DNA from: a virus
IMG/VR virus record: IMGVR_UViG_3300046455_000220
Coordinates: 1-48,197 of that record
Length of the DNA stretch: 48,197 nucleotides
Direction: 5' to 3' (one strand)
Each line of letters begins with the position of its first letter. Positions within the stretch are counted from its first letter, which is position 1. The position numbers were made by a program, and so were the translations under genes. Below are positions 1-48,197 of this stretch, piece by piece. A model generated the notes under the pieces. The model had not been told where the DNA came from, searched no databases, and worked only from the letters and a program-made list of their open reading frames with translations.

Positions 1-668
1 GAGCGCTTTTTAACGCTTTGGCTTTTCTTCCCGCTAGAACTAATCCCCCTCTTGTACGATGCACGTTTGAAGCCAATAAGGTCACTTTCCTTGCAACCGA
101 CTGTTACACCATCGGGCAGGATTGGGCTGTAATGGAATCGGGCCCTAAGAGGCCCGTTGAGGTTTGGATAGATCAGAATGCAGCAAAAGAGATCGAGAGC
201 GCGGCACGCAAAGACCTCCTACCCAAATCACGCGCGCCGAACGGTTCGGACGGTAAAGGGACCGGGCTATTCACCTATCACCCTGGTGACGCTTTGCATT
301 TCACTCCACAACTCACAGGTGACCCCGCGTCCGGCCGTGACCACACGGGCCATTTCCCCGCTACACCCACAGCCGCAGGCGTGGTAACACCAGACGCACT
401 CTGGGGGGCCTCTGATGACCTCCTAGAGGTCCTGGAGGAGCGGGACCCGTACTTGCCCAACGTGGCCATGTTTGATCCTTCGCTACTCGGCAGGTTCGGG
501 AAGGTGAAAACCCCCGGAAAAGAATTGACGCACATGGACATGCATTTTGGTGACGCCTCTAACGTGGTCCTGGTCAAGATTGGGAGCCGCTTTAGGGGCG
601 CCATTATGGCCGTAGATAGAGGCCGTGCGGCCGAACACGAGAATATGGCACCGGAAGGACTTTGGTAA
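1..668 (+). CDS. Sliding-clamp-like protein, copy 1 (5' end outside window)
   Basis: The reading frame is open from the first bases of the window, so the N-terminus is missing; by comparison with the second copy at 45482 about 15 residues are lost. An ATDCYTIGQDWA stretch and a C-terminal FRGAIMAVDR stretch resemble the TD-x-R/L and C-terminal segments of bacterial DNA polymerase III beta clamps, which tether the polymerase to DNA. The complete copy is 236 aa, against about 370 aa for bacterial beta, so it would be a shortened clamp. The family call is a similarity judgement and could be wrong. It ends in TAATG, overlapping the next start. Differences from the second copy are mostly silent, which argues that it is under selection. 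Confidence 0.55.
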   Translation, partial: ALFNALAFLPARTNPPLVRCTFEANKVTFLATDCYTIGQDWAVMESGPKRPVEVWIDQNAAKEIESAARKDLLPKSRAPNGSDGKGTGLFTYHPGDALHFTPQLTGDPASGRDHTGHFPATPTAAGVVTPDALWGASDDLLEVLEERDPYLPNVAMFDPSLLGRFGKVKTPGKELTHMDMHFGDASNVVLVKIGSRFRGAIMAVDRGRAAEHENMAPEGLW

Positions 669-757
669 TGACCGCATCGGATTGGATCGCAGATGCTCTT
701 TTCTGGTTTGTCATCGGGGCTCTATCGTGGATCATCATGGAAGTGAGGCGTAAGTGA
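668..757 (+). CDS. 29-aa membrane peptide, copy 1
   Basis: The ATG overlaps the clamp stop (TAATG) and the TGA overlaps the GTG of the next gene (GTGA). The product is 29 aa with one hydrophobic helix (ALFWFVIGALSWIIMEV) followed by the basic tail RRK. The second copy at 46186 keeps the helix almost unchanged although the first few residues and the start position differ, which supports translation. No function is recognised. Translational coupling to the clamp gene suggests a fixed ratio to it. Confidence 0.6.
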   Translation: MTASDWIADALFWFVIGALSWIIMEVRRK

Positions 758-1203
758 ACAAAACCCAGGGGAAGGAGTGTTCTAGATGTAAGGAAGTTAA
801 GGACCTTTCGGGGTTTTACAAGAATCCTAATACCCGCGATGCGCGGCACTCGTGGTGTAAAGCCTGTATGACTGGATGGGCTAAGGAGCGTTACCAGTCT
901 CTCCCCCCTGACGAACGTTGGGCGGTTAAGCTATGGGCAAGCTTTAAAATCACGCCTGCCGAATATATCGAAATGCTGCAAAGTCAGGGCGGAGGTTGCG
1001 CCATATGCGGCCGTGCAGCCACGCCCGAAGATGCTAGGAGGCTAGCGGTAGACCATGACCATTCATGCTGTCCCGGGCGGCGAACATGTGGAAAGTGCAT
1101 TAGGGGATTGCTGTGTTTTCCCTGTAATAGTGGACTAGGGAAGTTTGGGGATGACCCTAACCTACTCCGCCGCGCCATTTCTTACATAGGGGGCAATTCG
1201 TGA
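754..1203 (+). CDS. HNH endonuclease, endonuclease VII-like
   Basis: A 149-aa protein starting at GTG inside the GTGA overlap. The N-terminal half has a CxxC pair (CSRC, then CKAC) and the C-terminal half has CAIC, the core LAVDHDHSCC, and RGLLCFPCNSGLGKF, the pattern of the recombination endonuclease VII (HNH) family with zinc-binding cysteines and catalytic His/Asn. Its stop overlaps the GTG of the next gene. The gene is absent from the otherwise collinear second copy, where the membrane peptide is directly followed by the winged-helix gene. It therefore behaves as an insertable free-standing homing-type cassette. A related but distinct gene lies at 7935. Confidence 0.85.
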   Translation: MNKTQGKECSRCKEVKDLSGFYKNPNTRDARHSWCKACMTGWAKERYQSLPPDERWAVKLWASFKITPAEYIEMLQSQGGGCAICGRAATPEDARRLAVDHDHSCCPGRRTCGKCIRGLLCFPCNSGLGKFGDDPNLLRRAISYIGGNS

Positions 1204-1418
1204 ATCGGACTCAGCTACGCGTTTTGGCCCTACTGCGTACCAAGCAATGGGTTTCGACCACTGAACTTTGTTCCCCCCAGGGTGGGGCGAATAACGGCAC
1301 CCGTAGGGTGCGGGAACTCAGAGAATTGGGCTACCCGATCGTTAAGCGGCATAAGGCCAATACGACCGATTGGGAATACAGCCTGATCATGCCTCAACAG
1401 GAGGAGGTCATTTTTTGA
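1200..1418 (+). CDS. Small winged-helix DNA-binding protein, copy 1
   Basis: A 72-aa protein starting at GTG in a GTGA overlap with the HNH gene. The pattern LRVLALL..W.ST.EL...GGANNGTRRVRELRELGYPI is a winged helix-turn-helix with a recognition helix and wing of the type found in many small actinophage regulators. The copy at 46269 is nearly identical in protein. It sits in a four- or five-gene translationally coupled chain starting at the clamp. Target unknown; it is one candidate for controlling the adjacent integrase. Confidence 0.65.
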   Translation: MNRTQLRVLALLRTKQWVSTTELCSPQGGANNGTRRVRELRELGYPIVKRHKANTTDWEYSLIMPQQEEVIF

Positions 1419-1591
1419 GGCGTAGGGGCGGAATGCTCATGTCACCCCGGACACGGGGTGTGCTTGCCGGACACTATCCGTGCTGCCCTGGTCATGACCA
1501 CGAGTCGACTAGTCGTGACCGACGGAGATGGCGCAAGAGGATGCGCCGGAAGGAGGAGCGGGCCTGGCTGGCCCAATGGCGGCATGAGTAA
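1415..1591 (+). CDS. Small basic Cys protein, copy 1
   Basis: The start is TTG at 1415, inside the stop of the winged-helix gene, with a GAGGAGG ribosome site at 1401-1407. The 58-aa product contains a CC pair (HYPCCPGHDH) and ends in a very basic segment RRRWRKRMRRKEERAWL. The second copy at 46484 is longer at the N-terminus, but conserves a Cys cluster and the RREERAWL tail, so the gene is real. Probably binds metal and nucleic acid; function unknown. Confidence 0.55.
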   Translation: MRRRGGMLMSPRTRGVLAGHYPCCPGHDHESTSRDRRRWRKRMRRKEERAWLAQWRHE

Positions 1592-1973
1592 GGCCCCCCA
1601 GGGCCTCCGGAGAGGTTAGGGCCCCTGGAGGGCCGTTACGCCCCAGCGGAAAGGGGGCCGGAGGCCCACCTAAAGGACGTGCGAACAGAGTACGGGCCAC
1701 CTGGGCCGATAGCAAGATCAGGAGGCAAACAGTATAGATCACCCCAGAAATGATCAATCCGGACAGACGCAAATGATCTGGACCGAAAGTAGCGGAAATA
1801 ACGAATCCGGCTATAGGCGCCTTTTGGAAATCTTGTTCACCCCTCCGCAAGCGCGCGGCGCGCATGATACGTTGCGATCAACACAGGAAACCCCGGCAGG
1901 CTAGGCCTACCGGGGTCCCGTTCCGCAACAGCGCGCCAACGCTTTGCGGGATGGCCAGTCTGGAGGGACTGAC
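1592..1973. promoter_or_regulatory. Conserved leader region upstream of integrase
   Basis: 382 bp without a convincing gene. It begins with GC-rich hairpins (1592-1680), followed by about 200 bp nearly identical to 46830-47000 in the second copy, and a hairpin CCCCGG...CCGGGG (1891-1915) just before the integrase. A minus-strand frame with a hydrophobic segment (1865 leftwards) exists in both copies, but most differences between copies change amino acids and the frame diverges at its end, so I do not call it a gene. Serine-integrase attP sites often lie next to the integrase, so this is one candidate location for attP. Confidence 0.4.
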
Positions 1974-4043
1974 ATGGGTAATAGTACAGGTCTGCTTGCG
2001 CGCGGCGAAACGGCCCCGGGCACACCGCCCCTTACGGGCACGTTCCAAGGTCCGGTTAGGACCACACGCGCGGCCCTTATGGCCCGTGTCTCGACCGCCG
2101 AACAAGTCGACGGATACGGAATCAAAGTCCAAATCCAGGCTGGGGAAGCACATATAGCGGGGAAAAAGGGCTGGATTCTCCCTAAGGAACTCATCTTTAT
2201 TGATGAGGGCGTTTCCGGATCCGTTATCGACCGTCCCGCAATGCTGCGCCTGGAAGAGGCCGCGCGGGCGGGCCTCATTGACGTAATCGTAGTCCACAAG
2301 TTTGACCGCATTGGCCGTACGGGTCGTGCGTTCTGGTCCTGGATTTGGGCAATGGAAGATTTGGGAATTTCCTTTGTCTCCGTAACCCAGAATATTGACT
2401 CCAGTACCAAATTCGGCAAACAGCAATTGCAATTTTATGCCATGATGGCAGAGGCCGAATGGGACCTTATTCGGGACCGGACGGTTAGCGGTCGGAATAC
2501 CGCAGCACTTGAGGGCCGCTGGCCTAGCGGCACTCCCGCTTACGGGCACAAGTCGGTAGGCCCCCGCAAAAAGCGTATGGCTGTCGTCAATAAGAAGGAA
2601 GCCAAGGTAATCAAGACTGCCACTGAACTAATTCTAGATCAGGGCATGACTGCCGAGGATGCGGCACGGGAACTGAATTCCCTTGGTTACCGCACCCGTA
2701 CGGGCGCACAGTGGACCGGGCCTAACCTTACGGCGCGCCTTAAGAGCGCTACCGTTCGGGGGGAGTTCATTTACCGTAATCCCGATAAGTCGGGGAACAA
2801 GGTAAAGATGAACATTGATGGGACTCCCCTTTACGGGGACAGCATCACCATTAAGCTCCCCAAGATTCTTTCCAAGAAGCGGCATAACGCGCTGCTCGCT
2901 CGATTTAAGCTGCGCTCCCGTCCTAAGACGTCCTTTCAGGATTACCCCCTTTCTACCCGCATCGTGAGCGGGTGTGGACACTACACAGGAAGGTTTGACC
3001 GCACTAACGGGCAGAGGTTTTATCACTGCCTTAACCGTGCGGGTAAGCCGTGCAACGATCTGCCCATCGTTGCGGACGATATTGATAACGCCGTCTGGGG
3101 GAAGATTTCCGAGACGATTAACGACAGGGAGCAACTAGAGAGGATCGCCCAAGACTGGGTTAAGAAGATTCCCGGGGACATCAAAGATAAGCGGAAGCGC
3201 GTCGACGCCCTCACTAGGAGCGTCGAAAGGATTGAAACTGACCTAGTCACGGCAACGGTAAACCTTGCCACCATGACCGGCATTACCGAAAACATTAAAG
3301 CGGCTGCACTCGACAGGCTGAATACCGACCTTATGGGGGAACGGGAGTTGCTGCGGGAGGCCGAGGAAATCCTTAAGGAACACGAGGAGGTGGAGGCTCG
3401 CGTTAACTCGGTTATGGCCGTGGTGGAGTCGGCGCAAGCCAAAATCCGGGAAATCTCTCTCTCCGAAATGGCGGAGGTTATGGAGATCTTCAAGATTAGG
3501 GTTGAGCTTGCGGGGACCCTTAAGGGGAACCGTCCGGGCACTCCGTGCAAGATGTCTTCCTGGCACGAGGAAACGGGGGAGCTAGTCCCGGACTATGTGA
3601 GCGAGGATGAGTGGCCGGACGTTGAGGCGTTCCTCCGGGAGTCCCTTGGGCGACGCATGCCGTTCGTGCGGTCTGGTACGCCCCTGCGGGTGCAGATCAA
3701 CGGGGTGTTGTACAGGCTGCGGCATAACTGTGCGTTCTCGGAGGTCCCGGAGGAGTACGGGACCATGCAGACGCTCAAGAAGAGGCAAGAACAGCTCTGG
3801 GGGGCCGAGGTGTGGCCGCAGTTGGTGAAGGTGCTGAACATGCGCCGTCCGGGTGCTCCCATGCCTCCTGTCCGCTACCTGCCGCCTCTGATCATCAGGG
3901 GTGAGCTAGTTGGGGACCTCCGGTTGGTAGGCACCGACACCGCAGCAGACAAACAGCCTTCAACAAGGCCGTTCGGGAAGTGGAGTAAGGGGACCGACCT
4001 AGCAACAGCGCGTGGACTGCCGTTCGCCCTACTCACGAACTAG
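1974..4043 (+). CDS. int: Large serine recombinase (integrase), copy 1
   Basis: 689 aa, started at ATG 1974 because GGAGGG lies 6 bp upstream and both copies share this arrangement. The N-terminal catalytic domain has ARVSTAEQ (nucleophile Ser), DEGVSGSVIDRP and VVHKFDRIGRTGRAFW, then the recombinase domain (TPAYGHKS... RTRTGAQW), a zinc-ribbon remnant (SGCGHYTG ... YHCLNRAGKPC) and a long coiled-coil region (about residues 390-490). It catalyses site-specific integration by attP x attB recombination. No directionality factor is recognised. The C-terminal roughly 130 residues extend beyond the usual core. Confidence 0.95.
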   Translation: MGNSTGLLARGETAPGTPPLTGTFQGPVRTTRAALMARVSTAEQVDGYGIKVQIQAGEAHIAGKKGWILPKELIFIDEGVSGSVIDRPAMLRLEEAARAGLIDVIVVHKFDRIGRTGRAFWSWIWAMEDLGISFVSVTQNIDSSTKFGKQQLQFYAMMAEAEWDLIRDRTVSGRNTAALEGRWPSGTPAYGHKSVGPRKKRMAVVNKKEAKVIKTATELILDQGMTAEDAARELNSLGYRTRTGAQWTGPNLTARLKSATVRGEFIYRNPDKSGNKVKMNIDGTPLYGDSITIKLPKILSKKRHNALLARFKLRSRPKTSFQDYPLSTRIVSGCGHYTGRFDRTNGQRFYHCLNRAGKPCNDLPIVADDIDNAVWGKISETINDREQLERIAQDWVKKIPGDIKDKRKRVDALTRSVERIETDLVTATVNLATMTGITENIKAAALDRLNTDLMGERELLREAEEILKEHEEVEARVNSVMAVVESAQAKIREISLSEMAEVMEIFKIRVELAGTLKGNRPGTPCKMSSWHEETGELVPDYVSEDEWPDVEAFLRESLGRRMPFVRSGTPLRVQINGVLYRLRHNCAFSEVPEEYGTMQTLKKRQEQLWGAEVWPQLVKVLNMRRPGAPMPPVRYLPPLIIRGELVGDLRLVGTDTAADKQPSTRPFGKWSKGTDLATARGLPFALLTN

Positions 4044-4457
4044 GCAGCACGGAGGCCCTGGAGGGCCCTGGGAGACCCGTAGAGGGCCCCGGGGCCCTCC
4101 CAGTGCGTCTAGGGGCCAGAGGGGCCCCAGGGGGCAGGGCGTAACGCTTCCGGGCAGGGAGCCGCTTACTGTCCCGGGACACGTCTCTACGCGGGTTGAC
4201 CCCTTGCGGCGCCTGGAACTTGAGCCGAACGTGAATCTTTCTCAGTATTTGCGAGACGACCGAACACCCCGCTAGTGTGTCCGTAACAGAGCGATGATCC
4301 CCGAAAGGTTGTACTCCTCACCGCGTGATCCACGCCACACGAGAAAGGGTTACGCACACACCTGGGGTGTGTGCTACGGTGTGAATACAACACCGGAGGA
4401 GCACAACGACGAATGTCACCGAAACTCACCGCACAGTTAGAGACCTAGGATAATTTC
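4044..4457. promoter_or_regulatory. Regulatory gap between integrase and HTH gene
   Basis: Starts with GC-rich hairpins (4049-4140) that may end integrase transcription. A degenerate operator copy is at 4262-4282 and a perfect one at 4354-4374, followed by TACGGT (4375-4380) as a possible -10. A strong GGAGGAG (4395-4401) precedes a possible 11-codon leader ORF (ATG 4413, stop TAG 4446). Directly before the HTH gene is TAGGAT-N6-ATG, which would give a leaderless transcript. This is the second candidate location for attP or an inter-prophage junction. Confidence 0.5.
4354..4374. promoter_or_regulatory. 21-bp operator palindrome upstream of HTH gene
   Basis: Perfect 9-bp arms GCACACACC and GGTGTGTGC around TGG. 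In the standard frame of this regulon the -35 would be ACGCAC and the -10 TACGGT (4375-4380), so the promoter is weaker than those in the cassette island. Its position just before a helix-turn-helix gene would suit autoregulation. Confidence 0.7.
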
Positions 4458-4460
4458 ATG
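4446..4460 (+). promoter_or_regulatory. Possible leaderless promoter -10 for the HTH gene
   Basis: TAGGAT ends 6 bp before the ATG at 4458, the spacing expected if transcription starts at the A of the start codon. There is no Shine-Dalgarno at this start. Three other genes (41707, 41988, 44452) share the arrangement. Confidence 0.5.
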
Positions 4461-4889
4461 TCTTCCCCCCTCAGCCGTAAGCCTCATCCCAACCCGGAAA
4501 TTGAGGCCACGATTAAGGCTGTGTACGACAATGCGGGACAGCAGGTTCGTACATATGCGGAGGCCGCCGCATATCTGGGAGTAAGCAAAAACACCATTGC
4601 TTCCCGCTTGCGGAGGGCGGACCTATCAGCCCTAAGCGCGGTGCCTTACGAGGATTACACGCCCGAAAATGTCGACCCTGAACACTTTGGTGATCGGGAG
4701 CACATTATGCTCCGCACACTTGCGGAGGAAGCGTCGGGCATGCGTATTAGTGACAAACGACAGAGGGAACTTGACCGCTTTAAGACAAAGTCCCTTAATC
4801 TCGTCGTTGTGTACGACCCAGAATACGGCTATTACTGGCGTAAGCGCGGCCAGCGTGACCGTGATTTCTGGGTGGTCCAAGAGGACTAG
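4458..4889 (+). CDS. Helix-turn-helix protein, candidate phage regulator
   Basis: 143 aa. Residues about 30-55 (RTYAEAAAYLGVSKNTIASR) form a clear helix-turn-helix; the rest has no recognised domain and ends in an aromatic, basic segment (YGYYWRKRGQRDRDFW). It lacks a Shine-Dalgarno and has TAGGAT-N6-ATG, typical of leaderless messages such as those of several phage repressors. A perfect 21-bp operator lies 84 bp upstream. It is one of the candidates for the protein that reads the phage-wide operator; that link is inference. Confidence 0.7.
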   Translation: MSSPLSRKPHPNPEIEATIKAVYDNAGQQVRTYAEAAAYLGVSKNTIASRLRRADLSALSAVPYEDYTPENVDPEHFGDREHIMLRTLAEEASGMRISDKRQRELDRFKTKSLNLVVVYDPEYGYYWRKRGQRDRDFWVVQED

Positions 4890-4907
4890 CCTTTGCAACA
4901 CTGCTTA

Positions 4908-4948
4908 ACGGGGTCCCCGGCAAACCGGCCGGTGTGGCCCCTTTCTTT
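4908..4948 (+). terminator. Hairpin after HTH gene
   Basis: GGGGTCCCCGG / CCGGCCGGTGTGGCCCC stem region followed by a T-rich run (TTTCTTTT). Imperfect stem, so moderate support. Confidence 0.4.
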
Positions 4949-5042
4949 TGCCCTACAGGCAAATTGGTCGACAATGCCGAACGATGGTTGAACGCGTTAC
5001 CAACTCTTTATTGAGTGTGAAGGAAATGTGTGAAGATAGCGC

Positions 5043-5071
5043 TTGACCTGCGGGTATGTGAAGCATACGCT
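5043..5071 (+). promoter_or_regulatory. Strong early promoter
   Basis: TTGACC (5043-5048), exactly 17 bp, TACGCT (5066-5071). The spacer contains an inverted repeat GTATG-TGAAG-CATAC that reaches into the -10 and could be an operator different from the 21-bp class. It would drive the replication operon that starts at 5166. Confidence 0.65.
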
Positions 5072-5165
5072 TTCCATACGCACCGAGGGTAAGAAGGGGG
5101 TTAACCCCCGGTAAGCGCTTTACATCAGAGGGTTTTAGGGCCCCTACAGACAGGAAAAACGCAAA

Positions 5166-5549
5166 GTGTCGCACGCTGCGGGCGGATGCTCTGCCATGAT
5201 GGATGACCCTAGCGGAAGGGTCTACCGGACTGTAAGAATTGACTTTGACGCCAAAGTAGAAGTCGGTTTCGATACAGACCATAAGCGCCTTTACGTAGCC
5301 CTGGGGGAAGACTGTGACTGGTCCCTGGCTGGCCAAACCCTAAAGGGCAATGAGGCCCTTTTCGGGGAACCGGTAATCGAGGATGTTCGAGGCGACAGGT
5401 TGTGGTACGAATGGAATGTTCCGACTGAATACATCGCCCGGTACTTTCCCCACGTACGAAGCAAAGAGGACGTTCCGCACGAGCACGCTATCCCCGACTT
5501 CTACGGCCTCCCCGGGGCCGCGAGTGAAAAAGGAGGCCATATATCGTAG
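5166..5549 (+). CDS. Unknown protein, first gene of early operon
   Basis: 127 aa from GTG 5166; a start at ATG 5196 or 5199 is also possible, since no clear Shine-Dalgarno decides. Acidic, single-domain looking (FDAKVEVGFDTDHKRLYVAL, YFPHVRSKEDVPHEH), no motif recognised. The 3' end overlaps the start of the nuclease gene, and its last codons carry that gene's AGGAGG. Confidence 0.6.
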   Translation: MSHAAGGCSAMMDDPSGRVYRTVRIDFDAKVEVGFDTDHKRLYVALGEDCDWSLAGQTLKGNEALFGEPVIEDVRGDRLWYEWNVPTEYIARYFPHVRSKEDVPHEHAIPDFYGLPGAASEKGGHIS

Positions 5550-6328
5550 CGCATAAAAGCGTATCCCAATTCCTCGCCTACTCTGGATGCTCCGAGCGTT
5601 ACCGGCTAGAGCGTCTCGATAAGGTGCCACAGACCCCCGCCGGTTGGACGCTACAGGGTCTTGCGGTACATGAGGCAATAGAGGCATGGGAACGCTCTAA
5701 CAGAACAATGGACATGGCGGGCGCCACCGACGTTTACGAGTCGGCATGGCGCCTTCACCTTTCCCGCATGCTAAAGGATGAGCCAGACACTGATAAATGG
5801 ATGACTGGCAATCCTCGCACTAAGGGCAGCGTGGACCTTAGCCGTAGATTCGGCCGAGGGGTCGAGCAACTAGAGCGTTACATCCATAACGCTCTAAACG
5901 AGGGGTGGACCATTTGGGAAACCCCCGACTATGAGCCCGCAATAGAGTTGCCCTTTAAAATCTTCCTCGGTACCATTGAGGTAGTTGGGTATATCGACCA
6001 AATCAGAGAATACCCGGACGGCAGTCTAAGGATCGTCGACCTGAAATCGGGAACGAAAATTCCCGCATGGGACTTTCAGCTAGGCGTTTACCGCCTTGCA
6101 ATTATTGAGTCTTATGGGGTAGAGATTAACGACGGGTCATTCCTTATGCTTAAGGACGATAAAGAGGTTGGCCCGACTGATCTCACCCGTTACACTTCGG
6201 AACGGCTAAAGGCATGGTTTGATGGCCTAAACCGTGGCATAGAATCCGAATCATTCATCCCTAATGTCGGGGATCAATGCCGGATATGTAGTGTATGGAA
6301 GTACTGTTCAGCCAAGGAAAGGAACTAA
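5543..6328 (+). CDS. RecB/Cas4-like PD-(D/E)xK nuclease with apparent ATC start
   Basis: Residues SVSQFLAYSGCSERYRLERL, GLAVHEAIEAWE, VVGYIDQIREYPDGSLRIVD-LKSG and the Cys-containing C-terminus (DQCRICSVWKYC) match the RecB-family exonuclease/Cas4 layout: the IDQ...IVDLKSG is the catalytic D-(D/E)xK core and the Cys residues likely bind an Fe-S cluster. The conserved N-terminus lies upstream of the first GTG (5624). In this frame, between the stop at 5525 and 5624, there is no ATG, GTG, TTG or CTG; ATC at 5543 stands 6 bp after AGGAGG (5531-5536). Likely role: DNA end processing in replication or recombination. 261 aa. Confidence 0.8.
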   Translation: MVAHKSVSQFLAYSGCSERYRLERLDKVPQTPAGWTLQGLAVHEAIEAWERSNRTMDMAGATDVYESAWRLHLSRMLKDEPDTDKWMTGNPRTKGSVDLSRRFGRGVEQLERYIHNALNEGWTIWETPDYEPAIELPFKIFLGTIEVVGYIDQIREYPDGSLRIVDLKSGTKIPAWDFQLGVYRLAIIESYGVEINDGSFLMLKDDKEVGPTDLTRYTSERLKAWFDGLNRGIESESFIPNVGDQCRICSVWKYCSAKERN

Positions 6329-6329
6329 A

Positions 6330-6836
6330 TTGGATAACGAAAACGGACGTCCCGAGGTAGCCTTTAATAGCGGTATCACGGTTACGGTTAAGGCTGGCCC
6401 CGGTTACGATGCTCCGTGGATCGTCATTCACGCCACGGACGCGGACCATGCGGATGCGATGATCCAGGAGGCGCAGCGGGTACGCCTTACCGAAAGCGTC
6501 GGTAACCTCCATAACGAGTTTGCGGCTATCGAGTTGCTTAAGCGTGAGCTTGGAGCGACGGAGGTTAAGGGCAATGGACGCTCTTACGGGTCGTCTAACG
6601 GCGGGAACGGCGGTGGTCGCTCCTATGGTGGTGGAGGCGGTAATCAGGGTGGAGGTGGAGGCGGAGCGGCCCCTAGCGGCCCTCCGGCGAACCATGATCT
6701 TGCGACCGAATGCCGACACGGTGAAAAGAACTATGTGAGCGGCATTTCCCAGAAGACTAACAAGCCGTGGTTTGGCTTTGACTGCCCCCAGAATTACAAG
6801 CAGGGTGAATGTGCTAGGTTCGCTAAGGCCGGGTAA
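6330..6836 (+). CDS. ssDNA-binding-like protein with Gly-rich linker and zinc-type tail
   Basis: 168 aa from TTG 6330, with AAAGGA 6 bp upstream. The N-terminal ~85 residues carry VAFNSGITVTVKAGPGYDAPWIV; residues about 90-130 are a Gly/Ser-rich flexible linker; the tail has TECRHGEKNYVSG...KPWFGFDCP, a Cys/His set seen in actinophage single-strand-binding-like proteins. The place between a RecB-like nuclease and a DnaB-like ATPase fits a role at ssDNA. The exact SSB call is inference. Confidence 0.6.
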   Translation: MDNENGRPEVAFNSGITVTVKAGPGYDAPWIVIHATDADHADAMIQEAQRVRLTESVGNLHNEFAAIELLKRELGATEVKGNGRSYGSSNGGNGGGRSYGGGGGNQGGGGGGAAPSGPPANHDLATECRHGEKNYVSGISQKTNKPWFGFDCPQNYKQGECARFAKAG

Positions 6837-6860
6837 CCGGTCTTTTTTTTACCCAAGAAT

Positions 6861-6881
6861 GCACACCCCCTGGGTGTGTGC
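6861..6881. promoter_or_regulatory. 21-bp operator inside the early operon
   Basis: GCACACCCC-CTG-GGTGTGTGC, perfect outer arms. On the plus strand the -35 position reads ATGCAC, but the -10 position (6882-6887, ACGGAA) has no -10 resemblance. It may act as a repressor site that blocks elongation rather than as a promoter. Confidence 0.7.
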
Positions 6882-6896
6882 ACGGAAGTAGGTTGA

Positions 6897-7685
6897 TTGC
6901 TTACCCTCGTACGTGCCCGCCAATTGGCAGGCAAAGCGGGTGAGCCTCTACCAACCGCATTCCCCGCCCTTGAAAAGGCGGGGGTGCATATCCGGCGCGG
7001 ACAGCTAACGCTAATCGCGGCAGGATCCGGCACCGGAAAGTCAGCGTTTACGCTCACCGTGGCCTCAAGGGCAGAGGTACCCACCCTATATTTTTCCGCC
7101 GACTCCGACGCCTTTACCCAATACACGCGATTGGGTGCCATGCTTACAGAAACCCCCGTATGGGCGGTTGAAAAAGATATGGACGCAGGCAAATCGGTTC
7201 ACTACGATACACAAATAAATAACCTTGATTACCTACGCTGGGAATTCGACGCAGCACCAACGCTTGACACGTTGGATATGGATATCAGGGCTTTCGGATA
7301 TACGTATGGATGCTGGCCACAGATGGTAATCGTGGACAATATCAAAAACGTCTGGACGGAATCCGAAAACGAAAACAACCGCTACAGTGAGATTATCGAT
7401 TACCTGCACGAACTAGCCCGTAAAACGGGCGCGGCGGTAGTCGCCCTCCACCACCTTACCGGCGAATACGACGACGGTATAAAGCCTGCCCCAATGTCTT
7501 CCCTACTGGGCAAGGTATCCAAGATTCCGGCAATGATCCTAACCCTCCATAAAGAGGGTAGCTCGGATTTCGAGAATCTAAAACTTAACGTGTCAGTGGT
7601 AAAGAATCGCGGCGGAAAAGCTGACCCTTCTGGGCAATGGTTCATTACTCTTCCTGCTAATCTCGAATACATGCAGATCGGATAA
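6897..7685 (+). CDS. DnaB-like replicative ATPase/helicase (RecA fold)
   Basis: 262 aa from TTG 6897 (an in-frame stop lies just upstream). Walker A is GSGTGKSAF (about residue 43), Walker B is PQMVIVDNIKN, followed by ALHHLTG and a C-terminal VVKNRGGK basic motif, the order found in DnaB C-terminal domains (AAA-like RecA ATPases). The N-terminal DnaB domain is missing, so it could be a loader-type or minimal helicase. Next to primase genes in the same operon. Confidence 0.75.
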   Translation: MLTLVRARQLAGKAGEPLPTAFPALEKAGVHIRRGQLTLIAAGSGTGKSAFTLTVASRAEVPTLYFSADSDAFTQYTRLGAMLTETPVWAVEKDMDAGKSVHYDTQINNLDYLRWEFDAAPTLDTLDMDIRAFGYTYGCWPQMVIVDNIKNVWTESENENNRYSEIIDYLHELARKTGAAVVALHHLTGEYDDGIKPAPMSSLLGKVSKIPAMILTLHKEGSSDFENLKLNVSVVKNRGGKADPSGQWFITLPANLEYMQIG

Positions 7686-7695
7686 AGGAGAAAAC

Positions 7696-7938
7696 ATGAC
7701 TGAGAGCACGCTTAAGGACCCGATTGTGAACATTCTCGTCAAGGGCGAGGAGGTTCCCCGTGTGGTCGACAACGGTGACGGCACCGTCACGTGGAACCTC
7801 AAGAAGGAGGCTGCCGCCGCGATCGCTCTTGCGGCCCTCAAGCAGACGCTTACCGGCCTCATGGACGGACGCTCCGGCCGTCGCTCCTCGGCCCCCTCTG
7901 GTGGCTTTGCTGACTTCCTCAAGGGTGGTGGCATCTGA
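7696..7938 (+). CDS. Small unknown protein
   Basis: 80 aa from ATG with AAAGGAG 6 bp upstream. Acidic N-terminal half (VPRVVDNGDGTVTWNLKKEA), Ala-rich helix, then a basic Ser/Gly tail (GRSGRRSSAPSGG). No family recognised. Its stop overlaps the presumed CTG start of the next gene. Confidence 0.65.
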   Translation: MTESTLKDPIVNILVKGEEVPRVVDNGDGTVTWNLKKEAAAAIALAALKQTLTGLMDGRSGRRSSAPSGGFADFLKGGGI

Positions 7939-8375
7939 CGGCCCGCAAAGGCTACAGGGAGTGCGTCAAGTGCCATAGGAACCGCGCTGAACGGTTCTTC
8001 AAGGGGACTAGGGGGAAGATGTGCGCTGCCTGCCGTAAGGGCGGGCAGCGTGCCTCTAGCCGCAATGCGCGGCTACTCAAAACGTACGGCCTCACAAACG
8101 AGGATTACCGAACCCTTTTCGAACATCAGGGCGGGGTTTGTGCTATCTGCCTAGAGCCACGCCGCACCAATTTGGCCGTTGATCACTGCCACAAGACGGA
8201 AGCGATCAGGGGCCTTTTGTGTGCCCGCTGTAACGGGCAATTGCTTGCCCGTGGGGCGAGAGATAGGCCAGACGTCCTAAGGCGTGCTGCGGACTATCTA
8301 GAGAACTATCCGGCCGATAAGGCGCTAGGGCGCCGGTACACATTCGACAAACAGGAGGACATGCCTAATGGCTAA
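7935..8375 (+). CDS. HNH endonuclease, endonuclease VII-like, with apparent CTG start
   Basis: 146 aa if read from CTG 7935 (CTGA overlap with the upstream stop). CVKC and CAAC form the N-terminal zinc pair, then YGLTNEDYRTLFEHQGG, CAIC, LAVDHCHKT, RGLLCARCN: a full endonuclease VII-type HNH protein. The first ATG (8019) would remove the first zinc pair, and no ATG/GTG/TTG is in frame close upstream. Related in design to the gene at 754 but clearly diverged, so it is an independent insertion. Likely a homing-type endonuclease or a resolvase-like nuclease. Confidence 0.8.
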   Translation: MTARKGYRECVKCHRNRAERFFKGTRGKMCAACRKGGQRASSRNARLLKTYGLTNEDYRTLFEHQGGVCAICLEPRRTNLAVDHCHKTEAIRGLLCARCNGQLLARGARDRPDVLRRAADYLENYPADKALGRRYTFDKQEDMPNG

Positions 8376-8556
8376 GGGAATCACGTACGGCATTTCGCTT
8401 AAGGGCAAGCTTAACGAGGAAACGGGAGGGAACGTTATCTCCCTGGACGCCCTTAAGGCTTTCATCTATGAGGTACAGGACTCTATCGGTACCGACGACG
8501 ATCCGCTTATCCGGCTCGATTGGGATTCCCTCACCTACTCGTACGAGGAGAACTAG
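8368..8556 (+). CDS. Small unknown protein
   Basis: 62 aa from ATG 8368, overlapping the end of the HNH gene, with AGGAGG about 10 bp upstream. Short acidic protein (ALKAFIYEVQDSIGTDDDPL), no motif recognised. Confidence 0.6.
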   Translation: MAKGITYGISLKGKLNEETGGNVISLDALKAFIYEVQDSIGTDDDPLIRLDWDSLTYSYEEN

Positions 8557-8558
8557 GC

Positions 8559-8753
8559 ATGCCCCGACACAACGGCAACACGACTAAGGCCAGTAAGCGA
8601 CAGGCGCGTATCGACCGTGCCCGATTCGGCACGACTAACGATCCCGAGGATTGGGAGCGTTACACGCGTCAGATGATGCGCGATTATCCCGAGGACTACT
8701 CCTCCTCATGGACCAGTGAGACGGCCCAAGAGGGGCGTTACATGGGGGACTAA
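8559..8753 (+). CDS. Small basic unknown protein
   Basis: 64 aa from ATG 8559 with GAGGAG 8 bp upstream. Basic N-terminus (PRHNGNTTKASKRQARIDR) and acidic, aromatic C-terminus (DYPEDYSSSWTSE). Stop overlaps the next ATG (TAATG). No family recognised. Confidence 0.6.
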   Translation: MPRHNGNTTKASKRQARIDRARFGTTNDPEDWERYTRQMMRDYPEDYSSSWTSETAQEGRYMGD

Positions 8754-9157
8754 TGGATCCGGTAGATAAGCCGTCCATTAAGGAATTGCTAGAGCACTAC
8801 GACGCGGAACACGTCATAGACCGGGGCTCATGGGCCCCGGTTAAGTGTCCCTTTCACGAGGACCGTAGCGCTAGCGCGTCCGTAAATACGGGCCTGAACA
8901 CCTTCAAATGTCATACATGCGATTTCGGGGGCGACAGTTTCGCCCTGGTCATGTGGAGAGAGGGGATAACCGATTTCGGTAGTGCCATCGAATTCTGTGA
9001 AGGAATTCTTGGAGGAAGCTACGGCGGGATACAACAAGGCGGTAAAGGGAAACGCCGCCGCAGAAACGTTCTTGACGAAGAGGTTCGGGCCCCTGTGGCA
9101 GGACAGCGCTCGATTCTTTCGTCTAGGCGTCGTAGACGACCCGTTGCCGGGTCATGA
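8753..9157 (+). CDS. Primase zinc-finger (CHC2) protein
   Basis: 134 aa. CPFHEDRSASASVN followed by FKCHTCDFGGDSF is the CHC2 zinc ribbon of DnaG-type primases, which recognises the template initiation site. The TOPRIM catalytic part is in a separate overlapping gene in another frame. After about residue 100 the reading becomes basic and low in similarity. Joining the two products would need a +1 shift; otherwise they act as two subunits. Confidence 0.8.
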   Translation: MDPVDKPSIKELLEHYDAEHVIDRGSWAPVKCPFHEDRSASASVNTGLNTFKCHTCDFGGDSFALVMWREGITDFGSAIEFCEGILGGSYGGIQQGGKGKRRRRNVLDEEVRAPVAGQRSILSSRRRRRPVAGS

Positions 9158-9635
9158 ACAATACCGAGGAATGCTAGCCATTCCCTACGAGGCCCCCTAT
9201 GGGGTCGTGGGAATGAAATTCCGATGCCTCTTGGACCACGACTGTAAAACAGTCCATAAGACCCGGTACCTTAACCCTGCGGGTAATGAGCTAAGGCTCT
9301 TCAATACGGCAGACCTATTCCGTAACGAGGAATACCTAGCCATTGCTGAGGGCGAAATAGACGCGATTACCTCGCATCTATCAGGAATTCCCACGGTAGG
9401 CGCCCCGGGCGCGACTAGTTGGAAGCCCGAATTTACCCGCATGATCAGAGGCTATAAGGCGGTTTACGTGTACGCGGACAACGATGATGGCGGAACGGGT
9501 CTGGAAAAGTTTGCGGAGCCATTGGCCGCACTCATCACTAACGCTCGCGTAATCCTCCTTCCCGAGGGACACGACGTTAACTCGTTTGTTCAGGAAAACG
9601 GCTACGACGCACTTAAGGAGCTAATAGGTGTCTAA
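8982..9635 (+). CDS. Primase TOPRIM-domain protein
   Basis: 217 aa from GTG 8982, with GTG 8997 and TTG 9009 as alternatives. Residues LEEATAGYNKAVKGNAAAET and RFFRLGVVDD match the segment following the zinc ribbon in phage primases; YLAIAEGEIDAITSH is the TOPRIM Glu motif and VYVYADNDDGGTG the DxD motif. It should make RNA primers together with the product of the overlapping CHC2 gene. Confidence 0.85.
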   Translation: MPSNSVKEFLEEATAGYNKAVKGNAAAETFLTKRFGPLWQDSARFFRLGVVDDPLPGHEQYRGMLAIPYEAPYGVVGMKFRCLLDHDCKTVHKTRYLNPAGNELRLFNTADLFRNEEYLAIAEGEIDAITSHLSGIPTVGAPGATSWKPEFTRMIRGYKAVYVYADNDDGGTGLEKFAEPLAALITNARVILLPEGHDVNSFVQENGYDALKELIGV

Positions 9636-10065
9636 GTTTCAGATTTTCGACAACGTGACTTACGTCCCCTCCGGGGATGCCGGGGTTATCTCCGACATTC
9701 GAGAGCACGGCGCGATGTCCCGAGAATATTACGTCACCTTCCCCGATCAGCCGGGCCTTTCCGGCCGCTGGACGACATACGTTTACCTTGCACCCCGTGC
9801 GCAGACCCGTAAGCAGGCTGCACGAACGGCGGGGGAGGCCCTGGTAAAGGGTGAGCGACAGAACACTTACGGGGATCCGGACGTGTCCTTTAACCGCATC
9901 GCAAAGCTTTGGTCGGCCCACCTCGGGACGGAGGTCACTAAGCGGGACGTCGCCCTAATGATGATCCTAATGAAAGTGTCTCGCGAAAAGAGCAGCCATA
10001 AGGCGGATAACCTAGACGATATTGAGGGTTACGTTTACTGTGCCCGGATCCTTAAGGAGGTCTAA
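9628..10065 (+). CDS. DUF6378-like phage protein
   Basis: 145 aa from GTG 9628 with AAGGAG 8 bp upstream. The C-terminal half (ALVKGERQNTYGDPDVSFNR, LWSAHLG, KADNLDDIEGYVYCARI) has the pattern of the phage family DUF6378, found in nucleotide and replication operons. The N-terminal 45 residues look like a small beta domain. The biochemical role of the family is unknown. Confidence 0.65.
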   Translation: MSKFQIFDNVTYVPSGDAGVISDIREHGAMSREYYVTFPDQPGLSGRWTTYVYLAPRAQTRKQAARTAGEALVKGERQNTYGDPDVSFNRIAKLWSAHLGTEVTKRDVALMMILMKVSREKSSHKADNLDDIEGYVYCARILKEV

Positions 10066-10304
10066 TGTACTTCCCTAAGCAGGAATTTGCTTGCGAGGAA
10101 AGCGACGGGAGTGATTACATTACCGTCGCGGAAAGCAGATACGACCCGGACGCCGTTTATGTCACGGCCTCCGAGCACAACGGCGCAGGGGTCATGACTC
10201 ACCACATCGGATTTTTCCTCACCCCCCGGGATGCCGTCGCCCTGGGCCTCCGGCTAGCGCGTGAGGGACTTGCCAAGGTTAGGAGCACCGCTAATGATGC
10301 GTGA
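10065..10304 (+). CDS. Small unknown protein
   Basis: 79 aa, ATG overlapping the upstream stop (TAATG). Acidic N-terminus (ACEESDGSDYITVAESRYD) and a C-terminal helix (LGLRLAREGLAKVR). Resembles small actinophage proteins of unknown function; no domain named. Confidence 0.6.
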   Translation: MYFPKQEFACEESDGSDYITVAESRYDPDAVYVTASEHNGAGVMTHHIGFFLTPRDAVALGLRLAREGLAKVRSTANDA

Positions 10305-10467
10305 ATGCCAAGAAACGCTTACGGTCGGCCGCTTCCAGTTGTGCTTTATTCGCTCTGGCGATAGCCAGTCGGTATCCATTCTCAATGAGCACGGCGACGA
10401 AATCGCCTATGACGAAATCACCTACTATGAGGCCGCCGGTTTGGTCGACTTTTTCGAAGGAGCGTAA
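10294..10467 (+). CDS. Small unknown protein
   Basis: 57 aa from ATG 10294 (AGGAG 8 bp upstream), overlapping the previous gene by 11 bp. Acidic C-terminus (EIAYDEITYYEAAGLVDFFE). No family recognised. The next gene begins directly after its stop. Confidence 0.55.
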   Translation: MMRECQETLTVGRFQLCFIRSGDSQSVSILNEHGDEIAYDEITYYEAAGLVDFFEGA

Positions 10468-11271
10468 TTGAAGCACGATGCTAGTAGCCCGTATACCGTA
10501 GTCCTTATTCCTGACACTCACGTGCCGGAACATCACACGGGCGCGGTTGCCAATATTGGCGCCCTCCTAGAAGAGGTCAAGCCTAAGGGTGTTGTCCATA
10601 CCGGTGACTTCCTGAATCTCGACGCTCCCTCCCGCTGGTCTAAGGGAACCATTAACGAGTTTGCGGGGGGTGTTCACGAGGAGCGGGAAAAGGGTAAGCG
10701 TGTCCTAGAGTTTTGGCGGAGTAAGCATGACGGTTACTTTGGCCTCCACCTCGGTAACCACGATATCCGCATTAGCGCATATCTTCAAAAGTATGCGCCT
10801 GCCGTAGCGGGGATGCCGGAATGGCAGTATGACCGCCTCTTGGACCTCCCCTCGTTTGGTATTGAGGTACGGGACAGTATCCATAAGATTGCCCCCGGTT
10901 GGGTTTCCACGCATGGCGATAACCGCGAAATCAAGATGACGCAAACGGCCGGAGGCACGGCCTATAACGCGGCCGTCAAGTATGACCAGAATGCGGTGTG
11001 TGGTCACACGCATAGGGCGGGACTTGTCCAGACGTCCCACGGTTACGGGGGCCGTATGCGCTCCAAAATCGGTATGGAGATTGGCCACATTAGCGATATG
11101 GCTAAGGTCACGTACCTGGGTACCGGTTACGCAAATTGGCAAATGGCGTTTGGCATGCTGCACGTTTCCGGTAATCGGGTGCAGCCGCAAGTAATCCTCA
11201 TGGCTAATAACGGATCGTTCATCTATGACGGGATGCGGTTTGAAAATGGCAAGATTAGGAAGGCTGCATGA
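10468..11271 (+). CDS. Calcineurin-like metallophosphoesterase
   Basis: 267 aa from TTG 10468, placed directly after the previous stop, with GAAGGAG upstream. Motifs in order: LIPDTHVPEH (D-x-H), VVHTGDFLN (GD), LGNHDIR (GNHD), GWVSTHGD and CGHTHRAGL: the metal-binding set of binuclear metallophosphatases. Substrate unknown; in phage operons such enzymes are proposed to act on nucleic acids or nucleotides. Confidence 0.85.
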   Translation: MKHDASSPYTVVLIPDTHVPEHHTGAVANIGALLEEVKPKGVVHTGDFLNLDAPSRWSKGTINEFAGGVHEEREKGKRVLEFWRSKHDGYFGLHLGNHDIRISAYLQKYAPAVAGMPEWQYDRLLDLPSFGIEVRDSIHKIAPGWVSTHGDNREIKMTQTAGGTAYNAAVKYDQNAVCGHTHRAGLVQTSHGYGGRMRSKIGMEIGHISDMAKVTYLGTGYANWQMAFGMLHVSGNRVQPQVILMANNGSFIYDGMRFENGKIRKAA

Positions 11272-11915
11272 TGAGTTACAACCCGGAAGACTTTGTTAGC
11301 CTCGCTCGGTCGGTTGCGCGCAGCTTTGCGCGTGACTGGCCCGGCATTGACGCCGACGATTTGCACGGCGAGTTGAACCTTAAGCTAGTGGAAAAGCGGC
11401 ACTTTTTCGAAAAGACGACCGGTAACCTTAACGGCGCGGTTGGCGCCTATCTCCGAAAGTATGCAACCGAGTATTGCGCTAAGGAGCGCTACCGGGCCGT
11501 TTACGGCACCCCCCATTACATGTACGGAACCGATGAGGTAGCCGTACTCCTAGAGGTCTACTACCTCCCCCGGGACGCATGGGCAGAGGCTAGCCCTACG
11601 GCCACGTACGGGCGTGAAAAGACCCGTGACGGGCGGTCCATGGTTACGGCCCTCATCGACGTTGACAAGGCCTATCAGGGGCTCACGGAGGCGCAAGCGA
11701 GCACACTCCGGGATGACTGGGAGCACGGCCCCCAGGAGGCCGCTAAGCGTAACGACAAGTCCCTTGCCACATGGTCTAGGGCGCACTCCCGCGCGGTAAT
11801 GCGTTTGCGTGACCTCATGAACAATGAACGGCTTATCGCTATCGATGCACATGACGGGCCCGGGGCCCGTAAGCGTATGAGTAACAGCACGGCGCAAGTA
11901 ATCACTAATCGGTAG
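11268..11915 (+). CDS. Sigma-like / DNA-binding protein
   Basis: 215 aa, ATGA overlap with the upstream stop. DADDLHGELNLKLVEK near the N-terminus is like sigma-70 region 2, and the C-terminal half (AYQGLTEAQASTLRDDWEHG ... LATWSRAHSRAVMRLRDLMN) is like a region 4 helix-turn-helix. Could be an ECF-type sigma factor for late genes or a Holliday-junction/regulatory protein; weakly supported beyond the general pattern. Confidence 0.5.
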   Translation: MMSYNPEDFVSLARSVARSFARDWPGIDADDLHGELNLKLVEKRHFFEKTTGNLNGAVGAYLRKYATEYCAKERYRAVYGTPHYMYGTDEVAVLLEVYYLPRDAWAEASPTATYGREKTRDGRSMVTALIDVDKAYQGLTEAQASTLRDDWEHGPQEAAKRNDKSLATWSRAHSRAVMRLRDLMNNERLIAIDAHDGPGARKRMSNSTAQVITNR

Positions 11916-11927
11916 GGAGATAAAGCA

Positions 11928-12209
11928 TTGAAGAAGAATACTGCTAACACTGACAGCCGTTTCGACTGGGTTTACAATCCGAACCTTTCTGGTCCGGCCG
12001 TCAAGGACGAAAAGCCCGGTAAGATCGTAAACGCTATCGCGTTTACTATCGTCTTTATCCTCATTACGGGCCTAGTGTTCCTTTGGCTGGGATTCCTCGC
12101 AGTCCTCATCATGATTGTATTCGGCCTTTCCTTCCTTAAGGCCTACGCGGCAGGCGTGCTTTTCAACATGCTACTTGTCGCCATCACCACCAATAAGAAG
12201 ACTAAGTAA
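11928..12209 (+). CDS. Small membrane protein
   Basis: 93 aa from TTG 11928. Soluble N-terminus of about 30 residues, then two hydrophobic segments (about 33-53, AIAFTIVFILITGLVFLWLG, and 54-82) and a lysine-rich end. No family recognised. It lies between regulatory and RNR genes in the same operon. Confidence 0.65.
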   Translation: MKKNTANTDSRFDWVYNPNLSGPAVKDEKPGKIVNAIAFTIVFILITGLVFLWLGFLAVLIMIVFGLSFLKAYAAGVLFNMLLVAITTNKKTK

Positions 12210-12220
12210 GGAGCTAAACA

Positions 12221-14275
12221 ATAACTAGCCTGGCAATTCTCGACGAAATCAATTGGGGCCCGACGGGCCAGACCGTTTACGAAAGGACTTACTCTCGCCC
12301 TAAGGCGGACGGCACTAAGGAAACGTGGCCCGAAACGGTTACCCGCGTCGTTGACGGTAACCTGGGACTTGTCCCCCCGGACGCTATCGAGCCGGGGGAA
12401 CGGGAGGATCTCATTTCCTTTATGCGGGACTTCAAGATCCTGCCCGCTGGACGGCATCTTTGGGCCTCCGGCGTTAAGGGACGGCAGTACCTCTTTAACT
12501 GTCACATTGCCCCCTGGGACGTTAAGCGGCCCGAACGGCATTTCTCCTTCGTATTCCTCCGCCTCATGGAAGGTGGAGGCGTAGGGGCCAACTATTCAGA
12601 TGACCGCCTTAGCGGCTATCCGGAAGTGGAAAACGTCCTAGACATTCACATTGTGTGTGACCCCGAACATCAGGACTATGCGGCCCTTAAGGAGGCCGGT
12701 CTACTGTCCACCACCTATACGCCCGATTGGGTGGGGGCCTACGAGGTAGAGGACTCCCGAGAGGGATGGTGTACATCCCTAGAGCATCTGATTAAGGACG
12801 CTCACGATTGGAACCTAATGCATCGGGCGCGAGTCTTTGACGTGTCCCGTGTGCGGCCCTCTGGGGCGCGTCTGAAGGCCTTTGGCGGCAGGGCCTCCGG
12901 TCCCCTTCCATTGGCGCAGATGCTTAAGAGCGTTGCTGCCATTCTGAACAATCGGGGGAAGTATCACGGAACCCTTACCGGCATGGACGCTATGGCCATA
13001 GATCATGCCATTGCGGAATGCGTTGTCTCGGGTGGCGTAAGGCGTTCCGCCCGTATGGCAATGAAACATTGGAAGGATCCGGACGTTATCGACTTTATCC
13101 GCTGTAAGGAGGACAGCGGGAGCCATTGGACGACGAACATTAGCGTCATTGTGGACCAGGAATTCATGCAGGCCATTAACGGTGACCTGGGCCTAGAATG
13201 GCAGATGAACGCTACACGCGTTATGGACGAAACCGTAAACGGTATGCTCGTTAACGGCGAACCTGGTTTCTTCAATCAGACGCTAGCCCAGGTGGGCGAG
13301 GTGGACCCGATAGAGGCCACTAACCCGTGTGGCGAGATTCCAGGGCCACAGATGATGGCGTGTTGCCTTGGGCACGTGAATATGCAAGCTTTCGTGAAGC
13401 CTGACGGTAAGGTCGACTATGAGAACCTACTAAAGGCTCACCGGCTCGTAACCAGGTTCCTTATCCGTGCCACGTTCGGAGACTTTACGGATGAGGAGCA
13501 GCTAGCCGTAATGCGGCGGGAACGCCGTATTGGAGTCGGTCACTTTGGCGTACAGGGTCACTTGAACCTTAGAGGTATCCGGTACTCTCACGCTCCCCGT
13601 GATCGGCGTTTCCGCTACGACCTGGAGGAGCTTTACGACACGGTGAGGGATGAGGCTCGCGAGTATGCCTTTAAGCTTCGGATCCCGGAGCCTATCAAGG
13701 TAACGACTGTTGCCCCCACGGGGTCCATTGCGAAGCTTCCCGGGGTGCCGGAAGGTGATCAGGCGATTTACGGCCGGTACTTTCTCCGACGGATCCGTTT
13801 TTCAGCGGTGGACCCTGAACAGATGGCACAAGTCAAGGCATACGAAGATGACGGATATCAGGTAGAGGACTGCATTTACGCGGCCAATACTAAGGTTGTC
13901 ACCATTCCGACTAAGGATACTCTGATTGCGGAAATGGAGGCTCGGGGCCTTGACCCCGATATTGTCGAGTCTCAGGACCAAATCAGCCTGGAAAGCTCCA
14001 TAAAGTTTCAGGCCATGTACCAAACCTATTACGCGGACAACGCGATTTCCCACACGGTAAACATCCCGGAGGGCAGTGTTACCGCAGATGAGCTTAAGGC
14101 AGTGCTGATTAAGTATCTGCCCAAGCTTAAGGGGACAACCATTATGGTTGATTCCTCCCGCCCACAGTCTCCCTATGAGCGAATGACTCGTGAGGAGTAT
14201 GAGGCTGCAAAGGCCAAGAGTGTTTCTGACGCTATCGATTTGGAGTGTGCAACGGGAGCGTGTCCGATCCGATAA
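12221..14275 (+). CDS. Class II (B12-dependent) ribonucleotide reductase with apparent ATA start
   Basis: 684 aa. LFNCHIAPW near residue 90 and TNPCGEIPGP near residue 370 carry the active-site Cys residues, and VAPTGSIAKLPG is the phosphate-binding motif: the monomeric class II NrdJ/RTPR type that reduces ribonucleoside triphosphates using adenosylcobalamin. The typical phage N-terminus (TVYERTYSRP) is upstream of the first ATG (12422). In frame after the stop at 12215 the first well-spaced codon is ATA 12221, 7 bp after AAGGAG (12208-12213); CTG 12230 is too far from it. Supplies dNTPs with ThyX and the deaminase. Confidence 0.9.
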   Translation: MTSLAILDEINWGPTGQTVYERTYSRPKADGTKETWPETVTRVVDGNLGLVPPDAIEPGEREDLISFMRDFKILPAGRHLWASGVKGRQYLFNCHIAPWDVKRPERHFSFVFLRLMEGGGVGANYSDDRLSGYPEVENVLDIHIVCDPEHQDYAALKEAGLLSTTYTPDWVGAYEVEDSREGWCTSLEHLIKDAHDWNLMHRARVFDVSRVRPSGARLKAFGGRASGPLPLAQMLKSVAAILNNRGKYHGTLTGMDAMAIDHAIAECVVSGGVRRSARMAMKHWKDPDVIDFIRCKEDSGSHWTTNISVIVDQEFMQAINGDLGLEWQMNATRVMDETVNGMLVNGEPGFFNQTLAQVGEVDPIEATNPCGEIPGPQMMACCLGHVNMQAFVKPDGKVDYENLLKAHRLVTRFLIRATFGDFTDEEQLAVMRRERRIGVGHFGVQGHLNLRGIRYSHAPRDRRFRYDLEELYDTVRDEAREYAFKLRIPEPIKVTTVAPTGSIAKLPGVPEGDQAIYGRYFLRRIRFSAVDPEQMAQVKAYEDDGYQVEDCIYAANTKVVTIPTKDTLIAEMEARGLDPDIVESQDQISLESSIKFQAMYQTYYADNAISHTVNIPEGSVTADELKAVLIKYLPKLKGTTIMVDSSRPQSPYERMTREEYEAAKAKSVSDAIDLECATGACPIR

Positions 14276-14460
14276 AGGATCGGCGGGTTAAGTATCTGTC
14301 TCACTACGGGGTTCGTTTCTGTTGCGTTTGCGGATGGACGGAAATGGACCTCGTTTTGAGCGGAGATTCTTTCTCTGCCGAATGGTACGACGAATGCCCT
14401 AACGGCTGTTTCGATAAGGAGCAATACGAACTTGCGTGTAACGCTAATCGCAAAGACTGA
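14260..14460 (+). CDS. Small zinc-ribbon-like protein
   Basis: About 66 aa from GTG 14260 (GTG 14245 also possible; neither has a well-spaced ribosome site), overlapping the end of RNR and the start of ThyX. FCCVCGWTE and CPNGCFD form a four-Cys zinc-binding pattern. Unknown function, but conserved position between two nucleotide enzymes. Confidence 0.55.
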   Translation: MSDPIKDRRVKYLSHYGVRFCCVCGWTEMDLVLSGDSFSAEWYDECPNGCFDKEQYELACNANRKD

Positions 14461-15160
14461 AACCAATTACTATGCAATGGAGGACGCTACCGATGGACTG
14501 TACGACCCAGAAGGGTACATACAGGAAAACGGTGTTGGCGCAGACGACATAACTAACGGCTGTGATTCGGTCCCCGTATTCGGGGGCCGTGCCTGCTATC
14601 AGTCTTGGCATAAGCCTAATCCGGCTACGGCAACAGAGATGGGCTACCTAAAGAACATTCTTGACCAGGGCCATTACAGTGTTCTGGAGCATTCCTCGGC
14701 CACGTTCTACGTGACAGGGGTTAGCCGGAACATGACGCATGAGCTAATCCGACACCGGCACTTGTCCTATTCGGAAATGTCACAGCGTTACGTCGACATG
14801 GAACACTCCCGAATGGTTATCCCTCCGGCCCTACGAGGGGAGTATGGGGGTGGCGAAACAGCCCCCCTGCCGTGGGCGCCTCTAAGGGACTATGAGGCGA
14901 CGGTAAACCGGCTCAAGGCTTCCGGCCTTAAGCGCAAGGAAGCACGGGAGGCCGCTAGGGCGGTCCTCCCCGGAGGGACAGAAACCCGCATTGTCGTTAC
15001 CGGCAACATGCGTGCATGGCGCGATTTCCTCAATAAGCGTTGGCATGTAGCGGCAGACGCGGAGATTAGAGAGTTCGCCGGAAACATCCTTGCCCAGCTA
15101 AAGGATATCGCCCCTGGGTGTTTCCAAGATTACGACACAACCCAACCAATTGGAGGTTAG
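14432..15160 (+). CDS. thyX: Flavin-dependent thymidylate synthase ThyX
   Basis: 242 aa from TTG 14432 with AAGGAG 10 bp upstream. RHRHLSYSEMSQRYV is the ThyX signature (RHR-x7-8-S); HSSATFYVTGVSRNMTHELI precedes it, as in the family. It methylates dUMP to dTMP using FAD, NADPH and methylene-tetrahydrofolate. Fits with the dCMP deaminase two genes downstream, which supplies dUMP. Confidence 0.95.
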   Translation: MRVTLIAKTETNYYAMEDATDGLYDPEGYIQENGVGADDITNGCDSVPVFGGRACYQSWHKPNPATATEMGYLKNILDQGHYSVLEHSSATFYVTGVSRNMTHELIRHRHLSYSEMSQRYVDMEHSRMVIPPALRGEYGGGETAPLPWAPLRDYEATVNRLKASGLKRKEAREAARAVLPGGTETRIVVTGNMRAWRDFLNKRWHVAADAEIREFAGNILAQLKDIAPGCFQDYDTTQPIGG

Positions 15161-15164
15161 CTAA

Positions 15165-15326
15165 ATGGCTATCGTGGAAAAGGTTTCCACCTATTACGAG
15201 TGCACGATTTGCGGCATGCAATATTCGTGGCCCATTGAAGACTGCATGAATTCCACCGACGCGCAGCATCAAGCGGCAGGTGGAGGCGGTGGCGGTGGCG
15301 GTGGCGAAGGTGAGGGGGAGGGCTAA
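15165..15326 (+). CDS. 53-aa Cys protein with Gly-repeat tail
   Basis: ATG 15165 with GGAGG upstream, 4 bp after thyX. MAIVEKVSTYYECTICGMQY has a CxxC, a third Cys follows, and the end is a run of eight glycines followed by GE repeats. Likely a half zinc-ribbon with a flexible tail. The tail codons also supply the GGGGGAGGG ribosome site of the next gene. Confidence 0.6.
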   Translation: MAIVEKVSTYYECTICGMQYSWPIEDCMNSTDAQHQAAGGGGGGGGGEGEGEG

Positions 15327-15328
15327 CC

Positions 15329-15736
15329 ATTAGCCGTATAGGTTGGGACGCGTACTTTATCGGCGTAGCAAGGGCCGTAGCGGCTAGAGCCGACTGCACT
15401 AGATCAGAAGTTGGCGCAGTCCTGGTCAAGGACAACCGCATCATGGCTACTGGATACAACGGGGCCCCCTCGGGGGCCCCTGGGTGCCTTACAGCGGGTG
15501 CATGCCCTCGTGGCAGGCTGGACTACTCAGAGCGGCCCCCAGGGGGCACATACGGCGACTGTATAGCCGTTCATGCGGAGCGAAACGCATTGGAAGAGGC
15601 AGGCAGGCGAGGAACCATTAAGGCAACCCTGTACATAACTAGGGCCCCGTGCGGCGAATGCGAGGCAGCGATTTGGAAGTCTGGCGTTACCCGCATTGTG
15701 TGGGATAGCCCAGAAGGACTCATGTCCCTAACGTAA
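15329..15736 (+). CDS. dCMP deaminase with apparent ATT start
   Basis: 135 aa. HAERNALEEAG (zinc His and catalytic Glu) and PCGEC (zinc cysteines) define the cytidine/deoxycytidylate deaminase fold. The conserved start IGWDAYFIGVARAVAARADC lies upstream of the first ATG (15440s). After an in-frame stop at 15311 the only candidate near the ribosome site is ATT 15329, 6 bp behind GGAGGG. The enzyme makes dUMP for ThyX. Last gene of the early operon, followed by a strong terminator. Confidence 0.9.
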   Translation: MSRIGWDAYFIGVARAVAARADCTRSEVGAVLVKDNRIMATGYNGAPSGAPGCLTAGACPRGRLDYSERPPGGTYGDCIAVHAERNALEEAGRRGTIKATLYITRAPCGECEAAIWKSGVTRIVWDSPEGLMSLT

Positions 15737-15740
15737 AGAA

Positions 15741-15768
15741 ACCCCCCGGCTCAATGCCGGGGGGTTTT
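15741..15768. terminator. Strong terminator between convergent genes
   Basis: A 10-bp perfect stem ACCCCCCGGC / GCCGGGGGGT with a 5-base loop and TTTT. It ends the early operon and, read from the other strand, the small minus gene at 15781. Confidence 0.85.
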
Positions 15769-15780
15769 CGTCACGTCGAG

Positions 15781-16017
15781 TTACGCCGCAAGTGTCTTAG
15801 GCTCGATGGAACGGTCTACCTGGTAAATCGCGTAATACCCGTAGCCCGTGTGCTCTTGATAAAAACCGAAACGGCTACCAAAGCCAGCATCGGTGAAATA
15901 TTTAGCCCAGTAGTGGACGCGGTTCCAAGCTGCGGCCTCACCCTGGACTGTTTCCACAAACTCACTGCGGTTAGCCTTTGCCCGCTTAGACGTGCGGACA
16001 ATGCAAGAGTCACCCAT
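15781..16017 (-). CDS. Small unknown protein in a reversed cassette
   Basis: 78 aa; the start is ATG at 16017 with AGGAAG 7-8 bp upstream (a longer frame from 16038 lacks such a site). Basic N-terminus (RTSKRAKANRSEF) and aromatic Gly/Tyr-rich centre (GFYQEHTGYGYYAIY). No family recognised. A TTGCAC-N17-TTCACT promoter containing the 21-bp operator reads toward it, so it belongs to the same regulon as the plus-strand cassettes. Confidence 0.65.
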   Translation of the reverse strand: MGDSCIVRTSKRAKANRSEFVETVQGEAAAWNRVHYWAKYFTDAGFGSRFGFYQEHTGYGYYAIYQVDRSIEPKTLAA

Positions 16018-16086
16018 AAAGTCACTTCCTAAGCGCATGGCTGGGTTTAGGGCCCCCTAATTGGCCCCGCCCCTTCCAACACCCCT

Positions 16087-16115
16087 AGTGAAGCACACAC
16101 CTTAGGGGTGTGCAA
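16087..16115 (-). promoter_or_regulatory. Operator-promoter on the minus strand
   Basis: Read on the minus strand: TTGCAC (16115-16110), 17 bp, TTCACT (16092-16087). The 21-bp palindrome occupies 16093-16113. This is the same design as the plus-strand promoters, turned round to serve the gene at 15781-16017. Confidence 0.75.
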
Positions 16116-16255
16116 GTACTGGCCTAAGCCTCACCTCGGGGAGTCTCAACTCCCCATGCGCGGAAGCGACTTGACGCGGCGTAGGTAAGTAAGTAAGTAT
16201 CTATCCAGCGCAGCACATAGCTACATACATACTTACTCACTAGGGGAGTGATCAC
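16116..16255. promoter_or_regulatory. TAAG-repeat leader upstream of DUF3987 gene
   Basis: Contains a hairpin GGGGAGT-CTCA-ACTCCCC, TTGACG (16171-16176) with a possible TAAGTA/AAGTAT -10, then GTAGGTAAGTAAGTAAGTATCTA and, inverted some 40 bp later, the complement of TAGTGAGTAAGTATGTATGTA. The two halves could pair in a long imperfect stem-loop in the mRNA leader. Confidence 0.45.
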
Positions 16256-17557
16256 GTGGCAGTCGTCACGGAGCGGCCGCAGCCGAAGGACACCGTTTAC
16301 AGCGGCCTCTTGGGGCGCACCGTTCGCACGCTGGCCCCGGGGACCGAGGGGGACCCCGTAGGGATCCTAGGGAGCCTCCTAGTCGGTTTCTCGGCCCTGG
16401 TCGGCCCGCAAGCGCGAGTCAAGATTTCTGCCCTGGATAACCACCCTGCCCTAGTTTGGGCCCTTTTGTTGGGGCGTACCTCGGATGGCCGGAAAGGCTC
16501 GGCCACTAGTGCCGCTAAAGCGCTACTGCGGTTGGCGGATGACGACTTTTTCAAGACGAACACCGTTAGCGGTATTTCGTCGGGTGAGGGACTCATTAAG
16601 GAAGTGGAGGATCCTACTCCGGAAGATTTGGACCTAGTGGAAAGCATTACAGCCCTAACCGGTACCCCGGTTAGCGTTGACCCTGATCTGATTGGAAACC
16701 AACGGCGGTTTGTGATCGAATCGGAGTACGCTAACCTCATGACTCGTTCCGCGAGGAGCGGCTCCCTTTCCGGTGTCCTCCGTCAAGCGTGGGACGGAGA
16801 CGACCTTAAGACACGAACCAAAAAAGGCAGCATGACCGCTACCCGCCCTCACATCGCCGTTTTGGGACACATTAGTCCCGGAGAGTTCCGGGACATGATG
16901 CGCGCTAAGGAACTTGCCGGAGGTAGCTATAACCGCTATCTCATCCTCCACGTTCATCAGGTCCAGAGTTTGCCCGACGGGGGCGATGTGGACATGAAAG
17001 AACTAAAGGCTTGCGCTAAAGAACTAGCCTTCAATGCGGCATGGTTCAATCAGGGAGACGATTTCCTGATTACCCGCACTAAGGATGCGGGAGAGTATTG
17101 GGCCGATTACATGTATGAGGCTATTGCAAGGGAGAATCCGGAGGATGAGACGCTAGCCCAGTTTACGGCCCGTAGGGCCCCGTACACGCTTAGGCTTGCG
17201 GCCCTGTACGCGATTGCGGACGGCCGGAAACAGATTGGGGTAAGGGACCTTAAGGCGGCAGACGCACTCTTCCGATACAGCATGGAAAGCGCGGAGTACA
17301 CGCTAAAGTCTGCCTATAGCCGTTCGGAGGCTCCTCCAGCCACTAACCCTCTCGCAAGGGCCCTGTATCAGGCCGGGGATGACGGTCTAAGCATTAGCGA
17401 AATTAGGGATATCGTCGGTAAGGGTAAGCCTAGGCCGGAAATTGATGCGATGATGGACGGCTTGCCCGTCGATTCCAAGCTAAGGCGTAACGACATGGGG
17501 CGGCCGTCGACCGTGTTCTACTGGGTTGGGGAAGAGGGCGCGGACGGGTACGTTTAG
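16256..17557 (+). CDS. DUF3987-like ATPase with C-terminal winged helix
   Basis: 433 aa from GTG 16256 with GGGGAG 8 bp upstream. LVGFSALVGPQARVKI, LLLGRTSDGRKGSATSAAK (a variant P-loop) and the SGEGLIKEVED segment follow the DUF3987/YfjI pattern seen in phage and plasmid primase-helicase proteins. The C-terminus (LARALYQAGDDGLSISEIRD ... GRPSTVFYWV) looks like a winged helix. Probably a replication ATPase; it is outside the main early operon and has its own leader. Confidence 0.7.
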   Translation: MAVVTERPQPKDTVYSGLLGRTVRTLAPGTEGDPVGILGSLLVGFSALVGPQARVKISALDNHPALVWALLLGRTSDGRKGSATSAAKALLRLADDDFFKTNTVSGISSGEGLIKEVEDPTPEDLDLVESITALTGTPVSVDPDLIGNQRRFVIESEYANLMTRSARSGSLSGVLRQAWDGDDLKTRTKKGSMTATRPHIAVLGHISPGEFRDMMRAKELAGGSYNRYLILHVHQVQSLPDGGDVDMKELKACAKELAFNAAWFNQGDDFLITRTKDAGEYWADYMYEAIARENPEDETLAQFTARRAPYTLRLAALYAIADGRKQIGVRDLKAADALFRYSMESAEYTLKSAYSRSEAPPATNPLARALYQAGDDGLSISEIRDIVGKGKPRPEIDAMMDGLPVDSKLRRNDMGRPSTVFYWVGEEGADGYV

Positions 17558-17565
17558 CGGTTGGT

Positions 17566-17580
17566 TATTACGGCGTAATA
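17566..17580. repeat. 15-bp palindrome TATTACGGCGTAATA (copy 1)
   Basis: Seven-base arms TATTACG/CGTAATA around one base. The exact reverse complement occurs at 19982-19996. Both sit in gaps ahead of operator-promoters. Confidence 0.6.
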
Positions 17581-17601
17581 GGGCCTCCGAAAGGGGGCCC
17601 T
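17580..17601 (+). terminator. Hairpin terminator after DUF3987 gene
   Basis: AGGGCCTCC-GAAA-GGGGGCCCT stem-loop (one G-T pair) followed by T-poor sequence; same GAAA-loop design as the other cassette terminators. Confidence 0.6.
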
Positions 17602-17670
17602 TAGCCCATGTCGGGATTTATGGCCTTAAGCTAACCCTAAACGGACATTAGGGTAAACCCCTTAAGGGTG

Positions 17671-17699
17671 TTGCACACCCCTAGGGTGTGTGCTTTAAT
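17671..17699 (+). promoter_or_regulatory. Operator-promoter for gene 17756
   Basis: TTGCAC (17671-17676), 17 bp, TTTAAT (17694-17699). The 21-bp palindrome spans 17673-17693, covering the -35 and the full spacer. Initial transcribed sequence AGTCCTAACG matches the sister promoters. Confidence 0.85.
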
Positions 17700-17755
17700 A
17701 GTCCTAACGGCGGGGCCGACAGGGCGGTCCCCCACCAACCCTTAAGGGGCCCCCA

Positions 17756-18058
17756 ATGTTCGTTCTCGCCTACATTGAGATCACTGCCACCGCTAACACG
17801 CTGGGCATGTCCGGTGAGGGCGCGTTCACCGTTTACGGTGAGGGCTCTTTTAACCTCCGTTTCTCGGACGTTTACGAGGGCATGGACACTGCCTGGGACA
17901 TGCACGTTTCGGACTGCTTTAAGTACGACTCCATTACCGTTGAGCACGTCGTTTACTACTACGACAACGAGGACCAGAGCCGCGACGTGCCGTTTTACGC
18001 GGCCCCGTCGACGCGTGAGCGTCTCGACGGATGGCGAGAGATGGCTTACGCCTGCTAA
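17756..18058 (+). CDS. Acidic unknown protein (cassette 1)
   Basis: 100 aa from ATG 17756, behind an AAGGGG site. Residues include ITATANTLGMSGEGAF, an acidic centre (YYYDNEDQSRDVPFY) and STRERLDGWREMAYAC. No family recognised. Own operator-promoter at 17671 and a hairpin (18075-18096) downstream, so it is a self-contained cassette. Confidence 0.7.
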   Translation: MFVLAYIEITATANTLGMSGEGAFTVYGEGSFNLRFSDVYEGMDTAWDMHVSDCFKYDSITVEHVVYYYDNEDQSRDVPFYAAPSTRERLDGWREMAYAC

Positions 18059-18074
18059 GGCGCATCCCCCCTTT

Positions 18075-18096
18075 AGGGCCTCTCCGGGGGCCCTTT
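18075..18096 (+). terminator. Hairpin terminator after gene 17756
   Basis: AGGGCC/GGCCCT-type stem in AGGGCCTCTCCGGGGGCCCT followed by TTT. Confidence 0.6.
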
Positions 18097-18116
18097 GGCG
18101 TTTCCGGGATTAGGTA

Positions 18117-18145
18117 TTGCACACCCCCTTAGGGTGTGCTTTAAT
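18117..18145 (+). promoter_or_regulatory. Operator-promoter for gene 18179
   Basis: TTGCAC (18117-18122), 17 bp, TTTAAT (18140-18145); 21-bp palindrome 18119-18139. Confidence 0.85.
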
Positions 18146-18178
18146 GGCCTTAGCGACGAAAGCGGAGGGGTTAGGGCA

Positions 18179-18298
18179 GTGCGAGAAACGGTTAAGGGTA
18201 TACTGGTACGGGCAAGCGTTACCGCCATTGTGACGTTTGCTATCTACGGGCTCATGGTTTTCTACCGTTACCGGTTCCCCATTTACCTCTACTCTTAG
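18179..18298 (+). CDS. 39-aa membrane peptide (cassette 2)
   Basis: GTG 18179 with GGAGGGG 8 bp upstream. A short charged N-terminus, one transmembrane helix (ASVTAIVTFAIYGLMVFY) and the end RYRFPIYLYS. Too short for most gene finders, but it has its own operator-promoter and ribosome site. A role in membrane interference or superinfection exclusion is possible but unproven. Confidence 0.6.
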   Translation: MRETVKGILVRASVTAIVTFAIYGLMVFYRYRFPIYLYS

Positions 18299-18300
18299 GG

Positions 18301-18329
18301 TTGCACACCCCTAGCGGGTGTGCTTTAAT
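18301..18329 (+). promoter_or_regulatory. Operator-promoter for gene 18381
   Basis: TTGCAC (18301-18306), 17 bp, TTTAAT (18324-18329); palindrome 18303-18323. Begins two bases after the previous gene's stop. Confidence 0.85.
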
Positions 18330-18380
18330 TAACCCATCGGGCGGGATTAGGGCCCCGTCTCCAGCGGAAAGGGATTAGCC

Positions 18381-18575
18381 ATGATGGACACGGTTCTCTG
18401 GCATGACGCAGGCACCCCGGTTGCGCGGTGCGTGCACTGCCTTGAGAAAGCCCCTGGAGGCCACTACACGTGCACCGTAGAGGTTCCCTGCCAGGACTGT
18501 TACGACGCGGCCCTCTACTGGGCCGAGGAGGCCGGTAACTACCTCGTGAACGATTACGGCCCCCAGGGCGACTAG
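18381..18575 (+). CDS. Small zinc-ribbon-like protein (cassette 3)
   Basis: 64 aa from ATG 18381 with GGAAAGGGA upstream. CVHC and CQDC, 21 residues apart, form a four-Cys metal site; the C-terminal half is acidic (YWAEEAGNYLVNDYG). No family recognised. Confidence 0.65.
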   Translation: MMDTVLWHDAGTPVARCVHCLEKAPGGHYTCTVEVPCQDCYDAALYWAEEAGNYLVNDYGPQGD

Positions 18576-18588
18576 GAGCGTGGACCAC

Positions 18589-18610
18589 GAGGGCCCCTAC
18601 GGGGGCCCTC
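18589..18610 (+). terminator. Hairpin after gene 18381
   Basis: GAGGGCCCC-TAC-GGGGGCCCTC stem-loop, 9-10 bp, without a clear T-run. Confidence 0.5.
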
Positions 18611-18695
18611 TGGCATGTCTGGGCACGAGGAGGCCGAGCCTGTACCGTGAGGGGCGCAGGGAGGCCCTGGAGGGCCGTAGGGAGGCAGGGGACGC

Positions 18696-18899
18696 ATGGA
18701 CGGGTACAACCCATTTCAGTACGCGGCGCCGGGGGACACGTTTAGGACCACCGTTAACGGCATTGACTTTCAGTCGCTAAAGCTGGATGACGGGTCGTAC
18801 GCCGTTAGCGGCGGCGACTGGACGGCCGTAGGGTGTCCTAACGAATTGGCCGTAATGGAAGCGATTATGACCCATTTGGAAGAACTCCAAAACTCTTGA
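18696..18899 (+). CDS. Unknown small protein (cassette 4)
   Basis: 67 aa from ATG 18696, AGGGGA site upstream. FRTTVNGIDFQSLKLDDGSY and GDWTAVGCPNELAVMEAIMT suggest a small alpha/beta protein. No recognisable family. Unlike its neighbours it has no operator-promoter directly in front, so it probably depends on read-through from 18301. Confidence 0.6.
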   Translation: MDGYNPFQYAAPGDTFRTTVNGIDFQSLKLDDGSYAVSGGDWTAVGCPNELAVMEAIMTHLEELQNS

Positions 18900-18909
18900 G
18901 GTTAGGGCT

Positions 18910-18938
18910 ATGCACACACCCCAAGGGTGTGCTTTAAT
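18910..18938 (+). promoter_or_regulatory. Operator-promoter for gene 18988
   Basis: ATGCAC as -35 (18910-18915), 17 bp, TTTAAT (18933-18938); palindrome 18912-18932. Confidence 0.8.
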
Positions 18939-18987
18939 AGTCCTAACGCCGAGCACGGCGGGTAACAACTCAAGAGGGATCCGGCAA

Positions 18988-19152
18988 ATGCCTACTTTCA
19001 GTGCCCGGAGTGGTCAGAAAATCGAAATGATTTTCATGGGTGATGAGTATGAGGTAATCGTCAGGGATGCGGATGGGGAGGTCATCTCCACTACCCGGAT
19101 CAACCGCCTTAAGGCGGCGGAGATCATGATTCAGGTCACCGACCAAGACTAA
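18988..19152 (+). CDS. Small unknown protein (cassette 5)
   Basis: 54 aa from ATG 18988 with AGAGGGA about 8 bp upstream. Beta-rich look (MIFMGDEYEVIVRDADGEVI) followed by a helix (LKAAEIMIQVT). No family recognised. Flanked by its own operator-promoter and a perfect terminator. Confidence 0.6.
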   Translation: MPTFSARSGQKIEMIFMGDEYEVIVRDADGEVISTTRINRLKAAEIMIQVTDQD

Positions 19153-19167
19153 GCCGGAAAGGGAACG

Positions 19168-19191
19168 GGGGCCCCGAAAGGGGCCCCTTTT
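19168..19191 (+). terminator. Perfect terminator after gene 18988
   Basis: GGGGCCCC-GAAA-GGGGCCCC, 8 perfect pairs, followed by TTTT. Confidence 0.8.
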
Positions 19192-19194
19192 CCT

Positions 19195-19368
19195 TTGGCC
19201 TCCAGGAATGGACAAAAGCCACAAATCGGACTTGCCCCTAATGTCCCTAATGTCCGATTAGGGGGTTTTATCATCATATAGTGGACGACGGGGTATTTAT
19301 CATCTCATGGCGCCCATTGGGCGAAATATTAGACATGCCTAATCACTTAAAGTTACCGGGATTAGGGG
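19195..19368. repeat. AT-rich repeat patch A (possible origin part)
   Basis: Intergenic stretch with no gene. It holds CTAATGTCC twice in direct tandem (19239-19256), flanked by CGGAC and ATTAGGGG so that it can also fold, and TTTATCAT twice (19267 and 19298 areas) in an unusually AT-rich context for this phage. The same word types recur in patch B (19749-19975). Confidence 0.45.
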
Positions 19369-19397
19369 TTGCACACACCCATAGGGTGTGCCATAAT
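19369..19397 (+). promoter_or_regulatory. Operator-promoter for gene 19440
   Basis: TTGCAC (19369-19374), 17 bp, CATAAT (19392-19397); palindrome 19371-19391. Confidence 0.85.
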
Positions 19398-19439
19398 TAA
19401 GACATCGAAAGGGGGAAGGGCCCCCGAGGAAAGGGAAGC

Positions 19440-19715
19440 ATGAACGCGAAGCTTAAGACCCGCAAGGAAGCTAACGGAACTTACTCTTGGGCCCTGATCG
19501 CGAAGGACACGGCGGTTACGTGGAACGCCACGGAGGCTAAGACCCCCTGGGGGGCCCGCGTACAGGGCGCCCCGTACCTGAAGATGGAACTGGACGCAAT
19601 CGCCTGGATGGCCACCCAGGAGGCCAAGCCTCGCAGCGGGTACACGGGGGACTTTGAGCCGGTGAGCCCGGCAGTGATGGAAGGCAGGCGGAAGCTGGAA
19701 GCGCGAGGCTTCTAG
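19440..19715 (+). CDS. Unknown protein (cassette 6)
   Basis: 91 aa from ATG 19440, GGAAAGGGAAG upstream. Basic N-terminus (MNAKLKTRKEANGTYSWALI), central WNATEAKTPWGARVQGAPY. No family recognised. It lies between the two AT-rich repeat patches, so a DNA-related role is conceivable but not shown. Confidence 0.65.
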   Translation: MNAKLKTRKEANGTYSWALIAKDTAVTWNATEAKTPWGARVQGAPYLKMELDAIAWMATQEAKPRSGYTGDFEPVSPAVMEGRRKLEARGF

Positions 19716-19720
19716 GAAAG

Positions 19721-19748
19721 GGCCCCCCGGAAGGGGGGTCTTTCTTTT
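19721..19748 (+). terminator. Terminator after gene 19440
   Basis: GGCCCCCC-GGAA-GGGGGGTC stem followed by TTTCTTTT. Confidence 0.75.
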
Positions 19749-19975
19749 GCCCTTAATCGGACATGTCGCTAATGTCTGACATACCCGAAATGTCGGAAAT
19801 GTCCCTTAAGTCGGAAATGTCCACTATGGCATATCTTATGATGATAAATCATGACATAAAGGACCAATCGGTCATGTCGCCCTGCGCGACTAATATCATG
19901 ATAAAACCCCCTATGTCCGAAATGTCCCTTTTGCCCCTTTTGTCCATACCTCTAACCACCTACCCCTAAGGGGTG
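19749..19975. repeat. Iteron-like repeat patch B (possible origin or regulatory array)
   Basis: About 220 bp without a credible gene. Words of the form AATGTCC/AATGTCG occur about eight times (for example GAAATGTCGGAAATGTCCC near 19787), plus ATGATAAATCATGACATAAA and ATCATGATAAAA, an AT-rich segment in an otherwise GC-rich genome. The open frame through it only repeats the peptide MSEMS and is not a gene. Such arrays are typical of replication origins or clustered regulator sites. Confidence 0.5.
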
Positions 19976-19981
19976 CGGGAT

Positions 19982-19996
19982 TATTACGCCGTAATA
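19982..19996. repeat. 15-bp palindrome TATTACGCCGTAATA (copy 2)
   Basis: Exact reverse complement of the element at 17566-17580, 21 bp ahead of the next operator-promoter. Confidence 0.6.
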
Positions 19997-20016
19997 GCTA
20001 AGGGCCCTAAGGTGGC

Positions 20017-20045
20017 TTGCACACCCCTAACGGGTGTGCTTTAAT
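20017..20045 (+). promoter_or_regulatory. Operator-promoter for gene 20086
   Basis: TTGCAC (20017-20022), 17 bp, TTTAAT (20040-20045); palindrome 20019-20039. Confidence 0.85.
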
Positions 20046-20085
20046 GGAGACATCGCAAGGGCAACGGGTTAGCGGAGGCAAGGCA

Positions 20086-20448
20086 ATGGAAACCGTCCGG
20101 GTTTTTTGGAAGTGCACCACTAAGGGTTGCAAGTCTCACGCGGTTACCGACCTTGAGGCCCACCGTGGTAAGCCGTTCCTTACCGGCGAATACGCGCCCC
20201 TTTGGGGTAAGTCTCACGACATTCACGTCTGGGTGTTTGGTGGCACCCCGGAGGTACAGGAGGCAATGCGCCTCCTGTACGCCGCTAACGGGGCCTCCTG
20301 CGAGGCGCACGGCCCTATGGCCGGTAAGCACCTTAAGGGCTCGTACAACCCGGAAAAGGTTTGTGACGGCCGCTGCACGAACGCTAAGAGCGCCGCTTGC
20401 GACTGCCAGTGCGGCGGGAAGAATCACGGTAACCGTTGGGCCTCCTAA
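20086..20448 (+). CDS. Cys-rich protein with actinophage zinc motif (cassette 7)
   Basis: 120 aa from ATG 20086 (GGAGG upstream; an upstream in-frame start would lie inside the promoter). The N-terminus has CTTKGCKSH, and the C-terminus CDGRCTNAKSAACDCQCGG followed by KNHG, a Cys/His cluster often seen in Streptomyces phage and plasmid proteins. Probably binds zinc. Function unknown. Confidence 0.7.
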   Translation: METVRVFWKCTTKGCKSHAVTDLEAHRGKPFLTGEYAPLWGKSHDIHVWVFGGTPEVQEAMRLLYAANGASCEAHGPMAGKHLKGSYNPEKVCDGRCTNAKSAACDCQCGGKNHGNRWAS

Positions 20449-20453
20449 GGACC

Positions 20454-20476
20454 AGGGCCCCCGAAAGGGGGCCCTT
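20454..20476 (+). terminator. Terminator after gene 20086
   Basis: AGGGCCCCC-GAAA-GGGGGCCCT, 9 perfect pairs; followed by the next promoter within 6 bp. Confidence 0.7.
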
Positions 20477-20481
20477 AGGGG

Positions 20482-20510
20482 TTGCACACCCCTAACGGGT
20501 GTGCTTTACT
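20482..20510 (+). promoter_or_regulatory. Operator-promoter for gene 20541
   Basis: TTGCAC (20482-20487), 17 bp, TTTACT (20505-20510); palindrome 20484-20504. Confidence 0.85.
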
Positions 20511-20540
20511 TAGGTCAACGACAAAGGGGAGGGGCTAACC

Positions 20541-21701
20541 GTGGCAACGGTGCTCAAGTGGAAGCGGATTGAAGCGGGCCAGTATCACGCTTACGGGGAA
20601 ACTCACTCTTACTACGTTGAAGAGCACGAGGGACAATGGCGGATAAGGGTCTTTAAGGACCTTATGCCTATCGCCCTTAACTACTATGGCGACAATAAGC
20701 GGGAAAACGTCATGCTGGCTAACGCGTTCGAAAGCCTGGGGGACGGTTACCGCCCGGAGGACCACGGGCACCGTGAGCGCATTACGGAAGCGGTAGCGAT
20801 AACCCACAAAGCCATTATGGCGGGTATAGACATAGAGGCCGCTAACCCTGTAACCTCTAACCACACCCCGGCGGAAGGAAACGAAATGGACGACAACGAC
20901 ATTGAGCGTATTACCGGCGAGAGTGCCGAGACTCGCGCGGTAATGCGGGCCCTGGGAACCGAAACCGACATGCACATTCAGGCGGGGGAACGGCTCCCCA
21001 TGGGATCCGTGGAAGAGTACGCGACAGCCGCGCGACTGTGGTTGGGTGACCACACGGAATTGACCGGTAAGGAAATCGACAACGCGGATTACGGCGTTGC
21101 TCTGGAATGGTTCCGGGAAACGGTCGGGTGGGTTGACCCGAACGGCACTAACCCGCTAAAGTCTGAATCACAAGCCAGCGGAAAGGGATACAACGTGTCT
21201 GAGTCTAAGCTTTTCAGTGCGGCTAACCGGCAAGCCGTGCACCACAAGGATGACGCGGAAAAGTGCAACACCGTTAAGCGCGCTGCGGCGCGAGACTTCA
21301 ACGGCTTTCCCGTACTGAACTGGGCAGAGGCAGCGGAAATCAAGGCTTGCGCTAACTGTGTCACCGAGGTTGAAGCGGAGTTGATCCTCATGGCGGAGGC
21401 CCTGGAGGCCCCTACGGACACGACCCCCGACCCGGAGACCGAGGAGGTCCCGGAGGACGCTCCGGAGGCCCCGGAGGAGGCCCCGGAGGAGGCCCCGGAG
21501 GACGAGGAAGAGGACGACCCTTCCCCGGAAGAGCGCGCTAAGGCTGAATTCAGCCTGAACGGTGACCCCTGGGTGGCGTTCGAGAACTGGACCAAAATCG
21601 CGGTGGCTAACCGCCCTAAGGGCGACGCGGAGGAGTCCAACGCTTACCGCTACTGGATGGACAAGTCCACGCGAATCGGTGAGATTCTCGGAGTCGAGTA
21701 A
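20541..21701 (+). CDS. Large acidic unknown protein (cassette 8)
   Basis: 386 aa from GTG 20541 with GGGGAGGGG upstream. The N-terminal 90 residues look globular (WKRIEAGQYHAYGETHSYYV), a central part has LFSAANRQAVHHKDDAEKCN, and residues about 290-335 are an almost pure Pro/Glu/Asp linker (repeats of APEEAPEEAPED). The C-terminus is a short globular end (DPWVAFENWTKIAV). No family recognised. The largest product of the cassette island; acidic repeats can mimic DNA or bind basic partners, but that is only a thought. Confidence 0.7.
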   Translation: MATVLKWKRIEAGQYHAYGETHSYYVEEHEGQWRIRVFKDLMPIALNYYGDNKRENVMLANAFESLGDGYRPEDHGHRERITEAVAITHKAIMAGIDIEAANPVTSNHTPAEGNEMDDNDIERITGESAETRAVMRALGTETDMHIQAGERLPMGSVEEYATAARLWLGDHTELTGKEIDNADYGVALEWFRETVGWVDPNGTNPLKSESQASGKGYNVSESKLFSAANRQAVHHKDDAEKCNTVKRAAARDFNGFPVLNWAEAAEIKACANCVTEVEAELILMAEALEAPTDTTPDPETEEVPEDAPEAPEEAPEEAPEDEEEDDPSPEERAKAEFSLNGDPWVAFENWTKIAVANRPKGDAEESNAYRYWMDKSTRIGEILGVE

Positions 21702-21717
21702 AACCCCTAAAGGGGGG

Positions 21718-21747
21718 TTGCGCTAACCCTAAGGGTTAGGGCATAAT
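21718..21747 (+). promoter_or_regulatory. Variant operator-promoter for lsr2
   Basis: TTGCGC (21718-21723), 18 bp, CATAAT (21742-21747). Instead of the 21-bp class the spacer holds a different perfect palindrome CTAACCCT-A-AGGGTTAG (21723-21739). A hairpin CGGGGGCC-GAAA-GGCCCCCG (21764-21783) lies in the leader before the gene. Confidence 0.7.
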
Positions 21748-21763
21748 CCTAAGCAGAAGGGAA

Positions 21764-21783
21764 CGGGGGCCGAAAGGCCCCCG
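21764..21783 (+). terminator. Hairpin in the lsr2 leader
   Basis: Eight perfect pairs with a GAAA loop, located downstream of the promoter and 42 bp before the ATG, without a T-run. It may be an attenuator or a stabilising leader hairpin rather than a terminator. Confidence 0.45.
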
Positions 21784-21825
21784 CTCCTGACACCCGGCGG
21801 AAATCAAGGAAAAGGAAACCCGGTC

Positions 21826-22251
21826 ATGGCGCGCAAGATTATTGAGCTGGTAGAGGTTATCGACGACGTTACCGGCGACGTTATCCCCGAAGAAGACTCG
21901 GACATTGTTCGATTCTCCCTTGACGGTGTGGCGTTTAAGCTGGAAACGTCTAAGGATCAGGCGAACGGTTTCCGGGAAATGTTCGCTAAGTACATTGCTT
22001 GCGCGGCCGTCGACGAACCCCAGGTTGCCACTCCGGCCCGTGCCCGGAACACCGCGCCTATCCGTACGCAGACGGCCGCGCCGAGGGGCCCCCGACGGAA
22101 CACCGGCCACAACCTGAACATGGTTCGCCAGTGGGCTATCGGAGAGGGCTACGAGGTGGGAGACCGGGGCCGGATCCCCATGGACATTAAGCAGTCTTAC
22201 GCGGAAGCGCACAACGTTTCCGTTGATGACCTCATGCCCGTAAAGGGCTAA
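21826..22251 (+). CDS. lsr2: Phage-encoded Lsr2-like nucleoid protein
   Basis: 141 aa from ATG 21826 with AAGGAAAAGGAAA upstream. The N-terminal oligomerisation part (ELVEVIDDVTGDVI ... VRFSLDGVAFKLE) and the C-terminal DNA-binding part (VRQWAIGEGYEVGDRGRIPM) match Lsr2, the actinobacterial H-NS counterpart that binds AT-rich DNA and silences foreign genes. The RGR of the minor-groove-binding loop is present. It has a longer linker than host Lsr2. It could silence host or rival phage genes, or counter host Lsr2. Confidence 0.85.
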   Translation: MARKIIELVEVIDDVTGDVIPEEDSDIVRFSLDGVAFKLETSKDQANGFREMFAKYIACAAVDEPQVATPARARNTAPIRTQTAAPRGPRRNTGHNLNMVRQWAIGEGYEVGDRGRIPMDIKQSYAEAHNVSVDDLMPVKG

Positions 22252-22274
22252 AGCTAGGCCGGAAACGAGAAAAG

Positions 22275-22299
22275 GGCCCCCGCCATAATGGCGGGGGCC
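22275..22299. terminator. Terminator after lsr2
   Basis: GGCCCCCGCC-ATAAT-GGCGGGGGCC, 10 perfect pairs; serves the convergent ends of lsr2 and the minus-strand holin-like gene. Confidence 0.7.
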
Positions 22300-22331
22300 T
22301 TAGTCGTTTAGGGGGTTAGATACATACTTAC

Positions 22332-22550
22332 TTACTCACCCGATGGGACATCAGTGTAAAGGGCCTCCAGGACCTTAGTGTCGTGCTCGGTAACCGGCAC
22401 GGTTGCAGAGTCCACGTTGACGCCTAGGACGCCTGCCACGGCCCCTAGGACAAGACCCGTGGGGAGGTTGTGGAAGTAGAACGCGACTAGGGGGAGTAGG
22501 GCCGCTACAGCGGCGTACAGGCGTGCGCGGTTACGGTCGAGAAAGGTCAT
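22332..22550 (-). CDS. Putative holin (small membrane protein)
   Basis: 72 aa from ATG 22550, AGGAGC about 10 bp upstream. A basic start (MTFLDRNRARLYAAVAALLP), two hydrophobic segments (about 9-25 and 29-45) and an acidic hydrophilic tail fit small actinophage holins. It lies in the late-gene direction past the endolysin, but two plus-strand cassettes separate the two genes. The holin role is inference. Confidence 0.5.
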   Translation of the reverse strand: MTFLDRNRARLYAAVAALLPLVAFYFHNLPTGLVLGAVAGVLGVNVDSATVPVTEHDTKVLEALYTDVPSGE

Positions 22551-22570
22551 TAGCGTTTTGCTCCTAACGG

Positions 22571-22600
22571 TTGCGCGGGAAGGATCCCGCATGTTTTAAT
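22571..22600 (+). promoter_or_regulatory. Variant operator-promoter for gene 22654
   Basis: TTGCGC (22571-22576), 18 bp, TTTAAT (22595-22600). The palindrome is again different: GCGGGA-AGGA-TCCCGC (22575-22590). It overlaps the leader of the minus-strand gene at 22550, so expression in the two directions may interfere. Confidence 0.65.
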
Positions 22601-22653
22601 CAACGTGTCGCCCTAAGGGGGCGATGAACCCCGGCGGAAAAGGGATAAAGGAA

Positions 22654-22962
22654 ATGGGACAAGGATACGGACTAGTCGTTATGGACTGCGTCAACTGTCA
22701 CAATGTGCTTACCTTTATGGCGGAGAATGCGGATAGGATTATGGCAATGCCGATCCTGCCGGAAACCGGTTTGCCGGTAGACGTCCAAATGGTCAACGGT
22801 AAGCCCGTTCCTCGTGAGTTCACCGACGACGAATTGCAGCGTGCGCAGGGCAACAAAAAGCCTATGTGCCTTGACTGCGCAGAAAGGTCTGTACGGTCGA
22901 TGCGTGCCCGGGGGTTTATACCCCCGGAGATTGACCGTAGGGCGTACGACATTCCGGCCTAA
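22654..22962 (+). CDS. Zinc-ribbon-like protein (cassette 9)
   Basis: 102 aa from ATG 22654. CVNC near residue 15 and CLDC near residue 72 form a split four-Cys site; the C-terminus is basic (RSVRSMRARGF). No family named. Inserted between endolysin and holin-like genes on the opposite strand. Confidence 0.65.
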   Translation: MGQGYGLVVMDCVNCHNVLTFMAENADRIMAMPILPETGLPVDVQMVNGKPVPREFTDDELQRAQGNKKPMCLDCAERSVRSMRARGFIPPEIDRRAYDIPA

Positions 22963-22980
22963 GGACTAACCGCTAAGGGC

Positions 22981-23004
22981 AACCCCCCGCCTTAGCGGGG
23001 GGTT
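22981..23004 (+). terminator. Terminator fused to the next promoter
   Basis: AACCCCCCGC / GCGGGGGGTT stem; the final TT is the first two bases of the TTGCAC of the next promoter. Confidence 0.7.
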
Positions 23005-23031
23005 GCACACCCCTTAGGTGTGTGCTTTAAT
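23003..23031 (+). promoter_or_regulatory. Operator-promoter for gene 23072
   Basis: TTGCAC (23003-23008), 17 bp, TTTAAT (23026-23031); palindrome 23005-23025. Confidence 0.85.
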
Positions 23032-23071
23032 GGAGACACAAGCAAGGGGCACCAACGGAGGGGTTAGGGAA

Positions 23072-23314
23072 ATGCGTTTCGGAACCTCGCACGCACCGCA
23101 CCGGATAGATGCGATTCACCAGACCCTAGAGGGCAAGGTAAATCAGCAGGCTTACGAGGAATTCAACACCCCGGAGGAGGCCCGCAAAGGGCTTACCCGC
23201 ATGTATCGCGAGTATGACGCGGAAGTTTTGGGGGTTAGCGGGGACACTGAGTTGGTTTGGATGAACCTTTACGAAAACGGTGTCCTGACCGATCAACGTG
23301 TGGCGGAGTTTTAA
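23072..23314 (+). CDS. Unknown protein (cassette 10)
   Basis: 80 aa from ATG 23072 with GGAGGGG upstream. Contains QQAYEEFNTPEEARKGLTRM and VSGDTELVWMNLYENG; a small alpha/beta protein without a recognised family. Last plus-strand cassette before the late genes. Confidence 0.65.
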   Translation: MRFGTSHAPHRIDAIHQTLEGKVNQQAYEEFNTPEEARKGLTRMYREYDAEVLGVSGDTELVWMNLYENGVLTDQRVAEF

Positions 23315-23319
23315 AGGTT

Positions 23320-23344
23320 AGGGCCCCCGAAAGGGGGCCCTTTT
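23320..23344. terminator. Bidirectional terminator between cassette island and endolysin
   Basis: AGGGCCCCC-GAAA-GGGGGCCCT with TTTT on the plus strand; lies between convergent gene ends at 23314 and 23349. Confidence 0.8.
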
Positions 23345-23348
23345 CCTT

Positions 23349-24116
23349 TTAGCCCTTGTAACCCTTAAAGATTGCAGCCCACTGGGCCTTACCGCACACG
23401 GTGTCCGGTCGACCATGAGCCTGATACGCAGGGTGCGCAATCTGATAGGCCTTAACCGCAGCCTGGGTGCCCGTGCCGTACATCGGCCCCGGACCAGACT
23501 TGTAATAGCGCTTATAGCCTAGGGCAATTAGTCGCTTATCTAGGAGCGTGACATACGGGGAAGCCTTACCGGGGTAAAGCTTATCGAACCCGGGGAATGC
23601 CGGAACCTTTACAGGCTTAGTCACCTTACCGGGAAGGGTCGTCTTAACCGGTGCAGCCGGATAGGCCGGATAGCCGTAACCCAGGACCGTAGCGACCTTA
23701 CGGGGACGCGTCCGCTCATAGGCGCCATCACCATTAGACTGAGAACCGCCATTACCGCTAGAGGTATTACCCTCATAGGTAGTAATCGTGGTGTCCGTAA
23801 AGGACTTTACGATACCGACGTGATCGGCCAAACCGTCAACGTCCCAATCGTAAAAGACGATAGCGCCAACCTTAGGGGTCTCGCCCCACTGCTTACGGGC
23901 CTTAAACCAATTCACGTGCGCAGGGGTGTAAGCAAACTTGCCAACGGCCGCAGCGTTACCGGATTTGTCCGCGCAATAGGAAATGTACATGTCGCACCAC
24001 GGCTGAAAGTTCAGGCCGTACCACTTACCGAATACGGTGTTGTTATTCGGGCCCTCCTTATAGGCCTTATCGACCCAGGTTTCACACTCTGCCAGCATTG
24101 CCTTAACGCCAGACAT
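23349..24116 (-). CDS. Endolysin: CHAP-type amidase plus peptidoglycan-binding domain
   Basis: 255 aa from ATG 24116 (AAAGGAGTAGGT directly upstream). PWCDMYISYC carries the CHAP-type catalytic Cys, VGAIVFYDWDVDGLADHVGIV the His, and TYEGNTSSG the following segment. After a Pro/Lys linker the C-terminus (YVTLLDKRLIALGYKRYYKS ... TQAAVKAYQ) is a peptidoglycan-binding type 1 domain. Cuts host cell-wall peptide bonds at lysis. No signal peptide is visible, so it needs a holin. Confidence 0.9.
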   Translation of the reverse strand: MSGVKAMLAECETWVDKAYKEGPNNNTVFGKWYGLNFQPWCDMYISYCADKSGNAAAVGKFAYTPAHVNWFKARKQWGETPKVGAIVFYDWDVDGLADHVGIVKSFTDTTITTYEGNTSSGNGGSQSNGDGAYERTRPRKVATVLGYGYPAYPAAPVKTTLPGKVTKPVKVPAFPGFDKLYPGKASPYVTLLDKRLIALGYKRYYKSGPGPMYGTGTQAAVKAYQIAHPAYQAHGRPDTVCGKAQWAAIFKGYKG

Positions 24117-24149
24117 ACCTACTCCTTTCTTTTGGCATGAGAAAGGCCC

Positions 24150-24171
24150 CCACCAACCCGGTAGGGGCCTG
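24150..24171 (-). terminator. Hairpin between endolysin and upstream gene
   Basis: AGGCCCC...GGGGCCT stem in the 71-bp gap; moderate support. Confidence 0.45.
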
Positions 24172-24187
24172 AAAGCTTTCAAGGGGT

Positions 24188-24565
24188 CTAGGAGGCCCTG
24201 GAATCCTTGTCCGGGGCCGTCGTGCCGCCCCGTGTCTCTACGGCCCTTACGGGGCCGCTAGGCCCTCTGAGGGCCTCCATCACTTGCGCATGCTGGGACG
24301 TGATCAGAGTGGAGAGGTCATCTAGGGCCCGTTCCCCCGTCACGAGGGACCGGAGCATCCCGTTTTCCGCCTCCAGCCTTTCCACACGCGCGGTTAGGTC
24401 CCTAACCGTCGCCTCTAGCCTGTCGGCTCTAGTCTTTTCTGCCTCCGCGTTTTCCTTCCAGAGGCGGGCAGACTCCGTATCCGTTTCTGACCTAAGCCTT
24501 ACGAATGCGGTTCCCACCCCTATTAGGCCTCCGCATGCACCCAATACAAGGCCCACATAATCCAT
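24188..24565 (-). CDS. Membrane-anchored coiled-coil protein, lysis module
   Basis: 125 aa from ATG 24565. One N-terminal transmembrane segment (YVGLVLGACGGLIGVGTAFV) followed by a heptad-rich charged helix (about residues 35-75) and a flexible tail. Position directly upstream of the endolysin suggests a holin-like or spanin-like role. Family not recognised. Confidence 0.65.
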   Translation of the reverse strand: MDYVGLVLGACGGLIGVGTAFVRLRSETDTESARLWKENAEAEKTRADRLEATVRDLTARVERLEAENGMLRSLVTGERALDDLSTLITSQHAQVMEALRGPSGPVRAVETRGGTTAPDKDSRAS

Positions 24566-24585
24566 TGCCGGTATCCCCTCTAAAT

Positions 24586-27500
24586 CTAGTAAGGCGTCTT
24601 AGTGCCGAATGCATGCGGCACGGGGGTGCCGACGTTAAACACAGAAATAGTCGTGTTCCATTCGCAAGTTCCACCGGAGACATTTACAGTATGTGCAATT
24701 CTTTCGACCTGTAGATAAGCCGTTAGCCATGGGGCGTAATCGGGGAGATTCTTTAGAGTCAGAATTCCCAATAGGTCCATGCGCAGAATCTTTGCCGCCA
24801 TGCCGTAATTAGGCGTAAGGCTAAAAGATAGGTCGCTTAGCTGAACCTTAGGACGGTTGTAACCGTCATCACCATTCAGCAAATCGTTAACCTGTAGCTC
24901 AACGTTCGCCGTATTAGACAGGTTGCTTTCAAACGTCCACGGCCTCTTGCCGTAACGCTTAATGGACACGGTGTCAATATTCGTATAAACGTTACCGGTC
25001 TGTACGTGCGTACCCTCAACATAGTTGTAAATCCGAGTGATATCGGATTCATAAGTCCACCCAGGTTCCGGGGACTCCCCTAGGGAGATATCCACGACCG
25101 CACTATTACCAACCTTAGGCGTAGCGTTCAGGAGGCCCGCTACGGTCGCACGGTTGTACCAGGTAATACGGCCGTCCCTATTGGCGTACACAAAGCCCCT
25201 CAAGTCCCTTGCGGTGTCCTGGAGGACGCTAAGGGCGGAAGCATTCGTGAACGACCCAGGGTAAAGGTTGTAGCCCGTAACGGGCCCCGTGTCGCCATCA
25301 TAGGATCCGTAACGGGTGGCGTTAACGCCACGGGCGATATACCCGAGGGTGAATCCACCAGTCTTAGAGGGTGACTTTTCCCAGAAACGCGCATCCCACT
25401 TATCGGTAACATTCGTCTGGTTACTCGACGATAGCGAAAGATTCGATAGCTTCCCAACGTACTGCCAACGCATATATTGGAAAGCGGGATCCCAGGAAGC
25501 GCCTACATAATGTTCGTCCGGAATAGCCGTTGTGCCTGTAGGCGTAGTGGTTGATCCCAATAGGGAGCCGTCAACGTAAACGGAGATAGGCCGGGCGCCA
25601 TTGAACGCATTCGATACCGCACTACCGTTAATGAGGATGTGATGGGGGTTCCCATCAAAGAGAGTGCCTCTCGTCTTTTGGACAAGATAGCCGGTACTGA
25701 TGTGCCCCCAACGCGTGTAAATGTAGTCGCCGTTAGCGTCGCCATAACACGACACGAGGTGAGTACTAGCACCATCGGAATAACGGGACCCGGCAAACAC
25801 GCCGTAATGCGTGCCGTTAGCCGGACGCGACCCGGAGGGAATGTTAATCCAGAACGATAGCTGGAAACCGGTGTCCACTTGCCCGCGATCATTCTTCCAG
25901 TAGGGGCTAGTCACTACCCAAGGTTCTCCCGACATTCCAATAAATGAACCGTTAGTAGAGACCGCAGGGGCGCCGAATTGGACGCATGTACCGTCATTCG
26001 CGCCACCAACAAAACCGGCCACACCAAACGTGACGGTGACCCCGCCATTCGCGGAATTGGCGATAACGCCACCGCCTAGGTTCGAGTTTCTGGCGTCAAT
26101 GGCCCTAGTAGATCCTGCCGGATCATCCAACGGCAGATAAGAGACCAGGTTGGGATCCCCCAACACGCTAGCCTTAACCGGGGAAGGGAAAATGGTATCC
26201 GAGAATATTCGGAAGTCATCGGAGGCGTAAACCTCCACCTCCTGATTCCCGTAAACGGAATAGGTGGCCGAAGACCACTTTTCCGCATACCCGTTAAACA
26301 CTGGCTCAACACCATCACCGTAAGCGTAATCCAGGGGGTTAGTGTTGTAGGTGACATCCTGAATTTGGAGACCCATTAGCTCAAAAGCGAAATCGGAAGG
26401 GACACTCTGGGATAGGACATGTTCCCCGAAAAAGAACGAGATACGGAAATCATTGGAACTGTAATCCGCAGGGACAACGTGGGTTTGGTCGACCCTAAAC
26501 CACGATCCATCCGTGGGGGCCCAGCTAACGTTACCGGCAACCCATCCGTTACCGGTGGTGCGGTCCATTGCTTCCGCCCTCATGACTCCCGCAGGGGGAA
26601 TACCAACCGTGGTATCCGCCCTAACCCAATACCTGACGCGGTATGCGCGTCCACCGTAAATGGGGGTTTGGGCATACAGGTAATTTTGACCTACCTCGGT
26701 TCCGGTAACCGCGTTAGCGGTGGCCTTATTCATCTTAATGCGAAACGACGTATTTCCAGCATCGGCCGTAGGGGGGTTAGAAACGTTCTGGTAAGAGTAT
26801 GTCCACCAGAGTTCCCCAGCGGGCCCTAGCGTCCGCTCATAGCGTCCGTTAGGCGCGTACGCCTCTTCCCCCATCACAGGGGAAGCTATCCAGCGGGGAA
26901 GGAGGTTACCGCCCATGACGGAGTGAACCTTTACCCGCCTATTCGGCACAACCTTATTCTTGTATGCCGCGTAATACGAGTCGTAAATGACGTAAGGGTC
27001 ATTGTTGTTAAGGTGACATTCCTCAAGAAGGAAGTTAGTTGCCGTGGTCCCGGTACGGTTAGTGAAGCGCACCTTTACCGAATAGGAATCAGCCGGAACC
27101 TCTGTAGTGAAAGTATAGCTAGTCGCCGTGGTGTCGCTATTAACGTCCGCGTAAGCGAAGATAGGTATGGAGTGATTGAGACTGTTGTTAGCGTTGTAGA
27201 AGTCGAGATACGGGCGAATAGTTAGGCCCGCATCGCCGGAAGAAAACTTCCTAAACTTGAAAGTACCCACCAAACGAGTAGTGGGACTTACCGCGATAGT
27301 CGGCATGGTCACGAGGGAAAGACTCGTCCCTCCTAGGGTGGGCATCGTAACCTTAAGGGTTGACTTACCCGTTGAGGGAAGGACGTAATTCGCGAGCGTC
27401 ACACCATTAGACGCGGTAAACGCGCTAGTGACGGAGGGGTTAACGACGTTAGAGGCGTACAGTTCGAACCCCGCCGCGTTAATGCGGTCGGGGGTAAAAC

Positions 27501-27687
27501 GTCCATCCGTATTATCCATTGTCATAGAGATGGTGCCCGTTTCGAACTGATCTAGCTGAGACGACCGACCCCGGTTAGTGTTGAAAGACTTAACCCACGG
27601 GGTCACATCGGAGTATGCGGGAGTGTCGCTAATCTCCGATTCAAAAGCGACCGCAGCATCAAAGGAAAGCCTTACATTACTTACCAT
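24586..27687 (-). CDS. Large tail protein with LamG-like domain
   Basis: 1033 aa from ATG 27687. The N-terminal part (QLDQFETGTISMTMDNTDGRF) resembles phage distal tail/baseplate proteins; the middle has galactose-binding-like beta domains, and residues about 510-720 (LVSYLPLDDPAGSTRA ... FQLSFWINIPSG ... YVDGSLLGS) form a LamG/concanavalin-type jellyroll that often binds sugars. Follows the tape measure, so it is a tail-tip protein probably contacting the host surface. Confidence 0.8.
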   Translation of the reverse strand: MVSNVRLSFDAAVAFESEISDTPAYSDVTPWVKSFNTNRGRSSQLDQFETGTISMTMDNTDGRFTPDRINAAGFELYASNVVNPSVTSAFTASNGVTLANYVLPSTGKSTLKVTMPTLGGTSLSLVTMPTIAVSPTTRLVGTFKFRKFSSGDAGLTIRPYLDFYNANNSLNHSIPIFAYADVNSDTTATSYTFTTEVPADSYSVKVRFTNRTGTTATNFLLEECHLNNNDPYVIYDSYYAAYKNKVVPNRRVKVHSVMGGNLLPRWIASPVMGEEAYAPNGRYERTLGPAGELWWTYSYQNVSNPPTADAGNTSFRIKMNKATANAVTGTEVGQNYLYAQTPIYGGRAYRVRYWVRADTTVGIPPAGVMRAEAMDRTTGNGWVAGNVSWAPTDGSWFRVDQTHVVPADYSSNDFRISFFFGEHVLSQSVPSDFAFELMGLQIQDVTYNTNPLDYAYGDGVEPVFNGYAEKWSSATYSVYGNQEVEVYASDDFRIFSDTIFPSPVKASVLGDPNLVSYLPLDDPAGSTRAIDARNSNLGGGVIANSANGGVTVTFGVAGFVGGANDGTCVQFGAPAVSTNGSFIGMSGEPWVVTSPYWKNDRGQVDTGFQLSFWINIPSGSRPANGTHYGVFAGSRYSDGASTHLVSCYGDANGDYIYTRWGHISTGYLVQKTRGTLFDGNPHHILINGSAVSNAFNGARPISVYVDGSLLGSTTTPTGTTAIPDEHYVGASWDPAFQYMRWQYVGKLSNLSLSSSNQTNVTDKWDARFWEKSPSKTGGFTLGYIARGVNATRYGSYDGDTGPVTGYNLYPGSFTNASALSVLQDTARDLRGFVYANRDGRITWYNRATVAGLLNATPKVGNSAVVDISLGESPEPGWTYESDITRIYNYVEGTHVQTGNVYTNIDTVSIKRYGKRPWTFESNLSNTANVELQVNDLLNGDDGYNRPKVQLSDLSFSLTPNYGMAAKILRMDLLGILTLKNLPDYAPWLTAYLQVERIAHTVNVSGGTCEWNTTISVFNVGTPVPHAFGTKTPY

Positions 27688-27718
27688 AGGGTTAGGGGAC
27701 CGGCCCCGCCCCTAAGGG

Positions 27719-30700
27719 CTAAAGGCCGGTCTTTCCTCCATTTCTCTTACCGATACGGATAATCTCGTCACGCACATTGGTGGCAATAGCCTTAGCTAGG
27801 TCCCTTTCCGCCGTGACGTGTCCGGCAACGTGGACATGCACAATAGGTTGTGCAGCCTGCCATTGGTTGTTTCGGACGTACGCAGCATCGGACCCGGACG
27901 CGTTAGCGGCGGCCGTAGCCCTCTCCAGTGAGTGAGCCTTGTCCGCAGCCTTAGCCACCCCTCGCGCCTCATGTAGGGCCCCCGCAGCGACCGCGCGAGC
28001 GAAGGATCCACCGACTATGGCGGCCTCACGGATACGGCGCTGCACGGCGCCTAGGAAGCCATCGGCTGTAAAGTCACCAATCTTTGCCATGACACGGCTA
28101 GGCGACTTAATGCCCAGGGCCTTACGGATAGCCTTTTCCATGGCCTTAGCGATATCGAGCATCACTTTTTCAATGCTCTTCTTTTGCTTCTTAATGCCAG
28201 CAATCAAACCCTTAGCCGCGTTAATGCCATTGTCGTACATGGCCTTAGAAGCGACATCCCCCGCCTTAGTGGCGGCGGCGGCTAGCTGCTTTTGCTGGTC
28301 GTTAATGGCCTTAATCTGTTCCGGGGTTCCGGAAGCAAGGGCCGCCGCAGCCTCCGACCCACCGTCAACACCTTGTTGGACGATTTGGTCAATAAGGGAA
28401 GTAGAAACACCCTTAGCCTTTAGCTTCGCAATGTTGGCGGCGAATTGCTTAGCCTTAGCCGCAGCATCCTTTAGCTTATCGAAAATGGACCCGATAGAAA
28501 CGGTCGAGCCATCATCGTTGGACAAGAAACCAGCGGAGCCAAGAATGTTACTCTTGACGTTGGCCGCATATTCAGCCTTAGCGTTTCGGAGGTCAGAAAG
28601 CTTAGTCTCTGCCGCCTTAAGGCGTGCCGCGATTTTGTCGCGAGTCTTAGCAAGACCCAAAAGCTTCTTATTGTCCTTAGAAACAAGGTCGCTAAGGTGT
28701 TGCAGAGACTTTCTAGTCTTACCCGTGGAACCCCTCATAGCCTTGTGAATGGCGTCGGCAACCTTCTTAGCGGTGGCGTGAACCTTGGCATAGGTGCCAG
28801 TCAAACCGACGACTAGACCGATGCCCGCCCACTTACCTAGCTCCTTAGTGACACGGGAGGGCGAGTTAATTCCGAGTACCTTTTGAATAGTCTTAGGGAT
28901 ATGGTCCTTAACAAACCCGGTTACCTTACCGGCGATCCAGCCACCGAGGTCAGTAATACCGTTAGCTAGACCACGTACAATATCGCCACCGATACTGTAC
29001 ATGCCCTTAACGATTCCCTTTGCCGATTCGGTAACAGCATTCCAGACGCCCTTAGCTGCGGCGACAATAGAATCCTTAAGGCCGGAAATGACATCCTTTA
29101 TGCCTTGCCACGTCTTTTTCCAGTTAAGCGTTAGGATTCCGGAGGCAATTTCAAAGACACCTTGGATAACCTTAAAGACGCCCTTAATGATTTTCATCGC
29201 GGCGCCGAAATCGCTTGACGCTACGCGCTTTATCGTCCCACCGAATTTCGACCAAAGATAGCCAGAAACCTTAACTAGCGTCTTTATGTAGTCGCCAATA
29301 AAAGTCATTACCGTTCCCACGGTCTTAGCAACCTGGGTAATGACCGGCTTAATCTTCGGTATTTGGTCCCTAAACCACGGCATGAATTGCGTCTTAACGA
29401 AATTCACTGCACCACCCATAGCGGTTTTTACACCGCTCATGGCACTATTGAAACCGGACTGCAATGGGGCCATGGCCCCTTGCCCGCTCTTAGCCTTATC
29501 GAACAGTCCACCGAGGTAGCCGGTAGCCGCGTGAATCGCAGGGCCGAAATGCGTACTCAAGTACGTGGAAGCCTTGCTAATAGCCGGAATGGCATAGGTG
29601 CCTAGGGCCTGAACGAACCCTTCCGTAATCTTCCGCTTGAATACGTCAATACGAGTAGAGGCGTTATCTCGTACGGTGTCGCCCATCTTCTTAGCGGCGC
29701 CACCAACCTTGCCCAACGTGTCGACGGCCTTACTCGGATCCATTGCATAAAGTGCGTCGCCTAGGTCCTCTGCCTGGGTACCAAATAGCGCAACGGCCGT
29801 TTGGGAACGCTTAACAGGATCCTTGATATCCTTTAGCTTTTGCAGAGTCTTAGAAAGTCCCTCGGATGCCTTTTTGCCACCCTTAGCGATTTGCTCGGAC
29901 ATCTTCTTACCGTCAAGCCCCAGGGACTTGAATCCCTGGGAAGTAAGCTTAGAGCCGTCCACGGCCCTAATGGAGAATTCCTTTAGGGCATCTGCGGCAA
30001 GATCAGAGCTACGGGCACCGCCCTTAATAGCCTGGGACATGAGGCCCATAGACGTAGCACCGTCAAGACCCAACTTCTTAAACTGGACACCATACTCGTT
30101 ATAGGTGTCCATAAGGTCACCGGCCTTATCCGCACCGGTCTGGAAACCGCGAGTAATAACGTCGAATGCTTCATCTGCATTCTTGGCTAGGCCAGTCCTC
30201 ATCATCTGAGAAACGGCGTTAGTGACGCCGCCTAGATCCTGGTCAAAAACCTTAGAAACATCCTGGGCCTTAGTGGCAATGCTCTGTAGTTGCTCCTCTG
30301 ATGCGTCGGGCGGAAGAATACCCGATTGCATCGTTGCCTTAATGGCCTCTGTAGCGTCCTCAAACGTGTCAGAGATGCCGTTAGCGTAAAGGCTACCGGC
30401 GACGTGTCCGGCTTGCTTAGCGACCTTATCGGAGGCCCCCAATTGGGCCTGTAGCTTATCGGTGGCCTTATCCTGGTCCATGGCTTCGTTGATGCCAGCC
30501 ATGAGGGCCGCCCCTGCGGCCGTGGCTATGCCAGCCACCCCCGCTAGGAGGGCGGGGCCCTTAGACAGGAACCCCGATACAAGGCCCCCACCGCCTCCCT
30601 GTCCGGCTTGCTGGCCAGCCTGGGCCATGCTGTCGGCAGACTGCCCAACGGACTGCCCCAATTGCTGTAGGGCATTCATCGCGTCGGATGCGTCACCCGT

Positions 30701-30736
30701 GATTGTGATAGATAGGTTTTGGTTACTGCCCGACAC
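27719..30736 (-). CDS. Tape measure protein
   Basis: 1005 aa from GTG 30736 with AGGAGG upstream. Gln/Ala/Gly-rich start, central hydrophobic segments (LLAGVAGIATAAGAALMAG near residue 60), long Lys/Ala helices and repeated KSPSRV segments. Sets tail length in siphophages; about 1000 residues would suggest a tail of around 150 nm by the usual 1.5 angstrom per residue rule. It lies right after the frameshifted chaperone gene. Confidence 0.95.
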   Translation of the reverse strand: MSGSNQNLSITITGDASDAMNALQQLGQSVGQSADSMAQAGQQAGQGGGGGLVSGFLSKGPALLAGVAGIATAAGAALMAGINEAMDQDKATDKLQAQLGASDKVAKQAGHVAGSLYANGISDTFEDATEAIKATMQSGILPPDASEEQLQSIATKAQDVSKVFDQDLGGVTNAVSQMMRTGLAKNADEAFDVITRGFQTGADKAGDLMDTYNEYGVQFKKLGLDGATSMGLMSQAIKGGARSSDLAADALKEFSIRAVDGSKLTSQGFKSLGLDGKKMSEQIAKGGKKASEGLSKTLQKLKDIKDPVKRSQTAVALFGTQAEDLGDALYAMDPSKAVDTLGKVGGAAKKMGDTVRDNASTRIDVFKRKITEGFVQALGTYAIPAISKASTYLSTHFGPAIHAATGYLGGLFDKAKSGQGAMAPLQSGFNSAMSGVKTAMGGAVNFVKTQFMPWFRDQIPKIKPVITQVAKTVGTVMTFIGDYIKTLVKVSGYLWSKFGGTIKRVASSDFGAAMKIIKGVFKVIQGVFEIASGILTLNWKKTWQGIKDVISGLKDSIVAAAKGVWNAVTESAKGIVKGMYSIGGDIVRGLANGITDLGGWIAGKVTGFVKDHIPKTIQKVLGINSPSRVTKELGKWAGIGLVVGLTGTYAKVHATAKKVADAIHKAMRGSTGKTRKSLQHLSDLVSKDNKKLLGLAKTRDKIAARLKAAETKLSDLRNAKAEYAANVKSNILGSAGFLSNDDGSTVSIGSIFDKLKDAAAKAKQFAANIAKLKAKGVSTSLIDQIVQQGVDGGSEAAAALASGTPEQIKAINDQQKQLAAAATKAGDVASKAMYDNGINAAKGLIAGIKKQKKSIEKVMLDIAKAMEKAIRKALGIKSPSRVMAKIGDFTADGFLGAVQRRIREAAIVGGSFARAVAAGALHEARGVAKAADKAHSLERATAAANASGSDAAYVRNNQWQAAQPIVHVHVAGHVTAERDLAKAIATNVRDEIIRIGKRNGGKTGL

Positions 30737-30738
30737 GT

Positions 30739-31172
30739 TTATGCCCTCCTGTTAACCTCCTGCCGGTGTTCCTCAAAAGCGTTGAACACGTCCAGTGGCA
30801 TGCGCATTAGTTCCTCATACGAAATCCCGTAGAACTTGCAAAAAGACGCATAGCCCTTAAGGATTCCTAGTCTTTTGGGTCGTCCTCCGGGGACTCCACC
30901 TCAAGTTCAACCGCAGGGATGTTGAAAGCGTCCTCATACGTAAAGGCGGAATCCTCCTTACGCTTAAGGAGCCAAACAAGGGCGATAAGGTGCCCGGGGT
31001 CAACGTCCGTATCCTTAACCGGACGGCCCCGAGAATCCTTAACCACCTCGCCCGTATCAGGGTCCTTCTTAACTCGCGCGGTAAAAGCATCCTGGACGCT
31101 AACGCCAGTCTTGTCCTTGAAAAGGAACATGTCACCGAGCGTAAGACTCTTGGGATCAAAAATAACCTTCAT
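30739..31172 (-). CDS. Tail assembly chaperone G-T fusion (-1 frameshift product)
   Basis: Translation of the 101-aa chaperone (30867-31172) meets a slippery heptamer C-CCA-AAA at 30879-30873, in the correct phase, two codons before its TAG. A -1 shift continues in a frame open to TAA at 30739, adding about 44 residues (ILKGYASFCKFYGISYEEL). This is the G/GT arrangement conserved in siphophages; both products fold the tape measure. Confidence 0.85.
30867..31172 (-). CDS. Tail assembly chaperone (G-like)
   Basis: 101 aa from ATG 31172. Charged helical protein (DAFTARVKKDPDTGEVVKDS, PGHLIALVWLLKRKEDSAF) with an acidic C-terminus ESPEDDPKD. It is identified by its location between tail tube and tape measure and by the slippery site at its end. 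Confidence 0.85.
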   Translation of the reverse strand: MKVIFDPKSLTLGDMFLFKDKTGVSVQDAFTARVKKDPDTGEVVKDSRGRPVKDTDVDPGHLIALVWLLKRKEDSAFTYEDAFNIPAVELEVESPEDDPKD

Positions 31173-31195
31173 AATGGTTCCTACTCCATTTCTGA

Positions 31196-31675
31196 TTAAT
31201 CGGGGAATGCGTGACGCATTGCCCGGGTTAGTGCTTCGTAATAAGTGCGCTCAACGTCGTAATGTTCAACCTCGTAACGAGACTGAAAGAAGAAATACCC
31301 GGAACGGCGGTAAGACTTAAACTGACCATAGTGATGGGAACCAAACTCGGCACCCATGGCGTAAGGCCATTCCGTACCGCCGTATTTAACGCGCACGTTT
31401 CCGTACTTGCGTTCAACGCGTGCGGATCCCATAGCCTTAGGGGCGACACCGCCCATTTGTTCAGCCCGACGCTTTGCGCGTCGTATGACTTCCTCGCCTA
31501 GCTCCATATCCGTCCGTGAAACAACGGATGGCATTTCCGAAGCTATTTCCTTAAGCGCTGCCTTGAATTCATCAAAGCCTTGAGGCGTAAAGCCTGTACC
31601 GCGATTGCCCCAACCGCCCCGGGGGCCGGATCCTCGCGACCCGGCACCCCTAGCCGAACGGCTCTTGCGTGCCAT
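31196..31675 (-). CDS. Minor tail/head-tail protein (HK97 gp10-like)
   Basis: 159 aa from ATG 31675. Very basic Gly/Arg/Ser-rich N-terminus (ARKSRSARGAGSRGSGPRGG), then FDEFKAALKEIASEMPSVV, a helix with EEVIRRAKRRAEQ and a beta part with YAMGAEFGSHHYGQFKSY, resembling gp10-like tail-component proteins. It sits after the tail tube gene, which is unusual for gp10, so the name is tentative. Confidence 0.55.
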   Translation of the reverse strand: MARKSRSARGAGSRGSGPRGGWGNRGTGFTPQGFDEFKAALKEIASEMPSVVSRTDMELGEEVIRRAKRRAEQMGGVAPKAMGSARVERKYGNVRVKYGGTEWPYAMGAEFGSHHYGQFKSYRRSGYFFFQSRYEVEHYDVERTYYEALTRAMRHAFPD

Positions 31676-31677
31676 CG

Positions 31678-32661
31678 TTAGACGGCCGTATCGAGCGACT
31701 TGTAAGTAATGGTGATGGCATCATTGCCGGTGAGGTTTAGGGCCTTACCGCTAATGGCAATGTCCGGAAGCTTTCCGGCCTCAACGTTAGGCGTAGCCTC
31801 ATCAAATCGAGCGTTGGGGATAGTCACGGTAATGATCGGGTACTTAGTCGGCTGGCCCGCTAGCGGAACACCGCCCCACTGAAATACCAGGGCGCCTAGG
31901 GCGCCGGAAGCCTGGGCGGCAATGACCTTGTTGTATGCGGTCATGCTGTCAAAGTCGCCCTTAAGGTCAAAGCTAATGTCACGAGCCTTTTCCTCGCGCG
32001 GCTCACGCCGACCCACGCCAATAGCCCAACGGTCATCCTTAAGGCCGTTGTCACCCTTAATAGTCACCTCGGAAACCGCAACCGTGGTTGCGTCGATAGT
32101 GAACGCACCACCCAGGTAAGTGAAGAGGTTAGCGTTAGTGGGGTAAGTCGGCGTAACCGCGCCACCCACACGGATGGTTTCCTTAGCGTAAACAACATCC
32201 AGGTTTAGGCTTAGAACCCCGTCGATCTGGTTAGAGATTTCCCAGGTATTAACCTTTCCGCCCGTATAGTTAAACTGGGAAAGGGTGCCGGACGCGTCAA
32301 CGCGGCCAACTTCCGTGGTAAAGGACTTACCGGCTAGGTCTGCAATCGTGGCGGTAAAAACGCTAAAACCATCAGGGTCCGCAGTACCCTTAGCCACGTT
32401 GCCTAGCATGTGCTTAAGCCAAAACGCGTAGCCCTTATCCAGAACCTCTAGTTCTAGGGAGCCGTCGGCGCCCTTAGGGTTAGGGGCGAATCTATCGGCG
32501 CGCAAAACGCGCTGGCCCGCCTGCATGGCGGAAGACTCAACCCGCTCATACTTACCGGCAATGGATTCCTTGGATAGTTCAAAGAACCTTGAAACAGAAA
32601 CCGCAGTGCCGTACGTGACTTCATCAACGGCACCAACGTAAGAATCAAATACGCTGGACAT
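31678..32661 (-). CDS. Major tail tube protein
   Basis: 327 aa, ATG overlapping the upstream stop (TAATG). The start VFDSYVGAVDEVTYGTAVSV and RVLRADRFAPNPKGADGSLE are typical of actinophage tail tube proteins, and the size and place (before chaperones and tape measure) agree. Confidence 0.85.
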   Translation of the reverse strand: MSSVFDSYVGAVDEVTYGTAVSVSRFFELSKESIAGKYERVESSAMQAGQRVLRADRFAPNPKGADGSLELEVLDKGYAFWLKHMLGNVAKGTADPDGFSVFTATIADLAGKSFTTEVGRVDASGTLSQFNYTGGKVNTWEISNQIDGVLSLNLDVVYAKETIRVGGAVTPTYPTNANLFTYLGGAFTIDATTVAVSEVTIKGDNGLKDDRWAIGVGRREPREEKARDISFDLKGDFDSMTAYNKVIAAQASGALGALVFQWGGVPLAGQPTKYPIITVTIPNARFDEATPNVEAGKLPDIAISGKALNLTGNDAITITYKSLDTAV

Positions 32662-32831
32662 TAGCCCTCACTCTTCTTATCAGTAGTAATGCGGGCAATA
32701 GCCCAATCGTCTCGGGTAATTAGGTCTGCGCCAATATCGTCGGGCACTGAAACGGTTTCTCCCGCCTGTACCGTGAGACTCAGCGACGGCATGTCAACGG
32801 CCCTGAACGGGCCGGAGTAGGTCACCTGCAT
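32661..32831 (-). CDS. 56-aa tail-region protein
   Basis: ATG 32831 with AGGAGG 7 bp upstream, stop overlapping the tail tube start. MQVTYSGPFRAVDMPSLSLT... a small beta protein of the kind often found between terminator and tube genes in actinophages. Function unknown. Confidence 0.65.
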   Translation of the reverse strand: MQVTYSGPFRAVDMPSLSLTVQAGETVSVPDDIGADLITRDDWAIARITTDKKSEG

Positions 32832-32872
32832 GTGGGGTGCCTCCTTTCTCTGTTCGGCCCTCCAGGGGGCGC

Positions 32873-33292
32873 CTAGCGTGCTTCCCGGGCCTTAATCTCG
32901 AACGACCCCTCCCACTGGGCCTCAAACCCCTCAGTGGTGGGCCATGAGATGAGACGCTCCGGGGCCATAACGGAACTGATCACCACCCCGTTAAGGGTTG
33001 GCTCACTCTCGACTGCCTTACGGCAATACTCGGCCGCATTGAGGGCGGCCGTTTCAACGTCTTGCGCCGTAGAGGCAGGAATAGCGGCAGTAATCACAAA
33101 GTGCACGGAGTAATCCGTTTCCACCTGCCGATTAGTCTTCCAAACGGAAGAGGACCAATCCACCTTGCCGACCATTACCCACTTTTTCTCAGTGTTCTTT
33201 GGGATAGACCAGGTGACTTGATAGCCGTTGAGTTCCGGAATGGCACTGATACGCGCCAAAAGGGCCGCCTTAACGTCCAAAGCATTAGACAT
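32873..33292 (-). CDS. Tail terminator-like protein
   Basis: 139 aa; ATG 33292 chosen because it overlaps the upstream stop (TAATG), although the frame stays open to 33304. MSNALDVKAALLARISAIPE, WVMVGKVDWSS and a C-terminal beta half fit tail terminator/tail completion proteins by length and position. No sharp motif. Confidence 0.6.
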   Translation of the reverse strand: MSNALDVKAALLARISAIPELNGYQVTWSIPKNTEKKWVMVGKVDWSSSVWKTNRQVETDYSVHFVITAAIPASTAQDVETAALNAAEYCRKAVESEPTLNGVVISSVMAPERLISWPTTEGFEAQWEGSFEIKAREAR

Positions 33293-34125
33293 TAGAGCAG
33301 CCACCTTTCCGCGTCATAACGCGCTAGAATCGCGTCCACCTCGGGTAGGCCAGTCTCGAAACCGGCACGTCCGGCCGTAGCAAGCTGATAGGTGCCCATG
33401 TCGTTAACCTGAAAGGAAACGGCACGATCGGGGATACCCGAACTAACGGATACGAGCAAGTCTCTAACGCGCAATAGGGCCGCGCGCTTAACGTCGGCCG
33501 GAGGCGGAGAAATGCCGTACTCATACGAGACTGAGATAACCGTCCCTGCGGCAAGAGGCCGCGCAAACTGGATACCAGGGATAACAGTATCGGTTAGACC
33601 GGCCGTAGATACTGCCAATCCATCAACCGTAATGGCCGTAACCTTGGTTACGTCCCAATCGGGGAACGGGATAAAGTCTGAATCATGACTAAGGGTGTCA
33701 GTGAAAGACTTACTCCTTAGCACAAAGGAGCGGCCAGTAATCCGCTCAAATTCCTCTTCCGTCGCATCACGTGCGGCCACGATTAGGGCCGCAGGGAACT
33801 TAGAGGCGTTGGCTAGAACATCCTCGGATAGCCGGACGTCCTTAACGGAAACAATGGGTGACTCTGTCACCTCAAACACAAACCGGCGATAGCCGGTGTC
33901 GTGGACCCAGTAGCCGGTGTACTCACCCAGGGCCGTAGGTGTCCACTGGGCGCCCCATAGAGGGCCGTTCCCAACGGCGAGGGTATCCACTACCGCCCCA
34001 GTGTCTCCAGGGGCCGCAGTACGGCCGTGGAACACCCTTAGCCGCACGTTAGTGGCCGTGCCTCCGTCCTCATCATCTGCGAAATCGACAGACAGGCTTA
34101 CGGCCCGTCCTAGGCGTAGACGCAC
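33292..34125 (-). CDS. Head-tail connector/adaptor protein
   Basis: 277 aa from GTG 34125 with AAGGAGG upstream. The C-terminal half (ATEEEFERITGRSFVLRSKS, DVKRAALLRVRDLLVS, EVDAILARYDAERWLL) is like gp6-type connector proteins; the N-terminal 100 residues form an extra beta domain (LRVFHGRTAAPGDTGAVVD). Fused domains make it longer than the usual 100-150 aa. Confidence 0.65.
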   Translation of the reverse strand: MRLRLGRAVSLSVDFADDEDGGTATNVRLRVFHGRTAAPGDTGAVVDTLAVGNGPLWGAQWTPTALGEYTGYWVHDTGYRRFVFEVTESPIVSVKDVRLSEDVLANASKFPAALIVAARDATEEEFERITGRSFVLRSKSFTDTLSHDSDFIPFPDWDVTKVTAITVDGLAVSTAGLTDTVIPGIQFARPLAAGTVISVSYEYGISPPPADVKRAALLRVRDLLVSVSSGIPDRAVSFQVNDMGTYQLATAGRAGFETGLPEVDAILARYDAERWLL

Positions 34126-34136
34126 TCGTGCGGCCT

Positions 34137-34165
34137 CCTTACTTACTTACTTAGTTACTTACCTA
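34137..34165. repeat. TAAG tetranucleotide run
   Basis: Read on the minus strand as TAGGTAAGTAACTAAGTAAG TAAGTAAG, between the AT-hook gene and the connector gene. It gives stops in all three frames. Related runs at 16184, 22320 and 44171-44235. Confidence 0.6.
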
Positions 34166-34387
34166 CGGCTTACGGGGTCGACCGCGCTTAGGCGCAGGCT
34201 TATTCACCTGGGTCGATTCCTCGCCCCGAGGGATGACGCGAGACGCGGCCTCTGTATGGAGGACCGCATTACCTAGCTCAATATGCCGGTTACCAATCTC
34301 GTCGGAAACCTTAAGAACGTCGCCGGGACCGGGATTCCACTTACCGCCAACAATGCCGATTAGCTGTCCCTGTAGTCGAATTTGCAA
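34163..34387 (-). CDS. Small capsid-adjacent protein with AT-hook tail
   Basis: 74 aa from TTG 34387 with AAAGGAGAG upstream. The body (LIGIVGGKWNPGPGDVLKVS) is unknown; the C-terminus PAPKRGRPRKP is a textbook AT-hook (K-R-G-R-P-R-K), a minor-groove DNA-binding motif. Placed directly after the capsid gene, it may be a head-associated or ejected DNA-binding protein. Confidence 0.65.
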   Translation of the reverse strand: MQIRLQGQLIGIVGGKWNPGPGDVLKVSDEIGNRHIELGNAVLHTEAASRVIPRGEESTQVNKPAPKRGRPRKP

Positions 34388-34404
34388 ACTACTCTCCTTT
34401 CAGG

Positions 34405-34448
34405 GGGTAAAAGGGCCCCTCCCCGGAGTAGGTAGGAGAGGGGCCCTA
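34405..34448 (-). terminator. Hairpin after capsid gene
   Basis: AGGGCCCCTC...GAGGGGCCCT, 10 pairs with a 22-base loop. Could lower expression of genes after the capsid. Confidence 0.55.
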
Positions 34449-34452
34449 AGCA

Positions 34453-35709
34453 TTAGGCAGCAGCAGTGCGGAGGGCCGCAACAGCCTCAAGGTCCATAAG
34501 GTCGCCGCCACCACGGAAAGTAAGCTTCCAGGAAACCATGTCGGAATCCCACGCGTACTCATCCGAACGGGCAACGGTAATGCCCTTAACCTGACGCAGC
34601 TTAAACTTGCTAAAGTCGCCGTACCAGATAACATCAGTGTTAATGGTGTTACCGGACGCAACCGCCTTAGCGGTAATCGTCGCGTCGGTGACGTACGACT
34701 TACCTAGAAGGGTGTCAGGCTGGCCAACGAGATAAGACGGGTTCCAAATCGGCTGTCCAGTCGAGTCCTTAATCTTGCGCAGGTACGCAAGCTGTCCGTC
34801 ACCAAAGAGCCAAACGGCATTCTTGCGGTAACCGGTCCGTAGGGTGTGCTGGATATCAATAAGGTTGTCATAGCTAACCGGGGTCGTGGCCGCAGCACCA
34901 ACCATGGTCACCTTCTTACCCGCAGGGACCGCAGCCTGTAGCTTAGCCAGCATATCGGCCGTAATACGGTCCGAAAGCGCGGTACCCGCATCATCCGCAG
35001 CAATACCGGCAATATCAACCTCGGAATCGGTAAGCAGCTCAGCAGAAAGCTGAACACCCGTACCGTACTTAGCGACCGTGAGATCCTTAGTCGTGAAACC
35101 GCCCTTACCAAAGATGTACTTGTCACCTTCGGCCATCGGGGCCTGAACGTCGGAAGTGGACGAAAGCCAAGCATTCTTAACCGGATAACGGATAGTCTCA
35201 CCGTGCGACGTGGTAAACGTCGAAACCAGGTTAAGGAACGGGGAGTGCTCGCGCATAACCTCCTGAACCTGGGCCACAAACTGAACCGAGGTGGTGTTAC
35301 CGGCAAACGCGGCAGAGGCGACGGTACCCGCGTTAGCAGACACGTTCGCACCCGCAGCACGCATAGCCATATCGGGGGTAATGACGCCCTCACGGATCTC
35401 ACCGTTAGCCACGGCAAGCAGAATAGAGCGAGCGTCCACCTCCGGAGCCTTAGCGGCCTCATCCTGGGCGCCCGGAGTAAAGAGCTTCCCTAGCTTCCCG
35501 TCAAGGTTGCGGGCCTCCGCCTCTGCCTCCGCCTTAGAGGTGAAATCACGGATTTCCTCGGACTTTTCCTCAATGGCCTTATCCAGTCGAGCGAGGTGAG
35601 CCGAACGCTCCCCCTCTCCCAGCTTAGTGTCATTAAGGACGGACTTGTATTCCTCAAAAAGTCGGCCTCGCGACTCAAGAGCCTTACGGGCCAGTGCAAC
35701 GAAAGACAT
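34453..35709 (-). CDS. Major capsid protein (HK97 fold)
   Basis: 418 aa. An N-terminal charged coiled coil of about 100 residues (the delta/scaffolding domain removed by the protease), then MREHSPFLNLVSTFTTSHG, YPVKNAWLSSTSDVQAPM and a C-terminal AWDSDMVSWKLTFRGGGDLM segment, all typical of HK97-type capsids. Start overlaps the protease stop. Confidence 0.95.
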   Translation of the reverse strand: MSFVALARKALESRGRLFEEYKSVLNDTKLGEGERSAHLARLDKAIEEKSEEIRDFTSKAEAEAEARNLDGKLGKLFTPGAQDEAAKAPEVDARSILLAVANGEIREGVITPDMAMRAAGANVSANAGTVASAAFAGNTTSVQFVAQVQEVMREHSPFLNLVSTFTTSHGETIRYPVKNAWLSSTSDVQAPMAEGDKYIFGKGGFTTKDLTVAKYGTGVQLSAELLTDSEVDIAGIAADDAGTALSDRITADMLAKLQAAVPAGKKVTMVGAAATTPVSYDNLIDIQHTLRTGYRKNAVWLFGDGQLAYLRKIKDSTGQPIWNPSYLVGQPDTLLGKSYVTDATITAKAVASGNTINTDVIWYGDFSKFKLRQVKGITVARSDEYAWDSDMVSWKLTFRGGGDLMDLEAVAALRTAAA

Positions 35710-36332
35710 TAATTAGTCTCCTTAGTGTCGATAATGTCAAGGGCATTAGAAAGGGCCATGCCCTCAACTTCCATGGCCCGTAGGTTTGGCTTAGGCGCAC
35801 GCTTTTCGCGTGCAGCCGCTAGGGAACGCTGGGCAATACCAGAATCGGTATCGAGATAAGCCGGATAGGTAACCGGCGAAACGTCCCTAAGCTCTAGGTC
35901 GTGCAGCGTGCGCAATTCGCGCCCGTCGGTATCAAAGGACCAGTCGTCGCTAATGGTCCGGAAGGCAAAAGACGACTGTGAGATATCGCCACGCTGGAGG
36001 GAAACCGCTAGGTCCCTACCGGCAGACGTATTGGGTAGATCCACCTCGTACCTAAGGCCCGTGTCATCCTGGAAAAGCCTTAGAGTTCCGGCCGTCGAGC
36101 GGCCTAGAACGATGTTCGGGTCATGGTTAAACAGAGCCTTAACGTCTGCACCGTTTTCCAGGGAACGGGTAAAGGATCCCGGGGCGATAGTCTCAACGAA
36201 ACCGCCTAGGTCCTGAGACCTGGTATTGAACTTAGCCGCGTAACCAGTCATGGTTACCGACCCGTCATCATTACTGCGAACTTCAAACTTACTGTTGGTT
36301 GTCCGCGTTTCCTGGTCCTGAATTTCCGTCAA
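35709..36332 (-). CDS. HK97-type prohead protease (S78)
   Basis: About 207 aa from TTG 36332; ATG 36356 is the alternative, overlapping the portal gene. FEVRSNDDGSVTMTGYAAKF, LFNHDPNIVLGRS (the catalytic His) and DISQSSFAFR (catalytic Ser) match the S78 family. It trims the capsid N-terminal domain during head maturation. GGAAAGGGGG lies directly before TTG. Confidence 0.9.
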   Translation of the reverse strand: MTEIQDQETRTTNSKFEVRSNDDGSVTMTGYAAKFNTRSQDLGGFVETIAPGSFTRSLENGADVKALFNHDPNIVLGRSTAGTLRLFQDDTGLRYEVDLPNTSAGRDLAVSLQRGDISQSSFAFRTISDDWSFDTDGRELRTLHDLELRDVSPVTYPAYLDTDSGIAQRSLAAAREKRAPKPNLRAMEVEGMALSNALDIIDTKETN

Positions 36333-37614
36333 CCCCCTTTCCGTTATTCGGGTCATTTGGATTGCCCGAATCGGAAGCGTTCGGGTCGTTGTTATCTCCG
36401 GCGAAAGCCTTAAGAGGCTCCGGAACCGGAGCAGGCTTAATCGTGTCCTTAGTGACGGGCGTAAGATTCGCCGGACGGTAATAGGCCTCACCCAGCGAAT
36501 CGGGAAGCGGATCCCAATTCTCAAGTTCCGCAATACGGTCCGCATTGATAAAGCCGTACTGAATACCGGTCGCATAAGCCTGATAGCGTTCAGCAGTCTT
36601 AGCGCGTAGTCGCGCGTCAAGGTTGAACTTGATATAGCGATTACCGGGCAACAGATACGTTGATATGGCTTGCTCAATCCGAATAAGCCACGGACTTAGC
36701 GTTTGGTCGATAAACCATCGGTTCTGTTCCTCAACACCAGAGCCCCACGAACTAGAAACCGTGGGATCAACCTGGTTAGGGGGCACTCGGTAAATGAGCG
36801 CAACCTCAGTCTTTTGGAAACGTCGGGTATCGAGAAACTGAGACTGTTCGGGCGTAATAGTGATGTTCTGCCAAGAGGCGCCACCCGTAAGAATTCCCAG
36901 GGAGTGAGAATTGTTTAGGCCCGAATGCTGCTTACGGAACATGTCCCGCAACATAAGAGCCTGATCACGGGTCGGGTTCCCGGGATGCTGGATAATGCCA
37001 GTCATGGCCGTGCCTTGACCAAAGAACCTCGCGCCGAACTCCTCGGCCGTTAGGCCTAGGCCCACGGCCTGTCGAGCATTCTCTAGGGGACTGATTCCCC
37101 GAGCGTGGCCAGCGATCGTAAAGGCCGGAATCCAAAGGATTATGGACCGGTCGAAACGCTCACCGTTAACGACGAACCTAACCTCTTGCCCATTGTTGAG
37201 CGGCTCAATAGCCACGGACCTAGGGTCAAGCGGATACAGGGCGACGACAGAGCCGGTTTCATCCCTCTGGGTATAGATGAACGCGTTACCGTCCATCAGT
37301 AGACTGGTCATAACCCGATGCCAGAAATCAAACCGCGTCATAAAAGGATTCGGTGTTTCTAGCCACTTAGGGTTATTGACAGCCTTATGGGTCTTACCCG
37401 CAATGAACGTATCCAGGGGGAGCGCGGCCACAGAGTCCGCGATAAGGGAAACGCAATAGAGGACAGCGGGGAACGCTAGTGCACCCCGATGCGACACTTC
37501 CTTACCGGAGTAGGTCTTTAGCCCTCTATCGGACCAGAAATCCTTGTCTTCCCACGATGGTGCATCGGTTAGCTGAATATTGCTCCGGCGCTCAAACAGA
37601 TTACCTAGGCCCAT
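36289..37614 (-). CDS. Portal protein (HK97 type)
   Basis: 441 aa from ATG 37614 (TAATG overlap). GALAFPAVLYCVSLIADSVA, DGNAFIYTQRDETGSVVALY and the SLGILTGGASWQNITIT segment are portal signatures. Forms the DNA entry ring of the head. The last ~60 residues are Asn/Asp/Pro/Gly-rich and disordered. Confidence 0.95.
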   Translation of the reverse strand: MGLGNLFERRSNIQLTDAPSWEDKDFWSDRGLKTYSGKEVSHRGALAFPAVLYCVSLIADSVAALPLDTFIAGKTHKAVNNPKWLETPNPFMTRFDFWHRVMTSLLMDGNAFIYTQRDETGSVVALYPLDPRSVAIEPLNNGQEVRFVVNGERFDRSIILWIPAFTIAGHARGISPLENARQAVGLGLTAEEFGARFFGQGTAMTGIIQHPGNPTRDQALMLRDMFRKQHSGLNNSHSLGILTGGASWQNITITPEQSQFLDTRRFQKTEVALIYRVPPNQVDPTVSSSWGSGVEEQNRWFIDQTLSPWLIRIEQAISTYLLPGNRYIKFNLDARLRAKTAERYQAYATGIQYGFINADRIAELENWDPLPDSLGEAYYRPANLTPVTKDTIKPAPVPEPLKAFAGDNNDPNASDSGNPNDPNNGKGVDGNSGPGNADNQQ

Positions 37615-37781
37615 TAATCCTTACTCCTTTCGGCCGCAATACCGGCCAGAAGGGATAGGCCTCCGGCAATACCGAAACCCAAACCAGCGTTAACCGTGAA
37701 TCCGGCGACAGACAATAGAAAACCCCCCGCACCCTGTAGGGCCACATAGGGCCGAATGGCGGGGAGTCGTAGCTTTACCAT
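37614..37781 (-). CDS. 55-aa membrane-like protein between TerL and portal
   Basis: The ATG lies inside the TerL stop region (ATGGTAA) and the TAA overlaps the portal ATG. MVKLRLPAIRPYVALQGAGG is followed by a Gly/Ala-rich hydrophobic stretch with two possible membrane segments. Similar small genes exist at this position in other actinophages. Function unknown. Confidence 0.65.
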   Translation of the reverse strand: MVKLRLPAIRPYVALQGAGGFLLSVAGFTVNAGLGFGIAGGLSLLAGIAAERSKD

Positions 37782-39523
37782 TCCTCATCCTCTCCAATCC
37801 CCCGCCACTGTGCGAGAAAGTCGTCTAGCCCGTCCGGGCCGTTAGCCACGTCGTAGGTAGGGGCGTCACCGTTAAAGCTAATGAATTCAACGTCAGGCAC
37901 CGGTTCGGCCGGGACCAAAGAAACCGCAAGCGCGTTAAGAGTTGCCGCGATACCGTCGATTTTTTCGGCATCCTTAGCACGCTTAGGCTTCATAAGGCCA
38001 TCCGCCTTAAACTCAAGTTCAACGTTGTTAGCCATCCAAGACAGCACGGGATTATTTCCGTGCCTTAGCGTCTTTTCCGCTATCTGCGATTCCAGCATCT
38101 TGCACGGCTCATTAAGTCGTGTCGCAGACTGAGGGACCTTTACGACAGATAGCCCGCCATCCTCTAGGCGCTGCACAATCTGTAGGGAGTTCCACGGGTC
38201 ATAACCCAAATGCCGGATATTGAAGTCCTCGGCATCCTTAGTAATGTCTGCATAGATGCGGTCATAGTCGACGGTTTCTCCGTCGGTCACCGTTAGATAG
38301 CCTTGACGCTCCCATGCGTCAAACTCATCCCGCATTTCCTGCCGCCGCTCAATACTTGCGCGCGGAACAAAGAAACGAGGGAGGACAGTAAACCCGGGGG
38401 CCGTAGGGTCATCCATAGACCCCGGAAAGAGCAAAACCCAGGCAGTAAAGTCAGCCGTAGAGGCTAGGTCCAGCCCGGCATAACAGGGACGGCCCATAAG
38501 CTTTTCACGGCTAACCGGATCACCGGCCGTAGCCTTCCAGGCATCCATACCAATCCAGCGCGTTGCCTGGGCAACCCATTGGTTAAGGCGGAACACGCGA
38601 AAGGCGTTTTCGGCGCTTGGCTTTTCCTTAGCGTCCCGGAATTCGTCTCTCAGCGTGTTGATATTCAGGAAGTCCCCCAGGGCGGGGTTAGCCCAATACC
38701 ATCCGGACGGCTTAATACCCTTAGCAGGATCCCCAGGGGATCCCTCAACGGACCAATCCGCATCCTTAGGCAGGTTGCGGAGATAAACGAAACGCGACGG
38801 GTCGAGGTTGGAATCCTTTTCCACGCGTTCGGAAAACTCGTGTTCTTCCAGCGCGAAACGCGCCGACGTATAGGCGGCAGTCGTAATGCACAACATGAGC
38901 GGTTGGCGGCGGGTACCAAATGACTGCCTCATAGCGTCGAATAGGTGCCGGTCCCTCTGCGTTAGGACCTCATCCATGAGGACCATAGAGGCGTTAACAC
39001 CCAGGGCGCCCGCAGCATCGCCCGGAAGCACGGAATAAACCGAGTTAGTCTTAGGGTCAATGATGCGCTTACGGCTGTCCACGATTACGAGCCGCTTAGA
39101 CAGGATGGGGGAAAGTTCCACCATTCGTTTAGCCGTATTGAAGACTAGGGCCGCCTGATCGCGGTCCGCAGCAACCGAATAAACCTCGGCCGATTCCTCA
39201 TCATCACCAACCAAACCCAGTAGGGCGATAGCGGAGGCAATTTCAGACTTGCCATTCTTACGCCCTAGCTCAATCCACCCCATACGATACTGGCGTGTCC
39301 ATTCCTTGAACTGATCGTCATAACGAACCGTTCCGAATAGAGGCCTAAAGATTCCGTCCTTTTGCCAATCAGACAGAATGAACGGGTGCCGCGCAGTGCG
39401 GCCCTTAGTGTGGACGAGTAGCTTTTCCACGAACGCTACGGAGCGTTCGGCCCTCATAGGGTCGTACCTCCACCAGAGAGGATCGGGGTTATCCGGCGCT
39501 TGAGGCGCAATAGGGAAACTCAA
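37775..39523 (-). CDS. terL: Terminase large subunit
   Basis: 582 aa from TTG 39523 (GGAGG upstream). GWIELGRKNGKSEIASAIAL is the Walker A region, MVLMDEVLTQ the Walker B with catalytic Glu, and GLDLASTADFTAW with a later DxxPWN-like segment (LGYDPWNSLQI) the RNase H-fold nuclease. Packages DNA into the head using ATP. Confidence 0.95.
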   Translation of the reverse strand: MSFPIAPQAPDNPDPLWWRYDPMRAERSVAFVEKLLVHTKGRTARHPFILSDWQKDGIFRPLFGTVRYDDQFKEWTRQYRMGWIELGRKNGKSEIASAIALLGLVGDDEESAEVYSVAADRDQAALVFNTAKRMVELSPILSKRLVIVDSRKRIIDPKTNSVYSVLPGDAAGALGVNASMVLMDEVLTQRDRHLFDAMRQSFGTRRQPLMLCITTAAYTSARFALEEHEFSERVEKDSNLDPSRFVYLRNLPKDADWSVEGSPGDPAKGIKPSGWYWANPALGDFLNINTLRDEFRDAKEKPSAENAFRVFRLNQWVAQATRWIGMDAWKATAGDPVSREKLMGRPCYAGLDLASTADFTAWVLLFPGSMDDPTAPGFTVLPRFFVPRASIERRQEMRDEFDAWERQGYLTVTDGETVDYDRIYADITKDAEDFNIRHLGYDPWNSLQIVQRLEDGGLSVVKVPQSATRLNEPCKMLESQIAEKTLRHGNNPVLSWMANNVELEFKADGLMKPKRAKDAEKIDGIAATLNALAVSLVPAEPVPDVEFISFNGDAPTYDVANGPDGLDDFLAQWRGIGEDEEW

Positions 39524-39537
39524 CGATCCTCCAATCT

Positions 39538-45485: not shown

Positions 45486-46192
45486 CGTCTTTTACAGCTA
45501 CAGGGGCCAGTGAGGAAATAGCCAGAGCGCTTTTTAACGCTTTGGCTTTTCTTCCCGCTAGAACTAATCCCCCTCTTGTACGATGCACGTTTGAAGCCAA
45601 TAAGGTCACTTTCCTTGCAACCGACTGTTACACCATCGGGCAGGATTGGGCAGTAATGGAATCGGGCCCTAAGAGGCCCGTAGAGGTTTGGATAGATCAG
45701 AATGCAGCAAAAGAGATCGAAAGCGCGGCACGCAAAGACCTCCTACCCAAATCACGCGCGCCGAACGGTTCGGACGGAAAAGGGACCGGGCTATTCACTT
45801 ATCACCCTGGGGACGCTCTGCATTTCACTCCACAACTCACGGGTGACCCCGCGTCCGGCCGTGACCACACGGGCCATTTCCCCGCTACACCCACAGCCGC
45901 AGGTGTGGTAACACCAGACGCACTCTGGGGGGCCTCTGATGACCTCCTAGAGGCCCTGGAGGAGCGCGACCCGTACTTGCCCAACGTGGCCATGTTTGAT
46001 CCTTCGCTACTCGCGAGGTTTTCAAAGGTCAAGACTCCGGGCAAAGAATTGACGCACATGGACATGCATTTCGGTGACGCCTCTAACGTGGTCCTGGTCA
46101 AGATTGGGAGCCGCTTTAGGGGCGCCATCATGGCGGTTGATAGGGAACGTGCGTCCGCGCACGAGAATATGGCCCCGGAGGGACTATGGTAA
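45482..46192 (+). CDS. Sliding-clamp-like protein, copy 2 (complete)
   Basis: 236 aa from GTG 45482. The complete form of the partial gene at position 1: begins TSFTATGASEEIARALFNAL like the first helix of a beta clamp, then ATDCYTIGQDW and FRGAIMAVDR. At two thirds of bacterial beta length it may have two clamp domains or a divergent third. No phage DNA polymerase is seen, so it would serve the host replicase. Identity of the family is a judgement from motifs. Confidence 0.55.
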   Translation: MTSFTATGASEEIARALFNALAFLPARTNPPLVRCTFEANKVTFLATDCYTIGQDWAVMESGPKRPVEVWIDQNAAKEIESAARKDLLPKSRAPNGSDGKGTGLFTYHPGDALHFTPQLTGDPASGRDHTGHFPATPTAAGVVTPDALWGASDDLLEALEERDPYLPNVAMFDPSLLARFSKVKTPGKELTHMDMHFGDASNVVLVKIGSRFRGAIMAVDRERASAHENMAPEGLW

Positions 46193-46272
46193 GCGGCCTT
46201 ATTGCAGATGCTCTTTTCTGGTTTGTCATCGGATCCCTGGCATGGATCATTATGGAGGTGGCCCGTAAGTGA
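46186..46272 (+). CDS. 28-aa membrane peptide, copy 2
   Basis: ATG inside the clamp end (ATGGTAA). LIADALFWFVIGSLAWIIME keeps the helix of copy 1; the tail is VARK. TGA overlaps the GTG of the winged-helix gene. Start mechanism differs from copy 1 (TAATG there), yet coupling is kept. Confidence 0.6.
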   Translation: MVSGLIADALFWFVIGSLAWIIMEVARK

Positions 46273-46487
46273 ACCGAACACAGCTTAGGGTTTTGGCCCT
46301 ACTGCGTACGAAGAAATGGGTTTCGACCACTGAACTTTGTTCACCCCAAGGGGGAGCGAATAACGGCACCCGTAGGGTGCGGGAACTCAGAGAATTGGGC
46401 TACCCGATCGTTAAGCGCCATAAGGCCAATACGACCGATTGGGAGTACAGCCTCATTCAGCCTCAACAAGAGGAGGTCATTTTTTGA
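46269..46487 (+). CDS. Small winged-helix protein, copy 2
   Basis: 72 aa from GTG 46269; nearly identical to the 1200-1418 product (NRTQLRVLALLRTKKWVSTT). Here it follows the membrane peptide directly because the HNH gene is absent. Confidence 0.65.
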   Translation: MNRTQLRVLALLRTKKWVSTTELCSPQGGANNGTRRVRELRELGYPIVKRHKANTTDWEYSLIQPQQEEVIF

Positions 46488-46714
46488 CGCGGGAAACCGT
46501 CAAGGTTAAGCGGCGTACCTATGGCGAGGGGGCCGCTAATGGTGGCCTCATGCTGCGCCCCCGTGCGGTGGCCAGAGTCAAGGGCGTGTCCGGCTACGCG
46601 GGGTGTTGGTGCTGTGACTGGGCCCAGGATGGGCGTTCGCGGCGGATCATGCGGCGGATCATGCGCCGACGAGAGGAGCGCGCGTGGCTGCGCGCATGGC
46701 GCACGGAGGCATGA
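46484..46714 (+). CDS. Small basic Cys protein, copy 2
   Basis: 76 aa from TTG 46484 with AGGAGG (46471-46476) upstream. GYAGCWCCDWAQDGRSRR holds three cysteines; the tail RRREERAWLRAW matches copy 1. The N-terminal 25 residues are absent from copy 1, a sign of fast change in this gene. Confidence 0.55.
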   Translation: MTRETVKVKRRTYGEGAANGGLMLRPRAVARVKGVSGYAGCWCCDWAQDGRSRRIMRRIMRRREERAWLRAWRTEA

Positions 46715-47101
46715 GTAAGGCCCCCCAGGGCCTCCGGAGAGGTTAGGGCCCCTGGGGGGCCGTACGCCCCAGCGGAAAGGGGGGCCGGAGGCCCACCTAA
46801 AGGACGTGCGAACAGGGTACGGCCCTCCCTGGGCCGATAGCAAGATCAGGAGGCAAACAGCATAGATCACACCAGAAACGATCAATCCGGACAGACGCGA
46901 ATGATCTGGACCGAAAGTAGCGGAAATAACGAATCCGGCTATAGGCGCCTTTTGGAAATATTGTTCACCCCTCCGCGAGCTGTCGGCGCGCATGATACGT
47001 TGCGAGCAACACAGGAAACCCCGGCAGGCTAGGCCTACCGGGGTCCCGTTCCGCAACAGCGCGCCAACGCTTTGCGGGATGGCCAGTCTGGAGGGACTGA
47101 C
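46715..47101. promoter_or_regulatory. Leader region upstream of integrase, copy 2
   Basis: Same layout as 1592-1973: GC-rich hairpins, an approximately 200-bp conserved segment, CCCCGG/CCGGGG hairpin (47021-47045) and GGAGGG before the ATG. Conservation over the whole stretch in both copies means neither copy is interrupted here by host DNA. Confidence 0.4.
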
Positions 47102-48197
47102 ATGGTTAAGACTACAGCCTTGCCCGTGCGCGGCGAAACGGCCCCGGGCACTCCGCCCCTTACGGGCACGTTCCAAGGTCCGGTTAGGACCATACGCGCG
47201 GCCCTCATGGCTCGTGTCTCGACCGCTGAACAAGTCGACGGATACGGAATTAAAGTCCAGGTCCAGGCTGGGGAAGCGCATATAGCAGGAAAACAGGGCT
47301 GGATTCTCCCTAAGGAACTCATCTTTATTGATGAGGGTGTTTCTGGATCCGTCATTGACCGCCCCGCAATGCTGCGCCTGGAAGAGGCCGCGCGGGCAGG
47401 CCTCATTGATGTAATCGTGGTCCACAAGTTTGACCGCATCGGCCGTACGGGTCGTGCGTTCTGGTCCTGGATTTGGGCAATGGAAGATTTGGGAATTTCC
47501 TTTGTCTCCGTAACCCAAAATATTGACTCCAGTACCAAATTTGGCAAACAGCAATTGCAATTCTATGCCATGATGGCAGAGGCCGAATGGGACCTTATCC
47601 GGGACCGGACGGTTAGCGGGCGGAATACCGCCGCTCTTGAGGGCCGTTGGCCTAGCGGCACCCCCGCTTACGGGCATAAGTCGGTCGGCCCCCGCAAAAA
47701 GCGTATGGCAGTGGTCAATAAGAAGGAAGCCAAGGTAATCAAGACTGCCACTGAACTAATTCTAGATCAGGGCATGACTGCCGAGGATGCGGCACGGGAA
47801 CTTAACACCCTGGGTTACCGCACCCGTACGGGCGCCTTGTGGACCGGGCCTAACCTTACGGCGCGCCTTAAGAGCGCTACCGTTCGGGGGGAGTTCATTT
47901 ACCGTAACCCCGATAAGTCGGGGAACAAGGTAAAGATGAACATTGATGGGACCCCCCTTTACGGGGACAGCATCACCATTAAGCTCCCCAAGATTCTTTC
48001 CAAGAAGCGGCATAACGCGCTGCTCGCTCGATTTAAGCTGCGCTCCCGTCCTAAGACGTCCTTTCAGGACTACCCCCTTTCTACCCGCATCGTGAGCGGG
48101 TGTGGACACTACACAGGAAGGTTTGACCGCACTAACGGGCAGAGGTTTTATCACTGCCTTAACCGTGCGGGTAAGCCGTGCAACGATCTGCCCATCG
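47102..48197 (+). CDS. int: Large serine recombinase, copy 2 (3' end outside window)
   Basis: 365 codons visible from ATG 47102. The first residues differ from copy 1 (MVKTTALPVRGETAPG against MGNSTGLLARGETAPG), after which the catalytic domain is nearly identical, including ARVSTAEQ and DEGVSGSVIDRP. Cut by the window end inside the zinc-ribbon segment. Confidence 0.93.
   Translation, partial: MVKTTALPVRGETAPGTPPLTGTFQGPVRTIRAALMARVSTAEQVDGYGIKVQVQAGEAHIAGKQGWILPKELIFIDEGVSGSVIDRPAMLRLEEAARAGLIDVIVVHKFDRIGRTGRAFWSWIWAMEDLGISFVSVTQNIDSSTKFGKQQLQFYAMMAEAEWDLIRDRTVSGRNTAALEGRWPSGTPAYGHKSVGPRKKRMAVVNKKEAKVIKTATELILDQGMTAEDAARELNTLGYRTRTGALWTGPNLTARLKSATVRGEFIYRNPDKSGNKVKMNIDGTPLYGDSITIKLPKILSKKRHNALLARFKLRSRPKTSFQDYPLSTRIVSGCGHYTGRFDRTNGQRFYHCLNRAGKPCNDLPI

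Follow-up and report, generated by a model that had tools for sequence, protein, structure and literature searches.

How is translation initiated in phage genes whose reading frames hold no ATG, GTG or TTG (hereinafter NTG) where the conserved protein begins? The question is raised by a soil actinobacterial phage contig of 48 kb, in which three DNA-metabolism genes have ATC, ATA and ATT (collectively ATH) starts. The whole stretch of 48,197 nucleotides was analyzed and is referred to as the window. To our knowledge, ATC, ATA and ATT are never weighed as start codons by gene finders. As NTG starts are seen in approximately 46 other genes of the contig, the ATH starts do not reflect a contig-wide failure of gene calling. 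The phage resembles actinobacterial phages; no relative was found in the genome contigs scanned with its exonuclease, and a terminase comparison placed its structural half distant from known phages, with no close named relative. The features under consideration are:

5166–5549, plus strand: gene upstream of the exonuclease, whose TAG stop (5547–5549) overlaps the exonuclease start
5531–5536, plus strand: exonuclease Shine-Dalgarno AGGAGG, 6-nt spacer, anti-SD duplex of −12.2 kcal/mol
5543–5545, plus strand: exonuclease ATC start codon, no in-frame NTG; also ATC in the related contigs G002, G004, G008 and G009
5543–6328, plus strand: Cas4/RecB-like exonuclease gene (PDDEXK_1, phrog_69), pN/pS 0.17–0.34 before the first NTG
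7935–8375, plus strand: endonuclease VII (HNH) gene, CTG start in a CTGA overlap
12208–12213, plus strand: ribonucleotide reductase (RNR) Shine-Dalgarno AAGGAG, overlapping the upstream stop codon, 7-nt spacer, −8.1 kcal/mol
12221–12223, plus strand: RNR ATA start codon, matching the position of the GTG/ATG start in homologues
12221–14275, plus strand: class II (adenosylcobalamin) RNR gene, pN/pS 0–0.04 before the first NTG
15317–15322, plus strand: dCMP deaminase Shine-Dalgarno GGAGGG, 6-nt spacer, −11.9 kcal/mol
15329–15331, plus strand: dCMP deaminase ATT start codon, replaced by GTG in homologues L022 and L023
15329–15736, plus strand: dCMP deaminase gene, pN/pS 0.10–0.29 before the first NTG

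Three reading frames without a conventional start

An initial sequence-only reading held that these genes have no NTG until well inside the conserved domain, and this is borne out: from the preceding stop to the domain, no in-frame ATG, GTG or TTG accompanies ATC 5543, ATA 12221 or ATT 15329. A stop ending at 5527 precedes the exonuclease frame, in which five codons lie ahead of the ATC and the first in-frame NTG (GTG 5624) comes 27 codons in; the RNR frame opens at 12218, with ACA alone preceding the ATA and the first NTG (ATG 12422) 67 codons in; and the dCMP deaminase frame opens at 15314, with the first NTG (ATG 15443) 38 codons in. With the ATH codon as residue 1, the Pfam domains begin at residues 6 (PDDEXK_1), 12 (RNR_Alpha) and 6 (dCMP_cyt_deam_1), so that an NTG start would truncate each of the three. 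In all three genes, purifying selection acts on the codons that separate the ATH start from the first NTG (pN/pS 0–0.34).

The same reading described a strong Shine-Dalgarno 6–7 bp before each ATH codon. The spacing holds throughout and the strength holds for the exonuclease and the dCMP deaminase, which rank in the top 14–19% of this genome's genes, whereas that of the RNR is ordinary for the genome, being equaled or surpassed in 72% of canonical genes. The idea that ATH genes always have stronger Shine-Dalgarno sequences thus fails for the RNR, at −8.1 kcal/mol.

What had been termed the HNH gene at 7935 is properly an endonuclease VII (PF02945), with four contigs in support of CTG as its only start. 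Its frame opens at 7914, its first NTG (ATG 8019) lies 28 codons past CTG 7935, and its Shine-Dalgarno is not of the AGGAGG type. Comparison of the remaining window genes with relatives yielded no additional convincing non-NTG start.

Conservation of the ATH codons

A contig from a separate metagenome (G001), spanning positions 1421–22691 at 99.8–99.9% identity, has identical start codons, and diverged relatives from other metagenomes, in lineages with common ancestry, retain the ATH codons. The exonuclease ATC is present in 5/5 lineages, down to 62% amino acid identity, despite altered flanks and a one-codon indel; the RNR ATA recurs in six further contigs, giving 5/5 lineages in all; and the dCMP deaminase ATT is found in 3/5 (G002, G003, G006), with TTG or GTG in G004 and G005. 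The comparison with related phages, proposed at the outset as a check, came out in favor of the ATH codons and bore out the expectation that sequencing error was unlikely.

The starts also fit the N-termini of homologues. In approximately 36 RNR homologues the position of the ATA is an ATG, GTG or TTG; the window's relatives have ITTEINWGPTG where homologue L220 has VTTEVNWGPTG. The exonucleases align in the register of an HxSVSQ motif, with the homologues' NTG falling at, or a few codons before, the point of the ATC. Start position, lack of an alternative start, conservation and, via selection, translation of the 5′ codons are shown for the three genes. The relatives, the precise match to the start codons of homologues and the purifying selection strongly support ATC, ATA and ATT as real starts, as opposed to errors or to initiation further downstream.

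The third base is a different matter. Within the same genes, 19/35 isoleucine codons of the RNR and 2/6 of the exonuclease have an invariant third base, and the third base of the ATH start is no more constant than this. This comparable constancy lends no support to selection on the exact base, or for any single ATH codon over the others.

Recurrence in cultured actinophages

Finished genomes of cultured phages show the same phenomenon. The DnaB-like helicase has ATC, ATA or ATT starts in several actinophages, which points to independent recurrence; the window's own homologue starts with TTG. In the cultured Mycobacterium phages Blue7, Zulu, Hammer, Lilbunny and miche, the helicase has an ATC behind AAAGGAG, with no in-frame NTG upstream, and the identical codon is ATG in CloudWang3, a sister of Blue7. 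The deposited annotation begins 20 codons downstream of the ATC, the start having been missed in every database record checked. These helicases resemble the window genes in their ATH start behind a Shine-Dalgarno, in the missing upstream NTG and in being replication genes.

A proposed mechanism and its alternatives

We consider it most likely that ATC, ATA and ATT are true, weak, Shine-Dalgarno-dependent and IF3-sensitive starts, like those of infC, pcnB and sigR. Host ribosomes with fMet-tRNA would initiate at these codons, positioned by a correctly spaced Shine-Dalgarno, and would probably be assisted by ribosomes terminating on the adjacent upstream gene; for the exonuclease, the overlap with TAG 5547–5549 makes such translational coupling possible. 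Since the third base of these codons does not form a proper pair with the anticodon of the initiator tRNA, initiation should be inefficient and exposed to rejection by IF3. Synthesis of the exonuclease, RNR and dCMP deaminase would consequently be slow and sensitive to IF3, as it is for the products of infC, pcnB and Streptomyces sigR. The low efficiency, IF3 dependence and coupling of the ATH starts are inferred, as would be any regulatory use.

A sizeable possibility, which nevertheless falls short of our preferred reading, is that the ATH starts are true but have no regulatory meaning, with a good Shine-Dalgarno and coupling being sufficient and the codons persisting by drift or tolerance. 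Sister phages do differ in their starts (ATC in Blue7 versus ATG in CloudWang3; CTG in Luchador versus TTG in Jeeves), as do the dCMP deaminases (ATT versus TTG or GTG), third-base constancy does not exceed background, and a probable ACG start in phage Corndog leaves the tape measure protein not obviously reduced (PMC4351075). Against this, the exonuclease ATC and the RNR ATA persist in every lineage though one mutation from ATG, and ATH starts cost approximately 70–90% of expression in bacterial measurements (PMC13009471). Judging by the CTG of endonuclease VII and the NTG in 2/5 dCMP deaminase lineages, part of the pattern may reflect tolerance and not a strict need for ATH.

At the other extreme, a fall in free IF3 caused by phage or host conditions might act as a switch that jointly derepresses the exonuclease, RNR and dCMP deaminase, thereby timing nucleotide supply and DNA processing. 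The three genes do form one functional group in one rightward block, and in Streptomyces infC itself is ATC-started and IF3 represses a non-canonical start (PMC5472188). However, a domain search of the contig found no IF3 homologue or domain, no recognizable IF3-targeting gene was seen among the contig genes scanned, and the neighboring ThyX and helicase genes have TTG starts, all of which make such a switch distinctly doubtful. The contig also has no initiator-type tRNA, and an Rfam search of it returned two tRNAs only, with neither a riboswitch nor any other RNA close to the starts. We likewise regard as speculative, and on balance unlikely, the wider proposal of a recurrent IF3-sensitive ATH/CTG translational throttle in actinobacteriophages, in which the exonuclease, RNR, dCMP deaminase, endonuclease VII, DnaB-like helicase and a phosphoesterase would constitute a regulon tied to the host infC feedback loop and hidden by NTG-only annotation.

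Fusion to the upstream gene via frameshifting or ribosome bypassing might be entertained, as the exonuclease and dCMP deaminase frames in the window share a few bases with the gene upstream, and AAAAAGG followed by GGAGG lies within the overlap at the exonuclease. Yet for the RNR (window) and the exonuclease (G004, G008) the upstream gene terminates earlier than the final stop in the frame of the downstream gene, so no simple shift joins these pairs, and we hold fusion to be very improbable. Initiation at the downstream NTG, leaving the conserved stretch untranslated, is what gene finders would choose and how Blue7 gp72 is annotated; it is scarcely credible for a stretch that is under the above purifying selection, corresponds exactly to the N-termini of homologous proteins and forms part of Pfam domains. 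Finally, the loss of ATG or GTG codons through sequencing or assembly error, conceivable for a contig that was assembled from a metagenome and has strain variants of one sequence at its two ends, has a practically negligible chance, being refuted by the same codons within different flanks in contigs from other metagenomes and by the finished genomes of cultured phages.

Implications

Three conserved ATH starts in a phage of approximately 45 kb, together with those of cultured mycobacteriophages, imply that reference records give incorrect N-termini for replication proteins; 20–67 residues may be missing from proteins that have been expressed or used in structural work. Blue7 and CloudWang3 offer a natural ATC/ATG sister pair in a tractable host, M. 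smegmatis, wherein the effect of the start codon on fitness and its control by IF3 are directly measurable.

Comparison with known systems

The best-known ATH starts behind a Shine-Dalgarno are those of infC and pcnB (ATT in E. coli), infC of Streptomyces (ATC) and infC of S. aureus (AUA), with IF3 repression established for infC (PMC5472188, PMC9410913, PMC13009471). The window genes share the features of this class: an AUH codon without a usable AUG, GUG or UUG, agreement with homologous N-termini, a well-spaced Shine-Dalgarno and conservation. They differ in that infC and pcnB are host genes numbering one or two per genome, E. coli having only two reported AUU-started genes (PMC9410913), whereas the window has three in a phage of about 45 kb, devoted to DNA and nucleotide metabolism. 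In S. aureus, ATH starts give approximately 10–30% of ATG expression (PMC13009471).

Streptomyces sigR is alike in its actinobacterial setting and non-canonical start, which has an extended ribosome-binding site, is conserved and was missed by annotation; unlike the window's ATH codons, its start is GTC, and its repression by IF3 is experimental (PMC5472188), whereas for the window we infer a role for IF3. The conserved ATH starts of ccpN in S. aureus and B. subtilis (AUA) and of S. aureus cvfC1 (AUU), detected by retapamulin profiling, lie behind strong extended Shine-Dalgarno sequences (PMC13009471); these are bacterial genes, and the Shine-Dalgarno of the phage RNR is, by contrast, not extended. 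Another parallel is the tape measure gene of mycobacteriophage Corndog, a cultured actinophage gene without an NTG start that was revealed by LC-MS/MS; there, however, the start is probably ACG, the gene is structural and, in three related phages, follows an inserted HNH gene segment, and ACG initiation was weighed against bypassing (PMC4351075). The mechanism proposed here is a known one; its use in phages is new and unusually dense.

Reading frames at the four claimed starts

Three window genes, coding for an exonuclease, a class II RNR and a dCMP deaminase, offer only an ATH codon (ATC, ATA or ATT) where their conserved domains begin, and a fourth, coding for endonuclease VII, offers only CTG.

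Claimed starts in the window
5543: ATC, Cas4/RecB-like exonuclease
7935: CTG, endonuclease VII
12221: ATA, class II RNR
15329: ATT, dCMP deaminase

The frames of the exonuclease, RNR and deaminase open 15, 3 and 15 bases before these codons, respectively, without an ordinary start codon (ATG, GTG or TTG; NTG) in the interval, and the genes run 27, 67 and 38 codons before reaching an NTG; Pfam domains set in within 6–12 residues of the claimed starts, bearing out the sequence-only reading that no NTG occurs until inside the conserved domain. That reading had also held that the endonuclease VII gene, there called HNH, needs CTG, and this is indeed its sole candidate, placed in a CTGA overlap with the stop of the upstream gene. 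The remaining ~46 window genes, compared with their relatives, show an NTG on the conserved start position or close to it. Shine-Dalgarno duplex energies are -12.2 (exonuclease), -11.9 (deaminase), -8.1 (RNR) and -8.7 kcal/mol (endonuclease VII), the canonical genes having a mean of -9.0 and a standard deviation of 3.1 kcal/mol (n=43).

Conservation and translation of the 5′ codons

Relatives were drawn from other metagenomes in IMG/VR at 76–100% identity, with one further exonuclease at 62%. The exonuclease ATC is retained in five lineages.

Exonuclease start sequences in the window and related metagenome contigs
Window: AAGGAGGccatatATC, identical in G002
G008: AAGGGGGtagcatATC
G004: AAGGAGGcgatagcATC, with an extra codon after ATC
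G009: AGGGAGctaatATC, 62% identity

The RNR ATA is kept in the window, G002, G003/G006, G004 and G005, preceded in the window and relatives by AAGGAG and a 7-base spacer of differing sequence. The deaminase ATT is kept in the window, G002 and G003/G006; in G004 the codon is TTG, part of a TTGA overlap, and in G005 it may be GTG. A separate contig, G001, matches the window's region at 99.8–99.9%. Since relatives from other metagenomes and G001 carry the same codons, sequencing error, already thought unlikely at three neighbouring starts, is rejected.

More distant homologues place NTG at the same codons. Among ~36 distinct RNR homologues (49–58% identity), it stands a few residues ahead of GPTG and is mostly followed by Thr (VTTEVNW and VTSEINW at loci L220 and L198); the window clade has ATA there, with Thr next (ITTEINW). 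Two deaminase homologues (L022, L023) have GTG at the ATT position, both followed by Ser-Arg. From claimed start to first NTG, pN/pS is 0–0.04 for RNR, 0.17–0.34 for the exonuclease and 0.10–0.29 for the deaminase (the “rest of RNR” row for locus L004, put out of register by an indel, was ignored). Frameshifting from the upstream gene is excluded for the RNR of the window and the exonuclease of G004 and G008, because that gene stops before the last stop of the downstream frame.

Recurrence in other actinophages

Across 87 distinct 5′ contexts, the aligned first codon of the DnaB-like helicase is ATG in 44, GTG in 22, TTG in 11, ATC in 4, ATA in 2, ATT in 1 and CTG in 3 (register corrected by eye for four ATG and one GTG). 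Seven of the ATH/CTG loci (L104, L108, L110, L130, L133, L139, L168) have no in-frame upstream NTG; the other three (L105, L109, L112) have one further upstream.

Helicase starts in named phages
L257 (JN698999, Blue7) 375-434: ATC start, 20 codons before the deposited start; also L258, L261, L262 and L315, all cultured mycobacteriophages
L260 (KR080193, Luchador) 375: CTG at the aligned start, annotated 20 codons short

The deposited helicase starts of Blue7, Zulu, Hammer, Lilbunny and miche fall 20 codons past the ATC and leave a 72-base gap. Mycobacterium phage Blue7 (L133; TGAAAGGAGTAGCACATCTATACGCCCCG) has a sister phage, CloudWang3 (L259; TGAAAGGAGACCATGTATACGCCCCG), whose gene is 99.4% identical and has ATG at the codon where Blue7 has ATC, the deposited annotation beginning at that ATG. 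Blue7 offers an unusually direct test of ATH starts. Jeeves (L317) has TTG, from which it is annotated, where Luchador has CTG.

In another actinophage group (L209–L212, L224) the class II RNR has no NTG, only CTG, and its CTG ACN aligns with ATG ACC of L200 and L201. Separately, a metallophosphoesterase at ~4350 of L119 has an apparent ATC start with GGGAGG ahead, and those of L200 and L201 have CTG starts.

Genome and phage affinity

The window (48,197 bases, 56% G+C) bears an actinophage gene set: Cas4-like exonuclease, DnaB-like helicase, split primase, endonuclease VII, class II RNR, ThyX, dCMP deaminase, serine integrase, and tail and head genes. Judged by these, its nearest named phages infect Mycobacterium and Streptomyces, with amino-acid identity of the exonuclease and deaminase below 60% in all; megablast with the window returned no match. 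Its ends (1-3069 and 45525-48197) are 92–95% identical, an inexact match, as would result if two strain variants had been joined in closing a ~45-kb genome, either circular or with terminal redundancy. The DNA primase is split across overlapping frames, 8753-9157 (phrog_360) and 8982-9635 (phrog_849), both kept in all relatives down to 64–73% identity, and so represents overlapping genes or programmed frameshifting. The serine integrase ORF (1944-4040) contains an IS4/5-type transposase domain (DUF4096, residues 553–627), a possible insertion or fusion. A sigma-factor-like gene (phrog_354, 11271-11915) lies upstream of the RNR, and a small gene (4458-4889) weakly matches sigma region 4.

Probable initiation mechanism and known systems

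IF3 rejects initiation complexes in which start codon and initiator anticodon do not pair correctly. By analogy with cellular genes, the phage ATH-start genes should be weakly translated and IF3-sensitive. The infC gene starts with ATT in E. coli and with ATC in Streptomyces, where IF3 fidelity mutations derepress sigR (GTC start) and extra infC represses it (PMC5472188); AUA or AUU as start in S. aureus gives about 10–30% of the AUG level (PMC13009471). No IF3 domain was found in the window contig and its tRNAs are tRNA-Asn and tRNA-Leu only, which gives no sign of a phage-borne change in initiation. The predicted weakness may be selected or merely tolerated: start codons change between sister phages, and the third base of the ATH codons is no more constant than that of internal Ile codons.

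No paper on phage ATH starts was found in searches of an open-access library, most subscription journals lying outside this coverage. Among phages, the tape measure gene of Corndog has a probable ACG start, detected by mass spectrometry (PMC4351075). Thus, the ATH starts described here form a new, dense set of an already known kind.

Follow-up and report, generated by a model that had tools for sequence, protein, structure and literature searches.

Promoters carrying an inverted repeat ahead of small genes, termed ESAS, have been described in cluster K mycobacteriophages (Pope 2011, PMC3203893; Adephagia 2024, PMC11373665). The kind of system found in the stretch analysed here (hereafter the window, 48,197 nucleotides of a viral record, IMGVR_UViG_3300046455_000220) is already known from these phages, with phiC31 and the cluster A phages as functional parallels. 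As in cluster K, the window contains repeated intergenic SigA-like hexamers 17-18 bp apart combined with an inverted repeat, and small non-structural genes lie downstream. In the cluster K phages Hurricane and Larva, a homologue of one gene of the window (gG) is located behind an ESAS promoter, and the downstream hairpin merges into the next promoter. However, the ESAS repeat consists of two 17-bp arms with a variable spacer, whereas that of the window is a single 9-3-9 dyad of 21 bp with another sequence, filling the promoter spacer. The 13-bp SAS GGGATAGGAGCCC, which lies by the start codon in cluster K, was not found in the window with up to two mismatches allowed. Moreover, cluster K phages infect mycobacteria, while a mycobacterial host is not established for the window.

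Phage phiC31, a temperate actinophage as the phage of the window would be, also carries numerous promoter-like repeats across its early region, together with a dyad repeat. The dyad repeats are its operators, and the promoter-like repeats are its promoters. Unlike in the window, its dyad (CTACTCACGTGAGTAG) and its promoter-like repeat (GGTTGCCGACNNCCTTAC) are separate elements. Neither this dyad nor the cluster A stoperator sequence is present in the window, and phiC31 was rejected as a direct relative. In cluster A phages, one repressor acts at 20-30 sites throughout the genome and silences the prophage, which resembles the arrangement proposed here with a predicted repressor; the stoperators are, however, 13-14 bp long, without dyad symmetry and mostly off promoters, whereas the window has 21-bp dyads mostly within promoters (PMC6550527). 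The morons of lambdoid prophages are added genes that stand between other genes and bring a promoter and a terminator of their own, and the complete, variable units described below share these features as well as presence or absence among relatives. Expression in the lysogen is typical of morons (PMC7067206), whereas the units of the window carry a phage-wide operator that is predicted to silence them there.

The island extends from the end of a helicase-like gene (17557) to a convergent endolysin gene (23349, minus strand), makes up 12% of the window (about 56% GC), and is occupied by open reading frames over 68.5% of its length. It is probably a row of short units under the operator of one repressor, exchanged unit by unit, and forms the accessory, variable part at the end of the rightward early region. 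The small-gene island described in the earlier note stands, but its count of about eleven genes does not, as 12 were found, including one on the minus strand. The elements of the island are as follows.

17580..17603, plus strand: GAAA-loop hairpin 3' of the helicase-like gene, -19 kcal/mol, beating all 200 shuffles
17671..17699, plus strand: operator-promoter 1 (TTGCAC, operator 17673-17693, TTTAAT)
17756..18058, plus strand: gA, 100 aa, with a weaker hairpin 3' of it (18074-18095)
18117..18145, plus strand: operator-promoter 2, operator from 18119
18179..18298, plus strand: gB, about 39 aa, one hydrophobic segment, with operator and without hairpin
18301..18329, plus strand: operator-promoter 3, operator from 18303
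18381..18575, plus strand: gC, 64 aa, Cys pairs, hairpin 18589-18610 (UACG loop)
18696..18899, plus strand: gD, 67 aa, without operator or hairpin of its own
18910..18938, plus strand: operator-promoter 4, operator from 18912
18988..19152, plus strand: gE, 54 aa, hairpin 19168-19187 (GAAA loop)
19369..19397, plus strand: operator-promoter 5, operator from 19371, -10 CATAAT
19440..19715, plus strand: gF, 91 aa, hairpin at about 19722-19739
20017..20045, plus strand: operator-promoter 6, operator from 20019
20086..20448, plus strand: gG, 120 aa, Cys-rich, hairpin 20454-20475
20482..20510, plus strand: operator-promoter 7, operator from 20484, -10 TTTACT
20541..21701, plus strand: gH, 386 aa, with an acidic C-terminal part, without family
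21725..21751, plus strand: promoter-like TTGCGC..CATAAT of lsr2, conserved, without the 21-bp operator; lsr2 is separated from it by a hairpin (21764-21783)
21826..22251, plus strand: lsr2, 141 aa, followed by hairpin 22275-22299
22332..22550, minus strand: small gene with a hydrophobic stretch
22572..22598, plus strand: promoter-like region of gK (TTGC..TTTAAT) with another inverted repeat (GCGGGA/TCCCGC), without the 21-bp operator
22654..22962, plus strand: gK, 102 aa, two Cys pairs, followed by hairpin 22979-23006
23003..23031, plus strand: operator-promoter 8, operator from 23005
23072..23314, plus strand: gL, 80 aa, hairpin 23320-23341 common to gL and the end of the convergent endolysin gene

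Eight genes of the island follow a promoter of the type TTGCAC-17-TTTAAT, the spacer of which is occupied by the 21-bp inverted repeat GCACACMCC-N3-GGKGTGTGC. All eight island operators form the spacer between a -35 of TTGCAC (or ATGCAC) and a -10 of TTTAAT, CATAAT, or TTTACT. A search with the pattern GCACACMCCNWWNGGGTGTGC on both strands, allowing up to three mismatches, returned 29 matches against 0.12 expected in shuffles, and about 15 operator sites are present in the window, including the eight of the island. Most units close with stable GC hairpins, the loops of which are mainly GAAA or UNCG. Seven perfect tetraloop hairpins were found in the island compared with 0.25 in dinucleotide shuffles (19 versus 0.75 in the whole window), and for nine of ten hairpins tested at most one of 200 shuffles matched the fold; the hairpin of gA is weaker (z -1.55, 20 of 200 shuffles equally good). 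These hairpins are putative terminators. The one after gK ends within the TTGC of the next -35 at 23003, which bears out the fusion of terminator and promoter pointed out in the earlier note, while no hairpin was found between gH and the lsr2 promoter. The earlier claim that most genes possess their own operator-promoter and hairpin holds for the eight operators and for hairpins on most units, but complete units (operator, gene, and hairpin) number only six of 12 (gA, gC, gE, gF, gG, and gL), and lsr2, gK, and gD fall outside the operator scheme. Two AT-rich non-coding blocks (19207-19365 and 19750-19995) are also present in the island. A search against Rfam returned two tRNAs and nothing else. 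A further complete cassette lies beyond the island:

40826..41479, plus strand: operator-promoter, 179-aa gene (40905-41444), and GAAA hairpin

Neither blastn of the island nor megablast of positions 24001-48000 gave a DNA match in the phage collection, and tblastn of gH, gA, gK, and the repressor candidate found no match in phages. The closest named relatives of the helicase, found in phages of Thermobifida and Streptomyces and in one Streptomyces genome, are only 26-39% identical, and a genome scan with the helicase profile yielded one distant Streptomyces locus, the repeats of which are unlike the operators of the window, and one MAG. With these identities and the GC content, the Streptomyces host assumed in the earlier note is not established.

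The gene content was compared among five genomes, namely the window and four related phages (relatives B, C, D, and E), as the earlier note had suggested, and this revealed variation by whole units, unusual identities per unit, and edges at the operator-promoters or the terminators. That note had named an unchanging gene set and gene order across relatives as evidence against exchange; this was only half found, as gene order is constant but content differs by whole units. All five genomes keep gA, gF, gH, lsr2, and gK, as well as the minus-strand gene. In relative D, the 183-bp gB unit (18115-18297) is missing as a clean one-unit difference, and in relative B a 57-aa gene stands in place of gG. 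Between the window and relative D, the block from operator to hairpin containing gC (18298-18609) is 91% identical, whereas the flanking blocks are 76-81% identical; at the protein level, gC and gG reach 93-97%, compared with 62-72% for gF and gH. Identity at fourfold sites is unequal among genes (p 1.8e-7 for window-B and 5.7e-10 for window-D). The operator sequence is the same in all relatives. At individual genes, however, its presence varies: among the genomes compared the operator of gL occurs in the window only, operator-promoter 8 having no counterpart at the corresponding position in B, C, or D, and the site aligned with that of gF is without operator in relatives C and E, so that control by the operator is not tied firmly to a given gene. 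The inverted repeat in the gK promoter reads CACGGG/CCCGTG in relatives C and E.

These alignments show that single units have been swapped, gained, and lost, with edges at or near operator-promoters and terminators. Eleven of 14 edges of gain, loss, or replacement lie within 10 bp of the edge of an operator-promoter or terminator (12% expected, p 2e-8), although edges that fall in a common slot are not independent of one another, and the statistics overstate the precision because similar promoters and hairpins would halt the alignment even with a crossover elsewhere. Such a picture could also come from ordinary small-gene mosaicism, a reading we regard as a serious contender though somewhat short of an even chance, in which recombination is non-directed, selection leaves only products with intact genes, and every gene needs its regulatory elements, which are kept for that reason and not as joints or units. 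Selection by itself bars edges within genes, which fill most of the island; the gM insertion lies 29 bp downstream of a -10, away from any element edge; and the literature describes most phage mosaic junctions as lacking boundary sequences and leans towards illegitimate exchange (PMC3029335). However, the 91% identical gC block carries promoter, leader, and hairpin along, so that at least this transfer involved a whole unit, and in the gG/57-aa and gL/79-aa replacements the replaced stretch begins at the -10 and reaches the hairpin or stop codon, with repeated sequence at both ends. A bolder proposal, which we consider rather unlikely, is that the operator-promoters and hairpins (repeats of roughly 25-30 bp) are themselves the exchange joints, through which homologous recombination would swap single genes within one immunity group.

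As for control, the window encodes an integrase (1974-4043) and the following regulator:

4458..4889, plus strand: candidate immunity repressor, 143 aa, N-terminal HTH

An operator site (4354-4374) is located 104 bp upstream of this gene, and relative L019 possesses a 70%-identical counterpart, likewise with an operator upstream. The features of a temperate regulon are found here, namely integrase, HTH regulator, and operators both at a large number of early promoters and ahead of the regulator gene. The product is the best candidate for the phage repressor, as suggested by its position and by weak HTH matches, the best Pfam match being below its cut-off; the predicted structure is confident only in the N-terminal HTH and in some of the helical part, and a sequence search of the PDB gave no match. 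A GntR-type gene (42170-42664) was rejected as the repressor, with no match in L015, L018, and L019, all of which keep the operator. The structure, the exchange, and the shared operator thus support the plug-in units under one repressor proposed in the earlier note, with repressor binding as the predicted part.

The 21-bp repeat might instead bind a phage activator or act as an RNA element, which we judge improbable, more so than the joint proposal. The analogous inverted repeat of cluster K has a role that is stated to be unclear (PMC11373665), and in read-through RNA the 21-bp repeat could fold into a stem with TTTAAT behind it. However, the arms vary independently: position 7 (A or C) is unequal between arms in 24 of 40 distinct promoter-type sites, which breaks the pairing and indicates that the operator is conserved as DNA half-sites; an RNA hairpin was rejected on this ground. 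Blocking would also suit a dimer that occupies the spacer and contacts both hexamers better than activation would, and the site upstream of the HTH gene argues against an activator or RNA element as well.

Under the repressor reading, the island would be the accessory end of the early region of a temperate actinophage, with the replication genes on one side and the convergent block of lysis and structural genes on the other. Eight units would start at vegetative-type promoters with the 21-bp dyad operator as spacer, on which a repressor dimer would cover both hexamers and keep all eight shut in the prophage. The same repressor would also shut the units at 15781-16038 (minus strand), 40905, and probably 44833. 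Upon infection or induction, all units would open together, each read from a promoter of its own and most of them ending at a hairpin of their own. As most stand alone, units can be added, lost, or replaced while their neighbours are left undisturbed, as has occurred repeatedly in this lineage.

The functions given for the products are predictions. Among the ten rightward island genes scanned against Pfam, lsr2 alone reaches the cut-off, in line with the earlier statement that almost no other gene is recognisable. Lsr2 is a DNA-bridging protein. gG matches the phage family phrog_6842, with homologues in 65 mycobacteriophage records, while its predicted structure (mean pLDDT 44) is too poor for use. 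The earlier note expected host-takeover, anti-defence, or exclusion proteins, and we find this possible but doubtful, slightly less probable than ordinary mosaicism. The products are short, variable peptides, either rich in cysteine or of membrane type, with early-type control, and in a screen of the cluster K phage Adephagia 13 of 66 genes strongly inhibited host growth (PMC11373665). However, no island product matched a known family of such functions in Pfam, PHROGs, NCBIfam, or PADLOC, and the DNA-bridging role of Lsr2 and the five genes conserved throughout also speak against it.

The island bears on the origin of phage mosaic junctions, as nearly each junction here is accompanied by a repeated, recognisable sequence. 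As these sequences occur in close relatives sharing one operator, the boundary-sequence model becomes directly testable. If the joint proposal were true, the binding site of the immunity system would double as a boundary sequence driving cassette exchange. The island also offers ready single-gene units, each with its own switch, for probing the roles of small actinophage proteins.

The island is a real and well-supported modular early accessory region, presumably under repressor control. It sits where plus- and minus-strand genes converge in a viral record of 48,197 bp with a GC content of 54-58%. Besides the genes listed below together with copies of the operator, a 21-bp dyad (GCACACMCC-N3-GGKGTGTGC), the plus strand encodes an exonuclease, a DnaB-like helicase, ribonucleotide reductase, and thymidylate synthase, and the minus strand encodes endolysin, tail, head, portal, and terminase genes.

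1974-4043, plus strand, large serine integrase
4354, dyad copy 104 bp upstream of the HTH gene
4458-4889, plus strand, HTH regulator (repressor candidate)
6861-6881, conserved dyad copy ahead of the DnaB-like gene, no matching -10
16093, dyad copy facing left, ahead of a minus-strand gene
16256-17557, plus strand, helicase/primase-like gene
23349-24182, minus strand, endolysin, assigned from position and homology to aligned relatives rather than by family search
40905, gene preceded by a dyad copy
44.35-44.75 kb (approximately), other dyad copies

Window positions 1-2500 are nearly a copy of 45482-48197. From 45482 onwards the ORFs match those of the left end, the start of the integrase among them, and only the left copy has the additional ORF 754-1203. 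Probably the two ends of the record overlap and differ by strain. A gene run at 41692-42957, including a GntR-type regulator, is unmatched in several relatives.

The dyad occurs far more often than expected by chance, with eight copies within the island. Among 40 distinct promoter-type copies from the window and related contigs, the -35 is TTGCAC in 38, the -10 is TTTAAT or a near variant, and the dyad forms the spacer between them. Positions 1-4, 6, and 8 do not vary in either arm. Position 7 may be C or A in each arm, and RNA pairing would be broken there in 24 of the 40 copies; judged from this pattern, the dyad looks like two half-sites for a dimeric protein. Contig L019 likewise carries an operator upstream of its HTH gene, as the window does at 4354. 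The copy at 6861-6881 might block elongation rather than initiation.

Tetraloop hairpins with perfect stems of at least 7 are 28 times commoner in the island than in shuffles, and their loops are mostly GAAA or UNCG. For nine of the ten hairpins tested, no more than one of 200 shuffles folds as well; the exception is the weaker gA hairpin. Because most of the hairpins have no clean T run, their action as terminators is something we infer.

Four distinct relatives have this region, namely B (contigs L003 and L006), C (L008), D (L009), and E (L010, which ends before the endolysin); L001 and L005 are the same phage as the window (99.9%). The order of the shared island genes is identical throughout (gA, gC, gD, gE, gF, gG, gH, lsr2, a minus-strand gene, gK, gL); gene content varies. 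In the gB slot, the window has a 39-aa peptide, B a gene of 60 aa, C and E one of 84 aa, and D nothing. gC is missing from C and E, which have an additional gene, gM; gD and gE are missing from D, and C holds a 59-aa gene at their place. B carries a 57-aa gene in the gG slot and a different gene in the gL slot. C and D each have one more operator-bearing gene ahead of the endolysin, of 90 aa in C and 89 aa in D, and L016 carries a relative of the D gene at the corresponding position. In all four relatives, unlike the window, the helicase-like gene and gA are separated by a leftward gene that has a hairpin of its own. Since gA, gF, gH, lsr2, and gK are conserved throughout the five genomes, part of the island is arguably core rather than optional.

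Protein identities between the window and D are 75% for gA, 97% for gC, 62% for gF, 93% for gG, 72% for gH, 74% for lsr2, 52% for gK, and 59% for gL; those with B are 70% for gA, 95% for gC, 91% for gD and gE, 72% for gF, 89% for gH and lsr2, and 59% for gK. With E, gA reaches 85% and the remaining island genes 52-72%. Fourfold-site identity is heterogeneous among genes in the window-B (p 1.8e-7) and window-D (p 5.7e-10) comparisons, and does not differ significantly among genes in the B-C and B-E pairs. These gene-to-gene differences indicate that, in the closer pairs, individual units have separate histories.

At gB, the window-D alignment ends at 18115, 2 bp ahead of the -35, and restarts at 18297, 4 bp ahead of the next -35; the following 91%-identity block (18298-18609) runs from operator through hairpin end. 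At gG, identity between the window and B is lost past the -10 and regained at the hairpin, and next to the endolysin, three genes unrelated to one another (the window's gL, the 79-aa gene of B, and the 89-aa gene of D) share sequence from the stop codon on. Eleven of 14 edges fall no more than 10 bp from the edge of an operator-promoter or hairpin, as do 12% of all positions (p 2e-8), a count to be read with the caveats that conserved elements themselves halt alignments and that several of the edges share slots. A fair reading of these alignments is that what changes is either a gene together with its switch or just the gene, with the switch before it and the terminator after it staying fixed.

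Several genes depart from the operator scheme. lsr2 has a conserved promoter-like region without the dyad (TTGCGC..CATAAT), and a hairpin placed like an attenuator lies between it and the start of lsr2 (21725-21826) in all five genomes. The gK promoter-like region (22572-22598) has its own, different inverted repeat, whose arms co-vary between lineages (GCGGGA/TCCCGC in three genomes, CACGGG/CCCGTG in two), possibly the site of a second regulator. gD (18696-18899) lacks its own promoter. Operator 8 (23003-23031) was detected in the window only, B carrying TTGCTAATCCCCTAAGGGCATGCTTTACT at that place; no operator is present there in C and D, and the E contig ends too near to judge. Together with the loss of the gF operator in C and E, this shows that single genes can gain or lose their operator.

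Two AT-rich non-coding blocks (19207-19365 and 19750-19995) contain ATGTCCGAAATGTCC-type repeats and TTATGATGATAAATCAT palindromes, and their core ATTTATCATCTCATGGYGCCCRTTGGGYGAAATATTAGACATG is nearly invariant across the five genomes; they are a possible replication origin. The palindrome ATTACGSCGTAAT is present at 17565-17581 and 19980-19997, the second place being conserved in B and D.

Among named sequences, the helicase/primase-like gene has its best relatives (26-39% identical) in Thermobifida phage P318, Streptomyces phages Ponzi, Success, and Ibantik, and one Streptomyces genome. In Ponzi, two other genes, an Lsr2 gene, and a further gene occupy the equivalent slot, ahead of a minus-strand membrane protein and endolysin; in P318, minus-strand genes directly follow the helicase gene. 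Relatives of gG (phrog_6842) occur in 65 mycobacteriophage records (34-37% identity among the matches listed), and in four phages of three groups their surroundings differ each time. In Hurricane and Larva, read by eye, the gG relative follows a promoter of the form TTGAC..TAGTGT, which TGTTGA..TCAACA repeats and an SAS flank. A sequence able to form a hairpin lies upstream, and another downstream runs into the next such promoter, a layout matching the published ESAS arrangement of cluster K mycobacteriophages (PMC3203893, PMC11373665). One gene thus sits in the same type of cassette in both phage groups, and the inverted repeats of the two are unrelated.

Among the island products, no role could be assigned except for Lsr2. 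The earlier note had proposed takeover or anti-defence functions, which remains a guess, made plausible by a screen of Adephagia that found strong toxicity for 13 of 66 genes (PMC11373665). The cassette island is a known type of arrangement in a new variant form, and its interest lies in the clearness of its junction elements.
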